A stretch of 64,000 nucleotides of DNA from Devosia soli (GTDB lineage Bacteria > Pseudomonadota > Alphaproteobacteria > Rhizobiales > Devosiaceae), in NCBI RefSeq assembly GCF_000970455.1, contig NZ_LAJG01000005.1, forward strand, positions 1 to 64,000, given 5' to 3'. Position 1 is the stretch's first letter; each line of letters starts with the position of its first letter. A program made the translations under genes and the position numbers. Below the pieces are notes generated by a model. It searched no databases. It was not told where the DNA came from and worked only from the letters and a program-made list of their open reading frames with translations. Below are positions 1 through 64,000 of this stretch, piece after piece.

Positions 1-169
1 GGGCGGTGTCCGGGATCGCGTCGGTCGCGGGGGGCGGCGTGGCGGCTTGTGCCTCAAGCTGTTGAACCTGCGCCTGCCCCGGAGCGTTCCAAGGGGAGAA
101 GGCAAGTGTGCCGCCGATGGCGATGACCGCCACGGCGAGACCCGAAAAAACGAGCGATCGCAAAGACAT
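1..169 (-). CDS. Partial exported or membrane-anchored protein (N-terminus only)
   Basis: An open frame starts at the ATG at 169-167 and runs off the left edge of the window. The first 56 residues show a short basic start, a hydrophobic stretch (about residues 6-24, VFSGLAVAVIAIGGTLAF) and then a Gln/Ala/Pro-rich segment. This is the pattern of a signal peptide or membrane anchor followed by a low-complexity periplasmic linker. The family cannot be named from this fragment. It is divergent from the decarboxylase gene, and the shared 240-bp spacer probably carries both promoters. Confidence 0.55.
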   Translation of the reverse strand, partial: MSLRSLVFSGLAVAVIAIGGTLAFSPWNAPGQAQVQQLEAQAATPPPATDAIPDTA

Positions 170-292
170 GGGTAAACCTTCAGCTGCGGATTTCTGGCCC
201 GCTGGCCTTCCGCTTGCACAGCGACGAAAGCGCCGGGATTCTGTCATGAAAATGACGCGGCAACATTGTTGTTTCGCAAGGCAAATAAACGT

Positions 293-321
293 TTGCGCGA
301 GGGGTCACACGGCCCTATATG
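293..321 (+). promoter_or_regulatory. Candidate sigma-70 promoter of the decarboxylase gene
   Basis: TTGCGC at 293-298 and TATATG at 316-321 are separated by exactly 17 bp. The element lies about 90 bp upstream of the decarboxylase ATG and predicts a leader of roughly 85 nt. It was identified by pattern only. Confidence 0.45.
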
Positions 322-412
322 CAGCGCTCGATTTCGCGATGTTTACGAAACGGAAACACTTGAGCACCGCGAATTTCCCTGACCTCTCCAGCCCCGAAAG
401 GCCTGTTGTCCA

Positions 413-1597
413 ATGACTGACGAGCCGAAGACCGTTTACGCCAATACGTCCGCCCTGATCGCGGCCGAGGCGCCGGACTTTCCTTCCTTCCTTTTCTCGG
501 AAAAGGAATTCCATAGGGCTGTTAAGGTCTTCAGGAAGGGTTTTGACGGGCTTCTTACATATGCCGTGAAATGCAACCCCTCGCCGCACATCATTGCGCA
601 GCTGCACCGCGAAGGTCTCAAGGCGTTTGACGTCGCGTCGAACACCGAAATGGAACTGGTGCGCGACCATGCGCCGGGCGCGGTGATGCACTACAACAAC
701 CCGATCAAGAACAAGCGCGAAATCGAGCGCGCTTATGAAGAGTTCGGCGTTCGCTCCTTCACCATCGACCACCCGCAGCAGCTCGACCAGCTCGCCGCCG
801 TCGTCTCGCCGTCGCGCGATGTGGAAGTCACGACGCGCTTCAAGGCGGGCAAGGCGCTCAAGAGCTATGATTTCGGCATCAAGTTCGGCGTGATGGAACA
901 GGGTGCAGCGGAAATCGTGCAGGCCGTCGAGAAGATGGGCTATACTCCGAGCCTCTGCTTCCACGTCGGTTCGCAGTGCGAAGACGCCTATGCCTATGAG
1001 CGGCATATCGCGGCAGCGGCACGTATCGTCGAGGAATCGGGGATCGAGCTCAAGCGCCTCAATATCGGAGGAGGCTATCCGGCCCCCTACCCGACCAGCG
1101 AAGCGCCGCCGATGGACTATTATTTCGAGACCATCAGCCAGGCAGTTTCCGACCATTTCGGCGACAAGAACAAGCCCGAGCTGATCATCGAACCAGGGCG
1201 CGCGCTCGTGACCTCGTCGACCTCGCTGCTGCTGCGCGTCAAGCACCAGCGCGGTGGGCAGTCGGTCTATGTGAATGACGGCGCTTATGGTTCGCTGATG
1301 GAAGTCAAGTTCATGCACTTCACCCCGCCGGTGCGCGTCTGGCGCGGGCCGCGCGTGCACGACAACGATCAGGAATTTTCCGAATTCACCATCTGGGGCC
1401 CGACGTGCGACAGCTACGACGTGCTGCCGCAGGTGTTCACCCTGCCGGCCGATATCGATGAAGACGACTGGATCGAGTTCGGCCTGATGGGTGCTTACAC
1501 CCAGGCCTCGCTGACGCCGTTCAATGGCTTTGATCGCCGCGACCAGTATTGGGTCGATGAGGTTTATACGGGCAAGGACATGGCGCCGGCCGAGTAA
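413..1597 (+). CDS. PLP-dependent ornithine/lysine decarboxylase (fold III)
   Basis: This 394-residue protein belongs to the Orn/DAP/Arg decarboxylase group 2 family (alanine-racemase-like barrel plus C-terminal beta domain). It should decarboxylate ornithine, and possibly lysine, to putrescine or cadaverine in the cytoplasm, feeding polyamine synthesis. Visible motifs are YAVKCNP with the PLP lysine at residue 53, HVGSQ (184-188), GGGYPAP (219-225), EPGRALV for phosphate binding (260-266), and GPTCDSYD (329-336) with the catalytic-type Cys332 and Asp333 that identify the decarboxylase branch. The length is typical of the bacterial and eukaryotic ODC family. It has its own promoter-like element and a strong terminator, so it is probably monocistronic. 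The choice between ornithine and lysine cannot be settled from motifs. Confidence 0.9.
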   Translation: MTDEPKTVYANTSALIAAEAPDFPSFLFSEKEFHRAVKVFRKGFDGLLTYAVKCNPSPHIIAQLHREGLKAFDVASNTEMELVRDHAPGAVMHYNNPIKNKREIERAYEEFGVRSFTIDHPQQLDQLAAVVSPSRDVEVTTRFKAGKALKSYDFGIKFGVMEQGAAEIVQAVEKMGYTPSLCFHVGSQCEDAYAYERHIAAAARIVEESGIELKRLNIGGGYPAPYPTSEAPPMDYYFETISQAVSDHFGDKNKPELIIEPGRALVTSSTSLLLRVKHQRGGQSVYVNDGAYGSLMEVKFMHFTPPVRVWRGPRVHDNDQEFSEFTIWGPTCDSYDVLPQVFTLPADIDEDDWIEFGLMGAYTQASLTPFNGFDRRDQYWVDEVYTGKDMAPAE

Positions 1598-1616
1598 CGC
1601 TTTGAGGTTTTGATAA

Positions 1617-1653
1617 ACCCGCCCCGGCAGATGCTTGGGCGGGTCTTTTTTTT
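1617..1653 (+). terminator. Rho-independent terminator after the decarboxylase
   Basis: An 8-bp stem (ACCCGCCC at 1617-1624 with GGGCGGGT at 1637-1644) is followed by a C and a run of nine T. It begins 19 bp after the stop codon. Confidence 0.85.
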
Positions 1654-1702
1654 GGCAAGGGTAGGCTGCGAAGGTTTCACATCCCCTTGGCTTCCCCCGG
1701 AC

Positions 1703-1766
1703 TTGATTCGAGGGTCAGCACGTGAGCCACAAACTTCGCGGGCCCAGGAAGTGACCCTCGGGTCAA
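1703..1766. repeat. Intergenic imperfect inverted repeat
   Basis: TTGATTCGAGGGTCA (1703-1717) and TGACCCTCGGGTCAA (1752-1766) are inverted near-copies with one mismatched position, around a 34-bp loop. Similar GACTTGA-type palindromes are common between genes in alphaproteobacteria, so this is probably one copy of a dispersed extragenic repeat. No protein is encoded between 1598 and 1874. Confidence 0.5.
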
Positions 1767-1874
1767 ACCAGAGGGAAGCGCGGTGGGGGTTAGAAATTCG
1801 AGGTACGCCGAAATAAGTTGAGTAGCTAAGGGCGCTTAGTGGCGTTCGTTCCACATTTGATTCAGGGGGAGTTG

Positions 1875-2426
1875 ATGGCAGCGATACCGGACATTTCCAT
1901 TTTCGGCCAACGGATCCTGATCCTAGGGCCGAGCAATGCGGGGAAGTCGACGCTGGCGGTGGCGCTCGGGGAGCGACTTGGGGTGCCGGTGGTGCATCTT
2001 GATCGGCTGCGCCATTTGCCCAATACCAATTGGGAAGTGCGGAATGATGACGACTTCGCGCAACTCCATGACGAGGCGATCCTGCCGCCGGGCTGGGTGA
2101 TCGAAGGGAATTACTCTCACCTCCTGCCGCAGCGGTTCAGGCGGGCGACAGGTGCGCTGGTAATCAGCGATGGACTGGTGAAGCGCTATCGGCGGTATTT
2201 TCAGCGGACGCTGTTTCAGCGCCAGCGTGCCGGCGCGCTCGAAGGTGGGCAGGACAGGGTCAACCGCATGATGCTCGGCTGGCTCTGGAAGACGCGGCAT
2301 TCGGTCGGGAAGTACCAGGCGCTGGTTCTGGAGGCCGGTCTGCCACATCTCTTCGTCAATGATCAGCGAGCGCTGGACGGGCTCTATAACGCCTGGGCGC
2401 TCAGCCTGCCCGCTTCCCTGGCTTGA
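1875..2426 (+). CDS. P-loop nucleotide kinase-like protein (adenylate-kinase/topology-modulation type)
   Basis: This 183-residue cytoplasmic protein has a Walker A motif GPSNAGKST at residues 18-26, and VVHLDRL about 25 residues later, where related small kinases place a substrate-binding Asp. It then has GWVIEGNY, which resembles the Walker-B-adjacent strand of the family. The overall length and order fit adenylate-kinase-related proteins annotated as DNA topology modulation protein. The substrate is unknown. I chose the ATG at 1875 because GGGGGAG lies just upstream. An in-frame GTG at 1839 has no ribosome site. The 3' end overlaps the convergent SDR gene by 26 bp. Confidence 0.65.
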   Translation: MAAIPDISIFGQRILILGPSNAGKSTLAVALGERLGVPVVHLDRLRHLPNTNWEVRNDDDFAQLHDEAILPPGWVIEGNYSHLLPQRFRRATGALVISDGLVKRYRRYFQRTLFQRQRAGALEGGQDRVNRMMLGWLWKTRHSVGKYQALVLEAGLPHLFVNDQRALDGLYNAWALSLPASLA

Positions 2427-3438
2427 CGAGACCGAAGCGGATGAGGCTTTCGGCGGCGCTGAGGACGGCATCCTCGTTGCTGTGATAGGGCCGGCCGAGC
2501 AGCCGCTCGCCCTTCGAGCCGTCGAAGTGCTTTTGATTGCCGATATCGTTGATGATCTGCCGGACTGGTCCGCCCATCAGCGCGACGCCACGCATGATCC
2601 AATCCGGAACGCTTTTGAGGGTGATTGGGTAATCCGGATAGTGCCGGCGTAGAACGGCGGCGAGGTCTTCGAAAGTCATGTAGGGCCCGGTGCAGAGATA
2701 GCGCTGCCCGATGCTTTCCGGGTCTTTCAGGGCGGCGAGGTGCATGGCGGCGACATCGCGCACGTCGCTGATGGCAAAGCCGATACGCGGCATGGCTGGC
2801 GTTGAGCCATCGAGAAGCCCGCCGACAAGGCCGAGGGAGATGCTGGTTTCGGGATCTGTGGCGGGGCCGAGAATGGCGCCGGGGTGTATTGTGGTCAGCT
2901 GCATGCTCTGGCCGCTGGCAAGGGCCCAGGCGGCCTGCTCGGCGCGCGTCTTACCGATGCAATAGGCCCAGGGACGGCGCATGTTTGTGAGGTCCGTGAA
3001 ATCGGCCTCGGTATATGTGCGTGGGCCTTTGTCGTGACCATGGCCATAGCCGACCGTGGCGATCGACGATGTCATGATGACGCGCTCGATGCCCTCTGCG
3101 TGGGCAAAGCGCAGGACGCGCTCGGTGCCTTCGACGGCGGGACGGATGACGACGGACGGATCTTTGGGTTCTTCGGCAACGATGGCGGCGGCAACATGGA
3201 TGACCGCCTGGACGTCATGCGTGGCGGCGGCCCAGCCAGTATCATCGAGCAGATCAGCTTCGACGATTTCGAGGCGGGTTTCAAAGCCGGATGCCAGAAG
3301 ATTCATCGCAGCTTGGACGCTGCGCAGCTTTACACGGTTTCGGAGCGTGCCGCGGACGATGTAGCCGGCCCGAAGGAGCTCGCCGATGACATGCTTGGCA
3401 ACGAAACCCGATGCTCCGGTGACGAGAATACGGTCCAT
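2401..3438 (-). CDS. NAD(P)-dependent epimerase/dehydratase (extended SDR, dihydroflavonol-reductase-like)
   Basis: The protein has 345 residues. The Rossmann glycine motif TGASGFVA is at residues 7-14, the conserved Ser pair is at about 124-125, and the catalytic Tyr159-x3-Lys163 pair lies in YCIGKTRAE. GAILGP follows, as in dihydroflavonol-4-reductase and cinnamoyl-CoA-reductase-like enzymes. It should reduce a carbonyl substrate with NADPH, but the substrate is not predictable. GGGGAG five bases before the ATG supports the start. It lies downstream of the rplQ terminator and faces the P-loop gene. Confidence 0.85.
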   Translation of the reverse strand: MDRILVTGASGFVAKHVIGELLRAGYIVRGTLRNRVKLRSVQAAMNLLASGFETRLEIVEADLLDDTGWAAATHDVQAVIHVAAAIVAEEPKDPSVVIRPAVEGTERVLRFAHAEGIERVIMTSSIATVGYGHGHDKGPRTYTEADFTDLTNMRRPWAYCIGKTRAEQAAWALASGQSMQLTTIHPGAILGPATDPETSISLGLVGGLLDGSTPAMPRIGFAISDVRDVAAMHLAALKDPESIGQRYLCTGPYMTFEDLAAVLRRHYPDYPITLKSVPDWIMRGVALMGGPVRQIINDIGNQKHFDGSKGERLLGRPYHSNEDAVLSAAESLIRFGLVKPGKRAG

Positions 3439-3535
3439 ATTTGCTCCCCGCGTTGCACCCTGCCCTACACGCTCGTATCTACGCGCGGAAGAGGATTTTA
3501 TAGCGTGTGGAGCAATGACATCCGCAGCAGCCGAA

Positions 3536-3567
3536 AACAGAAAGGGCGACCCGGAGGCCGCCCTTTC
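3536..3567 (-). terminator. Terminator at the end of the alpha operon
   Basis: Read on the minus strand, an 11-bp stem with one G-T pair (arms at 3541-3551 and 3557-3567) precedes a T-rich tract. It starts 20 bp beyond the rplQ stop codon and should end the long ribosomal-protein transcript. Confidence 0.7.
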
Positions 3568-3587
3568 GATAAACTGCTGAAGCGCTC

Positions 3588-4010
3588 TTACGCGGCTTCG
3601 GCTTCGTTTTCGTCGTACTGGACCGGACCCGAATCCTGACCCTTGGCATCGACGTCGCGATCGACGAATTCGATTACGGCCAGCGGGGCGTTGTCGCCAT
3701 AGCGGAAGCCGGCCTTAAGAATACGGATGTAGCCGCCCTGACGTTCAGCATAGCGCGGGCCGAGCACGGCGAAGAGCTTTGCAACTTGGGCTTCGTCGCG
3801 GATCTGCGCAATAGCCTGGCGGCGAGCGTGCAGGTCGCCGCGCTTGCCGAGGGTGATGAGCTTCTCAACGATCGGACGGAGGTCCTTGGCCTTGGGAAGG
3901 GTGGTGACGATCTGTTCGTGCTTGATCAGCGCGGCGGACATGTTGGCGAACATGGCCTTGCGGTGAGAAGCGGTACGGCTGAGTTTGCGGCCGCGATTAC
4001 CGTGTCGCAT
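3588..4010 (-). CDS. rplQ: Large-subunit ribosomal protein bL17
   Basis: This 140-residue protein starts [13 protein letters not shown], the bL17 signature, and contains the conserved [16 protein letters not shown] region. bL17 binds 23S rRNA on the solvent side near the exit tunnel. A short acidic C-terminal tail after residue 120 (YDENEAEAA) is usual in alphaproteobacteria. It is the last gene of the alpha operon, 31 bp after rpoA. Confidence 0.97.
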
Positions 4011-4041
4011 GGGTATCTCCTAAAATCTTGGCAGCGCCGGA

Positions 4042-5061
4042 TCAGTAATGATCTTCGTAGCGCTTGGCGAGGTCATCGATATTCTCGGGCGGCCAATTGG
4101 CCACGTCCATCCCGAGATGAAGCCCCATCTGTGCCAGGACTTCCTTGATTTCATTAAGCGACTTGCGGCCGAAGTTCGGGGTCCGCAGCATCTCGGCTTC
4201 CGTCTTCTGGATGAGGTCGCCGATGTAGACGATGTTGTCGTTCTTGAGGCAGTTGGCCGAACGCACGGACAGTTCGAGCTCGTCGACCTTCTTGAGCAGC
4301 GCAGGGTTGAAGGCGAGTTCCGGAACGGAGTCCTGGGCCTTTTCCTTGGTGGGCTCTTCGAAGTTGACGAAAACCGACAGCTGGTCCTGGAGAATACGCG
4401 CTGCATAAGCCACGGCATCTTCCGGCGACACGCCGCCATTGGTTTCGACTGACAGGGTCAGCTTGTCCTTGTCGAGGCTTTCACCGGCACGGGTCGCATC
4501 AACCTTGTAGCTGACGCGGCGCACTGGCGAGAACAGGGCGTCGACGGGAATGTACCCGATGGGGGCATCTTCCGGACGGTTCTTGTCGGCCGGGACATAG
4601 CCCTTGCCGGAATTGACGGTGAACTCGATGTTGATCTCGGCGCCATCGTCGAGGTGGCAGATCACGAGTTCGGGGTTCAGGACTTCGATATCGCCGGAGA
4701 CCTTGATGTCACCAGCGGTCACGGCACCCGGACCCTGCTTGGAGAGAGTAAGACGCTTCGGGCCTTCGCCACCCATCTTGATGGCGATTTCCTTGACGTT
4801 CAGCACGAGGTCGGTGATGTCTTCCCGAACGCCGGGAAGCGACGAGAATTCGTGCAGAATGCCGTCGATCTGGATAGCGGTTACTGCTGCGCCCTGGAGC
4901 GAAGACAGCAAGACGCGACGCAGGGCATTGCCCAGGGTAAGGCCGTAGCCGCGTTCAAGCGGCTCGGCAATAACCGAGGCGTGACGCGAGTCAGCGCCAT
5001 CCGAAACAATCTCCAGCTTGGTCGGCTTGATGAGTTCCTGCCAGTTCCTCTGGATCGTCAC
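4042..5061 (-). CDS. rpoA: RNA polymerase alpha subunit
   Basis: The 339-residue alpha subunit nucleates core RNA polymerase assembly through its N-terminal domain (residues about 1-230, with [18 protein letters not shown] in the dimer interface). It contacts UP elements and activators through its C-terminal domain (about 255-325, with [16 protein letters not shown]). Length and both domains are normal for alphaproteobacteria. The 100-bp spacer to rpsK carries a small CTGGCC/GGCCAG hairpin at about 5125-5140. Confidence 0.98.
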
Positions 5062-5161
5062 GGTATTGTCCTTTCAAATTCGCGGCTCCGAGAGCCGCAC
5101 CGCCGCAAACACAATAGAACCCCTGGCCCCGCGGCCAGGAGTTTACCAAGTGGTCTAGTCT

Positions 5162-5554
5162 TTAGACGCGGCGCCGCTTGCGCGGACGGCAACCGTTGTG
5201 CGGGATCGAAGTCACGTCGCGGATGGAGGTGACGTTGAAGCCAGCAGCCTGAAGAGCGCGGAGCGCAGATTCACGGCCCGAACCGGGACCACGCACTTCG
5301 ACCTCGAGGGTCTTCATGCCATGTTCCTGAGCCTTCTTGGCGGCATCTTCGGCAGCAACCTGGGCGGCATAGGGTGTCGACTTGCGCGAGCCCTTGAAGC
5401 CCATAACGCCAGACGAGGACCACGAAATCGTGTTGCCCTGCATGTCGGCGATGGTGATCATGGTGTTGTTGAAGGAGGCGTTCACGTGTGCAACGCCCGA
5501 AGTGATATTCTTGCGCTCCTTGCGGCGGACGCGCGTCGTGTCAGTCTTAGCCAT
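5162..5554 (-). CDS. rpsK: Small-subunit ribosomal protein uS11
   Basis: This 130-residue uS11 sits on the 30S platform near the exiting mRNA. It shows the family features [18 protein letters not shown] and the C-terminal THN-type motif, here [15 protein letters not shown]. It is transcribed with rpsM upstream and rpoA downstream. Confidence 0.97.
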
Positions 5555-5680
5555 TCAGGTCCTCTAGGGTATCGGCGCTGCCGTAGTTCCAGCAGCTCCA
5601 CCATGGAAGAGACGGGTCAGGCCCGAGAGCCTGCCCGCCTTCCAATCAAACAACTGCCCCGCAAGATCGCGGGCGCAGAA

Positions 5681-6049
5681 TTACTTCTTCTTGCCGGCGA
5701 TCGGCTTGGCCGGACCCTTGCGGGTGCGGGCATTGGTGTGGGTGCGCTGACCGCGGACCGGAAGGCCACGACGGTGGCGCAGGCCACGATAGTTGCCGAG
5801 GTCCATCAAGCGCTTGATGTTCATCGCAACGTTACGGCGAAGATCGCCTTCGACGACATAGTCCTTGTCGATCGCTTCACGGATCTGGATAACTTCCGCG
5901 TCGGTCAGTTCATTGACGCGACGATCAGCCGGAATACCGACCTTGGTCGTGATATCATTGGCGAACTTTTCGCCGATCCCGTGAATGTACTGCAGCGCGA
6001 TAACCACGCGCTTGTTCGTCGGGATATTGACGCCAGCAATACGAGCCAC
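5681..6049 (-). CDS. rpsM: Small-subunit ribosomal protein uS13
   Basis: The 122-residue uS13 lies in the 30S head and contacts P-site tRNA and the 50S subunit. [10 protein letters not shown] at the start, [10 protein letters not shown] and the [15 protein letters not shown] motif identify it. The Lys-rich tail (GKKK) is normal. A 175-bp spacer separates it from adk. I see no gene there and no rpmJ, which fits alphaproteobacteria. Confidence 0.97.
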
Positions 6050-6224
6050 GTCTGCTCTCCTTCATTCAACACGCGCCATCGCGGCGGATGTCTTTAAACA
6101 ACAAGGGACCGGATTTCGACCCCCAACCACTGTGGAGAACCGAATCCAGCCCAATAATCCATGAGACTGGTGCGGTTCTTTAAGGATTCGAAGGGACAGA
6201 GTCAACAGTCTCCGCCCATCCAAA

Positions 6225-6788
6225 TTATTTGCCGAGCGCCGTCTTGATGGCGGACGTCACGCTCTCGACCGGCGCCATGCCGTCCACCGTCTTCACCAGA
6301 CCCTGCTGACCGTAGTAATCGACCAGAGGTGCGGTGCTGGTGGTGTAGACATCCAGCCGTTTGCGGATCACGTCCGGATTGTCATCGGGACGATTGCTAT
6401 CCTTGGAACGCTGAATCACCCGGCGCACGAGTTCGTCGGCATCTGCCGTGAGCTCGATGACGGCGTCAAGCTTGAGACCCTTCTCGGCCAGCATTTTGTC
6501 GAGGGCCTGGGCCTGCGCGATGGTGCGCGGGAAGCCATCGAGGATGAAGCCGGGCCGGCAATCCTCGGCATCGATGCGCTCAGAGACGATGCCGTTGACG
6601 ATGGCGTCGGAGACGAGGTCGCCCCGGTCCATGATCGCCTTGGCTTCGAGCCCAAGCGGGGTCTGGTCGGCGATGGCGGCCCGCAGGATGTCGCCGGTGG
6701 ACAATTGCGGGATGCCGAAGGCCTCAACCAAAATCTTAGCCTGCGTCCCCTTCCCCGCCCCCGGCGGTCCCAACAGGATTAACCTCAT
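6225..6788 (-). CDS. adk: Adenylate kinase, short form
   Basis: Adenylate kinase interconverts ATP plus AMP with two ADP in the cytoplasm. [11 protein letters not shown] (Walker A), LSTGDILRA (AMP site) and DGFPRT are all present. At 187 residues it is the short type, with the long zinc-binding LID insertion absent. It overlaps the secY stop codon by 4 bp, so translation is probably coupled. The secY-adk order is standard. Confidence 0.97.
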
Positions 6789-8122
6789 CGACGCTTGCCC
6801 CCTCCAAGGCGGGATTTCTTCAACAGGCCCTCATATTGCTGAGCGACCAGGTGGCTCTGGATCTGGCTGACCGTATCAAGGGTCACCGTGACCATGATCA
6901 GCAGCGAGGTGCCGCCGATAAACTGTGCAACCGCAAGCTGGCTAAACATCAGTTCCGGGATCAGCGCAATCACCGTGAGGTAGAGGGCACCGATGACGGT
7001 GATGCGCGTCAACACATAGTCGATGTGCTGGGCAGTGCGCTCACCCGGACGGATACCAGGAATGAAGCCGCCGGAGCGCTTGAGATTGTCTGCCGTCTCG
7101 GTCGGATTGAAGACAATGGCCGTATAGAAGAAGGCAAAGAAGATGATGAAGAAGGCAAACAGCACCATGTGCAGCGGCTGGCCGCGGCCAAGCAGCGCCG
7201 TAACGGTAGTGAGCCAGCCCATGCCGCTGTTTTGCGCGGCAAAGGACGCGATCGTTGCTGGCAAGAGCAACAGCGAAGAGCCGAAGATCACCGGGATGAC
7301 ACCAGAAGTATTGAGCTTGAGCGGCAGATGCGAGCTTTCGCCTTGGAACATCTTATTGCCGACCTGCCGCTTCGGATACTGGATCAGAAGACGGCGCTGG
7401 GCGCGCTCGAAGAAGACGATGATGGCAATAACGACGAGCGCCAGGGCGATCATGCCGAAGCCGGCAAAGGCAGGAATTGCGCCCGTGCGGCTCAATTCAA
7501 GCGTCTGGACGACGGTCGAGGGCAGATTGGCTACGATGCCGGCGAAAATGATCAGCGAGATGCCGTTGCCGACGCCGCGCGAGGTAATCTGTTCACCCAG
7601 CCACATCAGGAACATGGTGCCGCCGACGAGCGTGATCACGGTCGAGAGGCGGAAGAACCAGCCTGGATTGAGCACGACGCCCTGACTGCCTTCGAGACCA
7701 ACCGCGATGCCATAGGCCTGGACGGCACAGAACACGACCGCCAGATAACGCGTATACTGGTTCATCTTGCGGCGGCCGGCCTCACCCTCCTTCTTGAGGG
7801 CTTCAAGCCGCGGCGAAGCCGTGGCGATCACCTGCACGACGATCGAGGCCGTGATGTAGGGAATGAGGTTGAGAGCAAAGATGGCCATACGTTCCACGGC
7901 GCCACCGGAGAACATGTTGAACATGCCGATGATGCCCTGCTGGCTCTGCTCGAAGGTCGCGCGAAACGCATCGGGGTCGATGCCCGGGACCGGAATGAAG
8001 GTGCCCAAACGATAAACAAGCAGCGCGCCCAGAGTGAACCAGATGCGCTGCTGAAGGGCTTTTGCCTTTGAAAAGGTCGAGAAACTGAGATTGCGAGCAA
8101 GTTGCTCGGCTGCGGACGCCAT
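6785..8122 (-). CDS. secY: Preprotein translocase channel subunit SecY
   Basis: SecY forms the protein-conducting channel of the Sec translocon in the inner membrane with SecE and SecG. The 445 residues contain about ten hydrophobic segments. Early family motifs [13 protein letters not shown] and FNMFSGGA are present, as are the ribosome/SecA-facing cytosolic loops (PKRQVGNKM and [13 protein letters not shown]). It lies about 230 bp downstream of rplO, an unusually wide gap for this operon that carries a repeat and a terminator. Confidence 0.98.
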
Positions 8123-8164
8123 ACTTCGCTCCCTAGAGCCGTGGGCAATGGACCAAAGACGGCA

Positions 8165-8268
8165 TTGCTGACTCTAAAATTTGTTGTCGCAAGGCACGAT
8201 GCGGAAAACCGCTGCGCACTTTTCCGCGCCCTGCTCTATGGCTGCAAGCCACAGGCGCTCGAAGCGCC
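8165..8268. repeat. Rhizobiales-type extragenic repeat in the rplO-secY spacer
   Basis: Read on the minus strand, this stretch contains GGAAAAGTGCGCAGCGGTTT followed by TCCGC and GCGACAACAAA. These hallmarks match a dispersed extragenic repeat that I recall from Hyphomicrobiales genomes. A separate small hairpin (GGCGC/GCGCC around 8254-8268) lies on its secY-distal side. No open frame is evident in the spacer. Confidence 0.45.
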
Positions 8269-8305
8269 AGGGGAGCATATAGGAGTGCAGCCCCGGCGCA
8301 ACAAA

Positions 8306-8341
8306 CCAAAAAAGCGCACCCGAGCACAAGCCGGGTGCGCC
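8306..8341 (-). terminator. Terminator-like hairpin between rplO and secY
   Basis: On the minus strand a perfect 9-bp stem (GCGCACCCG at 8314-8322 with CGGGTGCGC at 8332-8340) is followed by TTTTTTGG. This is a textbook intrinsic terminator inside the spc operon, 10 bp after the rplO stop. It may attenuate secY-adk expression relative to the ribosomal genes. Confidence 0.7.
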
Positions 8342-8350
8342 GATGCCAAA

Positions 8351-8854
8351 CTACTTGGCGGCGTACGGGGTCTTCTTCCAGGTTTCCTTGACCTCGATGA
8401 GGTCTACCTTACCGCCGGCAGCTTCAATCGCTGCGGCAGCACCCTTGGAAACATGATCCACCTTGAAGGTCACCTTCTTGGCGGTGAAGCCTTCGGCACC
8501 GATCAGGCGGACGCCATCCTTGGGACGACGGATGACGCCTGCAGCAACGAGCGCTGCAGCATCCACGACGCCCTTAGCATCGAGCTTGCCCGAGTCGATA
8601 TAGGCCTGGATGCGGTCGATGCGGACCTGGTTCCAATCCTTGGGGTTCCAAGCATTGAAGCCACGCTTCGGCATACGCATGTGAAGGGGCATCTGGCCGC
8701 CTTCGAAGCCGTTGATCGCGACACCGGCGCGAGCCGTCTGGCCCTTGCCGCCGCGGCCGCCGGTCTTGCCAACGCCGGAGCCGATACCACGGCCCACGCG
8801 AACGCGAGTCTTGTTGGCGCCGTCGTTGTCGCGAAGTTCGTTCAAACGAGTCAT
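8351..8854 (-). CDS. rplO: Large-subunit ribosomal protein uL15
   Basis: This 167-residue uL15 starts with [13 protein letters not shown] and has the Gly/Arg-rich extended arm ([20 protein letters not shown]) that threads into 23S rRNA. It acts late in 50S assembly. The order rpmD-rplO is conserved, with 15 bp between the genes. Confidence 0.97.
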
Positions 8855-8869
8855 CTGTCGAGCTCCCTA

Positions 8870-9058
8870 TTACTCGCCGACAACGCGGACGAGGTGCGGG
8901 ACCTTGTTGATCATGCCACGGACTTCGGGCGTATCAATCAGCTCGCGCTCTTTGTTCATCTTGTTCAGCCCGAGACCGATCAGGGTCGCGCGCTGGCTCT
9001 TTTCGCGGCGGATCGGCGAACCGATCTGCTTGACGGTGATGGTTTTCTGTTCAGCCAT
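8870..9058 (-). CDS. rpmD: Large-subunit ribosomal protein uL30
   Basis: A 62-residue protein with the uL30 core ([20 protein letters not shown] and the C-terminal VPHLVRVV). It binds 23S rRNA. It lies 19 bp after rpsE, in the usual position. Confidence 0.96.
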
Positions 9059-9077
9059 TTTGCTCAGTCCTTACGGA

Positions 9078-9611
9078 TCAGGCTTCGACTGCAGTCTCGC
9101 CGCGGCGAGCTTGCAGTTCGGAGACCTTGAGGCCACGGCGGGACGCCACGGCACGGGGGCTGTCGACGCGCTTGAGCGCATCGAAGGTGGCACGGACCAT
9201 GTTGTATGGGTTCGAGGTGCCCGTCGACTTGGCAACGATGTCGTTGATGCCAAGCGTTTCGAAGACGGCGCGCATCGGACCACCGGCGATGATACCGGTA
9301 CCCGGGACGGCTGCACGCAGCACAACCTTGCCGGCGCCATGGCGGCCGGTGATGTCGTGGTGAAGCGTACGGGCATCGCGCAGCGGCACGCGGATCATCT
9401 GGCGCTTGGCCTGTTCCGTTGCCTTGCGGATTGCCTCGGGAACCTCACGGGCCTTGCCGTGACCGAAACCGACGCGACCCTTCTGGTCACCCACAACGAC
9501 GAGGGCTGCGAAACCGAAGCGCTTGCCGCCCTTCACAACCTTGGCCACACGGTTGATGTGGACCAGGCGATCGACGAACTCGCTTTCGCGCTCTTGAACG
9601 TCTCTGCTCAT
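9078..9611 (-). CDS. rpsE: Small-subunit ribosomal protein uS5
   Basis: The 177-residue uS5 contributes to decoding accuracy and mRNA entry on the 30S subunit. It has the N-terminal double-stranded-RNA-type domain ([19 protein letters not shown]) and the C-terminal fold ([19 protein letters not shown]). The loop VKGGKRF, where spectinomycin resistance maps in E. coli, appears wild type. Confidence 0.97.
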
Positions 9612-9632
9612 AATGTTCTTTCCTCGCCGCTG

Positions 9633-9995
9633 TTAGAACTGCAGACCGCCCTCACGGGCAGCATCTGCAAGGGCCTTAACACGGCCGTGATAGAGATAGG
9701 AGCCGCGGTCGAAAATGACCTCGGCGACGCCAGCCTTCACACCGCGCTCGGCGATCAGCTTGCCGATGGCAGCTGCCGCTTCGGAGGTCGCGCCGTTCTT
9801 GAGGGAAGCGCGTACGTCCTTTTCGAGGGTGGAAGCCGCAGCCAGCGTACGACCGTTGGCGTCGTCGATGATCTGGGCGTAGATGTTCTTGTCCGAGCGG
9901 AACACGCTGAGACGGGCGCGACCGAAGGCACGAGCCTTGAGCGCCTTGCGGATACGAGCCTTGCGGCGGTCCGCACCTTTTGCACTGATAGCCAT
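9633..9995 (-). CDS. rplR: Large-subunit ribosomal protein uL18
   Basis: This 120-residue 5S-rRNA-binding protein is recognised by [18 protein letters not shown] and the C-terminal [20 protein letters not shown]. It stabilises the central protuberance together with uL5. It sits between rplF and rpsE as expected. Confidence 0.97.
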
Positions 9996-10007
9996 AGGTG
10001 GCGCTCC

Positions 10008-10541
10008 TTACTTCTTCTTGCCTTCTTTGCGGAAGACCTGCTCGTTGGCGTAACGCACGCCCTTGCCCTTGTAGGGCTCGGGGGGACGCCAGCCGCGGAT
10101 CTCAGCCGCAACTTGGCCGACCTGCTGCTTGTCGATGCCCGTAACGACGATCTCGGTCGGGGTCGGCACGGCAAGGGTGATGCCCTTGGGGGCCGCGTAG
10201 ATCACTTCGTGGCTGAAACCGAGCGAGAGCTTGACGTCCTTGCCCTGCATGGCGGCGCGGTAACCCACGCCCTGGATGCCCAGCTTCTTCTCAAAACCGG
10301 CGCTCACCCCGGTGACCATGTTCTGGATCAGCGCGCGGGTGGTGCCCCAGGCTGCACGAGCCTCACGGGTGTCGTTTGCCGGGGTGATGACAATGCCATC
10401 CGAACCCTGCTCGACGTTGACGATATCCATGAGCGTGAGGCTCAGTTCGCCCTTCGGGCCCTTGGCGGAAACGTCACGACCATTGATCGTGACCGTAACG
10501 CCATTAACCGGGGCCACCGGTTTCTTGCCAGTACGTGACAT
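10008..10541 (-). CDS. rplF: Large-subunit ribosomal protein uL6
   Basis: I start this at the ATG at 10541 (MSRTGKKPV), which has AAGGA six bases upstream. That gives 177 residues, the normal uL6 length. An in-frame upstream ATG would add 11 residues not typical of the family. The C-terminal signature [13 protein letters not shown] is intact. uL6 sits at the base of the P-stalk near the elongation-factor site. The rpsH-rplF spacer is unusually long at 184 bp and filled by a repeat. Confidence 0.97.
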
Positions 10542-10574
10542 TCTATATCCTTGAGTAATCGTCTTGCCGCGCAT

Positions 10575-10715
10575 CCAATGCGCTTGAAGGTGCTCGAAAA
10601 CGGAGCCGATCAGCGTTTCCGAGAAACGTTGACCGCGCTCCTATCAGTTTTTGCAGCACTTACAACCGGAAAGTGGAAACCACTTTGCCCAAAGTGCCTC
10701 ACTGCGCTTTCGAGA
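10575..10715. repeat. Extragenic palindromic repeat in the rpsH-rplF spacer
   Basis: The perfect palindrome AAAGTGG-AAA-CCACTTT (10670-10686) overlaps a second one, CACTTT-GCCC-AAAGTG (10681-10696). On the minus strand AAGTGCTGCAAAAACTGAT and AGGAGCGC follow. This resembles dispersed extragenic repeats of Hyphomicrobiales. No reading frame is supported here. It accounts for the only large gap among these tightly packed ribosomal genes. Confidence 0.5.
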
Positions 10716-10725
10716 CCGACACGCC

Positions 10726-11124
10726 TTAGAAGACGCGGCAGAGTACCTCGCCACCAACATTGGCAGCCTTGGCTTCGTGATCGGCCATCACACCCTTGGG
10801 GGTGGAGAGGATCGAAACACCCAGGCCATTGGCCACCTGAGGAATATTCTTGACCGACGCGTAAACGCGGCGGCCGGGACGGGAAACGCGCTCGATGGTG
10901 CGGATCACGCCCTGGTTGTCCGAATACTTGAGTTCGATTTCGTATTCGGCAGCGCCGTTTTCGAACTTCGTTTCCGAGTAGCCGCGGATGAAACCCTCGG
11001 ACTGGAGAACGTCGAGCACGCGACCGCGAAGGGTCGAGGCCGGAGTCGAAACGGTATTCTTGCGACGCTCCTGAGCGTTGCGGATGCGAGTCAGCATATC
11101 GCCGATGGGATCGGAAAAGCTCAT
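10726..11124 (-). CDS. rpsH: Small-subunit ribosomal protein uS8
   Basis: A 132-residue uS8 starting [18 protein letters not shown] and ending with the conserved GGEVLCRVF. It binds 16S rRNA helix 21 and in E. coli represses spc-operon translation. It lies 13 bp from rpsN. Confidence 0.97.
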
Positions 11125-11137
11125 CTTATGTCTCTCC

Positions 11138-11443
11138 TTACCAGCTCGACTTCACCAGACCCGGGATCTGACCCAGGTTGCCCAACTGACGCAGGGCGAT
11201 ACGGCTCATCTTGAGCTTGCGATAGTAGCCACGCGGACGGCCCGACACTTCGCAACGGTTGCGAACGCGAACCTTAGCCGAGTTGCGCGGCAGTTCGGCC
11301 AGCTTGAGGGTGGCCTTGAAGCGCTCTTCGATCGACAAGGTCTGATCCTTGACGGTCGCCTTGAGAGCAGTACGCTTCTCGGCATACTGCTTGGCGAGCT
11401 TGGCGCGCTTGTTGTTCTTCTCGATGGAACTGGTCTTTGCCAT
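11138..11443 (-). CDS. rpsN: Small-subunit ribosomal protein uS14, zinc-independent form
   Basis: At 101 residues with a single cysteine ([14 protein letters not shown]), this is the longer zinc-free uS14 rather than the short four-cysteine form. The C-terminal [20 protein letters not shown] is highly conserved. It sits in the 30S head. Confidence 0.97.
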
Positions 11444-11473
11444 GTTCTGATCCTTTATCCCTTCCCTGCCCGC

Positions 11474-12031
11474 TTACTGGCGGAACGGGAAGTTGAAAGC
11501 GCGCAGCAGTGCCCGAGCTTCATCATCCGACTTGGCCGTCGTGGCAATCACGATATCCATACCCCAGACCTGATCGATCTGATCATAGTTGATCTCGGGG
11601 AAAATGATGTGTTCCTTGATGCCCATGGCATAGTTGCCACGACCATCGAAGGCGTTCGGGTTGAGGCCACGGAAGTCGCGGACACGCGGCAGTGCGATAT
11701 TCACCAGGCGATCCAGGAATTCGTACATACGCGTCTTGCGCAGGGTGACCTTGACGCCGAGCGGCATCTCTTCACGGACCTTGAAGCCGGCGATCGACTT
11801 GCGGGCATGGGTGATGACCGGCTTCTGGCCAGCGATCTTTTCCATTTCCGCAGCAGCCGACTTCACCTTCTTGGTGTCGTTGACAGCTTCACCGACGCCC
11901 ATGTTCAGGACGATCTTGTCGAGGCGCGGCAGCTCCATGACGTTCTTGTAGTTGAACTGCTTGTTCAGTTCAGCCTTGACGGTCTCGTCATAGAAGGTGC
12001 GCAGACGCGGCACATAAACGGTCTCAGCCAT
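11474..12031 (-). CDS. rplE: Large-subunit ribosomal protein uL5
   Basis: A 185-residue 5S-rRNA-binding protein of the central protuberance. [37 protein letters not shown] and the closing FPFRQ identify it. Its start overlaps the rplX stop by 8 bp, suggesting coupled translation. Confidence 0.97.
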
Positions 12032-12335
12032 CGATCTGGCCTCCGGTCGTCTTGGCGACGCGAGTCTTCACGCCGTCCTTGATCTGGAACCCGACACGGG
12101 TGGGCTTGCCATTTGCGTCGGCGACGGCCAGGTTGGACAGGTGGATCGGCGCTTCCTTGGTGAAGATGCCGGCGTCCTGCGAGGCAGTCTGCTTCTGGTG
12201 CTTGCGGACCAGGTTAATACCCTGGACGACAGCTTTGGTTTCGGCGGGGATGACCGACAGGACCTGACCGGTCTTGCCCTTGTCCTTGCCAGCCAGGACG
12301 ACGACTTTATCGCCCTTCTTGATCTTGGAGGCCAT
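12024..12335 (-). CDS. rplX: Large-subunit ribosomal protein uL24
   Basis: This 103-residue protein with a KOW motif ([20 protein letters not shown]) initiates 50S assembly and sits near the exit tunnel. It overlaps rplN by one base and rplE by eight. Confidence 0.97.
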
Positions 12336-12703
12336 TACAGCACCTCTGGGGCGAGCGAGATGATCTTCATGTGGTTACGGGCGCGGAGTTCGCGCGGAAC
12401 CGGTCCGAAGATACGGGTGCCGATCGGCTCTTTCTGATTGTTGATCAGAACCGCGGCGTTCTTGTCAAAACGAATGACGGTGCCATCGGGGCGACGGATG
12501 TCAGTCGCGGTGCGAACCACCACGGCCTTCATTACCTGGCCCTTCTTAACGCGACCACGCGGAATAGCGTCCTTGACCGAAACGACGATGATGTCGCCGA
12601 CCGAGGCGTATTTGCGATGAGAGCCGCCCAGCACCTTGATGCACATGACACGACGAGCGCCGGAATTATCCGCGACGTCGAGATTGGACTGCATCTGGAT
12701 CAT
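12335..12703 (-). CDS. rplN: Large-subunit ribosomal protein uL14
   Basis: The 122-residue uL14 starts [20 protein letters not shown] and ends [10 protein letters not shown], both near invariant. It forms part of the 30S-50S bridge and the binding site of silencing factor RsfS. A 67-bp spacer separates it from rpsQ. Confidence 0.98.
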
Positions 12704-12770
12704 AACTGGATGCCTTCTAGTTAACCGGCTCTACCGTCATCCGGCTCGCCGACCTAATTCAAAAATTCTC

Positions 12771-13004
12771 TTACGCAGACGGAACAAGCGTCCAGCGCTT
12801 GTTCTTGCTGATCGGCGCGGTCTCTTCGATCCACACCACGTCACCGACCTTTGCCACATTGGCTTCATCGTGAGCGTGGTACTTCTTGGAGCGACGCACT
12901 GTCTTCTTCAGAAGGGGGTGCGTAAAACGGCGCTCGACGCGGACGACAATCGTCTTTTCGTTAGCGTCGGAGACAACAGTCCCCTGCAAAACGCGCTTTG
13001 GCAT
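12771..13004 (-). CDS. rpsQ: Small-subunit ribosomal protein uS17
   Basis: A 77-residue OB-fold protein that binds 16S rRNA early in assembly. [20 protein letters not shown] and KKYHAHDE are characteristic. Gene order rpmC-rpsQ-rplN is standard. Confidence 0.97.
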
Positions 13005-13016
13005 GGGTTTTATTCC

Positions 13017-13211
13017 TTACTTAGCTGCGTTCTTTTCGCCGAGGATCGTCTTGATCCGCGCGATATCGCGGCGGACCTGTTTGACCTGGGCGGGCTTTTC
13101 CAACTGCTGGGTAGCGCGCTGGAAACGCAGATTGAACTGTTCTTTCTTGAGGTCGACGAGCTGATCTTTCAGTTCGTCTGCGGTTTTGCTCCGCACATCA
13201 CTGGCTTTCAT
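13017..13211 (-). CDS. rpmC: Large-subunit ribosomal protein uL29
   Basis: This 64-residue helical-hairpin protein lies at the tunnel exit, where trigger factor and SRP dock beside uL23. [20 protein letters not shown] is the family signature. Confidence 0.97.
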
Positions 13212-13222
13212 GCTCGTGGTCC

Positions 13223-13636
13223 TTAGTCGACAATGCGCGTAACGATGCGCGTGGTGATCGGCAACTTCATTGCTCCGAGGCGAAGGGCCTCCTTTGCAAC
13301 GTCTTCGGGCACGCCGTCAATCTCAAAAACGATGCGACCCGGCTTTACGCGCGCTGCCCAGTATTCCACGGAGCCCTTACCCTTACCCATACGGACTTCG
13401 GTCGGCTTCTTGGAGACGGGGAGATCCGGGAAAATCCGGATCCAGACACGGCCCTGACGCTTCATTTCACGCGTGATCGCGCGGCGGGCCGCTTCGATCT
13501 GGCGGGCAGTGACGCGTTCGGGCTCGGTGGCCTTGAGAGCGTACTGGCCGAATGCCAGATCGGTACCACCCTTGGCCAGGCCATGGATGCGGCCCTTGTG
13601 GGCCTTGCGGAACTTAGTACGTTTCGGTTGCAGCAT
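13223..13636 (-). CDS. rplP: Large-subunit ribosomal protein uL16
   Basis: A 137-residue protein near the A site and peptidyl-transferase region. [16 protein letters not shown] and [20 protein letters not shown] are conserved. It lies 11 bp upstream of rpmC. Confidence 0.98.
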
Positions 13637-13651
13637 AGTCGTTCAACCTTC

Positions 13652-14398
13652 TTATGCGCGTTCGCGGTCGCGGTCGCCGCGCTCACGGCGCGGTTCGCGT
13701 TCGCCACGTTCGCTACGCTGACCACCTTCGCTACCTTCGGTAGCGCGGCGCTCGTGAGCGGACGGATCGTGCTCAAGGACTTCGCCCTTGAAGACCCAGA
13801 CCTTGATGCCGATGATACCGTAGGTGGTTTCGGCTTCAGCCGTACCATAGTCGATATCGGCGCGCAGGGTGTGCAGCGGCACGCGGCCTTCGCGATACCA
13901 TTCGGTACGAGCGATATCGGCACCACCGAGACGACCACCAACGTTGACGCGGATGCCGCCGGCGCCCATGCGGATTGCAGTCTGGACTGCACGCTTCATG
14001 GCACGACGGAAGGCAACGCGGCGTTCGAGCTGCTGGGCAATGCCCTGGGCAACGAGGGTCGCATCGGTTTCGGGCTTGCGCACTTCAACGATGTTGATGT
14101 GCACTTCGGAGTCGGTGAACTTCTTGACCTTGGCGCGGATCTTGTCGATGTCAGCGCCCTTCTTGCCGATCACGATGCCCGGACGAGCAGTGTGGATCGA
14201 CACGCGGCACTTGCGGTGCGGACGCTCGATGACAATCTTGGAGACCGCAGCAGCCTTGAGATCCTTCATCAGCATGGTGCGGATCTTGAGGTCTTCCTGG
14301 AGCAGCGTGCCGTATTCGCCCTTGTTGGCGAACCAGCGGCTGTCCCAGGTGCGGTTGATGCCCAGGCGGAAGCCAATGGGATTGATCTTCTGGCCCAT
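13652..14398 (-). CDS. rpsC: Small-subunit ribosomal protein uS3 with charged C-terminal tail
   Basis: The 248-residue uS3 lies at the mRNA entry tunnel. It has the N-terminal [14 protein letters not shown], the KH domain [14 protein letters not shown] and the C-terminal domain ending [12 protein letters not shown]. About 33 residues after that are a low-complexity Arg/Glu/Gly tail ([19 protein letters not shown] at the end). Such tails vary between alphaproteobacteria. The start codon shares one base with the rplV stop (TAATG). Confidence 0.97.
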
Positions 14399-14778
14399 TA
14401 TGCGGCCTCCTCAACTTGCCGGACGACGATCGTCAGATGCGAGAACGGCTTCTCGACGCGAGCCGAACGGCCGCGACCGCGAGCGGTAAAGCGCTTCATG
14501 ACGAGCGAGTTGCCCACATAGGCTTCGGCAACGACGAGAGCGTCGGTATCGAGACCATGGTTGTTTTCGGCATTGGCGATGGCGCTCTCGAGCACCTTCT
14601 TCACCTGGCCAGAGATGCGCTTGTGGCTGAATTCGAGATCGGCCAGGGCCTTCTCCACCTTCTTGCCACGGATCAACTGCGCGACGAGGTTCAGCTTCTG
14701 AGGGCTGATGCGCAGCATGCGCAGCACAGCCTTAGCCTCGTTATCCTTGAGAGCGCGCTCAGTCTTCGGCTTGCTCAT
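14398..14778 (-). CDS. rplV: Large-subunit ribosomal protein uL22
   Basis: I use the ATG at 14778 ([20 protein letters not shown]), giving 126 residues. A longer in-frame start would run back through most of rpsS and is not credible. uL22 lines the exit tunnel through its beta-hairpin, whose tip is at about residues 85-95 in the [17 protein letters not shown] region. That region is where macrolide resistance maps in other species. Confidence 0.97.
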
Positions 14779-14779
14779 C

Positions 14780-15058
14780 TTACTTCCTCTTGGCCTTCTT
14801 GTCGGCCGCGTGACCGTAATAGGTACGGGTCGGGGCGAACTCGCCAAACTTATGACCGATCATGTCTTCGGTGACGTTCACCGGAACATGCTTCTGGCCG
14901 TTGTGCACGCCGAACGTGATGCCGACAAACTGCGGCAGGATGGTCGAGCGACGCGACCAGATCTTGACCACATCGTTGCGGCCAGAGGTCTGGGCCTTCT
15001 CGGCCTTCTTGAGCAGATAGCCGTCGACGAACGGCCCCTTCCAAACTGAACGGGTCAT
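14780..15058 (-). CDS. rpsS: Small-subunit ribosomal protein uS19
   Basis: A 92-residue 30S head protein starting [20 protein letters not shown] and containing [20 protein letters not shown]. It sits 4 bp after rplB and 1 bp before rplV. Confidence 0.98.
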
Positions 15059-15062
15059 GTGT

Positions 15063-15902
15063 TTACCTGCCCTTCTTCACGTGGCGGCTGCGAACGATGA
15101 ACTGGTCCGTAGCCTTGTTAGAACGCGTACGCTTGCCCTTGGTCGGCTTGCCCCACGGGGAAACCGGGTGACGGCCACCAGAGGTACGGCCTTCACCACC
15201 ACCATGGGGGTGGTCGACCGGGTTCATGGTCACACCGCGGTTGACCGGCTTCTTGCCGAGCCAGCGGTTGCGACCGGCCTTACCGAGCGAGGTATTGGCG
15301 TGGTCCTGGTTGGACACTGCACCCACGGTAGCAAGACAGGTGCCGTGGACGCGGCGCTGTTCACCCGAGTTGAGGCGAAGGATCGCCCAACCGGAGTCAC
15401 GACCGACATATTGGGCATAGGCGCCTGCAGAACGCGCGATCTGGCCACCCTTGCGGGGCTTGAGTTCGACGTTGTGCACAATGGTGCCGACCGGCATGCG
15501 CTCAAGCGGCATGGCATTGCCCGGCTTTACGTCGACAGTGTTCATCGAGGAGATGACCTTGTCGCCAGCGCCAAGACGCTGCGGAGCAACGATATAGGCC
15601 TGCTCGCCGTCTTCATATTTCACGAGAGCGATCCAGGCGGTGCGGTTCGGATCGTATTCGAGACGTTCGATCGTCCCGACCACGTCGAACTTCACGCGCT
15701 TGAAGTCGATCATGCGGTAAGAGCGCTTGTGACCGCCACCACGGTGGTAGGCAGTGATGCGGCCGGTATTGTTGCGGCCGCCGCTCTTGTTGAGGCCTTC
15801 GGTCAACGCCTTGACCGGCTTGCCCTTCCAGAGTTCCGAACGGTCGGTCGTAACGAGGGTACGACGGCCTTCGGAGGTCGGATTGTAAGTCTTTAGAGCC
15901 AT
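15063..15902 (-). CDS. rplB: Large-subunit ribosomal protein uL2
   Basis: The 279-residue uL2 is one of the core proteins next to the peptidyl-transferase centre. The [17 protein letters not shown] loop with its near-invariant histidine is present, as is the N-terminal [18 protein letters not shown]. Confidence 0.98.
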
Positions 15903-15920
15903 TTTGCTGTCTCTTATCCC

Positions 15921-16214
15921 TTAGAGGCCGGTCGAAATATCGATCGACTGGCCGTCGACGAGGGTCACGATGGCCTTCTTGACGTCGTTGCGGACACCAA
16001 TCTTGCCACGGAAGCGCTTCACCTTGCCCTTGCGGACGAGGGTATTCACTGCCTTGACCTTGACCGAAAAGAGCTGCTCGACGGCGGCCTTGATCTCGGT
16101 CTTGCTGGCATCAATCGCCACGTCGAAAACGACCTGGTTGTATTCCGAAGCCATCGTCGACTTTTCGGTCACGACGGGGTTACGGACGATATCGTAAGCG
16201 GCAAGCTTGTTCAT
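15921..16214 (-). CDS. rplW: Large-subunit ribosomal protein uL23
   Basis: This 97-residue protein forms the main docking site for trigger factor and SRP at the tunnel exit. [20 protein letters not shown] and the [20 protein letters not shown] stretch identify it. It overlaps rplD by 4 bp (ATGA). Confidence 0.97.
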
Positions 16215-16831
16215 GCGAACCTCGCTTCGAGCGCTTCGAGCGCTGCCTTGGTCAGGACGAGCTTGTCGCGCTTCAGGATCGAAACAACGTTGATCCCCTG
16301 GATCGGCAGCACGTCGATGTTCGGGATATTGCGGGCGGCCAGAGCGAAGTTCTGGTCGACTGCGGCGCCATCAATGATCAGCGCGCTTGCCCATTCGAGC
16401 TTACCAAAGGTGGTGCGCAGCGCAGCGGTCTTGGCTTCAGCCTGGGCAACGCTGTCGATGACGATCAGCGAACCAGTCTTGGCCTTGGACGAGAGAGCAT
16501 GCTTGAGCGCGAGAACCCGAACCTTCTTGGGAAGGTCGATGGCATGGCTGCGCGGGGTCGGACCGAATGCACGGCCACCACCACGGAACTGGGGAGCCTT
16601 GCGATCGCCGTGACGAGCGCCGCCCGAACCCTTCTGCTTCACGAACTTCTTGCCCGTGCGTACGCCTTCCGACCGGTTCTTCACGTCATGCGTGCCGGCC
16701 ATGGCCTTGAGCTGCTGGTAGCGAACCATGCGGTGGAGAATGTCCGGACGGACTTCAAGACCGAACACATCGTCCTTGAGATCGACCGTACCGGCGGACT
16801 TACCGTCGAGAGTGGTTACGTTCAGTTCCAT
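16211..16831 (-). CDS. rplD: Large-subunit ribosomal protein uL4
   Basis: A 206-residue protein whose long loop ([20 protein letters not shown], about residues 65-85) reaches the tunnel constriction. In E. coli it also represses the S10 operon. I see no comparable leader here. It starts directly after the rplC stop and overlaps rplW. Confidence 0.97.
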
Positions 16832-17527
16832 TTACTTCGCTTCTCCCGCAGCAGCGGCCTCGAACGAGCCCGGCAGGGCAACATTCGCGGGAGCCGGCTT
16901 CTTGACGGCATCCTTGACCATGATCCAGGCGCCCTTGGCACCCGGGACCGAGCCCTGGATGAGGATCAGACCGCGCTCGACGTCGGTCTTGACGACCTTG
17001 ACGTTCTGCGTGGTGATGCGACGGTCACCCATGTGGCCAGGCATCTTCTTGTTCTTGAAGGTCTTACCCGGGTCCTGACGGCCACCGGTGGAACCGATGG
17101 AACGGTGGGACACAGACACACCGTGGGAAGCACGCAGACCACCGAAGTTCCAGCGCTTCATACCACCGGCAAAACCCTTACCGATCGACGTACCCGTGAC
17201 GTCGACAAGCTGGCCCTCGGCGAAGTGGTCCGCCTTGAGGGTGGCGCCAACCTCGATGAGGTTATCGGCATCGACGCGGAACTCAGCCACGTGACGCTTC
17301 GGCTCGACCTTGGCGACGGCGTACTGGCCGCGCTCAGCTTTCGAGACATTCTTGGCCTTGGCCTGGCCTGCGCCAAGCTGCAGAGCAACATAGCCGTCCT
17401 TCTCGACGGTACGCTGACCCACGACCTGGCAATTCTGCAGAGCCAGCACCGTGACCGGAACGTGCGAGCCGTCCTCGGCGAAGATGCGGGTCATCCCCAG
17501 CTTCTGTGCGATCAATCCAGAACGCAT
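16832..17527 (-). CDS. rplC: Large-subunit ribosomal protein uL3
   Basis: The start is set at the ATG at 17527 ([14 protein letters not shown]), which has AGAAGG upstream and gives 231 residues. The longer in-frame start adds 12 residues not found in the family. The GGQ-like modification region ([20 protein letters not shown]) and [19 protein letters not shown] are intact. uL3 nucleates 50S assembly. Confidence 0.97.
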
Positions 17528-17609
17528 CGGTTTTACCTTCTTGTTGGCGCTCTGCCGGGTCATGGTTTCAGAGGACCCTTTTGGCGGCAGGCGCGGAATC
17601 TTTGTTTTC

Positions 17610-17918
17610 TTAGAGCTTGATTTCGACGTCGACGCCGGCGGCGAGATCGAGCTTCATCAGCGCATCAACCGTCTGAGGAGTCGGGTCCACAATGTCGAGG
17701 AGACGCTTGTGAGTCCGGATCTCGAACTGCTCACGCGCCTTCTTGTCGATGTGCGGCGAGCGGTTGACGGTGAACTTGTCGATGCGGGTCGGCAGCGGGA
17801 TCGGACCGCGAACCTGAGCACCCGTGCGCTTGGCGGTATTGACGATTTCGCGGGTCGAGGTGTCGAGCACGCGATGGTCAAACGCCTTGAGGCGGATGCG
17901 AATATTCTGACCGTTCAT
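17610..17918 (-). CDS. rpsJ: Small-subunit ribosomal protein uS10 (NusE)
   Basis: A 102-residue protein of the 30S head that also serves as transcription antitermination factor NusE, partnering NusB and Nus[20 protein letters not shown] and [20 protein letters not shown] are conserved. It is the first gene of the S10 group, directly behind a hairpin that follows tuf. Confidence 0.98.
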
Positions 17919-17933
17919 CTTCTCAAATCCTGA

Positions 17934-17970
17934 CGGAAAAAGATCGCGGCGCGCTTAATCGCGCGCCGCG
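17934..17970 (-). terminator. Strong intrinsic terminator between tuf and rpsJ
   Basis: A perfect 10-bp GC-rich stem (CGCGGCGCGC at 17945-17954 with GCGCGCCGCG at 17961-17970), a 6-nt loop and then, on the minus strand, ATCTTTTT. It lies 17 bp after the tuf stop. No clear separate promoter for rpsJ is visible in the 69-bp spacer, so read-through probably sets the S10 level. Confidence 0.75.
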
Positions 17971-17987
17971 AATTGTCTCGAATAGAC

Positions 17988-19178
<1,191 letters not shown>

Positions 19179-19245
19179 AGCTTTTCTCCAATTTGGTCAG
19201 CGCAAAGGCCGACATTCGTTAGGTTTATTACTAGCTTGCGCTGGT

Positions 19246-21336
19246 TTAGGCGTACTTGGCCTGGACTTCGTCGGCGACAGCCTGCGGGACCTGTTCGTAG
19301 TGATCGAACACCATGGAGTACTGTGCACGACCCTGGCTCATGGAGCGCAGCGAGTTCACGTATCCGAACATGTTTGCAAGCGGCACGAACGCATTCACGA
19401 CCTGGACCACACCACGGCTTTCAGTGCCCTGGATCTGTCCACGACGCGAGTTGAGGTCGCCGATGACGTCGCCCATGTAATCTTCCGGCGTGACAACTTC
19501 AACCTTCATGATCGGTTCGAGGATCTTCGGACCAGCTTCACGCAGGGCTTCACGGAAGCCTGCACGGCCGGCGATTTCGAACGCGAGCACAGAGGAGTCA
19601 ACGTCGTGGTAGGCGCCGTCGGTCAGAGTGACCTTCACGTCAACCACGGGGAAGCCGATCAACGGGCCTGCGCCCATGACCGATTCGACACCCTTGAGAA
19701 CGCCAGGGACGTATTCGCGAGGAACAGCGCCGCCGACGATGGCATTGACGAATTCGAGGCCCTTGCCGACTTCGCCGGGTTCGACCGTGATCTTGATGCG
19801 CGCGAACTGACCCGAACCACCCGACTGCTTCTTGTGGGTATAGTCCTTCTCGGTCTTGCGCGTGATCGTCTCGCGGTAGGCCACCTGCGGCTGGCCGATA
19901 TTGGCTTCGACCTTGAACTCGCGACGCATGCGGTCGACGATGATGTCGAGGTGAAGTTCGCCCATGCCCGAGATGATGGTCTGGCCCGATTCTTCGTCGG
20001 TCTTGACGCGGAACGACGGATCTTCGGCAGCAAGGCGATTGAGCGCGAGGCCCATCTTTTCCTGGTCGGCCTTGGACTTCGGTTCGACCGAGATGTCGAT
20101 AACCGGATCCGGGAAGATCATGCGCTCGAGGATAACCTGCGAGTTGGCCGGAGCAAGCGTGTCACCGGTCGTGGTATCCTTGAGGCCGACGATGGCGACG
20201 ATGTCACCGGCGAAGGCTTCAGTGATTTGCTCGCGCGAGTTGGCGTGCATCTGGAACATGCGGCCAACGCGTTCGCGCTTGCCCTTGACGGTATTTTCGA
20301 GGCTGACGCCAGCTTCGAGGTGACCCGAATAGATGCGGCAGAAGGTCAGCGAGCCCATGTGCGGGTCGTTGGCAATCTTGAAGGCCAGCATCGAGAGCGG
20401 TTCGCTGTCATCGGCATGACGTTCGATCGGCTGCTCGGTCTTTGCGTCGATGCCCTGGATAGCCGGGACGTCGATCGGGGACGGCAGGAAGTCGATAACG
20501 CCATCGAGCAGGGGCTGCACGCCCTTGTTCTTGAACGCCGAGCCAGCAAAGACCAGGAAGAACTTCGCGCCAATGGCACCAATGCGGAGCAGACGACGGA
20601 TGGTGTCGTTGTTCGGCACTTCGCCGTTGAGGTACGATTCCATCGCAGCGTCGTCCATTTCGACGGCAGCTTCGATCATGGCTTCGCGGTACTTGGCGGC
20701 CTTGTCCTTGAGATCGGCAGGGATCTCGACGACGTCCCACTGGGCACCGAGTTCTTCGTTGCGCCAGACCAGAGCGTTCATCTCGATCAGGTCGACGATG
20801 CCCTTGAACTCGTTCTCAGCGCCGATCGGCAGCTGGACGGGAACGGCACGGGCGCCGAGGCGCGAACCGATCATCTCGACGCAGCGGTAGAAGTCAGCGC
20901 CGGTCTTGTCCATCTTGTTGACGAAGATGAGACGCGGAACGTGATACTTGTCAGCCTGACGCCACACGGTTTCGGTCTGCGGTTCAACGCCAGCGTTGGC
21001 GTCGAGCAGAGCGACGGCACCGTCGAGCACGCGGAGCGAACGTTCGACTTCGATGGTGAAGTCCACGTGGCCGGGCGTGTCGATGATGTTGAAGCGGTGC
21101 TGGGTACCGTTACGGTCCTTCCAGAACGTGGTCGTAGCGGCCGACGTAATGGTGATGCCGCGTTCCTGTTCCTGCTCCATCCAGTCCATGGTCGCGGCGC
21201 CGTCGTGGACTTCGCCGATCTTGTGGGACTTGCCGGTGTAGTAAAGGATACGTTCGGTCGTGGTCGTCTTGCCAGCATCGATGTGAGCCATGATGCCGAA
21301 GTTACGATAGAGATTAATCGGGTATTCGCGTGCCAT
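19246..21336 (-). CDS. fusA: Translation elongation factor EF-G
   Basis: This 696-residue GTPase drives ribosomal translocation and, with RRF, recycling. The GTPase motifs [35 protein letters not shown] and [11 protein letters not shown] are present. The five-domain order and length are normal. It sits between rpsG and tuf in the classical str order. Confidence 0.98.
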
Positions 21337-21348
21337 GGGGCGCTCCTA

Positions 21349-21822
<474 letters not shown>

Positions 21823-21833
21823 TCAAATTCTCC

Positions 21834-22205
21834 TTACTTCGGACGCTTCGCGCCGTACTTGGACCGGCGTTGCTTGCGGTCCTTCACGCTCTGCGTGTCG
21901 AGCACGCCGCGCAGCACGTGGTAGCGAACGCCCGGCAAGTCGCGCACGCGACCGCCACGGATGAGCACAACAGAGTGCTCCTGCAGATTGTGACCTTCAC
22001 CAGGGATGTAGGAGATCACTTCGCGCTGGTTGGTCAGGCGAACCTTGGCCACCTTACGCAGAGCCGAGTTCGGCTTCTTCGGGGTCGTCGTGTACACACG
22101 GGAGCAAACGCCACGCTTCTGCGGGTTGGCTTCCATGGCGGGAACTTTGTTCCGCTTTGGCTTGCTGGCGCGTGGTTTGCGGATCAGCTGATTAATGGTG
22201 GGCAT
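21834..22205 (-). CDS. rpsL: Small-subunit ribosomal protein uS12
   Basis: I start at the ATG at 22205 ([12 protein letters not shown]), giving the usual 123 residues rather than a 7-residue longer form. uS12 sits in the decoding centre. The streptomycin-relevant lysines in [15 protein letters not shown] appear wild type, and [18 protein letters not shown] follows. It is the first gene of the str group. Confidence 0.98.
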
Positions 22206-22454
22206 TGCGCTCTTTCCATCGTCCAAAAATTCTAGTTCGGTCTACACAAGCAAACCAAAGTGGCGCTCATCCGAACCCTTCCGGGAATCGGCGGCGCCCC
22301 AATTTGCAGCGGACCATCCCATCGAAATGGGCAGTCATGCGCACAGGAATTGCTTCGTCTAGTTACCCGACAGTGTGTTTGATCGTCATGGATTCCCGCG
22401 CTAGGCGGCAGGGACCCGGTGTGACAATCACGACCGACCGCTAAGGTAGGCGCT

Positions 22455-22483
22455 GTTTAGAACCGTTGACTCGCCCCGTCAAG
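22455..22483 (-). promoter_or_regulatory. Candidate promoter of the str operon
   Basis: On the minus strand CTTGAC (22483-22478) and CTAAAC (22460-22455) are spaced 17 bp apart, fitting the CTTGAC-type -35 box of alphaproteobacteria. It lies about 250 bp before rpsL. The rest of 22206-22675 shows no credible gene. It separates the divergent rpsL and oxidoreductase genes. Confidence 0.4.
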
Positions 22484-22675
22484 GATTCTTTCGTGAAAAT
22501 ATCTGCGAGGAAGCTATGCATTCCGGGAGGTTCGGCCCTCCCAGCCCCTCACGAGGCGACGGGACGATTTGGCGTAAAGCCGTACGGCATAGGTTAACAG
22601 AGTCTCATTTTGAGTCACGCAGGGCACCCCTGCCCGCTGTCCGGCGCTTGTTCGCGACAATGGCGGAACATAGGT

Positions 22676-23824
22676 ATGGGCGAGCCATCGGAGTTTGATC
22701 AAGTGACCGAAGAGACGCTGCGCGCCGCACTCAAAGTCGACATCGTCATCATCGGCGCGGGACAGGCCGGATTAAGTTCGGCCTATCATCTCAAGTCACT
22801 CGGACTTACCCCTGGCCGCGGTTTCGTCGTGCTGGACCAGGCTCCGCAGCCTGGCGGCGCCTGGCAATATCGATGGCCGTCGCTGACCTTGAGTACGGTC
22901 AACAGGGTCCACGATCTGCCGGGGCTCGGCTTTGCAGAATATGCGGGAGGCGATGCGAGCGTGAAAGCGTCCGTCGCCGTGCCGCATTATTTTGCAGAAT
23001 ATGAGGAGCATTTCGGTCTTCAGGTCATACGGCCGGCGCGTGTGAGTGTCGTATGCCCTCGTGGCGAACGTCTTCGAGTGGAGAGCGATCGCGGGCTTTT
23101 TTCCGCGCGCGGCATCATCAACGCCACTGGAACGTGGGAGAAGCCCTATATCCCAGATTATCCCGGAGCCGAGAGTTTTGGCGGACAGCAGCTCCATACG
23201 CGGGATTATCGGACTGCCGAACAGTTTGCCGGAAAGCATGTGCTCGTCGTGGGTGGCGGCATTTCCGCTATCCAGCTACTGGATGAAATCTCCAAGGTAA
23301 CCAGAACCACCTGGGTGACGAGGACGCCGCCGCGGTTTCGCGAAGGCCCGTTCGATGAAGATGCAGGACGCAAGGCTGTGGCCATGGTGGAAGAACGCGT
23401 GCGGGCCGGACTGCCGCCGCGGGCCGTCGTATCGGTGACGGGGCTGCCCGTCACGCCAGCAATCGAGGCGATGCGCCAGCGGGGCGTCCTCGATCGGCAG
23501 CCGATGTTTTCCGAGATTACCTCTACCGGCGTGCACTGGGACGATGGCCGGACCCTCGATGTCGATGTTATCCTCTGGTGCACGGGGTTCAGAAGCGCGC
23601 TCGATCATCTGGCGCCGCTGCAGCTGCGCGAGGAGAGCGGCGGGATAATCATGACGGGGCGTCTCGCGACGCAAGTGGAGAAAGATCCGCGCGTGCATCT
23701 GGTTGGCTATGGGCCATCGGCTTCCACCATTGGGGCGAACAGGGCCGGAGGCGCGGCAGCACGGGAGCTGATGGCTTACCTCGGCCTTGAAGAGAAACGA
23801 CGCTCCGGCCAGGCGAAGGGGTAA
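22676..23824 (+). CDS. FAD/NAD(P)-binding monooxygenase-like oxidoreductase
   Basis: The 382-residue protein has two dinucleotide folds. The FAD motif GAGQAG is at residues 27-32, PGGAWQYRW follows, then ATGTW (150-154) and the NADPH motif GGGISA (193-198). A CTGFR segment near the C-terminus matches flavin-containing monooxygenases and CzcO-like oxidoreductases. Substrate unknown. The start is uncertain: the ATG at 22676 has a weak ribosome site, and a GTG at 22703 is also possible. It is divergent from rpsL and 93 bp upstream of the aldo/keto reductase. Confidence 0.8.
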   Translation: MGEPSEFDQVTEETLRAALKVDIVIIGAGQAGLSSAYHLKSLGLTPGRGFVVLDQAPQPGGAWQYRWPSLTLSTVNRVHDLPGLGFAEYAGGDASVKASVAVPHYFAEYEEHFGLQVIRPARVSVVCPRGERLRVESDRGLFSARGIINATGTWEKPYIPDYPGAESFGGQQLHTRDYRTAEQFAGKHVLVVGGGISAIQLLDEISKVTRTTWVTRTPPRFREGPFDEDAGRKAVAMVEERVRAGLPPRAVVSVTGLPVTPAIEAMRQRGVLDRQPMFSEITSTGVHWDDGRTLDVDVILWCTGFRSALDHLAPLQLREESGGIIMTGRLATQVEKDPRVHLVGYGPSASTIGANRAGGAAARELMAYLGLEEKRRSGQAKG

Positions 23825-23917
23825 CGTTTCATGCCGGCATGAGGTGCCTGCGGCTTGTGAGGGAGCCACTCGGGTGCTGGCCCGTTAGGCAGCAAACCCT
23901 ATACGAGGAGCAAAGAC

Positions 23918-24760
23918 GTGCACGAAACCCCTGCCCTTCCCCTCAACGACGGCAATCGAATTCCCCAAATCGGCTTCGGCGTCTGGCGGCTCGAAGAAGA
24001 CAAGGCACCAGAGGTCGTTGGCGCAGCGATTAAGGCCGGCTATCGGCATATCGACACGGCCCAGGGCTATGAGAATGAAGCTGGCGTTGGTGAGGCGATC
24101 GCTCAGGCAAGCATCGACCGCGGCGAGCTTTTCATTACCTCCAAGCTGCGCAACGGGCACCAAGGATATGACAGCGCGTTGCGTTCGCTCGATGAATCGC
24201 TCGCACGGCTCAAGCTCGATCATCTCGATCTTTTCCTCATCCACTGGCCCGCGCCGGCGCATGATCGATATGTCGATACCTGGAAGGCGCTGGTTGAAGC
24301 GCAAAAGAATGGGAAGGTGAAATCGATCGGCGTCTCGAACTTCCTGCCCGAACATATTCAGCGGATCGTCGACGCCACGGGTGTCGTTCCCGCGGTCAAC
24401 CAGATCGAGCTGCACGCCGCTTACCAGCAGCGCGCTATCCGCGAATGGTTGCAGGAGCATGAGATCCAGATCGAATGCTATTCCCCGCTTGGCGGCCAGG
24501 GAAGCCAGCTGCTTGAAGACGATGCCATCAAGGACATCGCCGAGGCGCATGGGAAATCGCCGGCGCAGGTGATCATTCGCTGGCATTTGCAGCAGAACCT
24601 GATCGTATTGCCCAAGAGCAGCAAGCCAGAGCGCGCCAGGGATAATTTCGATGTCTGGGATTTCACCCTGACCCGCGAGGACCTTGACCGGATCGATGCG
24701 CTCGATCGTCCGGATGGCAAGACGCTGCCCGAGCCGAACGAGAATAATGAGATGTTCTGA
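23918..24760 (+). CDS. Aldo/keto reductase
   Basis: This 280-residue NADPH-dependent carbonyl reductase has the AKR tetrad Asp46, Tyr51, Lys76 and His109 in the usual contexts (RHIDTAQGYENE, ITSKL, LFLIHW). SPLGGQGS and the C-terminal cofactor segment VLPKSSKPERARDNF are present. It resembles 2,5-diketo-D-gluconate reductases. The AGGAG start signal about 7 bp upstream is good. It shares a bidirectional terminator with rpoC. Confidence 0.93.
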   Translation: MHETPALPLNDGNRIPQIGFGVWRLEEDKAPEVVGAAIKAGYRHIDTAQGYENEAGVGEAIAQASIDRGELFITSKLRNGHQGYDSALRSLDESLARLKLDHLDLFLIHWPAPAHDRYVDTWKALVEAQKNGKVKSIGVSNFLPEHIQRIVDATGVVPAVNQIELHAAYQQRAIREWLQEHEIQIECYSPLGGQGSQLLEDDAIKDIAEAHGKSPAQVIIRWHLQQNLIVLPKSSKPERARDNFDVWDFTLTREDLDRIDALDRPDGKTLPEPNENNEMF

Positions 24761-24777
24761 TCGATCTCTCTGCCAAC

Positions 24778-24808
24778 AAAAAAAGGGGCCCTTGCGGGCC
24801 CCTTTTCG
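24778..24808. terminator. Bidirectional terminator between the AKR gene and rpoC
   Basis: An 11-bp perfect stem, AAAAGGGGCCC / GGGCCCCTTTT with a TTGC loop, flanked by A on the left and T on the right. It works for the plus-strand reductase gene and for rpoC reading the other way. Confidence 0.9.
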
Positions 24809-24826
24809 TATCTGGCGATCTCGACC

Positions 24827-29011
<4,185 letters not shown>

Positions 29012-29090
29012 CAATTCTCTCCTCTATCCGCCCCGACCGCAGCCAAGCTGACGGTCGGTTTGGAAGGTGAATGGGGGTGGAAGTGCCGGA

Positions 29091-32000
29091 TTATTCCGCC
29101 GCTTCCTGAGGAGGTGCGAGCTCCGCCTGATTGGGGTCTTCCACTTCGCGCATGTCGAGTTCGACATTGAGACCGAGCGAACGGATTTCCTTGACCAGAA
29201 CGTTAAAGCTCTCGGGGATGCCCGCTTCGAAGGTATCGTCGCCACGGACGATCGCTTCGTAGACCTTGGTACGACCTGCCACGTCGTCCGACTTGATGGT
29301 GAGCATTTCCTGCAGCGTATAGGCGGCGCCATACGCTTCGAGGGCCCACACTTCCATCTCGCCGAAACGCTGACCGCCGAACTGCGCCTTGCCACCGAGC
29401 GGCTGCTGGGTAACGAGCGAGTAAGGACCGATCGAACGGGCGTGGATCTTGTTGTCCACGAGGTGGTCGAGCTTGAGCATGTAGATATAGCCAACCGTCA
29501 CCTGACGATCGAACTGCTCACCGGTACGGCCGTCATAAACGGTCGACTGGCCCGAAGCCTTGAGGCCTGCCTTTTCGAGCAGAACCACGATGTCGGCTTC
29601 CTTGGCACCGTCGAAAACCGGCGTCGCGATCGGAACACCCTTGGAGAGGTGCTCGCCAAGACGCACCATGCCATCGTCATCGAGATCGGTGATGGCGGTA
29701 TCGCCAGCAAAGAGCTCCTGAACTTCAGTCCGCAGCGGCTTCAAATCGCCGTTGCGCTGATAGGCGCGGACCATCTGGTCGATCTTCTTGCCCATGCCGG
29801 CGCAGGCCCAACCCAAGTGGGTTTCAAGGATCTGGCCAACATTCATGCGCGATGGCACGCCGAGCGGGTTGAGCACGATGTCCACCGAAGTACCGTCTTC
29901 GAGATACGGCATGTCTTCGACGGGAACGATGCGGGAAACCACACCCTTGTTGCCGTGACGGCCGGCCATCTTGTCGCCTGGCTGGATCTTGCGCTTGGTG
30001 GCGATGAAGACCTTGACCATCTTCATCACGCCCGGCGGAAGTTCGTCACCACGCTGGAGCTTGTCGACCTTATCGATGAAGCGCTGTTCGAGGAGACGCC
30101 GGCTTTCTTCATACTGAGCATGAAGGGCTTCCATCTCGGTCATGACCTTGTCGTCTTCGACCGCGAACTGCCACCACTTGGAACGCGGCTGCGCTTCGAA
30201 GATGGAGTCGTTGAGCTTAGTGCCGACGACGTAGCCCTTCGGACCTGCGGTTGCGGCCTTGCCGAACAGCATTTCCTTGAGACGGGCATAGACGTTACGG
30301 TCGAGGATCGACTGTTCGTCGTCACGGTCCTTGGCGAGACGCTCGATTTCTTCGCGCTCGATGGCCATGGCGCGCTCGTCCTTGTCGATGCCGTGGCGAT
30401 TGAAAACGCGCACTTCAACAACGGTACCAGCATCGCCCGGCGGAACGCGGAGCGAGGTATCGCGAACGTCCGAAGCCTTTTCACCGAAGATGGCGCGGAG
30501 GAGCTTTTCTTCCGGCGTCATCGGGCTTTCGCCCTTGGGGGTAATCTTGCCGACGAGGATATCGCCCGGCTGCACTTCGGCACCGATGTGAACGATACCG
30601 GCTTCGTCGAGGTTCTTCAGCGCTTCTTCCGAAACGTTCGGAATGTCACGCGTGATTTCTTCAGGACCAAGCTTGGTGTCGCGGGCCATCACTTCATATT
30701 CCTCGATGTGGATCGAGGTGAAGACGTCCTGCATCGCGATCTTCTCGCTCAGCAGGATGGAGTCTTCGAAGTTGTACCCGTTCCAGGGCATGAAGGCGAC
30801 GAGCACGTTTCGGCCGAGGGCGAGATCGCCCAGTTCGGTCGATGGACCGTCAGCAATGATGTCGCCGGCGTTGACGTGGTCACCCACAACGACCAGCGGG
30901 CGCTGATTGATACAAGTGGACTGGTTCGAACGCTGGAACTTCATCAGGTTATAGATGTCGACACCCGACTTCGACGCATCGGTTTCTTCCGTTGCGCGAA
31001 TAACGATACGGGTCGCGTCCACCTGGTCGACGACACCCTTGCGCTTGGCAACGATGGCAGCGCCGGAGTCACGGGCCACGACTGGCTCCATGCCGGTGCC
31101 CACGAACGGGGCTTCGGCGCGCAGCAACGGCACAGCCTGACGCTGCATGTTCGAGCCCATGAGGGCACGGTTGGCGTCGTCGTTTTCGAGGAACGGGATC
31201 AGCGAAGCGGCGACCGACACCATCTGCTTGGGGGAAACGTCCATGAGGTCGACGTTTTCCTTGGGCGTCAGGCCGTTGTCACCGGCGTGGCGAGCCACGA
31301 CCAGATCATCGGTCAGCGTGCCGTCGGCGTTCATCTTGACGTTGGCCTGGGCAACGTAGTGCTTGGCCTCTTCCATGGCGGAGAGGTAGACGACTTCGTC
31401 AGTCACCTTGCCATCGACAATCTTGCGGTACGGAGTTTCGATGAAACCGTACTTGTTGACGCGGGCGAAGGTGGAGAGCGAATTGATCAGACCGATGTTC
31501 GGGCCTTCCGGCGTCTCGATCGGGCAGATACGGCCGTAGTGGGTCGGATGCACGTCGCGGACTTCAAAGCCTGCGCGCTCGCGGGTGAGACCGCCCGGCC
31601 CAAGAGCCGAAAGACGGCGCTTGTGGGTGATTTCGGAGAGCGGGTTGGTCTGGTCCATGAACTGCGAAAGCTGGGACGAGCCGAAGAACTCGCGCACAGC
31701 GGCGGCAGCCGGCTTGGCATTGATCAGATCCTGCGGCATGACCGTGTCGATTTCGACCGAGCTCATGCGCTCCTTGATGGCGCGCTCCATGCGGAGCAGG
31801 CCAAGGCGATAGGAGTTTTCCATGAGTTCGCCGACGGAGCGAACGCGGCGGTTGCCGAGATTGTCGATGTCGTCGACTTCGCCACGACCGTCGCGCAGGT
31901 TGACCAGCGTGCGGACGACTTCGACGATGTCTTCCTTGCGCAGGGTGCGCATGGTGTCCGGCGCATCGAGTTCGAGACGCATGTTCATCTTGACGCGGCC

Positions 32001-33224
32001 GACGGCGGACAGGTCATAGCGCTCGCTGTCGAAGAACAGCGACTGGAACATGGCTTCGGCGGTTTCGACGGTCGGCGGTTCACCCGGACGCATCACGCGG
32101 TAGATATCGAAAAGCGCGTCTTCACGGCTTTCGTTCTTGTCCACGGCGAGCGTGTTGCGGATGTAGGGCCCGATGGTGATGTGGTCGATGTCGAGGATCG
32201 GCAGCTCGTCAAAGCCGAGGTCGACCAGCTTGGTCAGCAGCTTTTCGTCGAGCTCGTCGCCGGCTTCGGCGTAGATCTCACCGGTCTTGAGGTTGACGAT
32301 GTCCTCGGCGATGTAGGCGCCGAAGAGATCAGCATCGGTCGCAAGCAGGTGCGTCAGACCGTTTTCAGCCAACTTCTTGGCCTGGCGGGCCGAAAGCTTC
32401 TTGCCACCTTCATGGACGACGTCGCCGGTCTTGGCGTCGATGAGGTCGTGGCTTGGCTTCGCGCCCTTCCACTTTTCCGCATCGTAGGGCACGCGCCAGC
32501 CGTTGTCGGTCTTTTCGTAGTTCAGCGTCGTGTAGTAGGTGTCGAGGATTTCCTCGGCATCCATGCCCAGCGCCTTGAGGAGCGAGGTGACCGGAATCTT
32601 GCGGCGACGGTCGATACGCGCATAGACGATGTCCTTGGCGTCGAATTCGATATCGAGCCAGGATCCGCGGTACGGGATGATGCGGCCAGCGAACAGGAGC
32701 TTGCCCGAGGAGTGGGTCTTGCCCTTGTCGTGATCGAAGAACACGCCCGGAGAGCGGTGCATCTGCGAGACGATGACACGCTCGGTGCCGTTGACGATGA
32801 AGGTGCCGTTCGACGTCATGAAGGGCATGTCGCCCATGTAGACGTCCTGCTCCTTGATGTCCTTGACCGAACGGGCGCCGGTTTCTTCGTCCACTTCGAA
32901 CACGATCAGGCGCAGCGTGACCTTGAGCGGGGCAGCGAAGGTGATATCGCGCGCGCGGCACTCGTCGATGTCATACTTGGGCTGTTCGAATTCGTAGCGC
33001 ACGAATTCAAGCGAAGCGGTGTTGGAGAAGTCGGTGATCGGGAACACCGACCGGAAGACGGACTGAAGCCCTTCATCGGCACGACCGCCCTTGGGCTCGT
33101 CGACCATGAGGAACTGATCATATGAAGCCTTCTGGACTTCGATCAGGTTGGGCATCTCCGTGACTTCGCGGATGGAACCGAAGGACTTGCGTACCTTACG
33201 GCGGCCGTTGAACGTGGTAGCCAT
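29091..33224 (-). CDS. rpoB: RNA polymerase beta subunit
   Basis: The 1377-residue beta subunit forms the other half of the active-site cleft. The rifampicin-binding segment [20 protein letters not shown] is wild type in sequence. The C-terminal region with [20 protein letters not shown] is intact. It is preceded by a 419-bp spacer with hairpins after rplL, and followed by rpoC. Confidence 0.98.
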
Positions 33225-33643
33225 GAAGCTCCTACTTTCTTTTGTCGCGCTTTCGACGCCGGAAGGGCAACCTTCCTCTAAGCGCTCCGTTTCTTGCTTT
33301 GTCTCGGAGGCAGATATCCAAAGACCCGACTATCAGCCGTCGGCGCTCGGGATATATGCCTGGTAGTCATTACACTGGTCCGGACGATGCCGTTTTCATC
33401 GTATCCGCGAACCACCGGACACGATCACAGGTGCGTGTTAAGCGGCTAAAGCCTCGCGTCGGGCCGTGCCCAAGGCGAGGTCAACATAGGCTTTCGCGTG
33501 CCTGCGACATCAAAAATCGTCATCAATTTCCGCAAATTGGCGCCAGACCCATCCAATCGGCCCGACGAATCGTCCTGTAGAAAACAGAACAGCGAGATGG
33601 CACATATAGCGCCACCTCGCCGATTTCAAGTGCTAAAGCGAAC
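33225..33643 (-). promoter_or_regulatory. rplL-rpoB spacer with attenuator-like hairpins
   Basis: No gene is visible in these 419 bp. On the minus strand, in order, there is an 11-bp imperfect stem (arms 33609-33619 and 33593-33603) followed by a weak T-rich tract, a CCTCGC/GCGAGG hairpin (33452-33480), and a GGAAGG/CCTTCC hairpin (33261-33276) 37 bp before rpoB. In E. coli this gap holds an attenuator and an RNase III site. I infer a comparable role without proof. Confidence 0.45.
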
Positions 33644-34021
33644 TTACTTGAGTTCGACCTTGGCGCCAGCGTCTTCAAGCTTCTTCTTGATGTCTTCAGC
33701 TTCAGCCTTCGAAGCGCCTTCCTTGACGGCCTTCGGAGCGCCTTCAACGAGAGCCTTGGCTTCGCCGAGACCCAGACCGGTGATGGCACGGACTTCCTTG
33801 ATGACGTTGATCTTGTTGTCGCCGAAGGAGGCGAGGATCACGTCGAATTCAGTCTTTTCTTCAGCGGCCGGAGCGGCAGCACCGCCACCAGCGGCAGCAG
33901 CGACAGCAACCGGAGCGGCGGCGGAAACGCCCCACTTTTCTTCCAGCATCTTGGACAGTTCGGAAGCTTCCAGAACGGTCAGGGCAGAGAGATCATCAAC
34001 GAGCTTGGCGAGATCGGCCAT
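33644..34021 (-). CDS. rplL: Large-subunit ribosomal protein bL12 (L7/L12)
   Basis: This 125-residue stalk protein recruits and activates translation GTPases. It has the N-terminal dimer helix region ([20 protein letters not shown]), an Ala/Gly/Pro hinge and the conserved C-terminal domain ([20 protein letters not shown], then [19 protein letters not shown]). Confidence 0.98.
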
Positions 34022-34078
34022 TTTATACTCTTTCCAGATAGGGTTTCAGTTCGAACAGGTTTGTTTGGTCGGAACGGC

Positions 34079-34597
34079 TTATGCCGCTTCGCTCTTTTCG
34101 GCGTGCGCTGCGAGGACGCGAGCAATGCCCGCACCCGGCTGCACGAGAATGGAAGCGATGTTCTGTGCCGGCTGCTTGACCAGACCTGCGAGCTTGGCGC
34201 GCAGTTCGTCGAGCGAGGGCAGAGTTGCCAGGGTCTTGACGCCGTCGACGTCAAGCGCAGTCGCACCCATTGCGCCACCGAGAATGACGAACTTTTGGTT
34301 CTTCTCGGCAAAAGCCGCTGCGATTTTCGGCGCAACGATCGGGTCTTCAGCGTAGGCAATCACGGTCGGGCCGGTGAACAGGCCCGAGATGTCCGCGACA
34401 TCGGTTTCCTTCAGAGCGAGCTTGGCAAGGCGGTTCTTGGCGACCTTGACCTTGCCGCCTGCCTTCTTGACCTGCACGCGCAGATCAGTGAACGCAGCAA
34501 CGGAAAGACCAACGTTCTGCGCGATGACGATCGATCCAGCGCCCGCGAGGGCTTCCTGGAGCGAAGCGACGACTTCGCGCTTTTCCGCTTTTTCCAT
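34079..34597 (-). CDS. rplJ: Large-subunit ribosomal protein uL10
   Basis: The start is the ATG at 34597 (MEKAEKREVV), with GGAG six bases upstream, giving 172 residues. An in-frame TTG four codons earlier overlaps that ribosome site and is rejected. uL10 anchors the bL12 dimers on the ribosome and, as the L10-L12 complex, represses its own leader in many bacteria. It is followed by rplL at 57 bp. Confidence 0.97.
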   Translation of the reverse strand: MEKAEKREVVASLQEALAGAGSIVIAQNVGLSVAAFTDLRVQVKKAGGKVKVAKNRLAKLALKETDVADISGLFTGPTVIAYAEDPIVAPKIAAAFAEKNQKFVILGGAMGATALDVDGVKTLATLPSLDELRAKLAGLVKQPAQNIASILVQPGAGIARVLAAHAEKSEAA

Positions 34598-34895
34598 GCT
34601 AGTCTCCAATTAGACTAGGCCCAGTATGCCTGAAGGCATGCAGGGACCATTGCCATTTGCTGCCTCATCCCCTTGCGGAGCGGAGAGCAACGGTTAGGTG
34701 CCTGCCAACCGAGCGCCCGGACGGGCCACTGGTTTAGGTTCGAACCGAAATCGAAATTTCGGTGTCTCACCCCGTCTATTGCTGGCTCCGGATGGAATTA
34801 ACGACCCAAAGGATCGACCGGCAGTCTCGGACAGGACTTCTGCCCCTCTATTCGAGAGGCGACACCGGGCGGCGTGAACCGCCCGGAATTCTTTA
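34598..34895 (-). promoter_or_regulatory. L10-type leader between rplA and rplJ
   Basis: A 298-bp non-coding stretch starts with a CCGGGCGG/CCGCCCGG hairpin (34865-34886) just after the rplA stop. Several further pairing segments follow, such as GAAATTTCGATTTC on the minus strand and GCATGCC/GGCATAC near rplJ. The position and structure fit the ribosomal L10 leader, where L10-L12 binding controls rplJL translation. The assignment rests on context. No covariance search was possible. Confidence 0.55.
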
Positions 34896-35588
34896 TTAGA
34901 GCGCGGTACCCGGCTCGACGTGGACGCCAGCGCCCATAGTCGAGGAAACGGCAACCTTCTTGACGTAGGTGCCCTTGGCGCCAGCCGGCTTGGACTTCAC
35001 GACAGCGTCGGTGAAGGCCTTGATGTTCTGGAGAAGCGCTTCTTCCGAGAACGAAACCTTGCCGATACCGGCGTGGATAATGCCGGCCTTTTCGACGCGG
35101 TACTCGACAGCGCCGCCCTTGGCAGCGCCGACAGCGCCCTTGACGTCCATAGTAACGGTGCCGACCTTGGGGTTCGGCATCAGGTTGCGCGGCCCGAGGA
35201 TCTTACCGAGACGGCCGACGAGCGGCATCATGTCCGGGGTGGCGATGCAGCGATCGAAATCGAGCTTGCCGCCCTGGATGGTTTCGAGAAGATCTTCCGC
35301 ACCGACGATGTCAGCGCCGGCAGCCTTGGCCTCGTCAGCCTTGGCGCCACGGGCGAACACGGCGACGCGAACGGTCTTGCCGGTGCCGTTGGGAAGATTG
35401 ACGACGCCACGAACCATCTGGTCGGCGTGACGCGGGTCGACGCCCAGGTTCATCGCGATCTCGACGGTTTCGTCGAACTTGGCCGAAGCCTTCGACTTGA
35501 CGAACTTCACCGCTTCTTCGAGCGAGTAGAGCTTGGTGCGGTCCAGGCCTTCACGACCAGCGGCGACCTTCTTTGCGATCTTTGCCAT
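34896..35588 (-). CDS. rplA: Large-subunit ribosomal protein uL1
   Basis: The 230-residue uL1 forms the mobile L1 stalk that moves deacylated tRNA out of the E site. The family signature appears as [17 protein letters not shown], and the N-terminal domain shows [20 protein letters not shown]. It lies 5 bp after rplK and may repress rplKA as in E. coli. Confidence 0.98.
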
Positions 35589-35593
35589 TGTTA

Positions 35594-36022
35594 TCAGCCC
35601 TCGACCTGGATGCCCATGGAACGGGCGGAGCCGGCGATCATCGAGATTGCAGCCTCGACGTTGTCGGCGTTGAGATCAACCATCTTCTTCTCGGCGATTT
35701 CACGCAGCTGAGCCGTCGTGATCGTGCCAGCCGAATCCTTGCCCGGAAGCTTGGAACCGGACTTTAGGTTCACGGCCTTCTTGATGAAGTAGGTCACCGG
35801 CGGCTGCTTCATCACGAAGGTGAAGCTCTTGTCGGCATAAGCGGTGATCACGACCGGAATCGGAGCACCCTTTTCGATCTCCTGCGTGGCCGCGTTGAAG
35901 GCCTTGCAGAATTCCATGATGTTAAGGCCGCGCTGACCGAGCGCGGGGCCGATCGGCGGGGATGGGGTTGCCGAACCAGCGGCAACCTGCAGCTTTAAGT
36001 AGCCAACGACTTTCTTCGCCAT
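35594..36022 (-). CDS. rplK: Large-subunit ribosomal protein uL11
   Basis: This 142-residue protein sits at the base of the L12 stalk and forms the thiostrepton and RelA-responsive site. [20 protein letters not shown] (N-terminal domain) and the C-terminal [19 protein letters not shown] are intact. Confidence 0.98.
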
Positions 36023-36133
36023 TTTCTATCCTCTTAGTGCCGAAGCCGGCAGTTGAGCCGTGGTGCGGTTTCCTGACGCCGGCAAGCGCCATCCCCTTCC
36101 ACGGGTTTTACGCAGCCGAAGCTACGTAGGGGG

Positions 36134-36664
36134 TCAGACCTTTTCGACCTGACCGTATTCGAGCTCCACAGGTGTGGGGCGCCCGAAAATCGAAACTTCC
36201 ACCTTGAGGCGGGAGCGCTCTTCGTCGACTTCTTCCACGATGCCATTGAAGCTGGCAAAGGGACCGTCGGACACGCGAACGCTTTCGCCAACCTCGAAGC
36301 TGACGGAAGGCTTTGGATGCTCGACGCCTTCCTGCACTTGCTGCAGGATCGACATGGCTTCCTTTTCGGAGATCGGCATGGGCTTGTTATCAGCACCCAA
36401 AAAGCCGGTCACCTTCGGCGTATTTTTGATCAGATGGAAAGTCTGATCGGTCAGATCCATCTTCACGAGCACGTAGCCCGGGAAAAACTTGCGTTCCGTA
36501 TCGACCTTGCGGCCACGACGGATCTCGACGACCTTTTCGGTCGGCACGATGACGTCGTCGAACAGATGCTCGAGCTTGGTCTGGGCGACCTTTTCCTTGA
36601 TCGCGTCAGCCACTTTGCGCTCGAAGTTCGAGTACGCCTGAACAATGTACCAGCGCTTGGCCAT
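36134..36664 (-). CDS. nusG: Transcription elongation/antitermination factor NusG
   Basis: A 176-residue protein with the NGN domain ([34 protein letters not shown]) binding RNA polymerase, and a C-terminal KOW domain ([20 protein letters not shown]) that binds NusE or Rho. It lies 36 bp after secE. The 111-bp gap to rplK contains no gene. Confidence 0.98.
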
Positions 36665-36700
36665 GCCGCCTCGCCGCTCCTCGTTAGTCGCCCGGTCCGC

Positions 36701-36895
36701 TTAGCGGATCGAAAGCATCAAAGACACCAGCCACGAGATCACCTGATCGGCGACCAGGAAGAAGATGCTCGCAAAGATCACCAGAACCAAAACCATAATG
36801 GTCGAAATGATAACTTCATTCCGTCCCGGCCAAGTGACCTTCGATACTTCCGTGCGAACCTGCTGGAAGAAGGTGATCGGATTGGTACGGGCCAT
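36701..36895 (-). CDS. secE: Preprotein translocase subunit SecE
   Basis: I use the ATG at 36895 (MARTNPITFFQQVRTEVSKV), giving 64 residues with the conserved amphipathic VSKVTWPGRNEV segment and one membrane helix (about residues 32-57). A longer start 12 codons upstream is not typical. SecE clamps SecY in the translocon. It is the first gene of the secE-nusG-rpl-rpo set. Confidence 0.96.
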   Translation of the reverse strand: MARTNPITFFQQVRTEVSKVTWPGRNEVIISTIMVLVLVIFASIFFLVADQVISWLVSLMLSIR

Positions 36896-36967
36896 TGGTG
36901 GTCGATTCCGGTTGTCTTGGTGCAAAACCAAAGGCCGCGCAGGACTCCCGCACGGCCGGATTGGGGC

Positions 36968-36996
36968 TATCTAATTAATCTTGGGTGCAATTGCAA
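36968..36996 (-). promoter_or_regulatory. Candidate promoter of secE-nusG
   Basis: On the minus strand TTGCAA (36996-36991) and TAGATA (36973-36968) are 17 bp apart, about 75 bp upstream of the secE start. The assignment is by pattern only. The leader also contains a GC-rich hairpin around 36935-36955. Confidence 0.4.
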
Positions 36997-37151
36997 CCGC
37001 CAATCGCGCCGCCCCTCGCGAGAGGGACGACGCAAAGCTACAACAGCCGTAAAGCATAGTTGCAGAAAACTGTGGAAGTCTCTTGCGTCCGGCAATGCTT
37101 TGGAATTGGATCAAAATGCGGCCAAAAGGTGGCATCGAGGGATACGCCGTC

Positions 37152-37418
37152 ATGTCGTTCGAGATCAAGTCCTGTCAGCTTCTGCACTTCGGGCCGCACA
37201 CCGCGATTCCCGGTCGCGTCACGGGCGTCGTGCGTGTGCGCATCAGCGAGGAATTTCTCGCGACACGCACCGAATATACCCTCGACCTCAAGGTGAAGGC
37301 CGATATCGGCGCGGCGAGCTCGGAAACGGTGCGGCACGCCCTCCTCGCGCATGCGGCCCGCCAACTGAACAAGCTCAAGACGCGGCATCAGCAGCGTGTC
37401 ACCGTGGCGGCTGAATAG
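37152..37418 (+). CDS. Conserved-looking small hypothetical protein
   Basis: The ATG at 37152 gives 88 residues. A GAGGG about nine bases upstream supports this start over an earlier ATG at 37083. The protein reads as alternating strands and a C-terminal helix (HALLAHAARQLNKLKTRHQQ), with no signal peptide or membrane segment. I do not recognise the family. It is divergent from secE and points toward tRNA-Trp. Confidence 0.55.
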   Translation: MSFEIKSCQLLHFGPHTAIPGRVTGVVRVRISEEFLATRTEYTLDLKVKADIGAASSETVRHALLAHAARQLNKLKTRHQQRVTVAAE

Positions 37419-37440
37419 AGCTCGAAGTTTTGTGCAACTT

Positions 37441-37472
37441 GGCCACGACCCACTTGCGCGTGGCCGTCTTTG
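37441..37472 (+). terminator. Possible weak terminator before tRNA-Trp
   Basis: GGCCACG (37441-37447) pairs with CGTGGCC (37459-37465) and is followed by GTCTTT. The T-run is short, so this could simply be a processing hairpin. Confidence 0.35.
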
Positions 37473-37495
37473 CCGTTAGACACTGCCTCGCCTGA

Positions 37496-37571
37496 AGGGG
37501 TTTAGCTCAGTTGGTAGAGCATCGGTCTCCAAAACCGAGGGTCGTGGGTTCGAGTCCCCCAGCCCCTGCCA
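37496..37571 (+). tRNA. tRNA-Trp (CCA anticodon)
   Basis: A full cloverleaf of 76 nt. The acceptor AGGGGTT pairs with AGCCCCT, followed by discriminator G and an encoded CCA (37569-37571). The D-arm is AGCTCAGTTGGTAGAGC, the anticodon loop CTCCAAA has anticodon CCA at 37529-37531, and the T-arm GTGGGTTCGAGTCCCCC is normal. It is on the strand opposite secE. The prophage-like region begins right after its 3' end, so it is the likely integration site. Confidence 0.97.
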
Positions 37572-37658
37572 GGCATAAGTAACTGAAACCGTTGAGATTT
37601 TCTCCGGTCGACATTCAGAACAGAATGGAACAGGTAGACACCTTTCACCGAAGGGTAG

Positions 37659-37748
37659 TCACTTCTGTTCCTGCTTCGCTCCATCGTCGCGACTGTAAAT
37701 CTGCTCCCGCCACTTCCACACAGTGAGCGCCGAGGGCCGGCATATCAT
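37659..37748 (-). CDS. Tiny coupled ORF (29 residues)
   Basis: The ATG at 37748 directly follows the TAG of the upstream zinc-ribbon gene (TAGATG), a typical coupled start, and the frame ends with TGA at 37661-37659. The peptide contains RPSALTVWKWREQIYSRDDG and ends KQEQK. It is strongly charged, with no membrane segment. Function unknown. It is the last gene before the tRNA, and a weak CCTTT/AAGGG hairpin lies just beyond it. Confidence 0.4.
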   Translation of the reverse strand: MICRPSALTVWKWREQIYSRDDGAKQEQK

Positions 37749-37982
37749 CTAGCCAGTATGCGGAAAGCCATAGCCATGCCGAGTCGGGCGCCCGCATTTC
37801 GAGCATGTCGTGAATAGCCGGTGCGGGCTCGCGCTATCGCCATAGACCTTCGCCAGATCCGCCGCGAGAAACGTCCTGGTGCGCCAACATGAATTGCACC
37901 GGACGATCAGCGTTCGATTGTCGATCGCCATTCCACCAAGGGTCATTGCCTCGATGGTGCGACGACTCGGTGTCATGGACAT
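37749..37982 (-). CDS. Small zinc-ribbon-like phage protein
   Basis: 77 residues, with GAGG six bases before the ATG. Two CxxC pairs (RCNSCWR and TCSKCGR) about 30 residues apart suggest one bound zinc and a nucleic-acid or protein-binding role. It sits at the left end of the prophage behind the lysis genes. No specific function can be assigned. Confidence 0.55.
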   Translation of the reverse strand: MSMTPSRRTIEAMTLGGMAIDNRTLIVRCNSCWRTRTFLAADLAKVYGDSASPHRLFTTCSKCGRPTRHGYGFPHTG

Positions 37983-38042
37983 GGTGGGCCTCGATATGCA
38001 CGAGGGGCCGAGTCCTATAACGGGAACGTAAGCGGAACAAGA

Positions 38043-38432
38043 TCAATCCCGATCACCTTTGGTGGCGGCCACGAGAAGGGTCACGGCACACAGCAAAAGG
38101 TACATGAAGAATGGCGACCAGTAGCTGTCCACGAGCCACTGCGGACGATCAAGCTGCCGGAACACGATCCCATAGACCCGGCCAGCAAAGATGCTCACAA
38201 GCACCAGACATAGGCCAAGAATGCCCCAATCTTCCGTCCGTTGAGCGCCGCGCCAGAACACTCGCCAGCCTGTTGGCGCCCAGCGCCAGAGGCCGGCGAC
38301 GCAGGCGGCAATCATGACGACGGCTGTCGCGTCCGCCATCTGGTCGGGCGTGAAAAAGAGCGTGGAGACGCCAAACACTGCCGCCCCACCCAGACCAACA
38401 AGGAGAGCCCAATTCTTCAGGAAGTCAGGCAT
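38043..38432 (-). CDS. Small multi-pass membrane protein of the lysis region
   Basis: 129 residues with four hydrophobic segments (about 8-27, 33-50, 70-90 and 106-123), with charged loops between. It overlaps the preceding 58-residue gene by 8 bp. Position next to holin and endolysin genes suggests a holin or antiholin role, but no family is recognised. Confidence 0.55.
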   Translation of the reverse strand: MPDFLKNWALLVGLGGAAVFGVSTLFFTPDQMADATAVVMIAACVAGLWRWAPTGWRVFWRGAQRTEDWGILGLCLVLVSIFAGRVYGIVFRQLDRPQWLVDSYWSPFFMYLLLCAVTLLVAATKGDRD

Positions 38433-38601
38433 TCCGCTCCTCCAGCATGCGACGCATCAGGTGTTCGATATTGTTGCGCCGATGATCAAGCGCGTTGATG
38501 CCGGCCTGGAGCTCGGCGCGTTCGAGCCGCCGCAATTGCTCTGCCTCTATCCGCTGCCGACGGCGATCCATGTGTTTGGTCAAGTTAAGCCAGCCGAACA
38601 T
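38425..38601 (-). CDS. Small Arg/Glu-rich coiled-coil protein
   Basis: The ATG at 38601 (MFGWLNLTKHMDRRRQ) gives 58 residues, mostly a charged helix (QRIEAEQLRRLERAELQAG) likely to form a coiled coil. It lies between a one-helix membrane protein and the four-helix membrane protein, so it may belong to the lysis set. Function unknown. Confidence 0.5.
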   Translation of the reverse strand: MFGWLNLTKHMDRRRQRIEAEQLRRLERAELQAGINALDHRRNNIEHLMRRMLEERNA

Positions 38602-38602
38602 C

Positions 38603-38869
38603 TCAGCGCCTCCCTTGGTCCATGACAAAGGCTTCGGCTTTCTCCAGCGCGGCGACTGCCGTCGTGACGCTGACAAGCGAAGTCCGGAGGTCATCGCGCC
38701 ATCCCTTCTCGAGCTCAGCTATGCGCTTGTCCTTGCCATCGATGACACGCCAGCCAAAAATTACGACTGCGACGAGTGTGAGAGCTAGTGCGACCACCGT
38801 CGCGCCAAGCGTGCCGGATTGAAGGAACGGCTCTGCGGTCTTGGCCGCGAGATCGGTGGCGGTCTCCAT
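38603..38869 (-). CDS. Single-pass membrane protein with coiled coil, lysis region
   Basis: 88 residues: a short N-terminus, one hydrophobic helix (about 22-40, GATVVALALTLVAVVIFGW) and a charged helical tail (KRIAELEKGWRDDLRTSLVS). This is the architecture of an inner-membrane spanin or accessory holin. It is 6 bp downstream of the 3TM holin gene. Confidence 0.5.
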   Translation of the reverse strand: METATDLAAKTAEPFLQSGTLGATVVALALTLVAVVIFGWRVIDGKDKRIAELEKGWRDDLRTSLVSVTTAVAALEKAEAFVMDQGRR

Positions 38870-38875
38870 TTGGGC

Positions 38876-39406
38876 TTAGCTCACCCCCGCTTTCTTTTCT
38901 TCGCTCCGCTGGTAGATCTGGACACCAAGAACGGCACAGCCCGCGATAAACATGAAGGTGAGGAATGTGGTCACTTCGCCCAGCTGCTGCAGTGTACCAA
39001 GTTGCCGCGTCCACATAAGCCAGCAGATCGTGACGCCGACCATGCCAAACATCACCGTAAAGACGATGGCGAAAAGCGGACGCCACAGCTTCGACAGGAT
39101 GCCTTCTTGGTTCGCGTCAAGCATAAGCACCTGATGATAGCTCACCATGGCATCTCGGTTCGCCTCGGCAATACGCGCCATGTCCTGGACGAATTGTTGT
39201 TCAACACGCTGAACGACGACTGCCGACGACGGATCGGCATCAATCTTCTCGGCGATCGCTTCGCCAGTCGCCTCGGTGCCGAGCGCTTCGGCCAAGCTAT
39301 CGATGGCGGCGCCGGCGATCTTTCCGCCAACACCGCCGATCTGCTGCTCGACGACAGATTTAAGAACGGGCGCGCCGGCCCGAATGAGAGCGTCAGTCCA
39401 GCTCAT
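38876..39406 (-). CDS. 3TM-type holin (gene-transfer-agent holin family)
   Basis: 176 residues from the ATG at 39406, which overlaps the endolysin stop by 4 bp. The N-terminal half is soluble and helical. SKLWRPLFAIVFTVMFGMVG begins the first clear membrane helix (about 108-132) and another spans 146-165. The WRPL motif before the first helix is typical of the 3TM holins named for gene-transfer release. It should open the inner membrane for the endolysin. Confidence 0.75.
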   Translation of the reverse strand: MSWTDALIRAGAPVLKSVVEQQIGGVGGKIAGAAIDSLAEALGTEATGEAIAEKIDADPSSAVVVQRVEQQFVQDMARIAEANRDAMVSYHQVLMLDANQEGILSKLWRPLFAIVFTVMFGMVGVTICWLMWTRQLGTLQQLGEVTTFLTFMFIAGCAVLGVQIYQRSEEKKAGVS

Positions 39407-40332
39407 GCGAGCCTCCGAAGTGTTGCATTGATTTCGTCGCGGTAGCGCCAGGCGAGCCAGATCAAGCCGATGACGACGATCGACACGCCGCCCCACAGCA
39501 GCCAGTCGCCAACGCCGTCGGGCACGTTCTGCAGGCCATCAGCGGCGCCAGTAGCGTTCTCGGTAGCACCGGCACCGGCAGTCGTGCCGCCGGCCGCCAC
39601 GGTTCCGCCGGCCTTCTTGCGAAGATCGATCGTGCGCTGGAGCGCCGCTAGCGTCGCAGGCCCAATGACGCCATCGACCTTTAGGGCGCCGTGATCTTGC
39701 TGGAAACGAAGCGTTGCGGCCTTGGTTCGCTGTCCAGGCACGCCGTCTGCCGGCCCCGGCTCATAACCTAGCGCCTTCAGCCAAAGCTGAGCCTGACGAA
39801 CATTCTCTGATGGCGTATGCGTCGCCGGCGCGACATCACCCTGCCCCAGCCACGACGGCCAGCGATTGAACTCAGCAATGTCGGCTTCTTCGTTCCGGCG
39901 TCGCGCGATGCCCGGAAGCCACTTGCCCTTGGCAGTGACAGCCGTCTTGCGCCACAGGGCAGCGGCGCCCTTGATATCGCCGCGGATGAGCGCTTGAAAC
40001 CACTTCCATTTTAGCGACCCGGCGCCGGCGTTGTAGACCATCGAGTAGGACGCATCGCGGACATTCGCCTTGGCAGATGCAATCTTGGCATCCACCGGCG
40101 GCGCGGCCTCGGTCTCGATGATCAGCTTCAGGATGCTATGGGCGTCTGCCTGGCTGATGGTATCGCCCCGTTGGAACTTGCGACCATAGCGGGTCTGCCA
40201 CCAGTTGCGGAAAACCGCAGAGCCCCAAGTGAAGCCGTAGCCGATCGTCGGCACATGTACCGGGTCGAGATAGTAGGTGGACACGAAACCTTCATGGCCG
40301 CCGATGAACTGGGTGATCTTAGTGGATGCCAT
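39403..40332 (-). CDS. Endolysin: GH24-type lysozyme with peptidoglycan-binding domain and C-terminal membrane helix
   Basis: 309 residues from the ATG at 40332, supported by GAGG upstream. The T4-lysozyme-type triad is visible as Glu14-8-Asp23-5-Thr29 in GGHEGFVSTYYLDPVHVPTI. A PG_binding_1 repeat follows at about 176-233 (RQAQLWLKALGYEPGPADGV). A Gly/Ala/Thr linker then leads to a membrane helix at about 277-296. It cleaves cell-wall glycan at lysis. The C-terminal anchor is less common and may hold the enzyme at the membrane. Confidence 0.85.
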   Translation of the reverse strand: MASTKITQFIGGHEGFVSTYYLDPVHVPTIGYGFTWGSAVFRNWWQTRYGRKFQRGDTISQADAHSILKLIIETEAAPPVDAKIASAKANVRDASYSMVYNAGAGSLKWKWFQALIRGDIKGAAALWRKTAVTAKGKWLPGIARRRNEEADIAEFNRWPSWLGQGDVAPATHTPSENVRQAQLWLKALGYEPGPADGVPGQRTKAATLRFQQDHGALKVDGVIGPATLAALQRTIDLRKKAGGTVAAGGTTAGAGATENATGAADGLQNVPDGVGDWLLWGGVSIVVIGLIWLAWRYRDEINATLRRLA

Positions 40333-40387
40333 GATCAACCTCGCAGACGTGCAGAAGCGCGCGGTCAAAGCCGCGTTCATTGGCCAT
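40319..40387 (-). pseudogene. Short ORF resembling the start of a GH108 muramidase (relic)
   Basis: AGGAGG stands five bases before the ATG at 40387, which opens a 22-codon frame ending with TAA inside the endolysin gene. The peptide contains GFDRALLHVCEVDHGIH. This resembles the N-terminal FxRALxHVLxxEGG pattern of GH108 muramidases. I read it as the leftover start of a replaced lysozyme gene, although it could also be a translated leader of the endolysin. Confidence 0.35.
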
Positions 40388-40446
40388 AAAGGCCTCCTGT
40401 GGTGATTGGTGTTGAAGGAGGGTTAGAGCCGTGGCAATGAGCGGCT

Positions 40447-42474
40447 ATGAGCACAAAGCCAGCCTATCGCCCTGATATCGACGGACTTCGCGCGGTCGCG
40501 GTACTTTCGGTTGTCCTTTACCACTACGGGGCGACTTGGTTGCCCGGTGGATTTACCGGCGTTGATATGTTCTTCGTCATCAGCGGCTTCGTCATAACTG
40601 CGAAGCTCAGAAAAGATATTGCTGCCGGCGAGTTCTCCATCCTCGGCTTCTATGACGGCCGAGTGCGCCGCATATTCCCTGCTTTACTAACGATGCTTGC
40701 CGTCACCATGGCGGCTGGCTGGTTCATCCTAGCTCCGGGTGATTATGCCGATCTCGGTGAGAGCGCCGCTTACGCTGCATTCGGTCTCGGCAACCTGTTC
40801 TTTTTCTGGAACACTGGATACTTCGACCAGGCATCTGAGCTGCAGCCCTTGCTCCACACCTGGTCGCTCGGTGTCGAAGAGCAGTTCTATGTCGTGTGGC
40901 CCGCCGTTCTTTGGCTGGCGATGTCGTTTGTTCGCTCACGACTGGCACTTGCTGCCGTGTTCGTGGTCATTGTGGCGGCCGGGCTCGTCTATGCCCAGGC
41001 TCTGCTCGGCACCGACCCCAAGGCAGCCTTCTACCTCCCACACCCGCGCGCATGGGAATTGGCCATTGGCGCAGTATTAGTTTTCCTCCCTGCAATTACG
41101 AGTCGTGTCATCAGCCAACTTATGGCAGCAATCGGCGTTGCGCTGATCGGCTACAGCCTTCTCGCCATCCACGCCCAGGATGCCTTTCCGGGCTTGAATG
41201 CCGCTTACGGCTGCATAGGCGCTGCACTTCTGATCTGGCCCAAGGAACATTCCTTTTTCGCGGCGGGACTATCGCTGCGGCCCGTCGTGTTCATCGGACT
41301 GATCAGCTACAGCTTATATCTCTGGCACTGGCCGGTGCTGGTGCTGTATCGGCACTATCTGAATGGGGCAATGCCTAGCCCCGCGGAATCAATCTCGCTC
41401 GGGGTGCTATCCTTGGCAATCGCGTGTGGTTCCTGGCGCTGGATTGAAAGGCCGTTTAGGCGGCCATCCATCGCCGTCGTTCGCTGGAGAATGGTTTCCG
41501 CTGGCATGCTGTCTTCAGCAGTGGTTGCCTTGACAGGATATTTCATCCTCGCGAACGACGGTGCCACATTGCGCATTCCAGATAAGGCAATGCAATTGAG
41601 CGGGCTTGACAGGATGTGGCATTGGGATTGCCCCGAGACTATCACTCTGCCAGGTTTATCGTTTCCTAGCTGCGTGCTCGGCCGTCCGTGGGAGACATCG
41701 ACGCGGAAGGCCATCCTGTGGGGAGATAGCCACGCGGAACACCTTGCGCCGTACATGCATCAAACTGCGCTTGCAGAAGATAGTTCAGTCCTTCTGGTGA
41801 AAGAAACTCTCGCAGCGGGATGCCCCGCAATTCTCGATGGCGCAACGGTTCTACGCGATAACCCAGACGACCCAAACTATGACGCGAACTGCATGGCCCA
41901 GAACAAATCTGTTAGGGCATGGCTCAGAACGAATAGAGATGTGCGTCTGGTTATCCTGTCCAGCTCATGGCCTAACTTGAGCAGGGTTATTCACAGCCCC
42001 GGATCGTCCCAAACAAATGGCCCACAGCTGATTGGCGAAGGGATAAGCCGATTGGCCGCTGAGTTTCCCGACCGTCAGTTCGTATTGCTAAGTGACGTTC
42101 CCCAGTGGCGGCAAGATCCCACACCGTGTGCATTTGCCAGGGCAGCAGGCCTTCTCCGAACCGACTGTGACATCGATGAACTACAGGTTTCTATGCTAAC
42201 CGAGGCCCAGTTCACCACCACCGCTGCAATCAAATCTGCTGCGGCAGCGGCTCCCAATGCCCACTTCGTTGATGTAATTGATCGATGGTGTTCTTCTGGG
42301 GAGTGCCCAGCATTCGTTTTGGGAGACTTTCTCTTCCGCGATGACGGACATCTTAGGCGTAACGTCAGTGATGCAGTTGCGTCCGAGGCGGCTTACCTAA
42401 TGAGCCTTGAGAAGGCATTTCAGCCGCTAGACAATTTGGTTCGTGGCGTTGCCGCTGTTGTTGATCGGCGATAG
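40447..42474 (+). CDS. OafA/YrhL-type O-acyltransferase with C-terminal SGNH domain
   Basis: 675 residues. The N-terminal half is an integral-membrane acyltransferase-3 domain (YRPDIDGLRAVAVLSVVLYH, DMFFVISGFVIT, HTWSLGVEEQFYVVWP) with about ten helices. The C-terminal third is an SGNH domain with GDSHAEHL and a late DDGHL. Such proteins transfer acetyl groups onto LPS O-antigen or other envelope glycans. Opposite in strand to its phage neighbours, it looks like a lysogenic-conversion gene. It overlaps the convergent spike gene by 48 bp. A better ribosome site serves a 14-codon upstream frame. Confidence 0.9.
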   Translation: MSTKPAYRPDIDGLRAVAVLSVVLYHYGATWLPGGFTGVDMFFVISGFVITAKLRKDIAAGEFSILGFYDGRVRRIFPALLTMLAVTMAAGWFILAPGDYADLGESAAYAAFGLGNLFFFWNTGYFDQASELQPLLHTWSLGVEEQFYVVWPAVLWLAMSFVRSRLALAAVFVVIVAAGLVYAQALLGTDPKAAFYLPHPRAWELAIGAVLVFLPAITSRVISQLMAAIGVALIGYSLLAIHAQDAFPGLNAAYGCIGAALLIWPKEHSFFAAGLSLRPVVFIGLISYSLYLWHWPVLVLYRHYLNGAMPSPAESISLGVLSLAIACGSWRWIERPFRRPSIAVVRWRMVSAGMLSSAVVALTGYFILANDGATLRIPDKAMQLSGLDRMWHWDCPETITLPGLSFPSCVLGRPWETSTRKAILWGDSHAEHLAPYMHQTALAEDSSVLLVKETLAAGCPAILDGATVLRDNPDDPNYDANCMAQNKSVRAWLRTNRDVRLVILSSSWPNLSRVIHSPGSSQTNGPQLIGEGISRLAAEFPDRQFVLLSDVPQWRQDPTPCAFARAAGLLRTDCDIDELQVSMLTEAQFTTTAAIKSAAAAAPNAHFVDVIDRWCSSGECPAFVLGDFLFRDDGHLRRNVSDAVASEAAYLMSLEKAFQPLDNLVRGVAAVVDRR

Positions 42475-43647
42475 GCCGCCAGCTACAATGTTGCCGATAA
42501 CTTTACAGTACTGCGCTCCAGCGCCGAGCGTTAGCCCTGCAGCACAATGGTTGAGAGCAAAAGTGTGCTCGATACCGAATATCAGCGTGCCAGCTGGATC
42601 AGCGTTTCGACAATTTGTGATTTTGGTGCGACCTGTGGTCGTATTTCCGAAATTTATCCCAGCAAATACGCATCCATCAAGTATCGTATAGTCCCCGTTT
42701 CGAAGATCGATAAATGGCGTCCCGCCCGTGTGGACACCTGTGAAATGTCGGTATCCGGTGGTGGTGGCTTCCGTCGCCGGCATGCGCACGGCGTATCCGG
42801 ATGCACTTTGGATTAGGCCCCCATTCATATGGAAACGAATACCTTTGCCGCCGGTCGGGAACTCCAGGCAATAACTTGCCATGTCGATCATATAGGGGTC
42901 GTCAATAACTTGATCGGACCCTGTATCAATCACGACCCCCCGCCCTGACCAATTTGCTGAATTGCCTCTCAACGCAGGGCTGACGAGCTTGGCGCCGTCG
43001 CCCATGATTATCATGTCGCCGTTGAACACCTTGTCCAGGATCCGGTCGTTTGAGGCATAGCCTCGCTTCGCCCATTCCACAGTAACAAAATCAGGGACCA
43101 CCAGACCTGAGGTTAGCAAATGGCCCGCAGCGATGTAGCCTTTTGTAGCCTTGGCACCGCAATAATTCAGCATAGCCTGGATGGCAGCTGTCTGCTGGGC
43201 ATTGGTTCGCGACGCCACCCCGCCAAACATGAGCTCGTTTGGAAATGCCTCATCCACATCCCACCAGCCGCCATTCGATCCATCCGTTGAACCATTGGGA
43301 AGGAACCGATCGATCGAGCGGATGCCGGCGCCATGGGTCGGTGCTGACGCGACGCGTTTCCACTGAGCCGAGCCGCCGTCACCAGGAACGGCATAGCCAG
43401 CCACTCGCAAAACCTTGGTACCAGCCCGGATTGTCGCGGCCTGCACCGTGGCAGTGCTGAGATAAACTGGGACAAAGCTATCGCTAAGAGCGTTGAGGTC
43501 AACTAGGCCATCGGCGAGACCTCCGGCCGACCCAAACAACTGGCTCAGCAGCTGGATCACCTCGTCTTTATCAACCTGATGCTTACCGCTGTCCGGCACG
43601 CCATCAGTCTCATAGCGGCGGAAGACCTGCGCAGGGGTCAGGGTCAT
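42427..43647 (-). CDS. Tail fibre/spike with predicted beta-helix
   Basis: 406 residues. The N-terminal part (about 1-90) looks like a particle-binding segment. The remainder has repeated short strands with Asn/Gly turns (GDGAKLV, IIMGDG, NGDYTILDGCVFAG, KITNCRN), as in right-handed beta-helix receptor-binding spikes. No enzyme motif is certain. It follows the J-like gene, the normal place for a host-recognition protein. Confidence 0.65.
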   Translation of the reverse strand: MTLTPAQVFRRYETDGVPDSGKHQVDKDEVIQLLSQLFGSAGGLADGLVDLNALSDSFVPVYLSTATVQAATIRAGTKVLRVAGYAVPGDGGSAQWKRVASAPTHGAGIRSIDRFLPNGSTDGSNGGWWDVDEAFPNELMFGGVASRTNAQQTAAIQAMLNYCGAKATKGYIAAGHLLTSGLVVPDFVTVEWAKRGYASNDRILDKVFNGDMIIMGDGAKLVSPALRGNSANWSGRGVVIDTGSDQVIDDPYMIDMASYCLEFPTGGKGIRFHMNGGLIQSASGYAVRMPATEATTTGYRHFTGVHTGGTPFIDLRNGDYTILDGCVFAGINFGNTTTGRTKITNCRNADPAGTLIFGIEHTFALNHCAAGLTLGAGAQYCKVIGNIVAGGLSPINNSGNATNQIV

Positions 43648-43671
43648 GACGTTCCTCGATCTTTGGAAATA

Positions 43672-45726
43672 TTAGGAGACCGTGACGGCTCCAGTGGGAA
43701 CTGGCGTCGCTTCGACACCAGATCCATTAATGGCAACGACAAAGCCGTAATAGGTATCGGCAGCGAGACCGGTTACAGTTCGCCCATCGGCCGAGCTGGG
43801 TGCGCCAAACTCCGTGGCACGCAGAGTCGCCCCGGTCATCGTGTTGGTGGTATTGGTGTAGAGCCGCGACCCGACATAGTTGGCGCTGTTCGGCGCGGTC
43901 CATGAGAAGGCGATTTGGCCTGTCCCGCCGGTGGCAGCTACCCCCGTAACGGCGCCTGGCGCGACCGGATCAGCAGTTGTCGTAAGAACCTGGTAATCAG
44001 TCCACGCCGACGAGGCGCCGACCGACCAGGTCCGAGACCGGAACTTGTATTGCACACCATCAGCTAGATATCCGGTTCGCACGGTTGTCGCCCCGGCAGC
44101 GCCCATCACGCTCTGCGTCGTGCCTCCCGCAGTTGGCACCCATTGCAGCTCATATTGGAACGTTGAGCTCTGCCCCGTGAAAGTTGCCCTGGCATAGGCG
44201 GCACTTGCCCCGCCGCCGACATCTTCGGTCTGGATCGTGACGTCAAAGCCCAGCGGCAGCGGCACCTCCTGCCGTTCCACCGGAACGATATTAGATCCTG
44301 GCACACCCTCCTGCGTCGCAGAATTAAACGCATAGAGCAGCTCGCCGGGGATGACGATTCCCTCGAATTCATAGGTCAGGGCACGCAACGACAGAACCGG
44401 GCGGCCAGTAATCTCGACTACGGCTTCCGTCATCTTGGGAGGATAATGCACGGTTACAAACCGGCGATACGGCACATCGCGCGCAGGCTCATAATGGGCC
44501 ACGATTTTTACACGCGGCGCATTGGCCCGGATGTAGGCGATGGCTTGCAGCCGAGCCATATGATTGTGCGACTGCACCGCCTGGTTCTCAACCGTCTTGG
44601 TGCGCTCGTCATCGCTGGGATACGGTACGCCATAGATTGCAGCATCGGCTGTGTTGTAACCCTTGGCCGGGTCGGTATAGCGGCCGCGCACGGCTAGCAC
44701 ATTTGTCGACCGGCGCTTGTTGGGATCAAAGTTGACCGAAATCAGATCGTCGGCCGTCAAGCGCACATCGGGCGCGACGAATGTCCCGGCGTGAACGCCA
44801 ACCTTTCCGTCTGGGCGCTCGTAAAGCACCAGCTCCGCCGCCTGGTCCATGAGCCGACCAATCTGCACCGGATCATTATTAGCGCGGAACCATAGCCCCC
44901 CATGGTAACGCTTTTCCGTGCCCCCTGAGCGGTTGACCACGGTCTGGTCGCAGACGTCGGCGGCATGTGCCCAATCAGGGGTGTAAAGATCGTCACGTGT
45001 CAGTTTGCCACCAACAGGGTGGGTCAGGTGCCAGTAGCGGAAAATAGCGAGGTTGGTGCTATAGCCGGCCAGGCCGGTGCGCGGGTCGATTAGCCTGTCG
45101 TGACCGTCGATGATCGCTTGCAGTTGCGGCATGCCAGAAGGGTAGACGCGCTGAAGGTCTTCAGCAGGAACCGACTCGACCCGCAAGAATGTGGTGGCCA
45201 ACCCATCGCCCCGATGATCCGGACCCCAGATTGCTGGAAAATAGGCGATGATGTTGGGATAAGCCGTCGACGCGTTGTCACCAAGCCGGGTCTCGATAGC
45301 GACATTGTCTTCGAAATGGCTTGGCGAGGTTACGATCCCGCTGCTGACCGTGACTGCTTCGTCGTGCAGAAAATGCTGCACGTAACCTTTGATGTGGTGG
45401 GCCGCCTGAACCGTGACGTGAAACGCCACGCCCTGCGTTTCTTCGAGGAAGGCATAGTCTCCCGCCTTCTTGACCCTACCCAGCACATAGACCAGCGGCG
45501 GGACGCTCTGCTTCAGGTTGAACTTGCCGTCTTCGGGCTTCGGTGCTTCCGGCTTCTGCGGCGCAAACGCCTGCGACACCAGGAAAGCGGCGCCGGCTAG
45601 CAATAGGTAGGAAGCCCCCAGCGCGATCGTGCCGACCGCGGCGCCAAAGGCCAGGCTTGGAAGGCCGATAGCGATCAAGGTGTTGGAAATCCAAGGAACC
45701 AGCACCGTTGCAAGAGCTTGAGGCAT
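43672..45726 (-). CDS. Tail tip / central fibre protein (J-like) with fibronectin-III domain
   Basis: 684 residues, shorter than lambda J. A hydrophobic N-terminal segment (about residues 15-52) precedes the tip region (APKPEDGKFNLKQSVPPLVYVLGRVK). Later come residues typical of phage host-specificity proteins and two Ig/FnIII-like modules near the C-terminus (AVTGVAATGGTGQIAFSWTA). It should form the tail tip and contact the receptor. Its start follows the upstream TAG directly. Confidence 0.75.
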   Translation of the reverse strand: MPQALATVLVPWISNTLIAIGLPSLAFGAAVGTIALGASYLLLAGAAFLVSQAFAPQKPEAPKPEDGKFNLKQSVPPLVYVLGRVKKAGDYAFLEETQGVAFHVTVQAAHHIKGYVQHFLHDEAVTVSSGIVTSPSHFEDNVAIETRLGDNASTAYPNIIAYFPAIWGPDHRGDGLATTFLRVESVPAEDLQRVYPSGMPQLQAIIDGHDRLIDPRTGLAGYSTNLAIFRYWHLTHPVGGKLTRDDLYTPDWAHAADVCDQTVVNRSGGTEKRYHGGLWFRANNDPVQIGRLMDQAAELVLYERPDGKVGVHAGTFVAPDVRLTADDLISVNFDPNKRRSTNVLAVRGRYTDPAKGYNTADAAIYGVPYPSDDERTKTVENQAVQSHNHMARLQAIAYIRANAPRVKIVAHYEPARDVPYRRFVTVHYPPKMTEAVVEITGRPVLSLRALTYEFEGIVIPGELLYAFNSATQEGVPGSNIVPVERQEVPLPLGFDVTIQTEDVGGGASAAYARATFTGQSSTFQYELQWVPTAGGTTQSVMGAAGATTVRTGYLADGVQYKFRSRTWSVGASSAWTDYQVLTTTADPVAPGAVTGVAATGGTGQIAFSWTAPNSANYVGSRLYTNTTNTMTGATLRATEFGAPSSADGRTVTGLAADTYYGFVVAINGSGVEATPVPTGAVTVS

Positions 45727-46257
45727 CTAGACCCGCCATAAGGAAAGAGGTTTTGCCGCGAATAGGGCCCAGGTTGGGCGACCGTCCTTGGCCAGCCAGC
45801 GCACAAGCCATTTGTGGCCCTGCCAGATCGCGCCCCATTGTCTTGCCGAGTTAGTCGCCGAGCCGATGACCGCTACAGCACCAAATTCGGGCTCGTGCAG
45901 AGGCTTGAGACCAATGGATGCGGCACATGCCTGGACAACATTGGGAAGACCTCCAGCGGCCGCTAGAATCGCCCGGCATCCATCTTCGGTGTCATATTGC
46001 CCGCGAAGATGAGGTGCCGGATCCGAATGGCCGCAAGCAATCGCCCAATCGGCTAACAAAAGAGCGCAATCGGTCTGGCCCCAGACGAAGCCTACGGTCT
46101 GCTGATCAATGAATCCCTCGAACCGAGCCATCCGCTCGACAAGGTTAGGTTCGCCATGATGGCGACGGATCGCCTTTACCGCGCCGATGGATACGCACGG
46201 CTTCTCGCCCGCTGCCTCGATCAAGGCGCGGGTATCGTAACGGGTCCAGTTAGTCAT
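45727..46257 (-). CDS. Tail-associated cysteine-peptidase-like protein (DUF6950/NlpC-like)
   Basis: 176 residues containing FVWGQTDCALLLADWAIACG, the W-G-x-x-D-C-x-x-x-A-D pattern of DUF6950 and NlpC/P60-type phage proteins with a candidate nucleophile Cys. A downstream GAVAVIG segment and IWQGHKW would supply the His. In lambda the equivalent place is held by gpK-type cell-wall peptidases, so a role in wall penetration or tail-tip assembly is likely. Confidence 0.6.
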   Translation of the reverse strand: MTNWTRYDTRALIEAAGEKPCVSIGAVKAIRRHHGEPNLVERMARFEGFIDQQTVGFVWGQTDCALLLADWAIACGHSDPAPHLRGQYDTEDGCRAILAAAGGLPNVVQACAASIGLKPLHEPEFGAVAVIGSATNSARQWGAIWQGHKWLVRWLAKDGRPTWALFAAKPLSLWRV

Positions 46258-46826
46258 CAGCTAAACCGCGGCCAGACGATCTGTTTGTCGACCAGGCCGG
46301 GGATGCGCTCGGCGAAACGATCGGCTGGCGCCCCAGGGTTCAAAACCTTCGACCGAGCTCGTTGGTCCACATCCGACAGCACTGCACCACTGACCAGTGT
46401 GCGCAAGTCAAACCGATTGCGCACCTCGAGCACGAGGGTCGAAACCACTTGGTCGCCACTCACCGAATCGTCGCTGGGCATGTTGTCCACGAAGCCGGTG
46501 AACTTGACTTCTGGATCACCCACCGGCTGGTCCCACTCATCACAGGGCTGGATCAGCAGCTGCACTTTGGCGTCGATGACTTCACCTGCCTCCATATCCT
46601 CGTAGGCGAGATCGGAGACGGCTTGGTCAACGCCAGACATGGAAAGCATCAGCGTGGATGCCTCCCCGTTCATGGCGCTCTCGATCTGGTCGAGACCTTC
46701 AGTCAGCCGCGCACCCACCCAAATGTCCCCATTGGCGTCTAGGTATGGCCCAGCCCCGTCCCACATGCGAAAAGTCTTGGACGGGAACTCAATGCGGCAA
46801 AGAACGCGCAGGCTCTTGATTGCCAT
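46257..46826 (-). CDS. Distal tail / baseplate-hub-like protein
   Basis: 189 residues from the ATG at 46826, overlapping the upstream stop (ATGA). It is predominantly beta with acidic loops (DQIESAMNGEASTLMLSMSG, FTGFVDNMPSDDSV). It lies between the tape-measure-proximal protein and the peptidase-like gene, where phages encode distal tail and minor tail proteins. No named family can be assigned with confidence. Confidence 0.55.
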   Translation of the reverse strand: MAIKSLRVLCRIEFPSKTFRMWDGAGPYLDANGDIWVGARLTEGLDQIESAMNGEASTLMLSMSGVDQAVSDLAYEDMEAGEVIDAKVQLLIQPCDEWDQPVGDPEVKFTGFVDNMPSDDSVSGDQVVSTLVLEVRNRFDLRTLVSGAVLSDVDQRARSKVLNPGAPADRFAERIPGLVDKQIVWPRFS

Positions 46827-47539
46827 CACGCCACTCCGAGCGCCAAGTCGTTCCAATAATCCACCGCTTCGACAAATTCGACCGAAGCGACGTCGATCTC
46901 AGTGTTGTTCAGAGGCAGGTCCATGCCTCGATCGTCAGACAAATGGCAGAGGCAGGTGGGAGCATCGCATTCGAGCTGCGCCCCTGCAGGAATGGCCTGG
47001 CGAATGGCCGGAAACACCGGCACTTGGAACGTCGTCTCACTCGGCTGAGCCAGTACCCGTCCGGTCTGGTAGAGCGCGTCCTGATAGCTGAAGCGAATGC
47101 CCGCTGCGGCGGCGGCGTTGATAAGTCGAACGGTGATCACCGTTGCCCCCAGCGGGGCATAGGTGGCCATCTCGACATTGATTGATCCTTGGATGAACGC
47201 GGAGTCGTCATCGAAGCCGGTGTCATCGTCGAACGTCACTAACGCTTCCCGCTCGCGCTCGCCTGAAGGGTATGGAGCACTATCGAACGCCCAAACCGGA
47301 ACGGCCACTAGACCCGCCTTCCCGGCAAGGTCGGTGGCGATGGTATTCCAAACCCGCCGCATGGCGCGTGTCCGAACAGATACGTCCGTCATCGACACAC
47401 GCCAGAATCCTCGATCGGTGCGGATGTTGCGCTCGATCCCGCCCAGCGACTTGCCGCCGCCTCGCGAGAACGCGACCTGAGAAGCCATGGCACGGGCGGG
47501 AACAAGCAGCTTTGCTGGCCAGCGGATGATATTAGCCAA
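46826..47539 (-). CDS. Minor tail protein downstream of tape measure
   Basis: About 237 residues if it starts at the TTG at 47539, which overlaps the tape-measure stop by 8 bp. An internal ATG (MASQVAFSRGGGKSLGGIER) is an alternative. It includes a DDDTGFDDDSAF segment and a beta-rich C-terminal half. The context suggests a distal-tail component. The start is uncertain. Confidence 0.5.
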   Translation of the reverse strand: MANIIRWPAKLLVPARAMASQVAFSRGGGKSLGGIERNIRTDRGFWRVSMTDVSVRTRAMRRVWNTIATDLAGKAGLVAVPVWAFDSAPYPSGEREREALVTFDDDTGFDDDSAFIQGSINVEMATYAPLGATVITVRLINAAAAAGIRFSYQDALYQTGRVLAQPSETTFQVPVFPAIRQAIPAGAQLECDAPTCLCHLSDDRGMDLPLNNTEIDVASVEFVEAVDYWNDLALGVA

Positions 47540-49235
47540 GGCGGTAATCCGATCCTGCTTGCTGGACTTGGTAGCGAGACATGGCTGACGGTGCGTCTTT
47601 TGCTGCGCCAGCTCTCGCCGTGGCAACAATGGACGGCGCCGCCTGTGTGACGGTGGACTGCGATACGCTTTGGACGAACGGCAGAATGTTGCCGTTCCCA
47701 TCAGCAGCAACACCGACAGTGACGTGCACAGACTGCTGGTCTTGATTTGCGGCGGAGACGCCGAGCCGTCCATCAGGCCCGCGGCGCAGCGGCATGATGG
47801 CTTCCGGCCCAGCCTCACCCATCAGCCCTGCCCCGCTTGCCATGGGGAAAAGTGTCGGTCGAGAAACGATGCCGCCGTTGGCGAATGGCTGCACATGGCC
47901 ACCACTGAAGACTCCGCCATTCGCGAAGCCGCCGCCAAACAGTCCGGAGAGGATGCTGCCGAGGAAGCCGAAACCTCCCCCCATGCCGCCGAAGATGCTG
48001 GATGCCTGCTGGAGCGCGTACTGGGCCACATTGCCAAGGACATCCAGCATCACTTGGCCGAAGTCCTTGGCGCCGCTGATCAGATCCTTTAGCGCCCCGC
48101 CGATCGACTTGCCGAGATTGTTGGCGAACTCCTGAGCGCGTTCAGCAGCAGCCTTCAGACCATCGTTTGCTAGGTTCTTGACGTTGTCGTTTGCCGCCGA
48201 GGCGGCCCCGCCTAGCGCTTCCGTTTCCTTGCGCGTGCGGGCAATGTCCTGGGCTCGCTTGGACCAAGCGTCTCCAAGTCCGCCGAGATAGTCTGTCCCG
48301 AAAGCGTTCGCCCCTGCATCACCAATGTTCGAGCCGAGTTGGCCCGCTGCTCCAGCAAACGGATTATCGAAGCCACTGATCTGTGGCATTCCGAAGGTTG
48401 GGATGTTCAGTCCGAATTGCCCAAGTCCATCGTTGGCCGTCGTGATGAGGCTGTTGATGAGCTCGGTCGCGCGTTGAATTGACCACTCGATGCCTTTGAT
48501 GACGATGTTGGCGGTCTGGATCGTAACGTCGCCGATGGCCGCCGGCAGACCAGACCACAGTGCGCCTATGGCCTGCACGGCAAAAGAGAACGAGCCGATG
48601 ATCGTGTTTGCCATACCCTTGATGATGGGCGCGATCTGATCCCAGACCCACTGCAGCGCAGAGACGATGCCGCCCCAGACCGGAGCCAGGATCGAGCCGA
48701 TCATCTCGGCGAACATCTGCCAGCCGGCCAAAGCCACGTCGAAAAAGCTAACCTGCACGTCGGCGGTTTTGTTGAACTCGTAGGTGAGCCCGCCGATGGC
48801 GGCGGCAACGACGCCGATAACAGCGGCCAGCGGCCAGAATTTCGCAATCAGGCCTGTTGTCAGGTCCGAGATCGTGCGAAGTGCGGGAGCAAAACCGCCC
48901 TGGAATATCTGCGATCCCTGCTGAATGGCCACCATCGCGGGGTTCATGCCCGACGCAAGCGAAACGACCACGTCATTGAGCTGGTAGATCATCATCGTGC
49001 GTTGCTGCATCGAGGAACGGATGATGCCGTTCTGAGCCATCAGAGCAGCGTTGTGGGCTTGGGCTGCAGCAGTAGCCGCCTTCTGCCCTGCCGCTTCAGC
49101 CTGTGAGGCCCCAGCAAGCCGCTGGGCGGCCGCAGAAGCCTGCCCCGCCGCCCCTGTAAGCTGATGGAGCGAGACCGTGCCCTTCTCGACCTGCGAGGAG
49201 TCCACGGCCAAGCCGAGGCGAGCAACATCGGGCAT
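47532..49235 (-). CDS. Tail tape-measure protein
   Basis: 567 residues starting MPDVARLGLAVDSSQVEKGT, a start common to lambda-type tape measures. Long Ala/Gln-rich helices follow, then hydrophobic segments (LAAVIGVVAAAIGGL), glycine-rich stretches, and the C-terminal LMGEAGPEAIMPLRRGPDGR motif of this family. It sets tail length and is probably ejected during DNA entry. A short length implies a comparatively short tail. Confidence 0.88.
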   Translation of the reverse strand: MPDVARLGLAVDSSQVEKGTVSLHQLTGAAGQASAAAQRLAGASQAEAAGQKAATAAAQAHNAALMAQNGIIRSSMQQRTMMIYQLNDVVVSLASGMNPAMVAIQQGSQIFQGGFAPALRTISDLTTGLIAKFWPLAAVIGVVAAAIGGLTYEFNKTADVQVSFFDVALAGWQMFAEMIGSILAPVWGGIVSALQWVWDQIAPIIKGMANTIIGSFSFAVQAIGALWSGLPAAIGDVTIQTANIVIKGIEWSIQRATELINSLITTANDGLGQFGLNIPTFGMPQISGFDNPFAGAAGQLGSNIGDAGANAFGTDYLGGLGDAWSKRAQDIARTRKETEALGGAASAANDNVKNLANDGLKAAAERAQEFANNLGKSIGGALKDLISGAKDFGQVMLDVLGNVAQYALQQASSIFGGMGGGFGFLGSILSGLFGGGFANGGVFSGGHVQPFANGGIVSRPTLFPMASGAGLMGEAGPEAIMPLRRGPDGRLGVSAANQDQQSVHVTVGVAADGNGNILPFVQSVSQSTVTQAAPSIVATARAGAAKDAPSAMSRYQVQQAGSDYRLG

Positions 49236-49246
49236 AGGTCACCTCA

Positions 49247-49606
49247 TCAGAAAATGGCGTCAAAGAGTTCCGGCGTCATGGTGCGCTCGGAGATTGTGTT
49301 TGGATTGCCGCCTTCAGCTTGCTCGCGACCGGCGACTTCACGGCAGACAGCTAGATAGGCCGTGTCCATGGCACGGAGGGCTCGCCATTCCATTGTGGAG
49401 GGCGCAGAGCCGGTCAGGGACGCCCATTCCGCCATTTCCCGCCATGACAGCGCCTGTGGCCCGGAAAAGCCGTCCTGACGCCCCTGATGGAGTTCTATGA
49501 ACCAGTGCCAGAGGTATTCCTGCCCCCATGGTATGTCTGGCTCATAGCTCGGCGCGAGAACAGCCGAGCGAACGATCTGACAGAAATCGTCCGTCAGCTC
49601 TTGGTA
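49247..49606 (-). CDS. GT-type C-terminal extension of the tail chaperone, expressed by -1 frameshift
   Basis: This frame has no good start of its own. It overlaps the end of the G-like gene in the -1 frame and continues YQELTDDFCQIVRSAVLAPS for about 119 residues. After slippage on A-AAT-TTT (49612-49606) the fused product would be about 243 residues. In long-tailed phages the GT fusion loads tape measure and tube subunits. The arrangement just upstream of the tape-measure gene is the classical one. Confidence 0.7.
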   Translation of the reverse strand, partial: YQELTDDFCQIVRSAVLAPSYEPDIPWGQEYLWHWFIELHQGRQDGFSGPQALSWREMAEWASLTGSAPSTMEWRALRAMDTAYLAVCREVAGREQAEGGNPNTISERTMTPELFDAIF

Positions 49607-49977
49607 AAATTTGCGATCTTGCGCGCGGCCTCCACGACCTGCGCATAAAGCCATGTTTCTTTGGTTAGGATGGCCTTGATCGTTGCGGGATCGCTGCTGG
49701 GTACAGCGCCGTCATAGGTGTTGCCACCCCAATCCCAAGAGGCAACATAGGAAACGGCCTGATCGATTTCGTTTTGCTCAACTGTGTCTGCATCGATCAG
49801 CTTGCGCTTCTGCTGCTTGGCAAGGATGGCATCGGTCTGCTTTCGCACAACCGCCATTGCCGCTTCCGAGCCAGCCGAGCGCACCATGATCTTGATGCCC
49901 ATCGGCTCGCCGGTCGCAGGGTGCTCGACGTCGAGTTCGAACAGCTGCTCGGTTGAAACGAGGCCAGAGATTTCCAT
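49594..49977 (-). CDS. Tail assembly chaperone (G-like)
   Basis: 127 residues, between the tail tube genes and the tape measure. It begins MEISGLVSTEQLFELDVEHP and ends ARKIANFTKS just after the slippery site. The position, size and overlap with the next frame are those of lambda gpG. It should bind the tape-measure protein during tail assembly. Confidence 0.7.
   Translation of the reverse strand: MEISGLVSTEQLFELDVEHPATGEPMGIKIMVRSAGSEAAMAVVRKQTDAILAKQQKRKLIDADTVEQNEIDQAVSYVASWDWGGNTYDGAVPSSDPATIKAILTKETWLYAQVVEAARKIANFTKS
49606..49612 (-). promoter_or_regulatory. Programmed -1 frameshift slippery heptamer
   Basis: The minus strand reads GC-A-AAT-TTT-ACC in the G-like frame. A AAT TTT fits the X XXY YYZ rule exactly. 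It lies about 10 nt before the zero-frame TGA (49596-49594), and the -1 frame is open for 119 codons. Confidence 0.65.
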
Positions 49978-49980
49978 CCG

Positions 49981-50163
49981 CTATTCCTTCGACTTGGGAG
50001 CAGGCTTGGCGGGTTCGCCGGTGACTTCGAAGCCCAGGCCTTCGAAAGCCTTGGCCTCGTCCTTGGTCAGCTCGACATCAAGAGCGGAGCCGGGGAGCAA
50101 CGGCACGTCGATGCCGTCGCGGGAAATGGTGCGGGCATCCTGCCCAATGTTCTTGATCTGCAT
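49981..50163 (-). CDS. Small phage tail-region protein
   Basis: 60 residues, MQIKNIGQDARTISRDGIDV at the start and a Lys/Pro-rich end. The pattern with a beta-rich core (VPLLPGSALDVELTKDEAKA) resembles short proteins next to tail-tube genes. It is 9 bp after the tail-tube gene and 3 bp before the chaperone. Exact role unknown. Confidence 0.5.
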   Translation of the reverse strand: MQIKNIGQDARTISRDGIDVPLLPGSALDVELTKDEAKAFEGLGFEVTGEPAKPAPKSKE

Positions 50164-50172
50164 GATAGCTCC

Positions 50173-50904
50173 TTAGCCGAGCGGCGCGACGCGCACGGTA
50201 TTGCTGTTCACTTCGACAGTGCATTGCAGCTGCCGCACATTGTTTGGGCCGCCAAAGCCTTCAGTGGCGCCGGCAACGAGTCCCACGAAATATCGCTTTG
50301 ATGGGACGGGCACGGTCGATGCCGTATGCACGCCCGACTGTGTGCCGGTGGTGGTGATCGCCGCGCCGCCTGGCGTTGCTGAAACACTGAAAGCGCCTGT
50401 GGTGAGCCCAGCAGCTGCCACATAGTAGGTGGTGCCGGCAGTGAGGCCGGTGGGCAGGGCTCCAGTGGTCGTGAACTTGATCGGCGTACCGGCTGAAAGA
50501 CCGTGATTTGCCCAAGTGATGACGCCGGGCGCTGCGATCGTCATTGTCACGACCGACGACTTGACGATGGGGTCATCGTTTAGGTCGACGCGGAATGGGT
50601 AGTTGTAATCGGTGCGCTCAGCTGCCAGCATCGCAATCTGGCCGGCGTCCGTTGCGGAAACGGCAAAATTGTCCTGTCGAGAAGGCGCATTGCGCGTGCC
50701 CTTCTGCTTGACGTCACGGCCGCGATCAATAAGGGGCGTGGTGATCAGCGCAGCAGCATCGCCGAGCGATCCTGCTTCCATGTAATTCTTGACCTCAGTC
50801 CAGACGACCGAGGCAAAATCTGCTTCCGTGACATCGACGTCGGGAAGCTCCATGGCAGGGCCGATATAATACCGGCATCCGGCTACTGGATAGAGCGTGG
50901 CCAT
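50173..50904 (-). CDS. Major tail tube protein with inserted Ig-like module
   Basis: 243 residues. The N- and C-terminal parts (MATLYPVAGCRYYIGPAMEL; RQLQCTVEVNSNTVRVAPLG) look like a phage tail tube fold. A separate beta module lies roughly at 120-195 (GVITWANHGLSAGTPIKF, LTAGTTYYVAAAGLTTGAFS). It resembles surface-display domains added to tail and capsid proteins. The place upstream of the chaperones supports major tail protein. Confidence 0.7.
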   Translation of the reverse strand: MATLYPVAGCRYYIGPAMELPDVDVTEADFASVVWTEVKNYMEAGSLGDAAALITTPLIDRGRDVKQKGTRNAPSRQDNFAVSATDAGQIAMLAAERTDYNYPFRVDLNDDPIVKSSVVTMTIAAPGVITWANHGLSAGTPIKFTTTGALPTGLTAGTTYYVAAAGLTTGAFSVSATPGGAAITTTGTQSGVHTASTVPVPSKRYFVGLVAGATEGFGGPNNVRQLQCTVEVNSNTVRVAPLG

Positions 50905-50927
50905 GTGGCCCTCCTATGGTTGAATGA

Positions 50928-51353
50928 TCAGGCCCAACATTCGAAGGGCACTAGGACAGGCACGAGCACGCCAGGAGGCGTCGTCTCGACCAGCATTGAG
51001 CCGACTTCGGCGTCTGCTGTGATGCGGACGATGAGCCCGAGAGCGTGGCTAAGCTTCAAATCGGCATGGAAATGCGCAGCGACAGCGCCTGCGATGTCGG
51101 TGATGCGCGTGCCCTTGTTCAGCCCGTCGCGCACATTGACCTGCAGAAAGCCGATGCGCTGGTGTGGGCCATCGCTATCGATCAGCACGCGGTTGGCCGC
51201 ATTCGGAGCGAAGATCGCCTCGAGATAGCGATTGTCGTTTGGCTTGGTGAAATTTAGGTTCGGCCAAGCGACAGGGTGGGCCGGCGAGAGAACCAGTGTC
51301 GCGAGCCGCGCCAAAAGCGCCTCTTCGATAGCACCTTCCGTGGTCGTGGCCAT
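50928..51353 (-). CDS. Tail terminator / DUF4128-like protein
   Basis: 141 residues from the ATG at 51353 (MATTTEGAIEEALLARLATL). The conserved-looking core YLEAIFAPNAANRVLIDSDG, then RIGFLQVNVRDGLNKG, fits DUF4128-type proteins encoded before the tail tube, which cap the tail tube. It is followed by the tube gene at 23 bp. Confidence 0.6.
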   Translation of the reverse strand: MATTTEGAIEEALLARLATLVLSPAHPVAWPNLNFTKPNDNRYLEAIFAPNAANRVLIDSDGPHQRIGFLQVNVRDGLNKGTRITDIAGAVAAHFHADLKLSHALGLIVRITADAEVGSMLVETTPPGVLVPVLVPFECWA

Positions 51354-51372
51354 TGTGCGATACCTCTGGCCC

Positions 51373-51591
51373 ATGGCCGATGATTTAAGCAACGAACAGG
51401 TCTGGAACCGCATTCAGGTCGCCAGAGATGCCCTTGGGCAGGAGAAAGGCGCGTCCGTGGCCGGGAACACAGCCATTGAGGCTGCGCGCCGCTCCCTGCT
51501 CTTGCTGCAGATGGGCGTGCTGAAAGCGTCTGAGGACGCTAAAGACCGAGCCGAGCCCTCACCCGAGCCGCGACCTGATCCACGATCATAG
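51373..51591 (+). CDS. Small plus-strand hypothetical protein
   Basis: 72 residues, MADDLSNEQVWNRIQVARDA onward, helical and rich in Ala, Glu and Arg, ending in a Pro/Arg tail. It fills a 185-bp gap in the minus-strand array and overlaps the end of the convergent gp10-like gene by 53 bp. No strong ribosome site is visible, so expression is uncertain. Confidence 0.4.
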   Translation: MADDLSNEQVWNRIQVARDALGQEKGASVAGNTAIEAARRSLLLLQMGVLKASEDAKDRAEPSPEPRPDPRS

Positions 51592-51994
51592 GCCAGCGTT
51601 GACCTGCCATGGTTACCCATGGACGGCCCGCCTCACCATTCGCTGAATAGTGGACATACCCCGCATAATTGGCCGTGTAGCCAAGGTAGATCGTCTCACC
51701 GAGATCACTGCCGCTGATCACCAGCATGACATCGCCGAGATCAGCAGGAACCGGCACGCCGGGATTGTCCCTGGTCAGCAGCGGCATGGCCGTCTGCGAT
51801 GCCACCAGCGAAGCCCGTAGAAAGCCTGTTCGCTTGTAGCCGCTCGGCGCCGGTGGAGCGTCATAGACCGTCTGCACCAGCAGCAGATCCATTTGCTCGA
51901 CCAGTTCTTGCACGCTCTCCCGGAATACCACCTCGAGCGCGCCTTCGACCGACTGCGCCCAGTCTGCGACCTGCGCTTCGAAAGAGAGGGTCAT
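51539..51994 (-). CDS. Head-tail joining protein, HK97 gp10-like
   Basis: 151 residues. The order of features matches gp10-type tail completion proteins: an N-terminal helix (EGALEVVFRESVQELVEQMD), then YKRTGFLRASLVAS, then YAGYVHYSANGEAGRPWVTM. It overlaps the start of the downstream reading frame by 4 bp with the minor head gene. Confidence 0.7.
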   Translation of the reverse strand: MTLSFEAQVADWAQSVEGALEVVFRESVQELVEQMDLLLVQTVYDAPPAPSGYKRTGFLRASLVASQTAMPLLTRDNPGVPVPADLGDVMLVISGSDLGETIYLGYTANYAGYVHYSANGEAGRPWVTMAGQRWPMIVDQVAARVRARLGL

Positions 51995-53043
51995 GCCAAC
52001 TGCCGGCGACGGATCAGCGCGGCGGTGTAGTCGATCTTGTACGTCACTGGGCAGTTACACCCGACTGTGTGCCGAGCAGGAAGGCCGGGCGCATGCGGAT
52101 ACGGGATCAGCGTACCGTCAGGAGCCACAAAAGGCTGGTCGTATGGCACAGTTTGCCCCACCATGGCCTTGTGCTGCGACCGCGGATGCTCGCTGATGGT
52201 GCGCCCCCAGGTCTTTGTCACGTCGCGCGGATCGATCTTGCCGCTCTCGATGCCCTGGCGAATGCCCTCGTTCTTTGCCATGGCCAATGCGGCGCGCGTC
52301 TCGTTGAGCGCGATGACATCGGCGCGGAACTTCAGCTGCTTGTCATTTAGGCGGCCGACGATGCGATCGACATCCTGACGAAACAGCGCTTTTCCTTCGC
52401 TGATCGCTTTCGCCACCATCCGGTCGAACCGTTTGTCGCGCTGCTTGAGCTGCAGATAATCTCGCATGCCCTCTGGATCGCCAGAAATGAGCGAGGAGCG
52501 GGCTTTAGCCTGCGTCCGCTCCTGAGGCCCGCTAAGACCGATATAGCCGCCCTCGCGTTTCCCTGTGGCTCTATTGACCCTGCCGACTGCCTCTAGCGCC
52601 GTCTTGGTCGGATTGTCGCCACGTGCCAAGCCTTCGGTGAGCGCAATGCGGAGCAACTGCTTGGCCTGCTCTGTCTCGCGCGTCACGAGTTGCGCACTGA
52701 GATCGCGAAGCAGCGCCTCGGCGATCAGGTTGCGGACACCGAACGAGAGGGCGACGCGTGTGCCGGCTGGATCGCGCACGATGACATCTGCCGCCATGGC
52801 TATGCCGCCACGATTGAATGCATCCGCAATGGCGAGGTCGAGGCCGCCGAATGCTGCTCGATCGATGCCCAGAAGATCGATAGCCGCTTCGATGTTGCCG
52901 CGATCGATCTCAGCCACGATCCTCTTGAGCATGGCAGGTGTCACGCCGGCCTTGATGCGATCATAGGCTTCCAGGAACGCGGCGCGCACCTCCGGCGAGA
53001 ACTTATCGACGAGCTGATCGAACGGTGTCCGGTTGGAAGCCAT
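51991..53043 (-). CDS. Minor head morphogenesis protein (Mu gpF / SPP1 gp7-like)
   Basis: 350 residues. The C-terminal part contains EHPRSQHKAMVGQTVPYDQP followed by the GTLIPYPHAPG and HTVGCNCPVTY motifs, the classic Mu F-like ending. The N-terminal two thirds are helical. In phages this protein sits inside the head near the portal. Normally it is encoded between portal and capsid genes, but here it lies downstream of a connector-like gene and no portal or capsid gene is nearby. Confidence 0.75.
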   Translation of the reverse strand: MASNRTPFDQLVDKFSPEVRAAFLEAYDRIKAGVTPAMLKRIVAEIDRGNIEAAIDLLGIDRAAFGGLDLAIADAFNRGGIAMAADVIVRDPAGTRVALSFGVRNLIAEALLRDLSAQLVTRETEQAKQLLRIALTEGLARGDNPTKTALEAVGRVNRATGKREGGYIGLSGPQERTQAKARSSLISGDPEGMRDYLQLKQRDKRFDRMVAKAISEGKALFRQDVDRIVGRLNDKQLKFRADVIALNETRAALAMAKNEGIRQGIESGKIDPRDVTKTWGRTISEHPRSQHKAMVGQTVPYDQPFVAPDGTLIPYPHAPGLPARHTVGCNCPVTYKIDYTAALIRRRQLA

Positions 53044-53468
53044 CAGAGAGCAAGGTCCAGGTCATAGAGAACAGCGATTCCAGCCGGCGAGAGAGCCCGC
53101 ACGGCCTGTATTTCTTCCCAGGCATGTGTGGCATCGTCCGCCGCATCCGCGAACGTCAGCGCCTCGCCCAAGAGGATGGTATCATCATCTGTCGGGGCTA
53201 TGCCCGCAGCGCCGGAGATCGTCACCGTGCGTTTGGTCATGCCGATCAACGTGCCGTTTATGTCTCGCAGTTCCTTGTCGGACTGCAGGGCAATGACAGG
53301 GGTGTAGGTGATCGTTGGCTCGGTAGGAATCCATGGGGTCGATGGATCAGGCGTGCCGGGAACGACGCGGCGGATCGTGGCCGGATAGCCGTTGGGCTGG
53401 GACACGTCGCCGATAGAGGCGAGAGCGGCTTCGACTTCCTGAGCGACTTTCGACCAATCCTCGGCCAT
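53043..53468 (-). CDS. Head-completion-like phage protein
   Basis: 141 residues, mainly beta (GYPATIRRVVPGTPDPSTPW, MTKRTVTISGAAGIAPTDDD). It overlaps both neighbours by one base, in the classical TGATG arrangement. Position between a connector-like and a minor head gene suggests a head-closure component. The family is not certain. Confidence 0.55.
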   Translation of the reverse strand: MAEDWSKVAQEVEAALASIGDVSQPNGYPATIRRVVPGTPDPSTPWIPTEPTITYTPVIALQSDKELRDINGTLIGMTKRTVTISGAAGIAPTDDDTILLGEALTFADAADDATHAWEEIQAVRALSPAGIAVLYDLDLAL

Positions 53469-53929
53469 CAGATGTTCTCCGAGATCGGCCCGATGGAGCC
53501 AAAGAAAAAGCCCATGGCGTTGCGGTCAAGAATATAGGGCTCGAACAGCGCCTCGATCAGTGTGCTCACCGGCATAGCGGCATAGATGCCAGAGGCGTTT
53601 CCTGTGACCTGCCAGCGGATTTTGTCGACCTGCACAAGGCTCTTCTGCTCGCTTGCGGTGTAGGTCTTGCTGAAGAACCCGGGGGTCGTTAGCTCGATAT
53701 AGGCGGCGATGTAGGCCGCTTCAGTCGTCAAGGGCAGGTCTGCCTCATCTGGGGTGAAATCGACGCTGTAGCCCGCCGCCAAGAGGTTTGGCGCGTATCT
53801 CATCCGAACCATGTCTGACGCTCTGGTCAGGGCAGCAGTTGCAGCCTGATCCGTTGCTTCTGTCGGAGCTTGATCGCCTCGAACGCTGGCATACTGACGC
53901 CAGCCGTCTATCGTGCCGTATGTGGCCAT
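53468..53929 (-). CDS. Head-tail connector-like protein (gp6/DnaT-like)
   Basis: 153 residues beginning MATYGTIDGWRQYASVRGDQ, with helices around residues 30-50 and 70-85 and the ending GFFFGSIGPISENI. The form fits small connector proteins that follow the major capsid gene. It is the first gene of the leftward late block and has GAGG before the ATG. Directly upstream is a terminator instead of the expected capsid gene. Confidence 0.6.
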   Translation of the reverse strand: MATYGTIDGWRQYASVRGDQAPTEATDQAATAALTRASDMVRMRYAPNLLAAGYSVDFTPDEADLPLTTEAAYIAAYIELTTPGFFSKTYTASEQKSLVQVDKIRWQVTGNASGIYAAMPVSTLIEALFEPYILDRNAMGFFFGSIGPISENI

Positions 53930-53942
53930 GGTGGCGCCTCAT

Positions 53943-53970
53943 GAAAAAGCCCCGCGGATGCGAGGCTGTT
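53943..53970 (-). terminator. Terminator just upstream of the connector-like gene
   Basis: On the minus strand GCCTCGC pairs with GCGGGGC (7 bp including one G-T pair, ATCC loop) and is followed by TTTTTC. It ends about 14 bp before the connector gene ATG. It would stop minus-strand transcripts arriving from the integrase region. Confidence 0.65.
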
Positions 53971-54003
53971 AATCTTGATTGCCAGCAACGCTATGCCGGC
54001 GCT

Positions 54004-54077
54004 TGGCCTGATGTTCAAATGCGAACGCGCCGTGGCCCTGGCAGGCCACGACGCGCTCTAACCAACCGAACCTCAGG
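54004..54077 (-). other. Degenerate tRNA-like fold beside the integrase gene
   Basis: On the minus strand CCTGAGG (54077-54071) pairs with CATCAGG (54013-54007) at 6 of 7 positions and is followed by CCA. Inside are a D-loop-like GGTTGGTTAGAGCGC (54067-54053), a 7-bp hairpin CGTGGCC/GGCCACG (54050-54031) and a GTTC/GAAC arm. The T-arm and D-stem are not canonical, so it is not a functional tRNA. It may be an attachment-site remnant or a small RNA. Confidence 0.3.
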
Positions 54078-54085
54078 AGTTCAGG

Positions 54086-54952
54086 ATGGCTCAGGCTGTC
54101 ACATCATTTTTCCCGCGCGCCCGCAATGGGCAAACCTTCGAAGCAGCAGCGGCGAGCTATATTCGCCATGGCGGCTCTAATCGATTCCTCGACCGCGTGA
54201 TGCCGCACCTCGGCAGCATTCCCGTCGACGAGATTGTGCCATTCGACATCAAGAGCTTGGCGCAAACATTGCTGCCCGACCAAGGAGGAGCGACACGCAA
54301 TCGCCAGGTCATCACTCCGATCCGCGCCGTCCTTCTGCACGCCTATGAGCGCGGCTGGTGCGCGCCCATTCGCCTGCGACGCTTCAAAGAGGACCCGCCG
54401 GCAAAGAAAAGCCCTGCCTCGCCGATCTGGCTGCATCTGTTCGTGCGCCAGTGCGATCAAGACGGCGGGCTCGATCACCTTGCCGCCCTGGTCATGTTCA
54501 TGAGCCACACAGGCGCGCGAGTTACCGAATCCATCAATCTTCGCGTCGGCGATGTTGACCTAGCGGGTCGTCGCGCAATGTTGGTTCGGACGAAAACCGA
54601 CCGCCATTCAGAGCGCGCCCTCACCGATGCCCTGGCAAGGCGCATGGCACCGCTTCTACTGGGCAGAGACGGCGATGAGCGGGTTTTCCGCTATGTCTCC
54701 CGCTTCGGCGTTAATGACAGGATCGAGGCGGTGTGTCGCCGCGCAGGGATCGAATACAAGTCGTCCCATGCATGCGGCCGCCACTCGTTTGCCACGAACG
54801 CCATCGCCATGGGCGCAGACGTCAAGAGCACCATGGTCGCAGGCGGATGGAAAACGACGTCGATTTTTCTGAACACCTATGTGCACCGAAAGGACGCCGG
54901 CCGCCTGGTCGCCGATCGCTTCAATTCCTTTCAATATTCCACCGAGGTTTGA
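54086..54952 (+). CDS. Tyrosine recombinase (phage integrase)
   Basis: 288 residues. A core-binding domain spans about 15-105 and the catalytic domain follows with Arg145 in SHTGARVTESINLR, His228/Arg232 in SHACGRHSFAT, Trp255 in GGWKTTSIFLNTY (taking the place of the third-box His) and the nucleophile Tyr265. The AGGAG ribosome site is good. It catalyses site-specific integration and excision. It sits in the middle of the structural genes, on the opposite strand, 16 kb from the tRNA, which is unusual. Confidence 0.9.
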   Translation: MAQAVTSFFPRARNGQTFEAAAASYIRHGGSNRFLDRVMPHLGSIPVDEIVPFDIKSLAQTLLPDQGGATRNRQVITPIRAVLLHAYERGWCAPIRLRRFKEDPPAKKSPASPIWLHLFVRQCDQDGGLDHLAALVMFMSHTGARVTESINLRVGDVDLAGRRAMLVRTKTDRHSERALTDALARRMAPLLLGRDGDERVFRYVSRFGVNDRIEAVCRRAGIEYKSSHACGRHSFATNAIAMGADVKSTMVAGGWKTTSIFLNTYVHRKDAGRLVADRFNSFQYSTEV

Positions 54953-54959
54953 CGCTTAG

Positions 54960-55007
54960 GGTGTCGAGCGATGCTCGGCACCCCCTCCGTTGATGTGAGG
55001 GTGTGTG
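54960..55007. other. Hairpins between convergent integrase and esterase genes
   Basis: GTGTCGAGC-GAT-GCTCGGCAC forms a 9-bp stem with a 3-nt loop at 54961-54981, and a second CCTC/GAGG-type stem follows. There is no T-run on either strand, so termination would be weak or Rho-dependent. Confidence 0.4.
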
Positions 55008-55009
55008 GG

Positions 55010-56341
55010 TTAGGACGGGAACTCAGGGATCAGCGAAGTAGCACTCACACCCAGATTTGCGGCGAGCCATACTGTCGTCAACTGTGATGGATGGGTGAAG
55101 TCAACCGTTGAGGCACCACCAACCAGCGTGTCCAGATCGCTGCGCCATTTCCATGTGTCCACTGGATCACGCAGAACAGCATTGGCATCAATCACTGACG
55201 CGCAGCCCCACGTCGCCACAGCGCTGGTGCGCACCCGCGCGGCCCAGTCTACGATCATATCGGACTTGGCGTGCTTGGTTTGGACAGCCAGGGTGCTGGT
55301 AGAGTCTGCGATGGGAAACGGCGTTACCGCATGAACACGGATGCCGATGCCCTTGAGCTTGTTGACGAAGGCGCGGAACAGGACTTCGTATTGATCCACA
55401 GTGATCGTGCCGAAGTCATTCACCTCAAGCTGCACGATGGCATCGGTAAAGCCGAGGGACAACAAGGCGAAGCGTTGCGCTGCGTAGTTAGCCGCAAGAG
55501 CATTGGCGTTGTTTACACCCATCCACGTGCGCAGCTCGTCGCCCGGTATGGTAAAGGCGCTGAACGGTCGTTGCGATGCGATCCAACGCTCAATCCAACC
55601 GATATTCCCGTCATTGTCTCCAGTATCGCGACTGAGCAGCCCGCCACCTGAAACCTGACCGTAGGCAATGGAGTGGCCAATGATCGCCACGGACGAGCGC
55701 CGAATGCCGTCTGCTGTGCGGCCAAGAATTACAGCTGGGACAATACAAGCGCGGGCATTGCTGTCATTCGCCGGCCAGCCTGACTGCACCAGCGAAAGGT
55801 CGCTAGTGGATGCGTATAGGCGAGCGAACTCTTCGCCCCATGTCTTAGAGCGGGCGGTTTCTCGGCTCCCGGCCAAGGGGTTTGTTGTTGAACCTACAGC
55901 ATAGAACTGCAGGCCGATGGCCGTCCCGGCCGCGATATCAACTCCGATGGGATCGCATACGGAGAACTCGCCCGCAGGGATCGTCATGTTGAACTTGCCC
56001 TGCCGAGTAACGCGGCGGATGGCATTCACATCGTAAGCGTTGCCAGCAGCCGCGCCCCAGGCAGGGGCTAATCCGACATGGACACCGGAGAAGCCAGCAC
56101 TTTCCTGTTCGGCCAAAGCCCCATGCCCGCCCACATACACTGGAGCGATCTGGCTCGCGCCGTAGGGCAACACATGGCGACTGCGGCTCAAATAGGCCGG
56201 GAGAGCATCTGTGGTGATGTTCCGGTTGTAGTTGTAGCCAGCACGGCACCCAATCGGAAACATCGACTTGTCGGCGCTATCGCGTAGCGCACGCAGGGCG
56301 GCCAAATTGGCAGATGCACGGTTTGCGAGGTTATTTGCCAT
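55010..56341 (-). CDS. Tail-spike-like SGNH/GDSL esterase
   Basis: 443 residues. The first 220 are beta-rich and glycine-rich, like a particle-binding part. The SGNH fold begins with IIGHSIAYGQ (Ser235 in the nucleophile position), a LQLEVND-type segment in the middle (IVQLEVNDFG) and the Asp414-x-x-His417 pair in DFTHPSQ near the end. It would remove acyl groups from a surface glycan during adsorption. It follows the lyase-like gene at 5 bp. Confidence 0.65.
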   Translation of the reverse strand: MANNLANRASANLAALRALRDSADKSMFPIGCRAGYNYNRNITTDALPAYLSRSRHVLPYGASQIAPVYVGGHGALAEQESAGFSGVHVGLAPAWGAAAGNAYDVNAIRRVTRQGKFNMTIPAGEFSVCDPIGVDIAAGTAIGLQFYAVGSTTNPLAGSRETARSKTWGEEFARLYASTSDLSLVQSGWPANDSNARACIVPAVILGRTADGIRRSSVAIIGHSIAYGQVSGGGLLSRDTGDNDGNIGWIERWIASQRPFSAFTIPGDELRTWMGVNNANALAANYAAQRFALLSLGFTDAIVQLEVNDFGTITVDQYEVLFRAFVNKLKGIGIRVHAVTPFPIADSTSTLAVQTKHAKSDMIVDWAARVRTSAVATWGCASVIDANAVLRDPVDTWKWRSDLDTLVGGASTVDFTHPSQLTTVWLAANLGVSATSLIPEFPS

Positions 56342-56346
56342 GGCCC

Positions 56347-57843
56347 TTATGCCCTATATTCATAAGCTGTATCGCCAAAGGTGTAGGGCGAACCATTGAA
56401 GGTGAAGGTATTCGCATAGGAGTCGGGAACTGTGATTTCCGGGGTCCGATACCGAACAGCCAATGTTTCAGCCGCTGCCTTGCGGTAGATGCCGTATTTG
56501 AAATAGCTGGGGTTCTGATCGTTGTTCCCGATAGCGGTGGCCTGGTCATACTTGACGTCACCATCAAGTACGAACTTCAGGTACCCAGCCGAAGGGCCAT
56601 GCCGCAGGTCGATCGCGACATCATGGTAAACACCACGAGTAATTGGGGACGGAGAAGTCCAAGCCACGTTTATCGGCGCTGTGCCGTCTGATATGGCATT
56701 CGGGTCAGCAATAATGTTCAGTTCTAGTCGCTCATCGGGGCGCATATTGACCGCCAACCAGGGACGCTGGTGGCTTTCACCTGCATCTTCCGTCTGGTGT
56801 ATCTGGCCAAGGATAGCGAAGGCGCTCGTGAGCGGAGCGCCGGCCTCAACTAGGAACGACCAGCGCAACTGAACCAAGCTTCCGTCCACGGCGATAGGCG
56901 ACATCGAAGCAGGTATGGACAGTTCAGAACGTTCGTTGCCGTTGGTTACGTCTGCGCTCAGAGGCTGATCGCCCGAACGAACCTCAAACCGCTGTTCAGA
57001 GCGATTGTTTAGGTTTTGGAACGAGTAATCGTTGCCGCGCACGTAATGGCGCTCATATTGGCGCCAGCGCAGGTTCTCCAGATAGCGGCGTAGTTGGGCG
57101 GCCTTCCCGCCCGACAGCGGCTTAGTCACAAGAATGCAGAGTATCTTGCCGCGCCAAAATTCAGTTGGGGTTGATGCCGAACTCGCCCCAATGCGAGACC
57201 GTGTTGTTGCCGTTGCCGGGACCGCTGCACTTGGCGTGGACGCAATACCCTCAATCTCAGAATACATGTTCGCTCCGTCAAATATCGAGCGCACCACGTG
57301 ACAATCATTGAATTTGGTGTCGGTCTGGTAGTTCGTCAGTCCTGTGGTCCCGTTTCCGGCCAACGACTGGTAGCGATTAAGGCCCGATAGCTGGGCGCGG
57401 GCTAAACGCCTGGACGTAGACGACGCGTTACCATACATCATCAGGGTGCCGTTCACGGCGTCGGTCGTCGGCTTGTCCTGCTGCACAACTGCCCAGACTT
57501 CGCTTGGCGCCGAGCCAGATGGGAACGGCACCGACGACAGCAGAAGGCAATCGTCTACGCCGTCGAAATAGAGGCAGTCTAGCCCGTCAAAGCCGCCCGC
57601 CTTGAACGTTGGGCGGGATGCAGCCGTAGCTTGCGCCATGTCATAGCCGGCAATGACATCGCGGAAACTCGACACCGCGCCGCTGGAGGTTGTGATGGTC
57701 TCTGGGCGCCGCGCATCGAAGTAACCAACCAAATCTGTGCCCAGGCCTTTGACCGGCTCCCACCCCCCGCCCTTTGTTGGGGCGAGCGCTCCCAGCTTCA
57801 GCGTGCCGAGCTGGCGGATAGAGCCAAGGCCAAGCTGGCTCAT
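56347..57843 (-). CDS. Two-domain carbohydrate-binding spike: LamG-like plus polysaccharide-lyase-like
   Basis: 498 residues from the ATG at 57843 (ATGA overlap with the gene before). Residues about 30-240 look like a concanavalin/LamG jelly roll (GLDCLYFDGVDDCLLLSSVP, WAVVQQ, TEFWRGKILCILV). The C-terminal half shows the heparin-lyase-I-like pattern RSELSIP, YHDVAIDLRHG and PSYFKYGIYRKA. It may bind and cut a host polysaccharide. The catalytic residues are not certain from sequence. Confidence 0.6.
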   Translation of the reverse strand: MSQLGLGSIRQLGTLKLGALAPTKGGGWEPVKGLGTDLVGYFDARRPETITTSSGAVSSFRDVIAGYDMAQATAASRPTFKAGGFDGLDCLYFDGVDDCLLLSSVPFPSGSAPSEVWAVVQQDKPTTDAVNGTLMMYGNASSTSRRLARAQLSGLNRYQSLAGNGTTGLTNYQTDTKFNDCHVVRSIFDGANMYSEIEGIASTPSAAVPATATTRSRIGASSASTPTEFWRGKILCILVTKPLSGGKAAQLRRYLENLRWRQYERHYVRGNDYSFQNLNNRSEQRFEVRSGDQPLSADVTNGNERSELSIPASMSPIAVDGSLVQLRWSFLVEAGAPLTSAFAILGQIHQTEDAGESHQRPWLAVNMRPDERLELNIIADPNAISDGTAPINVAWTSPSPITRGVYHDVAIDLRHGPSAGYLKFVLDGDVKYDQATAIGNNDQNPSYFKYGIYRKAAAETLAVRYRTPEITVPDSYANTFTFNGSPYTFGDTAYEYRA

Positions 57844-58145
57844 GCCGTAACCCACGAAATAGTGGCCTTGCTCGGGATGAAGATGTCGATCGGCGTATCA
57901 GCCGCGAGATAGCCGCGAGGATTGGTATTGGCCGCCTTATTGACCGCATAGAAGCCCGCCTCGGACGAATGAAGGTGCGCCACGAGCGTTCCGTTCACAG
58001 CATTGCCGCCGGGGCCGGGTTCAGTCTGCTGGCCATTCGTGATGGTCTGCGACTGGACAGGCTCGCCCTTGAGCGCACTGGTCACGCGTTCATCGCCAGG
58101 ACCAACGGCGTAACTGAATTCAACATGGAGACCGGAAAGGGCCAT
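57840..58145 (-). CDS. Small phage protein between terL and spike genes
   Basis: 101 residues, MALSGLHVEFSYAVGPGDER onward, beta-rich with a hydrophilic middle. It lies 15 bp after terL, where a portal gene would normally be found, but it is far too short for a portal. It overlaps the spike gene (ATGA), so it may be a spike-attachment or assembly protein. No family recognised. Confidence 0.5.
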   Translation of the reverse strand: MALSGLHVEFSYAVGPGDERVTSALKGEPVQSQTITNGQQTEPGPGGNAVNGTLVAHLHSSEAGFYAVNKAANTNPRGYLAADTPIDIFIPSKATISWVTA

Positions 58146-58160
58146 CTGGATTTCCTTCTG

Positions 58161-59735
58161 CTACGCCCTGCGGCGTGACTTCATACTGGCATGCCCAAGA
58201 TTGACCTTGGGACCACCGTTGCGACTGCGGCTGCTTGCCGTTCGAATGCGGGCGCTCACAGAGCTCTCGCCGTATGACCAGGCATTGATCACGGCGTCGC
58301 CCTTGTCCGGCGATCGACCGAGGCGTTTCTTGATGTCGGTCTTTTCCTCGATGAGGATGCCCCGCGGCGTGAGCTTCCATGTCACGGCCGCAAGATCTGC
58401 AGCCAATTCAGGATCTGGTGGCAAGGCAACCGGCTCGCCCAAATTAGGCTCCAGTGCCTCGCGAAACTTCCAGTGAACCTCTGCCCGCTTGTTGGCGAAC
58501 TTGAGCTTGCCGTCTCGCGTCCGCTTGCTCGATTTCTCAGCGCCATTGTGCGCGTGAAGCGTCAGGCCTTGGACGTTGTTCTTCAGGTGCGAATAGACGC
58601 CGGATCCATAGCCGCCGCCCATATCGATGACGATCTCTGCACCGTCTCGCATTGTGGCGACAACCTTGGCAGCAAGATCGAGCGGATCGACCTTGCCCTT
58701 CAGCGTCTCCGACTTAACCTCGTCGTACCAGTGGCCATACCGAGCGGCCAATGTGTTCGCATCGCCGCCGCCAAGCGCCACGTCATTGGAGAGCACCGAC
58801 ATGCCGACGCCTTCTGGCCGAGTTGGAGTCCATCGCGCCTGCGCGGCCTTGATCCATTCGGTTGGAAAGGCCTGAAACTCGTTGTCCTTGACCTCGGCAT
58901 CGAAGCGCCCGTCGCGAAGACGGATGCGAAGCTCTTCCGGCATGGCCTCGAGCACCGAAGCATAGCCCGTTGCCATCAGGTCCGGATTGTCTTCCAGCTT
59001 GGCCGGAATAAACGTCCGCGATCGCGGCTGCACCATGCGGCCATTGACTTCGACTTGATCTGGCCCTTCACACTCGACATCTTCGCCGTTGATCGTCGTG
59101 AACCAGCGAAGCTCGCCGGGCTTTGCCGGGTTCGGATGCTTTGGATCGAGCCAAGGCGCCCAATACTTGACCACCCAATAGCCTTCCGGCGTAACCGGCG
59201 GGTTGCCGGTTGCGATAACCCGGCTGCGCTGCCCCGGCGTTGTTGAGCGGTTCCAACCGATCAGGAAGCGGTACATCGCCTCGCTGAAGTGGGTGATCTC
59301 GTCAAAGCCCTTCAGCGCATGTGGGCGACCCTGATACTTCTCGACGTCGCTCTCGTGCGGGACTGAGCCGAACTCAAGGATGTTGCCGTTCGGCAGGCGC
59401 CAGAGCTTGTCCTGCGAGTTATATCCCTGCCGGCCACCGATCAGCCCGGCAACCTCGTCCTCAAGCCCCTTGATCTGCGGATACTCGCGGCGGAAAATGA
59501 TCGAGCGATCGAAGTCATCGACCGCAGTGCCGCAGAGAAGCGCCGACTTGCCGCCGCCCGCCGAGCCACCGAAGAACGTTTCATCCGCCAGGCTTTGCAG
59601 GCAGTCCGTTTGCGGGCCGGGATTTGGGATGAAGTAGCGGCCCTTTGTAGCCTCTATCGCATCCTTCTTGATTTGCTCCTGTGTTTCCTTTGGCAGCGCT
59701 TCGAAGCGGGCCAGGATGTCGTCAAGCAGACCCAT
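58161..59735 (-). CDS. Terminase large subunit
   Basis: 524 residues. The ATPase has Walker A GGSAGGGKS at residues 56-64 and Walker B with FDEITHF (144-150, Asp145/Glu146). The C-terminal nuclease domain shows DGAEIVIDMGGGYGSGVYSH and the closing DKGDAVINAW. It packages DNA into heads, working with terS and a portal. The portal is not found in the window. Its start overlaps the terS stop by one base (TAATG). Confidence 0.93.
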   Translation of the reverse strand: MGLLDDILARFEALPKETQEQIKKDAIEATKGRYFIPNPGPQTDCLQSLADETFFGGSAGGGKSALLCGTAVDDFDRSIIFRREYPQIKGLEDEVAGLIGGRQGYNSQDKLWRLPNGNILEFGSVPHESDVEKYQGRPHALKGFDEITHFSEAMYRFLIGWNRSTTPGQRSRVIATGNPPVTPEGYWVVKYWAPWLDPKHPNPAKPGELRWFTTINGEDVECEGPDQVEVNGRMVQPRSRTFIPAKLEDNPDLMATGYASVLEAMPEELRIRLRDGRFDAEVKDNEFQAFPTEWIKAAQARWTPTRPEGVGMSVLSNDVALGGGDANTLAARYGHWYDEVKSETLKGKVDPLDLAAKVVATMRDGAEIVIDMGGGYGSGVYSHLKNNVQGLTLHAHNGAEKSSKRTRDGKLKFANKRAEVHWKFREALEPNLGEPVALPPDPELAADLAAVTWKLTPRGILIEEKTDIKKRLGRSPDKGDAVINAWSYGESSVSARIRTASSRSRNGGPKVNLGHASMKSRRRA

Positions 59736-60217
59736 TATTTCCCGCCGGACAGGGCGAAGGCAATCTTTCGAGCCAAGTCATAGCTACCCAGATCTTCTAT
59801 CTGCACCGGGCCTTCACCATCCGCGCCGGTCAGTTGCGTCTTCTCGCCATACTTCTTCGGCGCCAGCTTGCCGGCCATCCACTTCCGCGCCTCGACGCGA
59901 AGCTGCGAGCGGCGCAATGCTTCACCATTCTCGCGCCAGCCAATATTCTCGCCGTCGCTGTTGGTGCGCTCTATCCAATCGTTCGAGCCATCGTCGGCAA
60001 TTTCGAGGATGTCATCGAAGATCGCATCCGCCTGCGCCGTTCGAGCGCGCGCGTATTGGTCCGAAAAGCCAGCGCTCTCACCCAACCATTTGAACACCGA
60101 CGATCGCGCTGGCATGCCGTCTTCGGAACAAATCGTGCGCAGACTCTCGCCATCTGCCAGGCGTTCACAGATCTTGTCGGCAAGCTCTTGCGTGAAGATC
60201 GTTGGACGACCAGTCAT
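59735..60217 (-). CDS. Terminase small subunit
   Basis: 160 residues. The N-terminal helix-turn-helix (LADGESLRTICSEDGMPARS, then SVFKWLGESAGFSDQYARAR) is the DNA-recognition part, and WMAGKLAPKKYGEKTQL is typical of this terminase family. It should recognise the packaging site and load terL. Confidence 0.85.
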   Translation of the reverse strand: MTGRPTIFTQELADKICERLADGESLRTICSEDGMPARSSVFKWLGESAGFSDQYARARTAQADAIFDDILEIADDGSNDWIERTNSDGENIGWRENGEALRRSQLRVEARKWMAGKLAPKKYGEKTQLTGADGEGPVQIEDLGSYDLARKIAFALSGGK

Positions 60218-60489
60218 CAGTACTGCCCATCACAGAGAACAATCGCAACTGGCTCGCCCTGCCCTATTTCCTTGAGGGTGTAAGGCTCATTGGGGTTGAG
60301 GCCGTGGGCGCGAAGCTCCGCATCCAGAAGACCGCGCGCTTGCTCTTCGGAGAGGGCGACGACAACCGATGCGCAACCTACAGGCCAATGGCTCGCATGA
60401 TCAGTCGAGACAAAGACCCTCTTTCCATCTGGCAGAATGCCCGGCGCTGGCGGCGGGGTATAGAACGGCTGGCGCTTCTCATCGGTCAT
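60217..60489 (-). CDS. Small phage hypothetical protein
   Basis: 90 residues with a Pro-rich start and an alpha/beta C-terminal part (ALSEEQARGLLDAELRAHGL). It overlaps terS by one base and the upstream gene by 11 bp, so translation is coupled. No function is apparent. Confidence 0.55.
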   Translation of the reverse strand: MTDEKRQPFYTPPPAPGILPDGKRVFVSTDHASHWPVGCASVVVALSEEQARGLLDAELRAHGLNPNEPYTLKEIGQGEPVAIVLCDGQY

Positions 60490-61222
60490 AGACGTACCCC
60501 AGAGCGTAGAGCATGAGATTGCCAGAAAGGACGGCGCCGAGAATGTTGCCCAGAAGGCCGGCGCTGGTGAGGATCAATGTGAGTTGCTGCGTATCGGTCA
60601 GCATCACATCGCCAATGGGACAGGCGTTCGGGCCCGCCATGATCTGAAAGTTCGATGCGCTTGGCGCGGGCATGCCGGGCCGGGAAATGAAGGCAATTCG
60701 GTTGGAGAGATTGGCAACCTGGATGATTGCCTGCTTTGCCGTCACCGGAATGATTGGATTGAGCGATACCGTTTGAACCGTTGCGGCGGTCAAGGCGCTG
60801 AGAAGCGTATTGGGCGCGCTGCCGGCAATGCTCGTGGCGTCGAATAGAATGCGGTTGCCGACATCGCCTGTGACGATATGGCGGAATGGTCGGATCTTCC
60901 CGTCTGTCCCGACATACATTGAACCCAGATAGCGCCGGCTGGCGTCGCCCGTCTTGGTTCTTGCCGTGCCTTGGTAGGGTGTGTCGGGCGCAGTGGTGAC
61001 AACCTCGAGCCCGAGATCGCCATTGGCCTTCTGATACCCGTAGGCATGATACCAGGTGCTCACCGTTGGATTGGAGAGCGCGACGGTTTCCGTGCCGTCG
61101 CTGATCAGCCGGCCCGTGTTGGGCACATAGCAGACGCCGGGTCCAACTGAGACCGTGAGGCCATCGAGCGCAACAGCAAGCTGCAGCCGGCGAATGATGC
61201 TATTGCCAGGGTTTTGCGCCAT
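60479..61222 (-). CDS. Phage structural protein, possibly tail-fibre related
   Basis: 247 residues, beta-rich with many Thr/Ser/Gly (LTVSVGPGVCYVPNTGRLIS, RRYLGSMYVGTDGKIRPFRH), the usual look of virion-surface proteins. It directly follows a collar-type fibre protein (2-bp gap). Hydrophobic residues near the C-terminus may form a trimer core. Function inferred only from neighbourhood. Confidence 0.5.
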   Translation of the reverse strand: MAQNPGNSIIRRLQLAVALDGLTVSVGPGVCYVPNTGRLISDGTETVALSNPTVSTWYHAYGYQKANGDLGLEVVTTAPDTPYQGTARTKTGDASRRYLGSMYVGTDGKIRPFRHIVTGDVGNRILFDATSIAGSAPNTLLSALTAATVQTVSLNPIIPVTAKQAIIQVANLSNRIAFISRPGMPAPSASNFQIMAGPNACPIGDVMLTDTQQLTLILTSAGLLGNILGAVLSGNLMLYALGYVYDR

Positions 61223-61224
61223 GG

Positions 61225-61737
61225 CTAGTTCGCTATGCTTCGGTCAGAGATGCGGCGCCAGTTGGTTCCGTCGCTGAAACAGAACTCCGCGCCGCCATTG
61301 AGATCGCTGACATAGATAAACGATCGGGCATAGGTTGAGACACTTGGCAATGCCGCCTTGAGATAGGTCGGCATGACCAAAGGCCCCGTCATCGTATCGC
61401 CGGCCTTGGCGACCTTCGCTGCCGCGACGTCGGACAACCCCTGCAATGCAGAGGAAAGCCCGGTGATGTCATTGATCGAATGCCCATGAACCAGCGCCGC
61501 CTTCATTGCGAGGGCAGCGGTAATGGTTTGGTTCAATGCCGAGATGGCCGATGCAATTGCCGCGGCCTGCGCTGTGCTGACCGGCTTATTCTGATCGCTG
61601 GTGTTGTTGACATTGCCGAGACCGACATCGGCTGGCGTCAGACTTTCCATGCTTCGGCGCTGGCGGCGTTCCGCAAGCGAAACTTCAAGCGCCGTATTCA
61701 ATCGATCGACGCGGCTTACTGATTGGCTATTGGCCAT
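61225..61737 (-). CDS. Tail-fibre/collar-like protein
   Basis: 170 residues. LTPADVGLGNVNNTSDQNKP followed by VSTAQAAAIA is the repeat typical of T4-type long-fibre and many phage fibre proteins. GDTMTGPLVMP follows, and the C-terminal end (YVSDLNGGAEFCFSDGTNWR) looks like a small beta-domain. It lies before terS, an unusual place for a fibre protein. Confidence 0.7.
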   Translation of the reverse strand: MANSQSVSRVDRLNTALEVSLAERRQRRSMESLTPADVGLGNVNNTSDQNKPVSTAQAAAIASAISALNQTITAALAMKAALVHGHSINDITGLSSALQGLSDVAAAKVAKAGDTMTGPLVMPTYLKAALPSVSTYARSFIYVSDLNGGAEFCFSDGTNWRRISDRSIAN

Positions 61738-61808
61738 TCAAGCCTCCGATCTATTACCCGGCTTTCCACCAGGATCGGCGTGAGAGAACCGCGCGCTACG
61801 GAAAGGGG

Positions 61809-62021
61809 TTAGGCTGAGGCCTCTGAAGCGACAGCCTGGGCAAGGTTAGCCCAATCATCTGGTGGCAGAACGATTTCCTCGGTGCCACTGGTGCCGTTCG
61901 GCCAAATCGCGCCGCGCACGACCACACGCACCGCGCCATCTGGCATACGGGAAATGTTGATGTAAGGCGGCGCATCTGCACCAGGCAGAGTGAACGCGTG
62001 AATGAGCTTGTTCTCTGGCAT
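61809..62021 (-). CDS. Small phage hypothetical protein
   Basis: The ATG at 62021 with GGAGAG four bases upstream gives 70 residues, MPENKLIHAFTLPGADAPPY onward. A long beta segment (INISRMPDGAVRVVVRG) is followed by a WANLAQAVA helix. It is the first gene after a terminator and a gene-poor stretch. Function unknown. Confidence 0.55.
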   Translation of the reverse strand: MPENKLIHAFTLPGADAPPYINISRMPDGAVRVVVRGAIWPNGTSGTEEIVLPPDDWANLAQAVASEASA

Positions 62022-62055
62022 TCTACTCTCCGATGAAAGGGTACGAGCGGGCGAT

Positions 62056-62349
62056 CTATGGTGCAATGAAGCGATGAGGGTGTGTATCGCCGCGCTCGAT
62101 GGGAATGTCAGCCGGCCCCCATACGATGAACCTTTGGATATCCGCCGCCAATTCGAGGCAATGCGGAGCTGACTTGGAGCGATAAACGCTCGATGGGGAT
62201 TGAGGCGCGAGCTAACCGAGCAGAGGATCAAACGCCACCGGGCTTGTCTTAATCCGCACCCTCGCGCAGTACGGAAGCATTCGCAGTAACCTGACCCGCA
62301 CACCGCCTGCGACTGCAGGAATGCGGCAAGAGTTTCGAGGCGACTGCAT
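62056..62349 (-). pseudogene. Reading frame split by an in-frame TAG
   Basis: From the ATG at 62349 a 45-codon frame (starting MQSPRNSCRIPAVAGG) ends with TAG at 62214-62212. The same frame then stays open for 51 codons, including ELAADIQRFIVWGPADIPIE, to TAG at 62058-62056. The second part looks like real protein sequence but has no good start. It may be an amber-mutated gene, or one read through with a suppressor. No strong ribosome site precedes the ATG. The rest of 62022-62459 holds only the terminator. Confidence 0.35.
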
Positions 62350-62374
62350 CTCAGCAGCACCGGAACGCCTCTGA

Positions 62375-62402
62375 ATCAAAAAGGGCCGCCGAAGCGAGCC
62401 CT
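62375..62402 (-). terminator. Intrinsic terminator with UUCG loop
   Basis: On the minus strand AGGGC-T-CGC-TTCG-GCG-GCCCT is followed by TTTTTG. It lies about 57 bp after the DUF6456-like gene and probably separates early from late transcription. Confidence 0.75.
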
Positions 62403-62459
62403 AAAATCCAGCGCGATATGCGCTAGCATATCGACTTGTGCCTGATCCGTGCCCCGCCG

Positions 62460-62972
62460 TCAAGCGGCTCGTTTTGTTGTCAGCTTGAAATACACAGCCA
62501 GGTCATCAAGGGCGGCGAAAAGCTCGTCCTTCGCTCGTGATCGAGCTCGCGCACCCATGCCACGGTGCGTCAGGCTCTGGTCGTGGCACACAACGCGCTC
62601 AACGATCGAGGAGCGCATCATGCCAAGGCAGCGTACCGCCTGCTTGTAGTTCTCCAGATCATCCACCATGCGTCCGCTGAGCACGTCCTCGCGCGGGCCC
62701 GACGTGTCCACCTTGACCGCGGCATAGTCCACTGCCCGAGCGCCGCCGATCTGCGCACGGTCATAGGCCATGCGATACTTTGCGGCCGCCATGATCTGCA
62801 TTTCGCTTGCGCCCTGAAGCCGCGATAGGCCCCCGACATACTCCACCATGTTCATGGCGACATAGACCTTGCCGACATGAGGGCCGGATTTGGTCTGGCG
62901 CTGGTGGTAATATTCCGCATCGGTGATGCCGGGATCCTGCACCAGGCGATGTTCGATGATCCGCTTTGTCAT
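62460..62972 (-). CDS. DUF6456-like phage protein
   Basis: 170 residues from the ATG at 62972, one base after the HNH gene stop. The central AAAKYRMAYDRAQIGGARAV and the C-terminal VERVVCHDQSLTHRGMGA with AALDDLAVYFKL fit the alphaproteobacterial DUF6456 pattern of conserved helices. Some members are attached to helix-turn-helix regulators. A role in phage gene control just upstream of the early/late boundary is possible but unproven. Confidence 0.55.
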   Translation of the reverse strand: MTKRIIEHRLVQDPGITDAEYYHQRQTKSGPHVGKVYVAMNMVEYVGGLSRLQGASEMQIMAAAKYRMAYDRAQIGGARAVDYAAVKVDTSGPREDVLSGRMVDDLENYKQAVRCLGMMRSSIVERVVCHDQSLTHRGMGARARSRAKDELFAALDDLAVYFKLTTKRAA

Positions 62973-62973
62973 A

Positions 62974-63456
62974 TCAGGCTTCCTTGCGGGAACGGATGGC
63001 GGCTTGTTTGTGATGTTCTGCGTGGTGCATCTTGCAAAGCCATCGCACTTCAAGCGGCTTTGAATAGTCGTCATGGTGCGCTTCGGCCGGCAGCTCCCCG
63101 CATACCTCACAGGGATTCTGAACCAGAGTGCCGTTCAAGATCGCTTTCCACGTCTTGTTGCGCGCCCTCCGCTTGTGAGGGTCTTTAGCATCGTTGCGCC
63201 TTGTCATTTCAGTAGAAATGCCAGGGTGCGCCGCGCGATATTTGCGGTTGGCAACACGAGCCTCTTCTCGATGCGCGGATCGATACTGAGCCTTCGCCGC
63301 CTTTGCCTCTGGGGTTTTTGCCCTCTCGCGAGCTCGAAGATTATAACATGCTCGGCACGGCTGTCGGACGCCGCCACGCCGGTGGTCTTGATTGAAGGCG
63401 CTCGCTGGTAAGGTTTCGGAGCATGCACAGCAGACGATATCTTCTGGCTTTGTCAT
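62974..63456 (-). CDS. HNH endonuclease-like protein
   Basis: 160 residues. It has an N-terminal CCAC/CRAC cysteine cluster (residues 9-37), a charged helical linker, and then the HNH module: Cys116 and Cys119, EAHHDDYSKPLEVRWLC with His127/His128, and HHAEHH at 144-149. It is the usual form of phage recombination or packaging-linked HNH nucleases. It precedes the DUF6456 gene. Confidence 0.8.
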   Translation of the reverse strand: MTKPEDIVCCACSETLPASAFNQDHRRGGVRQPCRACYNLRARERAKTPEAKAAKAQYRSAHREEARVANRKYRAAHPGISTEMTRRNDAKDPHKRRARNKTWKAILNGTLVQNPCEVCGELPAEAHHDDYSKPLEVRWLCKMHHAEHHKQAAIRSRKEA

Positions 63457-63474
63457 GGTGCTGTTCTCTGGGGG

Positions 63475-63642
63475 TTAGGAGGATCGGCGGGGCTGGTTCG
63501 CAGGCGGCGACAGTTCCTTGCCGCAGCGTTTGCAGATGGCCACGGCGCACATGCCGCGCTTCATGTGCCCCGTCATCTTGAAGCGATGGTTGAGAAAGAA
63601 GCGAACCTGCACATCATGACCGAATAGGCATCGAAGGCTCAT
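63475..63642 (-). CDS. Small cysteine-containing protein (55 residues)
   Basis: The ATG at 63642 overlaps the TGA of the upstream gene (ATGA). The frame runs to TAA at 63477-63475. The peptide has four cysteines, including ICKRCGKEL, so a small zinc-binding fold is likely. It is part of the early operon. Function unknown. Confidence 0.5.
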   Translation of the reverse strand: MSLRCLFGHDVQVRFFLNHRFKMTGHMKRGMCAVAICKRCGKELSPPANQPRRSS

Positions 63643-63959
63643 TTCGTCTTCCCATTCATCTCGTGTTCAAAGGCCGGGGAGTGGTGGTTTATGTCCACGG
63701 TAACCGTCGTGTCGTCGCCACTGATCAGCATCGATGTCAGCTTGGCCGCTGTGTGCTCTGTGGCCTTCGCCTCGGCACGTGCTGCCGCCAGGTCGAGCCC
63801 CCATGCGAAGCAGAGACCGGCAATGACCATGGCAGCTATCCCGCCGAGTTCATCATGAGCCATTAGGACAAGCCCGCCGACGAAACACACGAGGAACGGA
63901 TATAGGCTGCGCAGATACGCATGGAGCCACTTCGGCACGTCTTGGATGACCTTGATCAC
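63639..63959 (-). CDS. Small membrane protein of the early region
   Basis: 106 residues from a GTG at 63959 with GGAGAG upstream. Two hydrophobic helices (about 18-35 and 40-60, FLVCFVGGLVLMAH; GGIAAMVIAGLCFAWGL) are followed by a helical tail. It overlaps both neighbours by 4 bp. The last residues AFEHEMN repeat the end of the gene before it. Confidence 0.6.
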   Translation of the reverse strand: MIKVIQDVPKWLHAYLRSLYPFLVCFVGGLVLMAHDELGGIAAMVIAGLCFAWGLDLAAARAEAKATEHTAAKLTSMLISGDDTTVTVDINHHSPAFEHEMNGKTK

Positions 63960-64000
63960 CGCGCTCTCTCCATCTGCTCGATCTCGTGTTCAAAGGCTTG
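63956..64000 (-). CDS. Partial phage gene, C-terminal end only
   Basis: Only the last 14 codons are present, ending AFEHEIEQMERAR and a TGA that overlaps the next start (GTGA). Nothing can be said about function. The 17 bases encoding the AFEHE motif reappear in the next gene. Confidence 0.55.
   Translation of the reverse strand, partial: QAFEHEIEQMERAR

Follow-up and report, generated by a model that had tools for sequence, protein, structure and literature searches.

The window, by which is meant the whole stretch of 64,000 nucleotides of Devosia soli DNA analysed here, covered the late genes of a prophage of approximately 43 kb in which packaging and tail genes were kept. These two blocks were separated by a gap between the terminase large subunit (TerL) and the first head-tail adaptor (Ad1). 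The features concerned were as follows, from right to left:

59735–60217, minus strand: terminase small subunit (TerS; Sf6_terminase, 1.2e-45; phrog_1482, 3.8e-48)
58161–59735, minus strand: TerL, podovirus-type, the last packaging gene before the gap (phrog_979, 1.3e-49)
57840–58145, minus strand: protein of 101 aa, starting 16 bp past TerL (no family above threshold)
56347–57855, minus strand: spike-like protein of 502 aa with a polysaccharide lyase domain (Pfam Polysacc_lyase PF14099, 7.1e-15, residues 287–461)
55010–56341, minus strand: probable SGNH/GDSL-type spike enzyme of 443 aa (motifs by eye only)
54086–54952, plus strand: int2, accessory tyrosine recombinase (Phage_integrase, 4.5e-18; phrog_1, 5.3e-24)
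54017–54088, plus strand: structured RNA leader of int2, 72 nt (covariation; 70.4 bits, E = 2.1e-23 with model R1, which was built from 23 sequences including this one)
53468–53929, minus strand: head-tail adaptor Ad1, with which the kept tail block begins (phrog_477, 3.8e-8)
53043–53468, minus strand: head closure protein Hc1 (phrog_161, 1e-8)
51991–53043, minus strand: minor head or head-morphogenesis protein of 350 aa with a Mu gpF-like C-terminus (phrog_3517, 1.8e-78)
50173–51994, minus strand: neck, tail terminator and major tail protein genes (phrog_169, phrog_179, phrog_158)
42427–49977, minus strand: tail chaperone, tape measure, distal tail, tip and spike genes (phrog_313, 3817, 8892, 12948, 2048, 5616)
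39403–40380, minus strand: endolysin (phrog_7, 8.5e-39)

The spike at 42427–43647 had a single PHROGs match, to phrog_13144, which is of unknown function. Tail, lysis and repressor genes were open and complete-looking, as had been said of the first two, and an Erf-like gene, an exonuclease gene, a helicase and two recombinases were all present. The original prediction had named beforehand portal and capsid genes to the right of the window as one finding that would speak against it; none was there, and the DNA from 64.0 to 80.6 kb was occupied instead by early genes (replication, recombination and repressor genes), an integrase (79446–80549) and a tRNA-Tyr. To the left, no sequence repeating the tRNA-Tyr end turned up as an attL, although the core of the att site may be a short one or be situated elsewhere, and a search for att repeats of both integrases gave none that was convincing.

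Neither the interval between TerL and Ad1 nor any other part of the 43-kb prophage yielded a portal, protease or major capsid gene, so that the claim of a missing capsid cassette stood by both PHROGs and tblastn. When 38 reference head and late proteins were compared by tblastn with the DNA of 37.0–81.5 kb, the best E-value was only 0.015, while the same set matched six relatives, down to E = 0. Among 40 of the prophage's ORFs (not all of them) scanned with PHROGs, none was read as a portal, protease or major capsid protein. The head-morphogenesis protein was considered and rejected for two of these roles: it had two 'portal' matches (best 1.3e-15, at positions 589–711 of 717) and one to a 'protease' PHROG (8.7e-5) over the Phage_Mu_F region, all of which are read as a probable MuF domain, given a sub-threshold Pfam Phage_Mu_F match at that place. 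A scan of genome contigs with this protein found no relative; the phrog_146 (portal) profile did not match the prophage's own genome, but the controls gave no match in that search either. Absence of head genes holds at the sensitivity tested. It does not extend to the whole head side: portal, protease and major capsid protein were gone, as predicted, but the minor head protein, adaptor, closure and neck genes were still present.

The interval was filled by the 101-aa, 502-aa and 443-aa ORFs and the plus-strand recombinase, placed just as the original prediction described, and TerS, TerL and the three minus-strand genes that follow were tightly packed, like a working operon. In another genome of the genus, the 101-aa protein had a counterpart of 106 aa, 29% identical, whose gene lies beside that of a prohead protease. 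Some matches to 'virion structural protein' PHROGs are potentially misleading, namely those of the 502-aa ORF (1.2e-8), the exonuclease (3e-9) and the 101-aa ORF (E = 0.027). The 502-aa lyase gene had no relative in phage records, and viral contigs returned only the window's own record. The same was true of the 443-aa gene, whose protein had no database match and was without relatives in phage records and in 200 other genomes; its GHS, ND and DxxH motifs, picked out by eye, are presumably those of an SGNH hydrolase. A PDB sequence search with both proteins gave no match, the single-sequence AlphaFold model of the 443-aa protein was unusable (pLDDT 33), and a very divergent capsid fold in this ORF is conceivable. 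A misassembly that fused pieces of two loci into one contig is exceedingly improbable; the assembly is a draft of 48 contigs, and an IMG/VR entry identical to the window is probably that same assembly, but complete genes with operon-like spacing lie on either side of each junction, and four proteins tested each occurred once in the genome.

Relatives of both sides bore out the claim that phages of this type normally carry the cassette. TerL was 76.5–79.8% identical over 520–521 residues to its counterpart in nine viral contigs (L058–L065, L074), with the portal next in each; a portal lay no more than about 0.7 kb downstream in 18 of 18 TerL relatives that had downstream DNA, some of these being near-copies of one another. 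On the tail side, seven other genomes had a homologue of the head-morphogenesis protein, and in all five that were readable the adaptor was preceded by a capsid gene and by a portal of the phrog_146 or phrog_145 type. The capsid gene matched a 'major head protein' PHROG (phrog_247 or phrog_29) in three (L030, L031, L032) and the 'virion structural protein' phrog_771 in two (L028, L033). L028 had its portal and capsid genes exactly within the slot between TerL and Ad1; it gave no match to the window's TerL, whereas the podovirus-like contigs did. The label 'podovirus-like' is put forward on the strength of a relation to BPP-1 (40%) and the late genes. One such contig, L059, combined a TerL of the window's type with shared helicase and methylase genes (71–73%; contig 66144–68716). 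In the kept tail block, Ad1 was 62% identical to its counterpart in a prophage of the same genus (in genome G047) and the head-morphogenesis protein 40% identical to that of Sinorhizobium phage phiLM21. Judged by these relationships, the prophage has a two-lineage origin, the parts left and right of the gap coming from different phage types. Among the relatives searched, no second headless layout was found. Decay was not evident because pN/pS against relatives was 0.17–0.66, although this mostly reflects the time before the loss and synonymous sites were near saturation. This value, the open state of the retained ORFs and the operon-like packing from TerS to the 443-aa gene speak against a defective prophage.

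Since its two sides appear to come from different phage types, the locus is most likely a defective mosaic prophage, with a podovirus-like right part, a phiLM21-like left part, both capsid cassettes lost and int2 an accessory; we consider this probable. What was found is an integrated phage gene set without essential virion genes, as in cryptic prophages. Of the three alternatives offered originally, the favoured one is that of a prophage made defective by deletion and replacement: the two sides are of differing phage types that both normally have a cassette at this place, no attL repeat was found, and the layout was met in no second example. A tail-only bacteriocin locus (F-type tailocin-like) with relic terminase genes would account for the complete-looking tail, lysis and repressor genes, and tail and lysis genes are indeed what such a locus requires; however, an F-type tailocin is not known to have head-side, packaging, replication or integration genes, while the adaptor, closure, minor head, neck, terminase, Erf-like, exonuclease, helicase and two recombinase genes were retained here. 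With no second headless example found, a dedicated bacteriocin is quite improbable, and tails may be a by-product of the prophage. A satellite-like element with its own terminase and tail, borrowing heads from another resident phage, is more improbable still. A helper is conceivable because two other HK97-type capsid genes occur in the same genome (C37:1582–2439 and C44:332146–332994), and PMC4936722 describes capsid sharing between prophages AH14a and AH14b; but nothing links this terminase or connector to the C37 and C44 capsids, so that support ended with those two genes. Moreover, P4 is described as being without capsid, tail and lysis genes (PMC4936722), unlike this element, which kept tail and lysis and has the size of a full phage.

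The recombinase in the gap, called an integrase in the original prediction, is indeed a tyrosine recombinase (catalytic domain PF00589, 66 bits against a cut-off of 27.1), but is not the main integrase, another being present at the right end. It is antisense to the late operon and divergent from Ad1. Relatives of int2, 52–61% identical, occurred in eight other viral contigs; in L014 the relative was divergent from a head-tail adaptor gene, as in the window, and in G206 it lay between an endolysin and a tail gene. Because these two positions and the leader fit an accessory gene lying within a late operon, int2 is probably an accessory, mobile gene. In all eight foreign contigs, and also in Nsp-JY10, the int2 relative lay no more than 2.4 kb from a record end, a position that a phage's own integrase might take and that speaks against an accessory gene, though two of the eight contigs are just 5–8 kb long and the ends of virus records can be arbitrary. 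This observation, together with the second integrase that adjoins the int2 relative in Nsp-JY10 and G210 and the differing lineages of the two blocks, would suit an origin from two neighbouring prophage remnants fused by deletions, int2 and the adjoining intergenic stretch being an old prophage end. We regard such a fusion as unlikely; it requires at least two deletions, no att-like repeat was found, and the leader and the positions in L014 and G206 better suit an accessory late-operon gene. The case cautions that an integrase in mid-operon need not be the prophage's own.

The leader of int2 is the most interesting item of the TerL–Ad1 interval. It consists of a hairpin (P1), a conserved CUAACCA, a second hairpin (P2) at the Shine-Dalgarno sequence and a start codon followed by GCT. 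There were 35 instances, which preceded HNH endonucleases, other recombinases and small genes. A fixed 17-base pattern covering the 3' arm of P1, with ATG/GTG-GCT required within 70 bases, supplied 23 of them (24 of 46 pattern stretches were retained, and L125 was removed as a copy of L121); among the remaining 22 stretches, several were tRNA-gene-like, and L123 was leader-like without such an ORF. The other 12 came from the model, of which four had not been seen before (L091, two in L127 and one in L124), L013 was already known through its int2 protein, and L167–L172 and L175 were picked after their ORFs had been seen. A model search of 201 genomes gave a match in 27, the window's own included. 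Of 14 foreign matches read, the best seven by E-value were real-looking with GCT as second codon; the same could be said of just one of the next seven.

The leader has a conserved structure, since its proposed helices carry compensatory changes. In the model-fitted alignment, which omits L165 because it duplicates L151 (36 rows in the pair count, one a short antisense match), changes on both sides were seen in 8 of the 12 pairs and in 42 cells, and none of 500 shuffles was as high; the score was 0.302, compared with at most 0.077 for slid versions. The MAFFT alignment was weaker, with 4 pairs (43 of 500 shuffles as high) and 13 cells (0 of 500); further pair types fell below the shuffles, and one slid version also gave 4 pairs. 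A DNA core site or tRNA fragment, as an inverted repeat and a tRNA-like string might suggest, was discounted in view of the compensatory changes and the near-constant distance to the start codon. In Rfam 15 the best match of the window's stretch had E = 0.52 and 19 bits, where the gathering score is 37, and five other leader loci had no match at E = 0.1. Of the 35 instances, 21 had the string TA[CTG]AAA upstream of the leader, in 14 cases with a TTGACA-like hexamer at 16–19 nt; the window's leader was without this string, and a promoter scan found no promoter-like site before int2, which speaks against int2 as an accessory gene. On balance, we favour the leader being an undescribed class of structured RNA, a portable signal of phage mobile genes running from P1, in which P2 would gate the ribosome binding site, serving unrelated enzymes (tyrosine recombinases, several HNH endonucleases and small proteins) and often standing behind a promoter-like string.

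For the defective mosaic prophage, we infer an order of events, an inability to form particles, a mobility of int2 and a translational control by the leader. The right part (early genes, fibres, TerS and TerL) would derive from a podovirus-like lineage and the left part (Ad1, closure, minor head protein, tail and lysis) from a phiLM21-like siphovirus lineage; recombination would have joined them with neither capsid cassette kept, the gap then holding the 101-aa gene, two spike-type genes and int2. In the boldest form of the portable-signal reading, int2 and its leader would be a mobile gene that lands beside head-tail genes and may aid the swap or loss of capsid cassettes. Upon induction, replication, lysis and perhaps headless tails would be expected, own heads being presumably impossible. 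P2 may present or hide the ribosome binding site of int2, and the same leader would act on free-standing HNH endonucleases elsewhere. The headless prophage shows modules of two morphotypes meeting with the loss of the cassette; the leader is judged to be of more weight. If real, it suggests that selfish genes in different phages are under a shared translational control, its model would allow accessory endonucleases and recombinases to be found by leader rather than by protein family, and the silence or activity of such genes inside late operons becomes testable.

Compared with known systems, phiLM21 and the G047 prophage have their tail-side genes, from adaptor to tip, in an order similar to that of the window. 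However, in both the stretch from TerL to Ad1 holds genes for portal, a phrog_760 protein (by position, the probable protease), decoration protein and capsid, which the window lacks, and their TerL is not matched by the window's. The podovirus-like contigs (L058–L066, L073, L074; the BPP-1/Acidovorax AP1 TerL group) match TerL at up to 85% over part, but have a portal after TerL where the window has none. Cryptic ('grounded') prophages have lost essential virion genes and kept others; here, by comparison, the loss is limited to the capsid cassette, at the junction of two lineages. PMC3014915 describes control of phage homing endonucleases by hairpins at the ribosome binding site, as in T4 I-TevI and Aeh1 mobE, and the int2 leader likewise places a hairpin there, in front of a gene that is probably mobile. 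It differs in having two hairpins, the conserved CUAACCA and GCT as second codon, and in being common to HNH endonucleases, tyrosine recombinases and small genes.

The interval between the terminase large subunit gene (TerL) and the head-tail adaptor gene (Ad1) was predicted originally to lack portal, protease and major capsid genes, and this observation was right. The prophage containing it is about 43 kb long, from approximately 37.7 to 80.6 kb, in a 4.14-Mb draft genome of 48 contigs, of which the window represents the start of a 677-kb contig. A 42,801-bp record in IMG/VR was identical to the prophage, spanning window position 37749 to contig position 80549 by arithmetic. The late genes are on the minus strand and run leftward. 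The principal features are (contig coordinates):

53468-53929 (-): Ad1
54017-54088 (+): leader RNA, hairpins P1 and P2
54086-54952 (+): tyrosine recombinase gene, int2
58161-59735 (-): TerL
79446-80549: integrase at the right prophage end (phrog_1, 2e-35)
80615-80699: tRNA-Tyr, adjoining that integrase

In order of transcription, the small terminase subunit and TerL were followed by a 101-aa ORF, a 502-aa ORF with a polysaccharide-lyase domain, a 443-aa ORF and the plus-strand int2; thereafter came Ad1, closure, head-morphogenesis, neck, tail terminator, major tail, chaperone, tape measure, distal tail, tip, spike and endolysin genes. PHROGs searches of 40 prophage ORFs identified nothing as a portal, protease or major capsid protein. 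A tblastn search of the prophage DNA with 38 query proteins, some identified from position alone, produced a best E of 0.015, while controls reached down to E = 0. These queries came from phages phiLM21, Pkon1, AP1 and Nsp-JY10, from five related prophages, from one podovirus-like contig and from two further clusters of the source genome, one provisionally labelled as a gene transfer agent.

The same slot was filled in relatives. A head-morphogenesis homologue occurred in 7 of 200 other genomes, two of which were left out (one contig was too short and one match distant); all five usable tail-side relatives had a portal and a capsid gene upstream, the capsid family being labelled 'virion structural protein' in L028 and L033. 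In L028, a prophage from the same genus, TerL (2450-4009) was followed by portal, a gp68-type protein (PHROG category unknown function), decoration and capsid protein to 8573, with Ad1 from 9028. On the other side, TerL relatives comprised 19 foreign loci, some near-copies of each other and one a 499-base fragment; portal lay within about 0.7 kb behind TerL in all 18 that had downstream DNA.

These two sides matched different phages. The window TerL had full-length counterparts of 76.5-79.8% identity in nine podovirus-like contigs (so named from the relation to BPP-1 and from the late genes), and had no match in L028. Conversely, Ad1 (62%), the tail terminator (72%) and a chaperone (84%) matched L028 and had no match in the nine contigs. 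One of these nine, L059, with the same TerL type, also carried counterparts (71-73% identity) of the helicase and methylase genes at contig 66144-68716. From the matches of the two sides we conclude that two phage types probably recombined, with the capsid cassette of neither being kept. Of the three readings offered originally (a defective prophage whose capsid cassette has been replaced, a satellite borrowing heads, or a phage-tail-like bacteriocin), the first is best and plainest. Prophage genes were open, and eight comparisons with relatives gave pN/pS of 0.17-0.66, values that mostly reflect the period preceding loss of the capsid genes. With two further HK97-type capsid genes in the source genome (G000:C44:332146-332994 and G000:C37:1582-2439), a helper supplying heads is conceivable but unsupported; one of these genes sits in a complete-looking prophage, and the other in a separate cluster that presumably resembles a gene transfer agent.

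The gene layout of the gap is a single observation, since its spike genes lacked relatives: none for the 443-aa gene in 200 other genomes, none for either in 50,697 phage records, and only the window's own record when peptide patterns of both were sought in viral contigs. For the 101-aa protein a single distant relative (29% identity) was found, adjoining a prohead protease gene in an element of G020. Of the ten ORFs scanned in that element, only the protease was assigned by PHROGs to the head category, some of its matches carrying the name 'major head protein', and neither terminase nor portal was found. This element (G020:C1:790000-809500), which combines the protease and the 101-aa homologue with tape measure and spike genes, is possibly another headless remnant.

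At the prophage ends, a search of the 80 kb left of tRNA-Tyr revealed no second copy of that end, and no other att-like pair was found. In all 11 scanned loci of relatives, a tRNA-Gly lay some 200 bases from tRNA-Tyr; it was not found here, at contig 80615-80900 (L003:16615-16900), and therefore the chromosomal DNA to the right of the prophage may be rearranged as well. Between endolysin and spike, on the opposite strand, was an acyltransferase-like membrane protein gene (40447-42474 (+), by eye), a candidate surface-modifying cargo gene; a similar-looking gene occurred among late genes of the podovirus-like contig G204.

Int2 is not the main integrase of the prophage. Relatives at 52-61% were found in eight foreign viral contigs. 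An int2 relative adjoined a second integrase in G210 and phage Nsp-JY10, lay between endolysin and a tail gene in G206, and was divergent from a head-tail adaptor, as in the window, in L014. Adjacent tyrosine recombinase genes, one of int2 type, were seen in Nsp-JY10 (39244-40326 and 1-876), G210 (43637-45603) and L016 (9854-12621, the second gene judged by eye). The gene was within 2.4 kb of the record end in all eight contigs and Nsp-JY10, which counts against the accessory reading, as that position may equally hold the integrase of the phage itself.

What is surprising in this interval is the leader RNA, the 72 bases 5' of int2, whose structure was conserved at other int2-type genes. A 17-base pattern identified 46 stretches in viral contigs, with an ATG/GTG-GCT ORF directly behind in 24; five of these were recombinases, including the window's own, and 19 were HNH-like by translation (Pfam HNH_3 was confirmed in 4 of 4 scanned). 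A covariance model built on 23 of the 24 recovered more divergent instances, from a podovirus-like contig as well as from other viral contigs and genomes; the genes behind them encode recombinases, HNH-like proteins and three unknown small proteins. Phage recombinases, HNH-like endonucleases and small genes have this leader in common (window 54017-54088 (+), L091:7460-7532, L127, L124, L165, L167-L172 and L175). L127 carried three copies on a single contig. The second codon was GCT in 35 of 35 instances, 23 having been selected for it and 7 more picked once it was visible; less biased figures were 4/4 unseen model matches in viral contigs, and 7/7 best foreign genome matches against 1/7 of the next.

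In the model-fitted alignment (36 rows), 94.5% of cells paired and two-sided changes affected 8 of 12 pairs (42 cells); none of 500 shuffles reached these counts, and the score was 0.302 against at most 0.077 for slid controls. The unfitted MAFFT alignment gave smaller numbers: 13 cells (0/500 shuffles) and 4 pairs (43/500), with further pair types below shuffles and one slid version likewise giving 4 pairs. In 21 of 35 instances a TA[CTG]AAA string directly preceded the leader, accompanied in 14 of them by a TTGACA-like hexamer; it was absent from the window, where a promoter scan before int2 was also empty. Rfam 15 gave no credible match for the window leader stretch and five other loci. The Shine-Dalgarno fell in the loop or 3' arm of hairpin P2 in most instances, and the nearest precedent for the leader, as described in PMC3014915, is the ribosome-binding-site hairpin that occurs at T4-type homing endonucleases.
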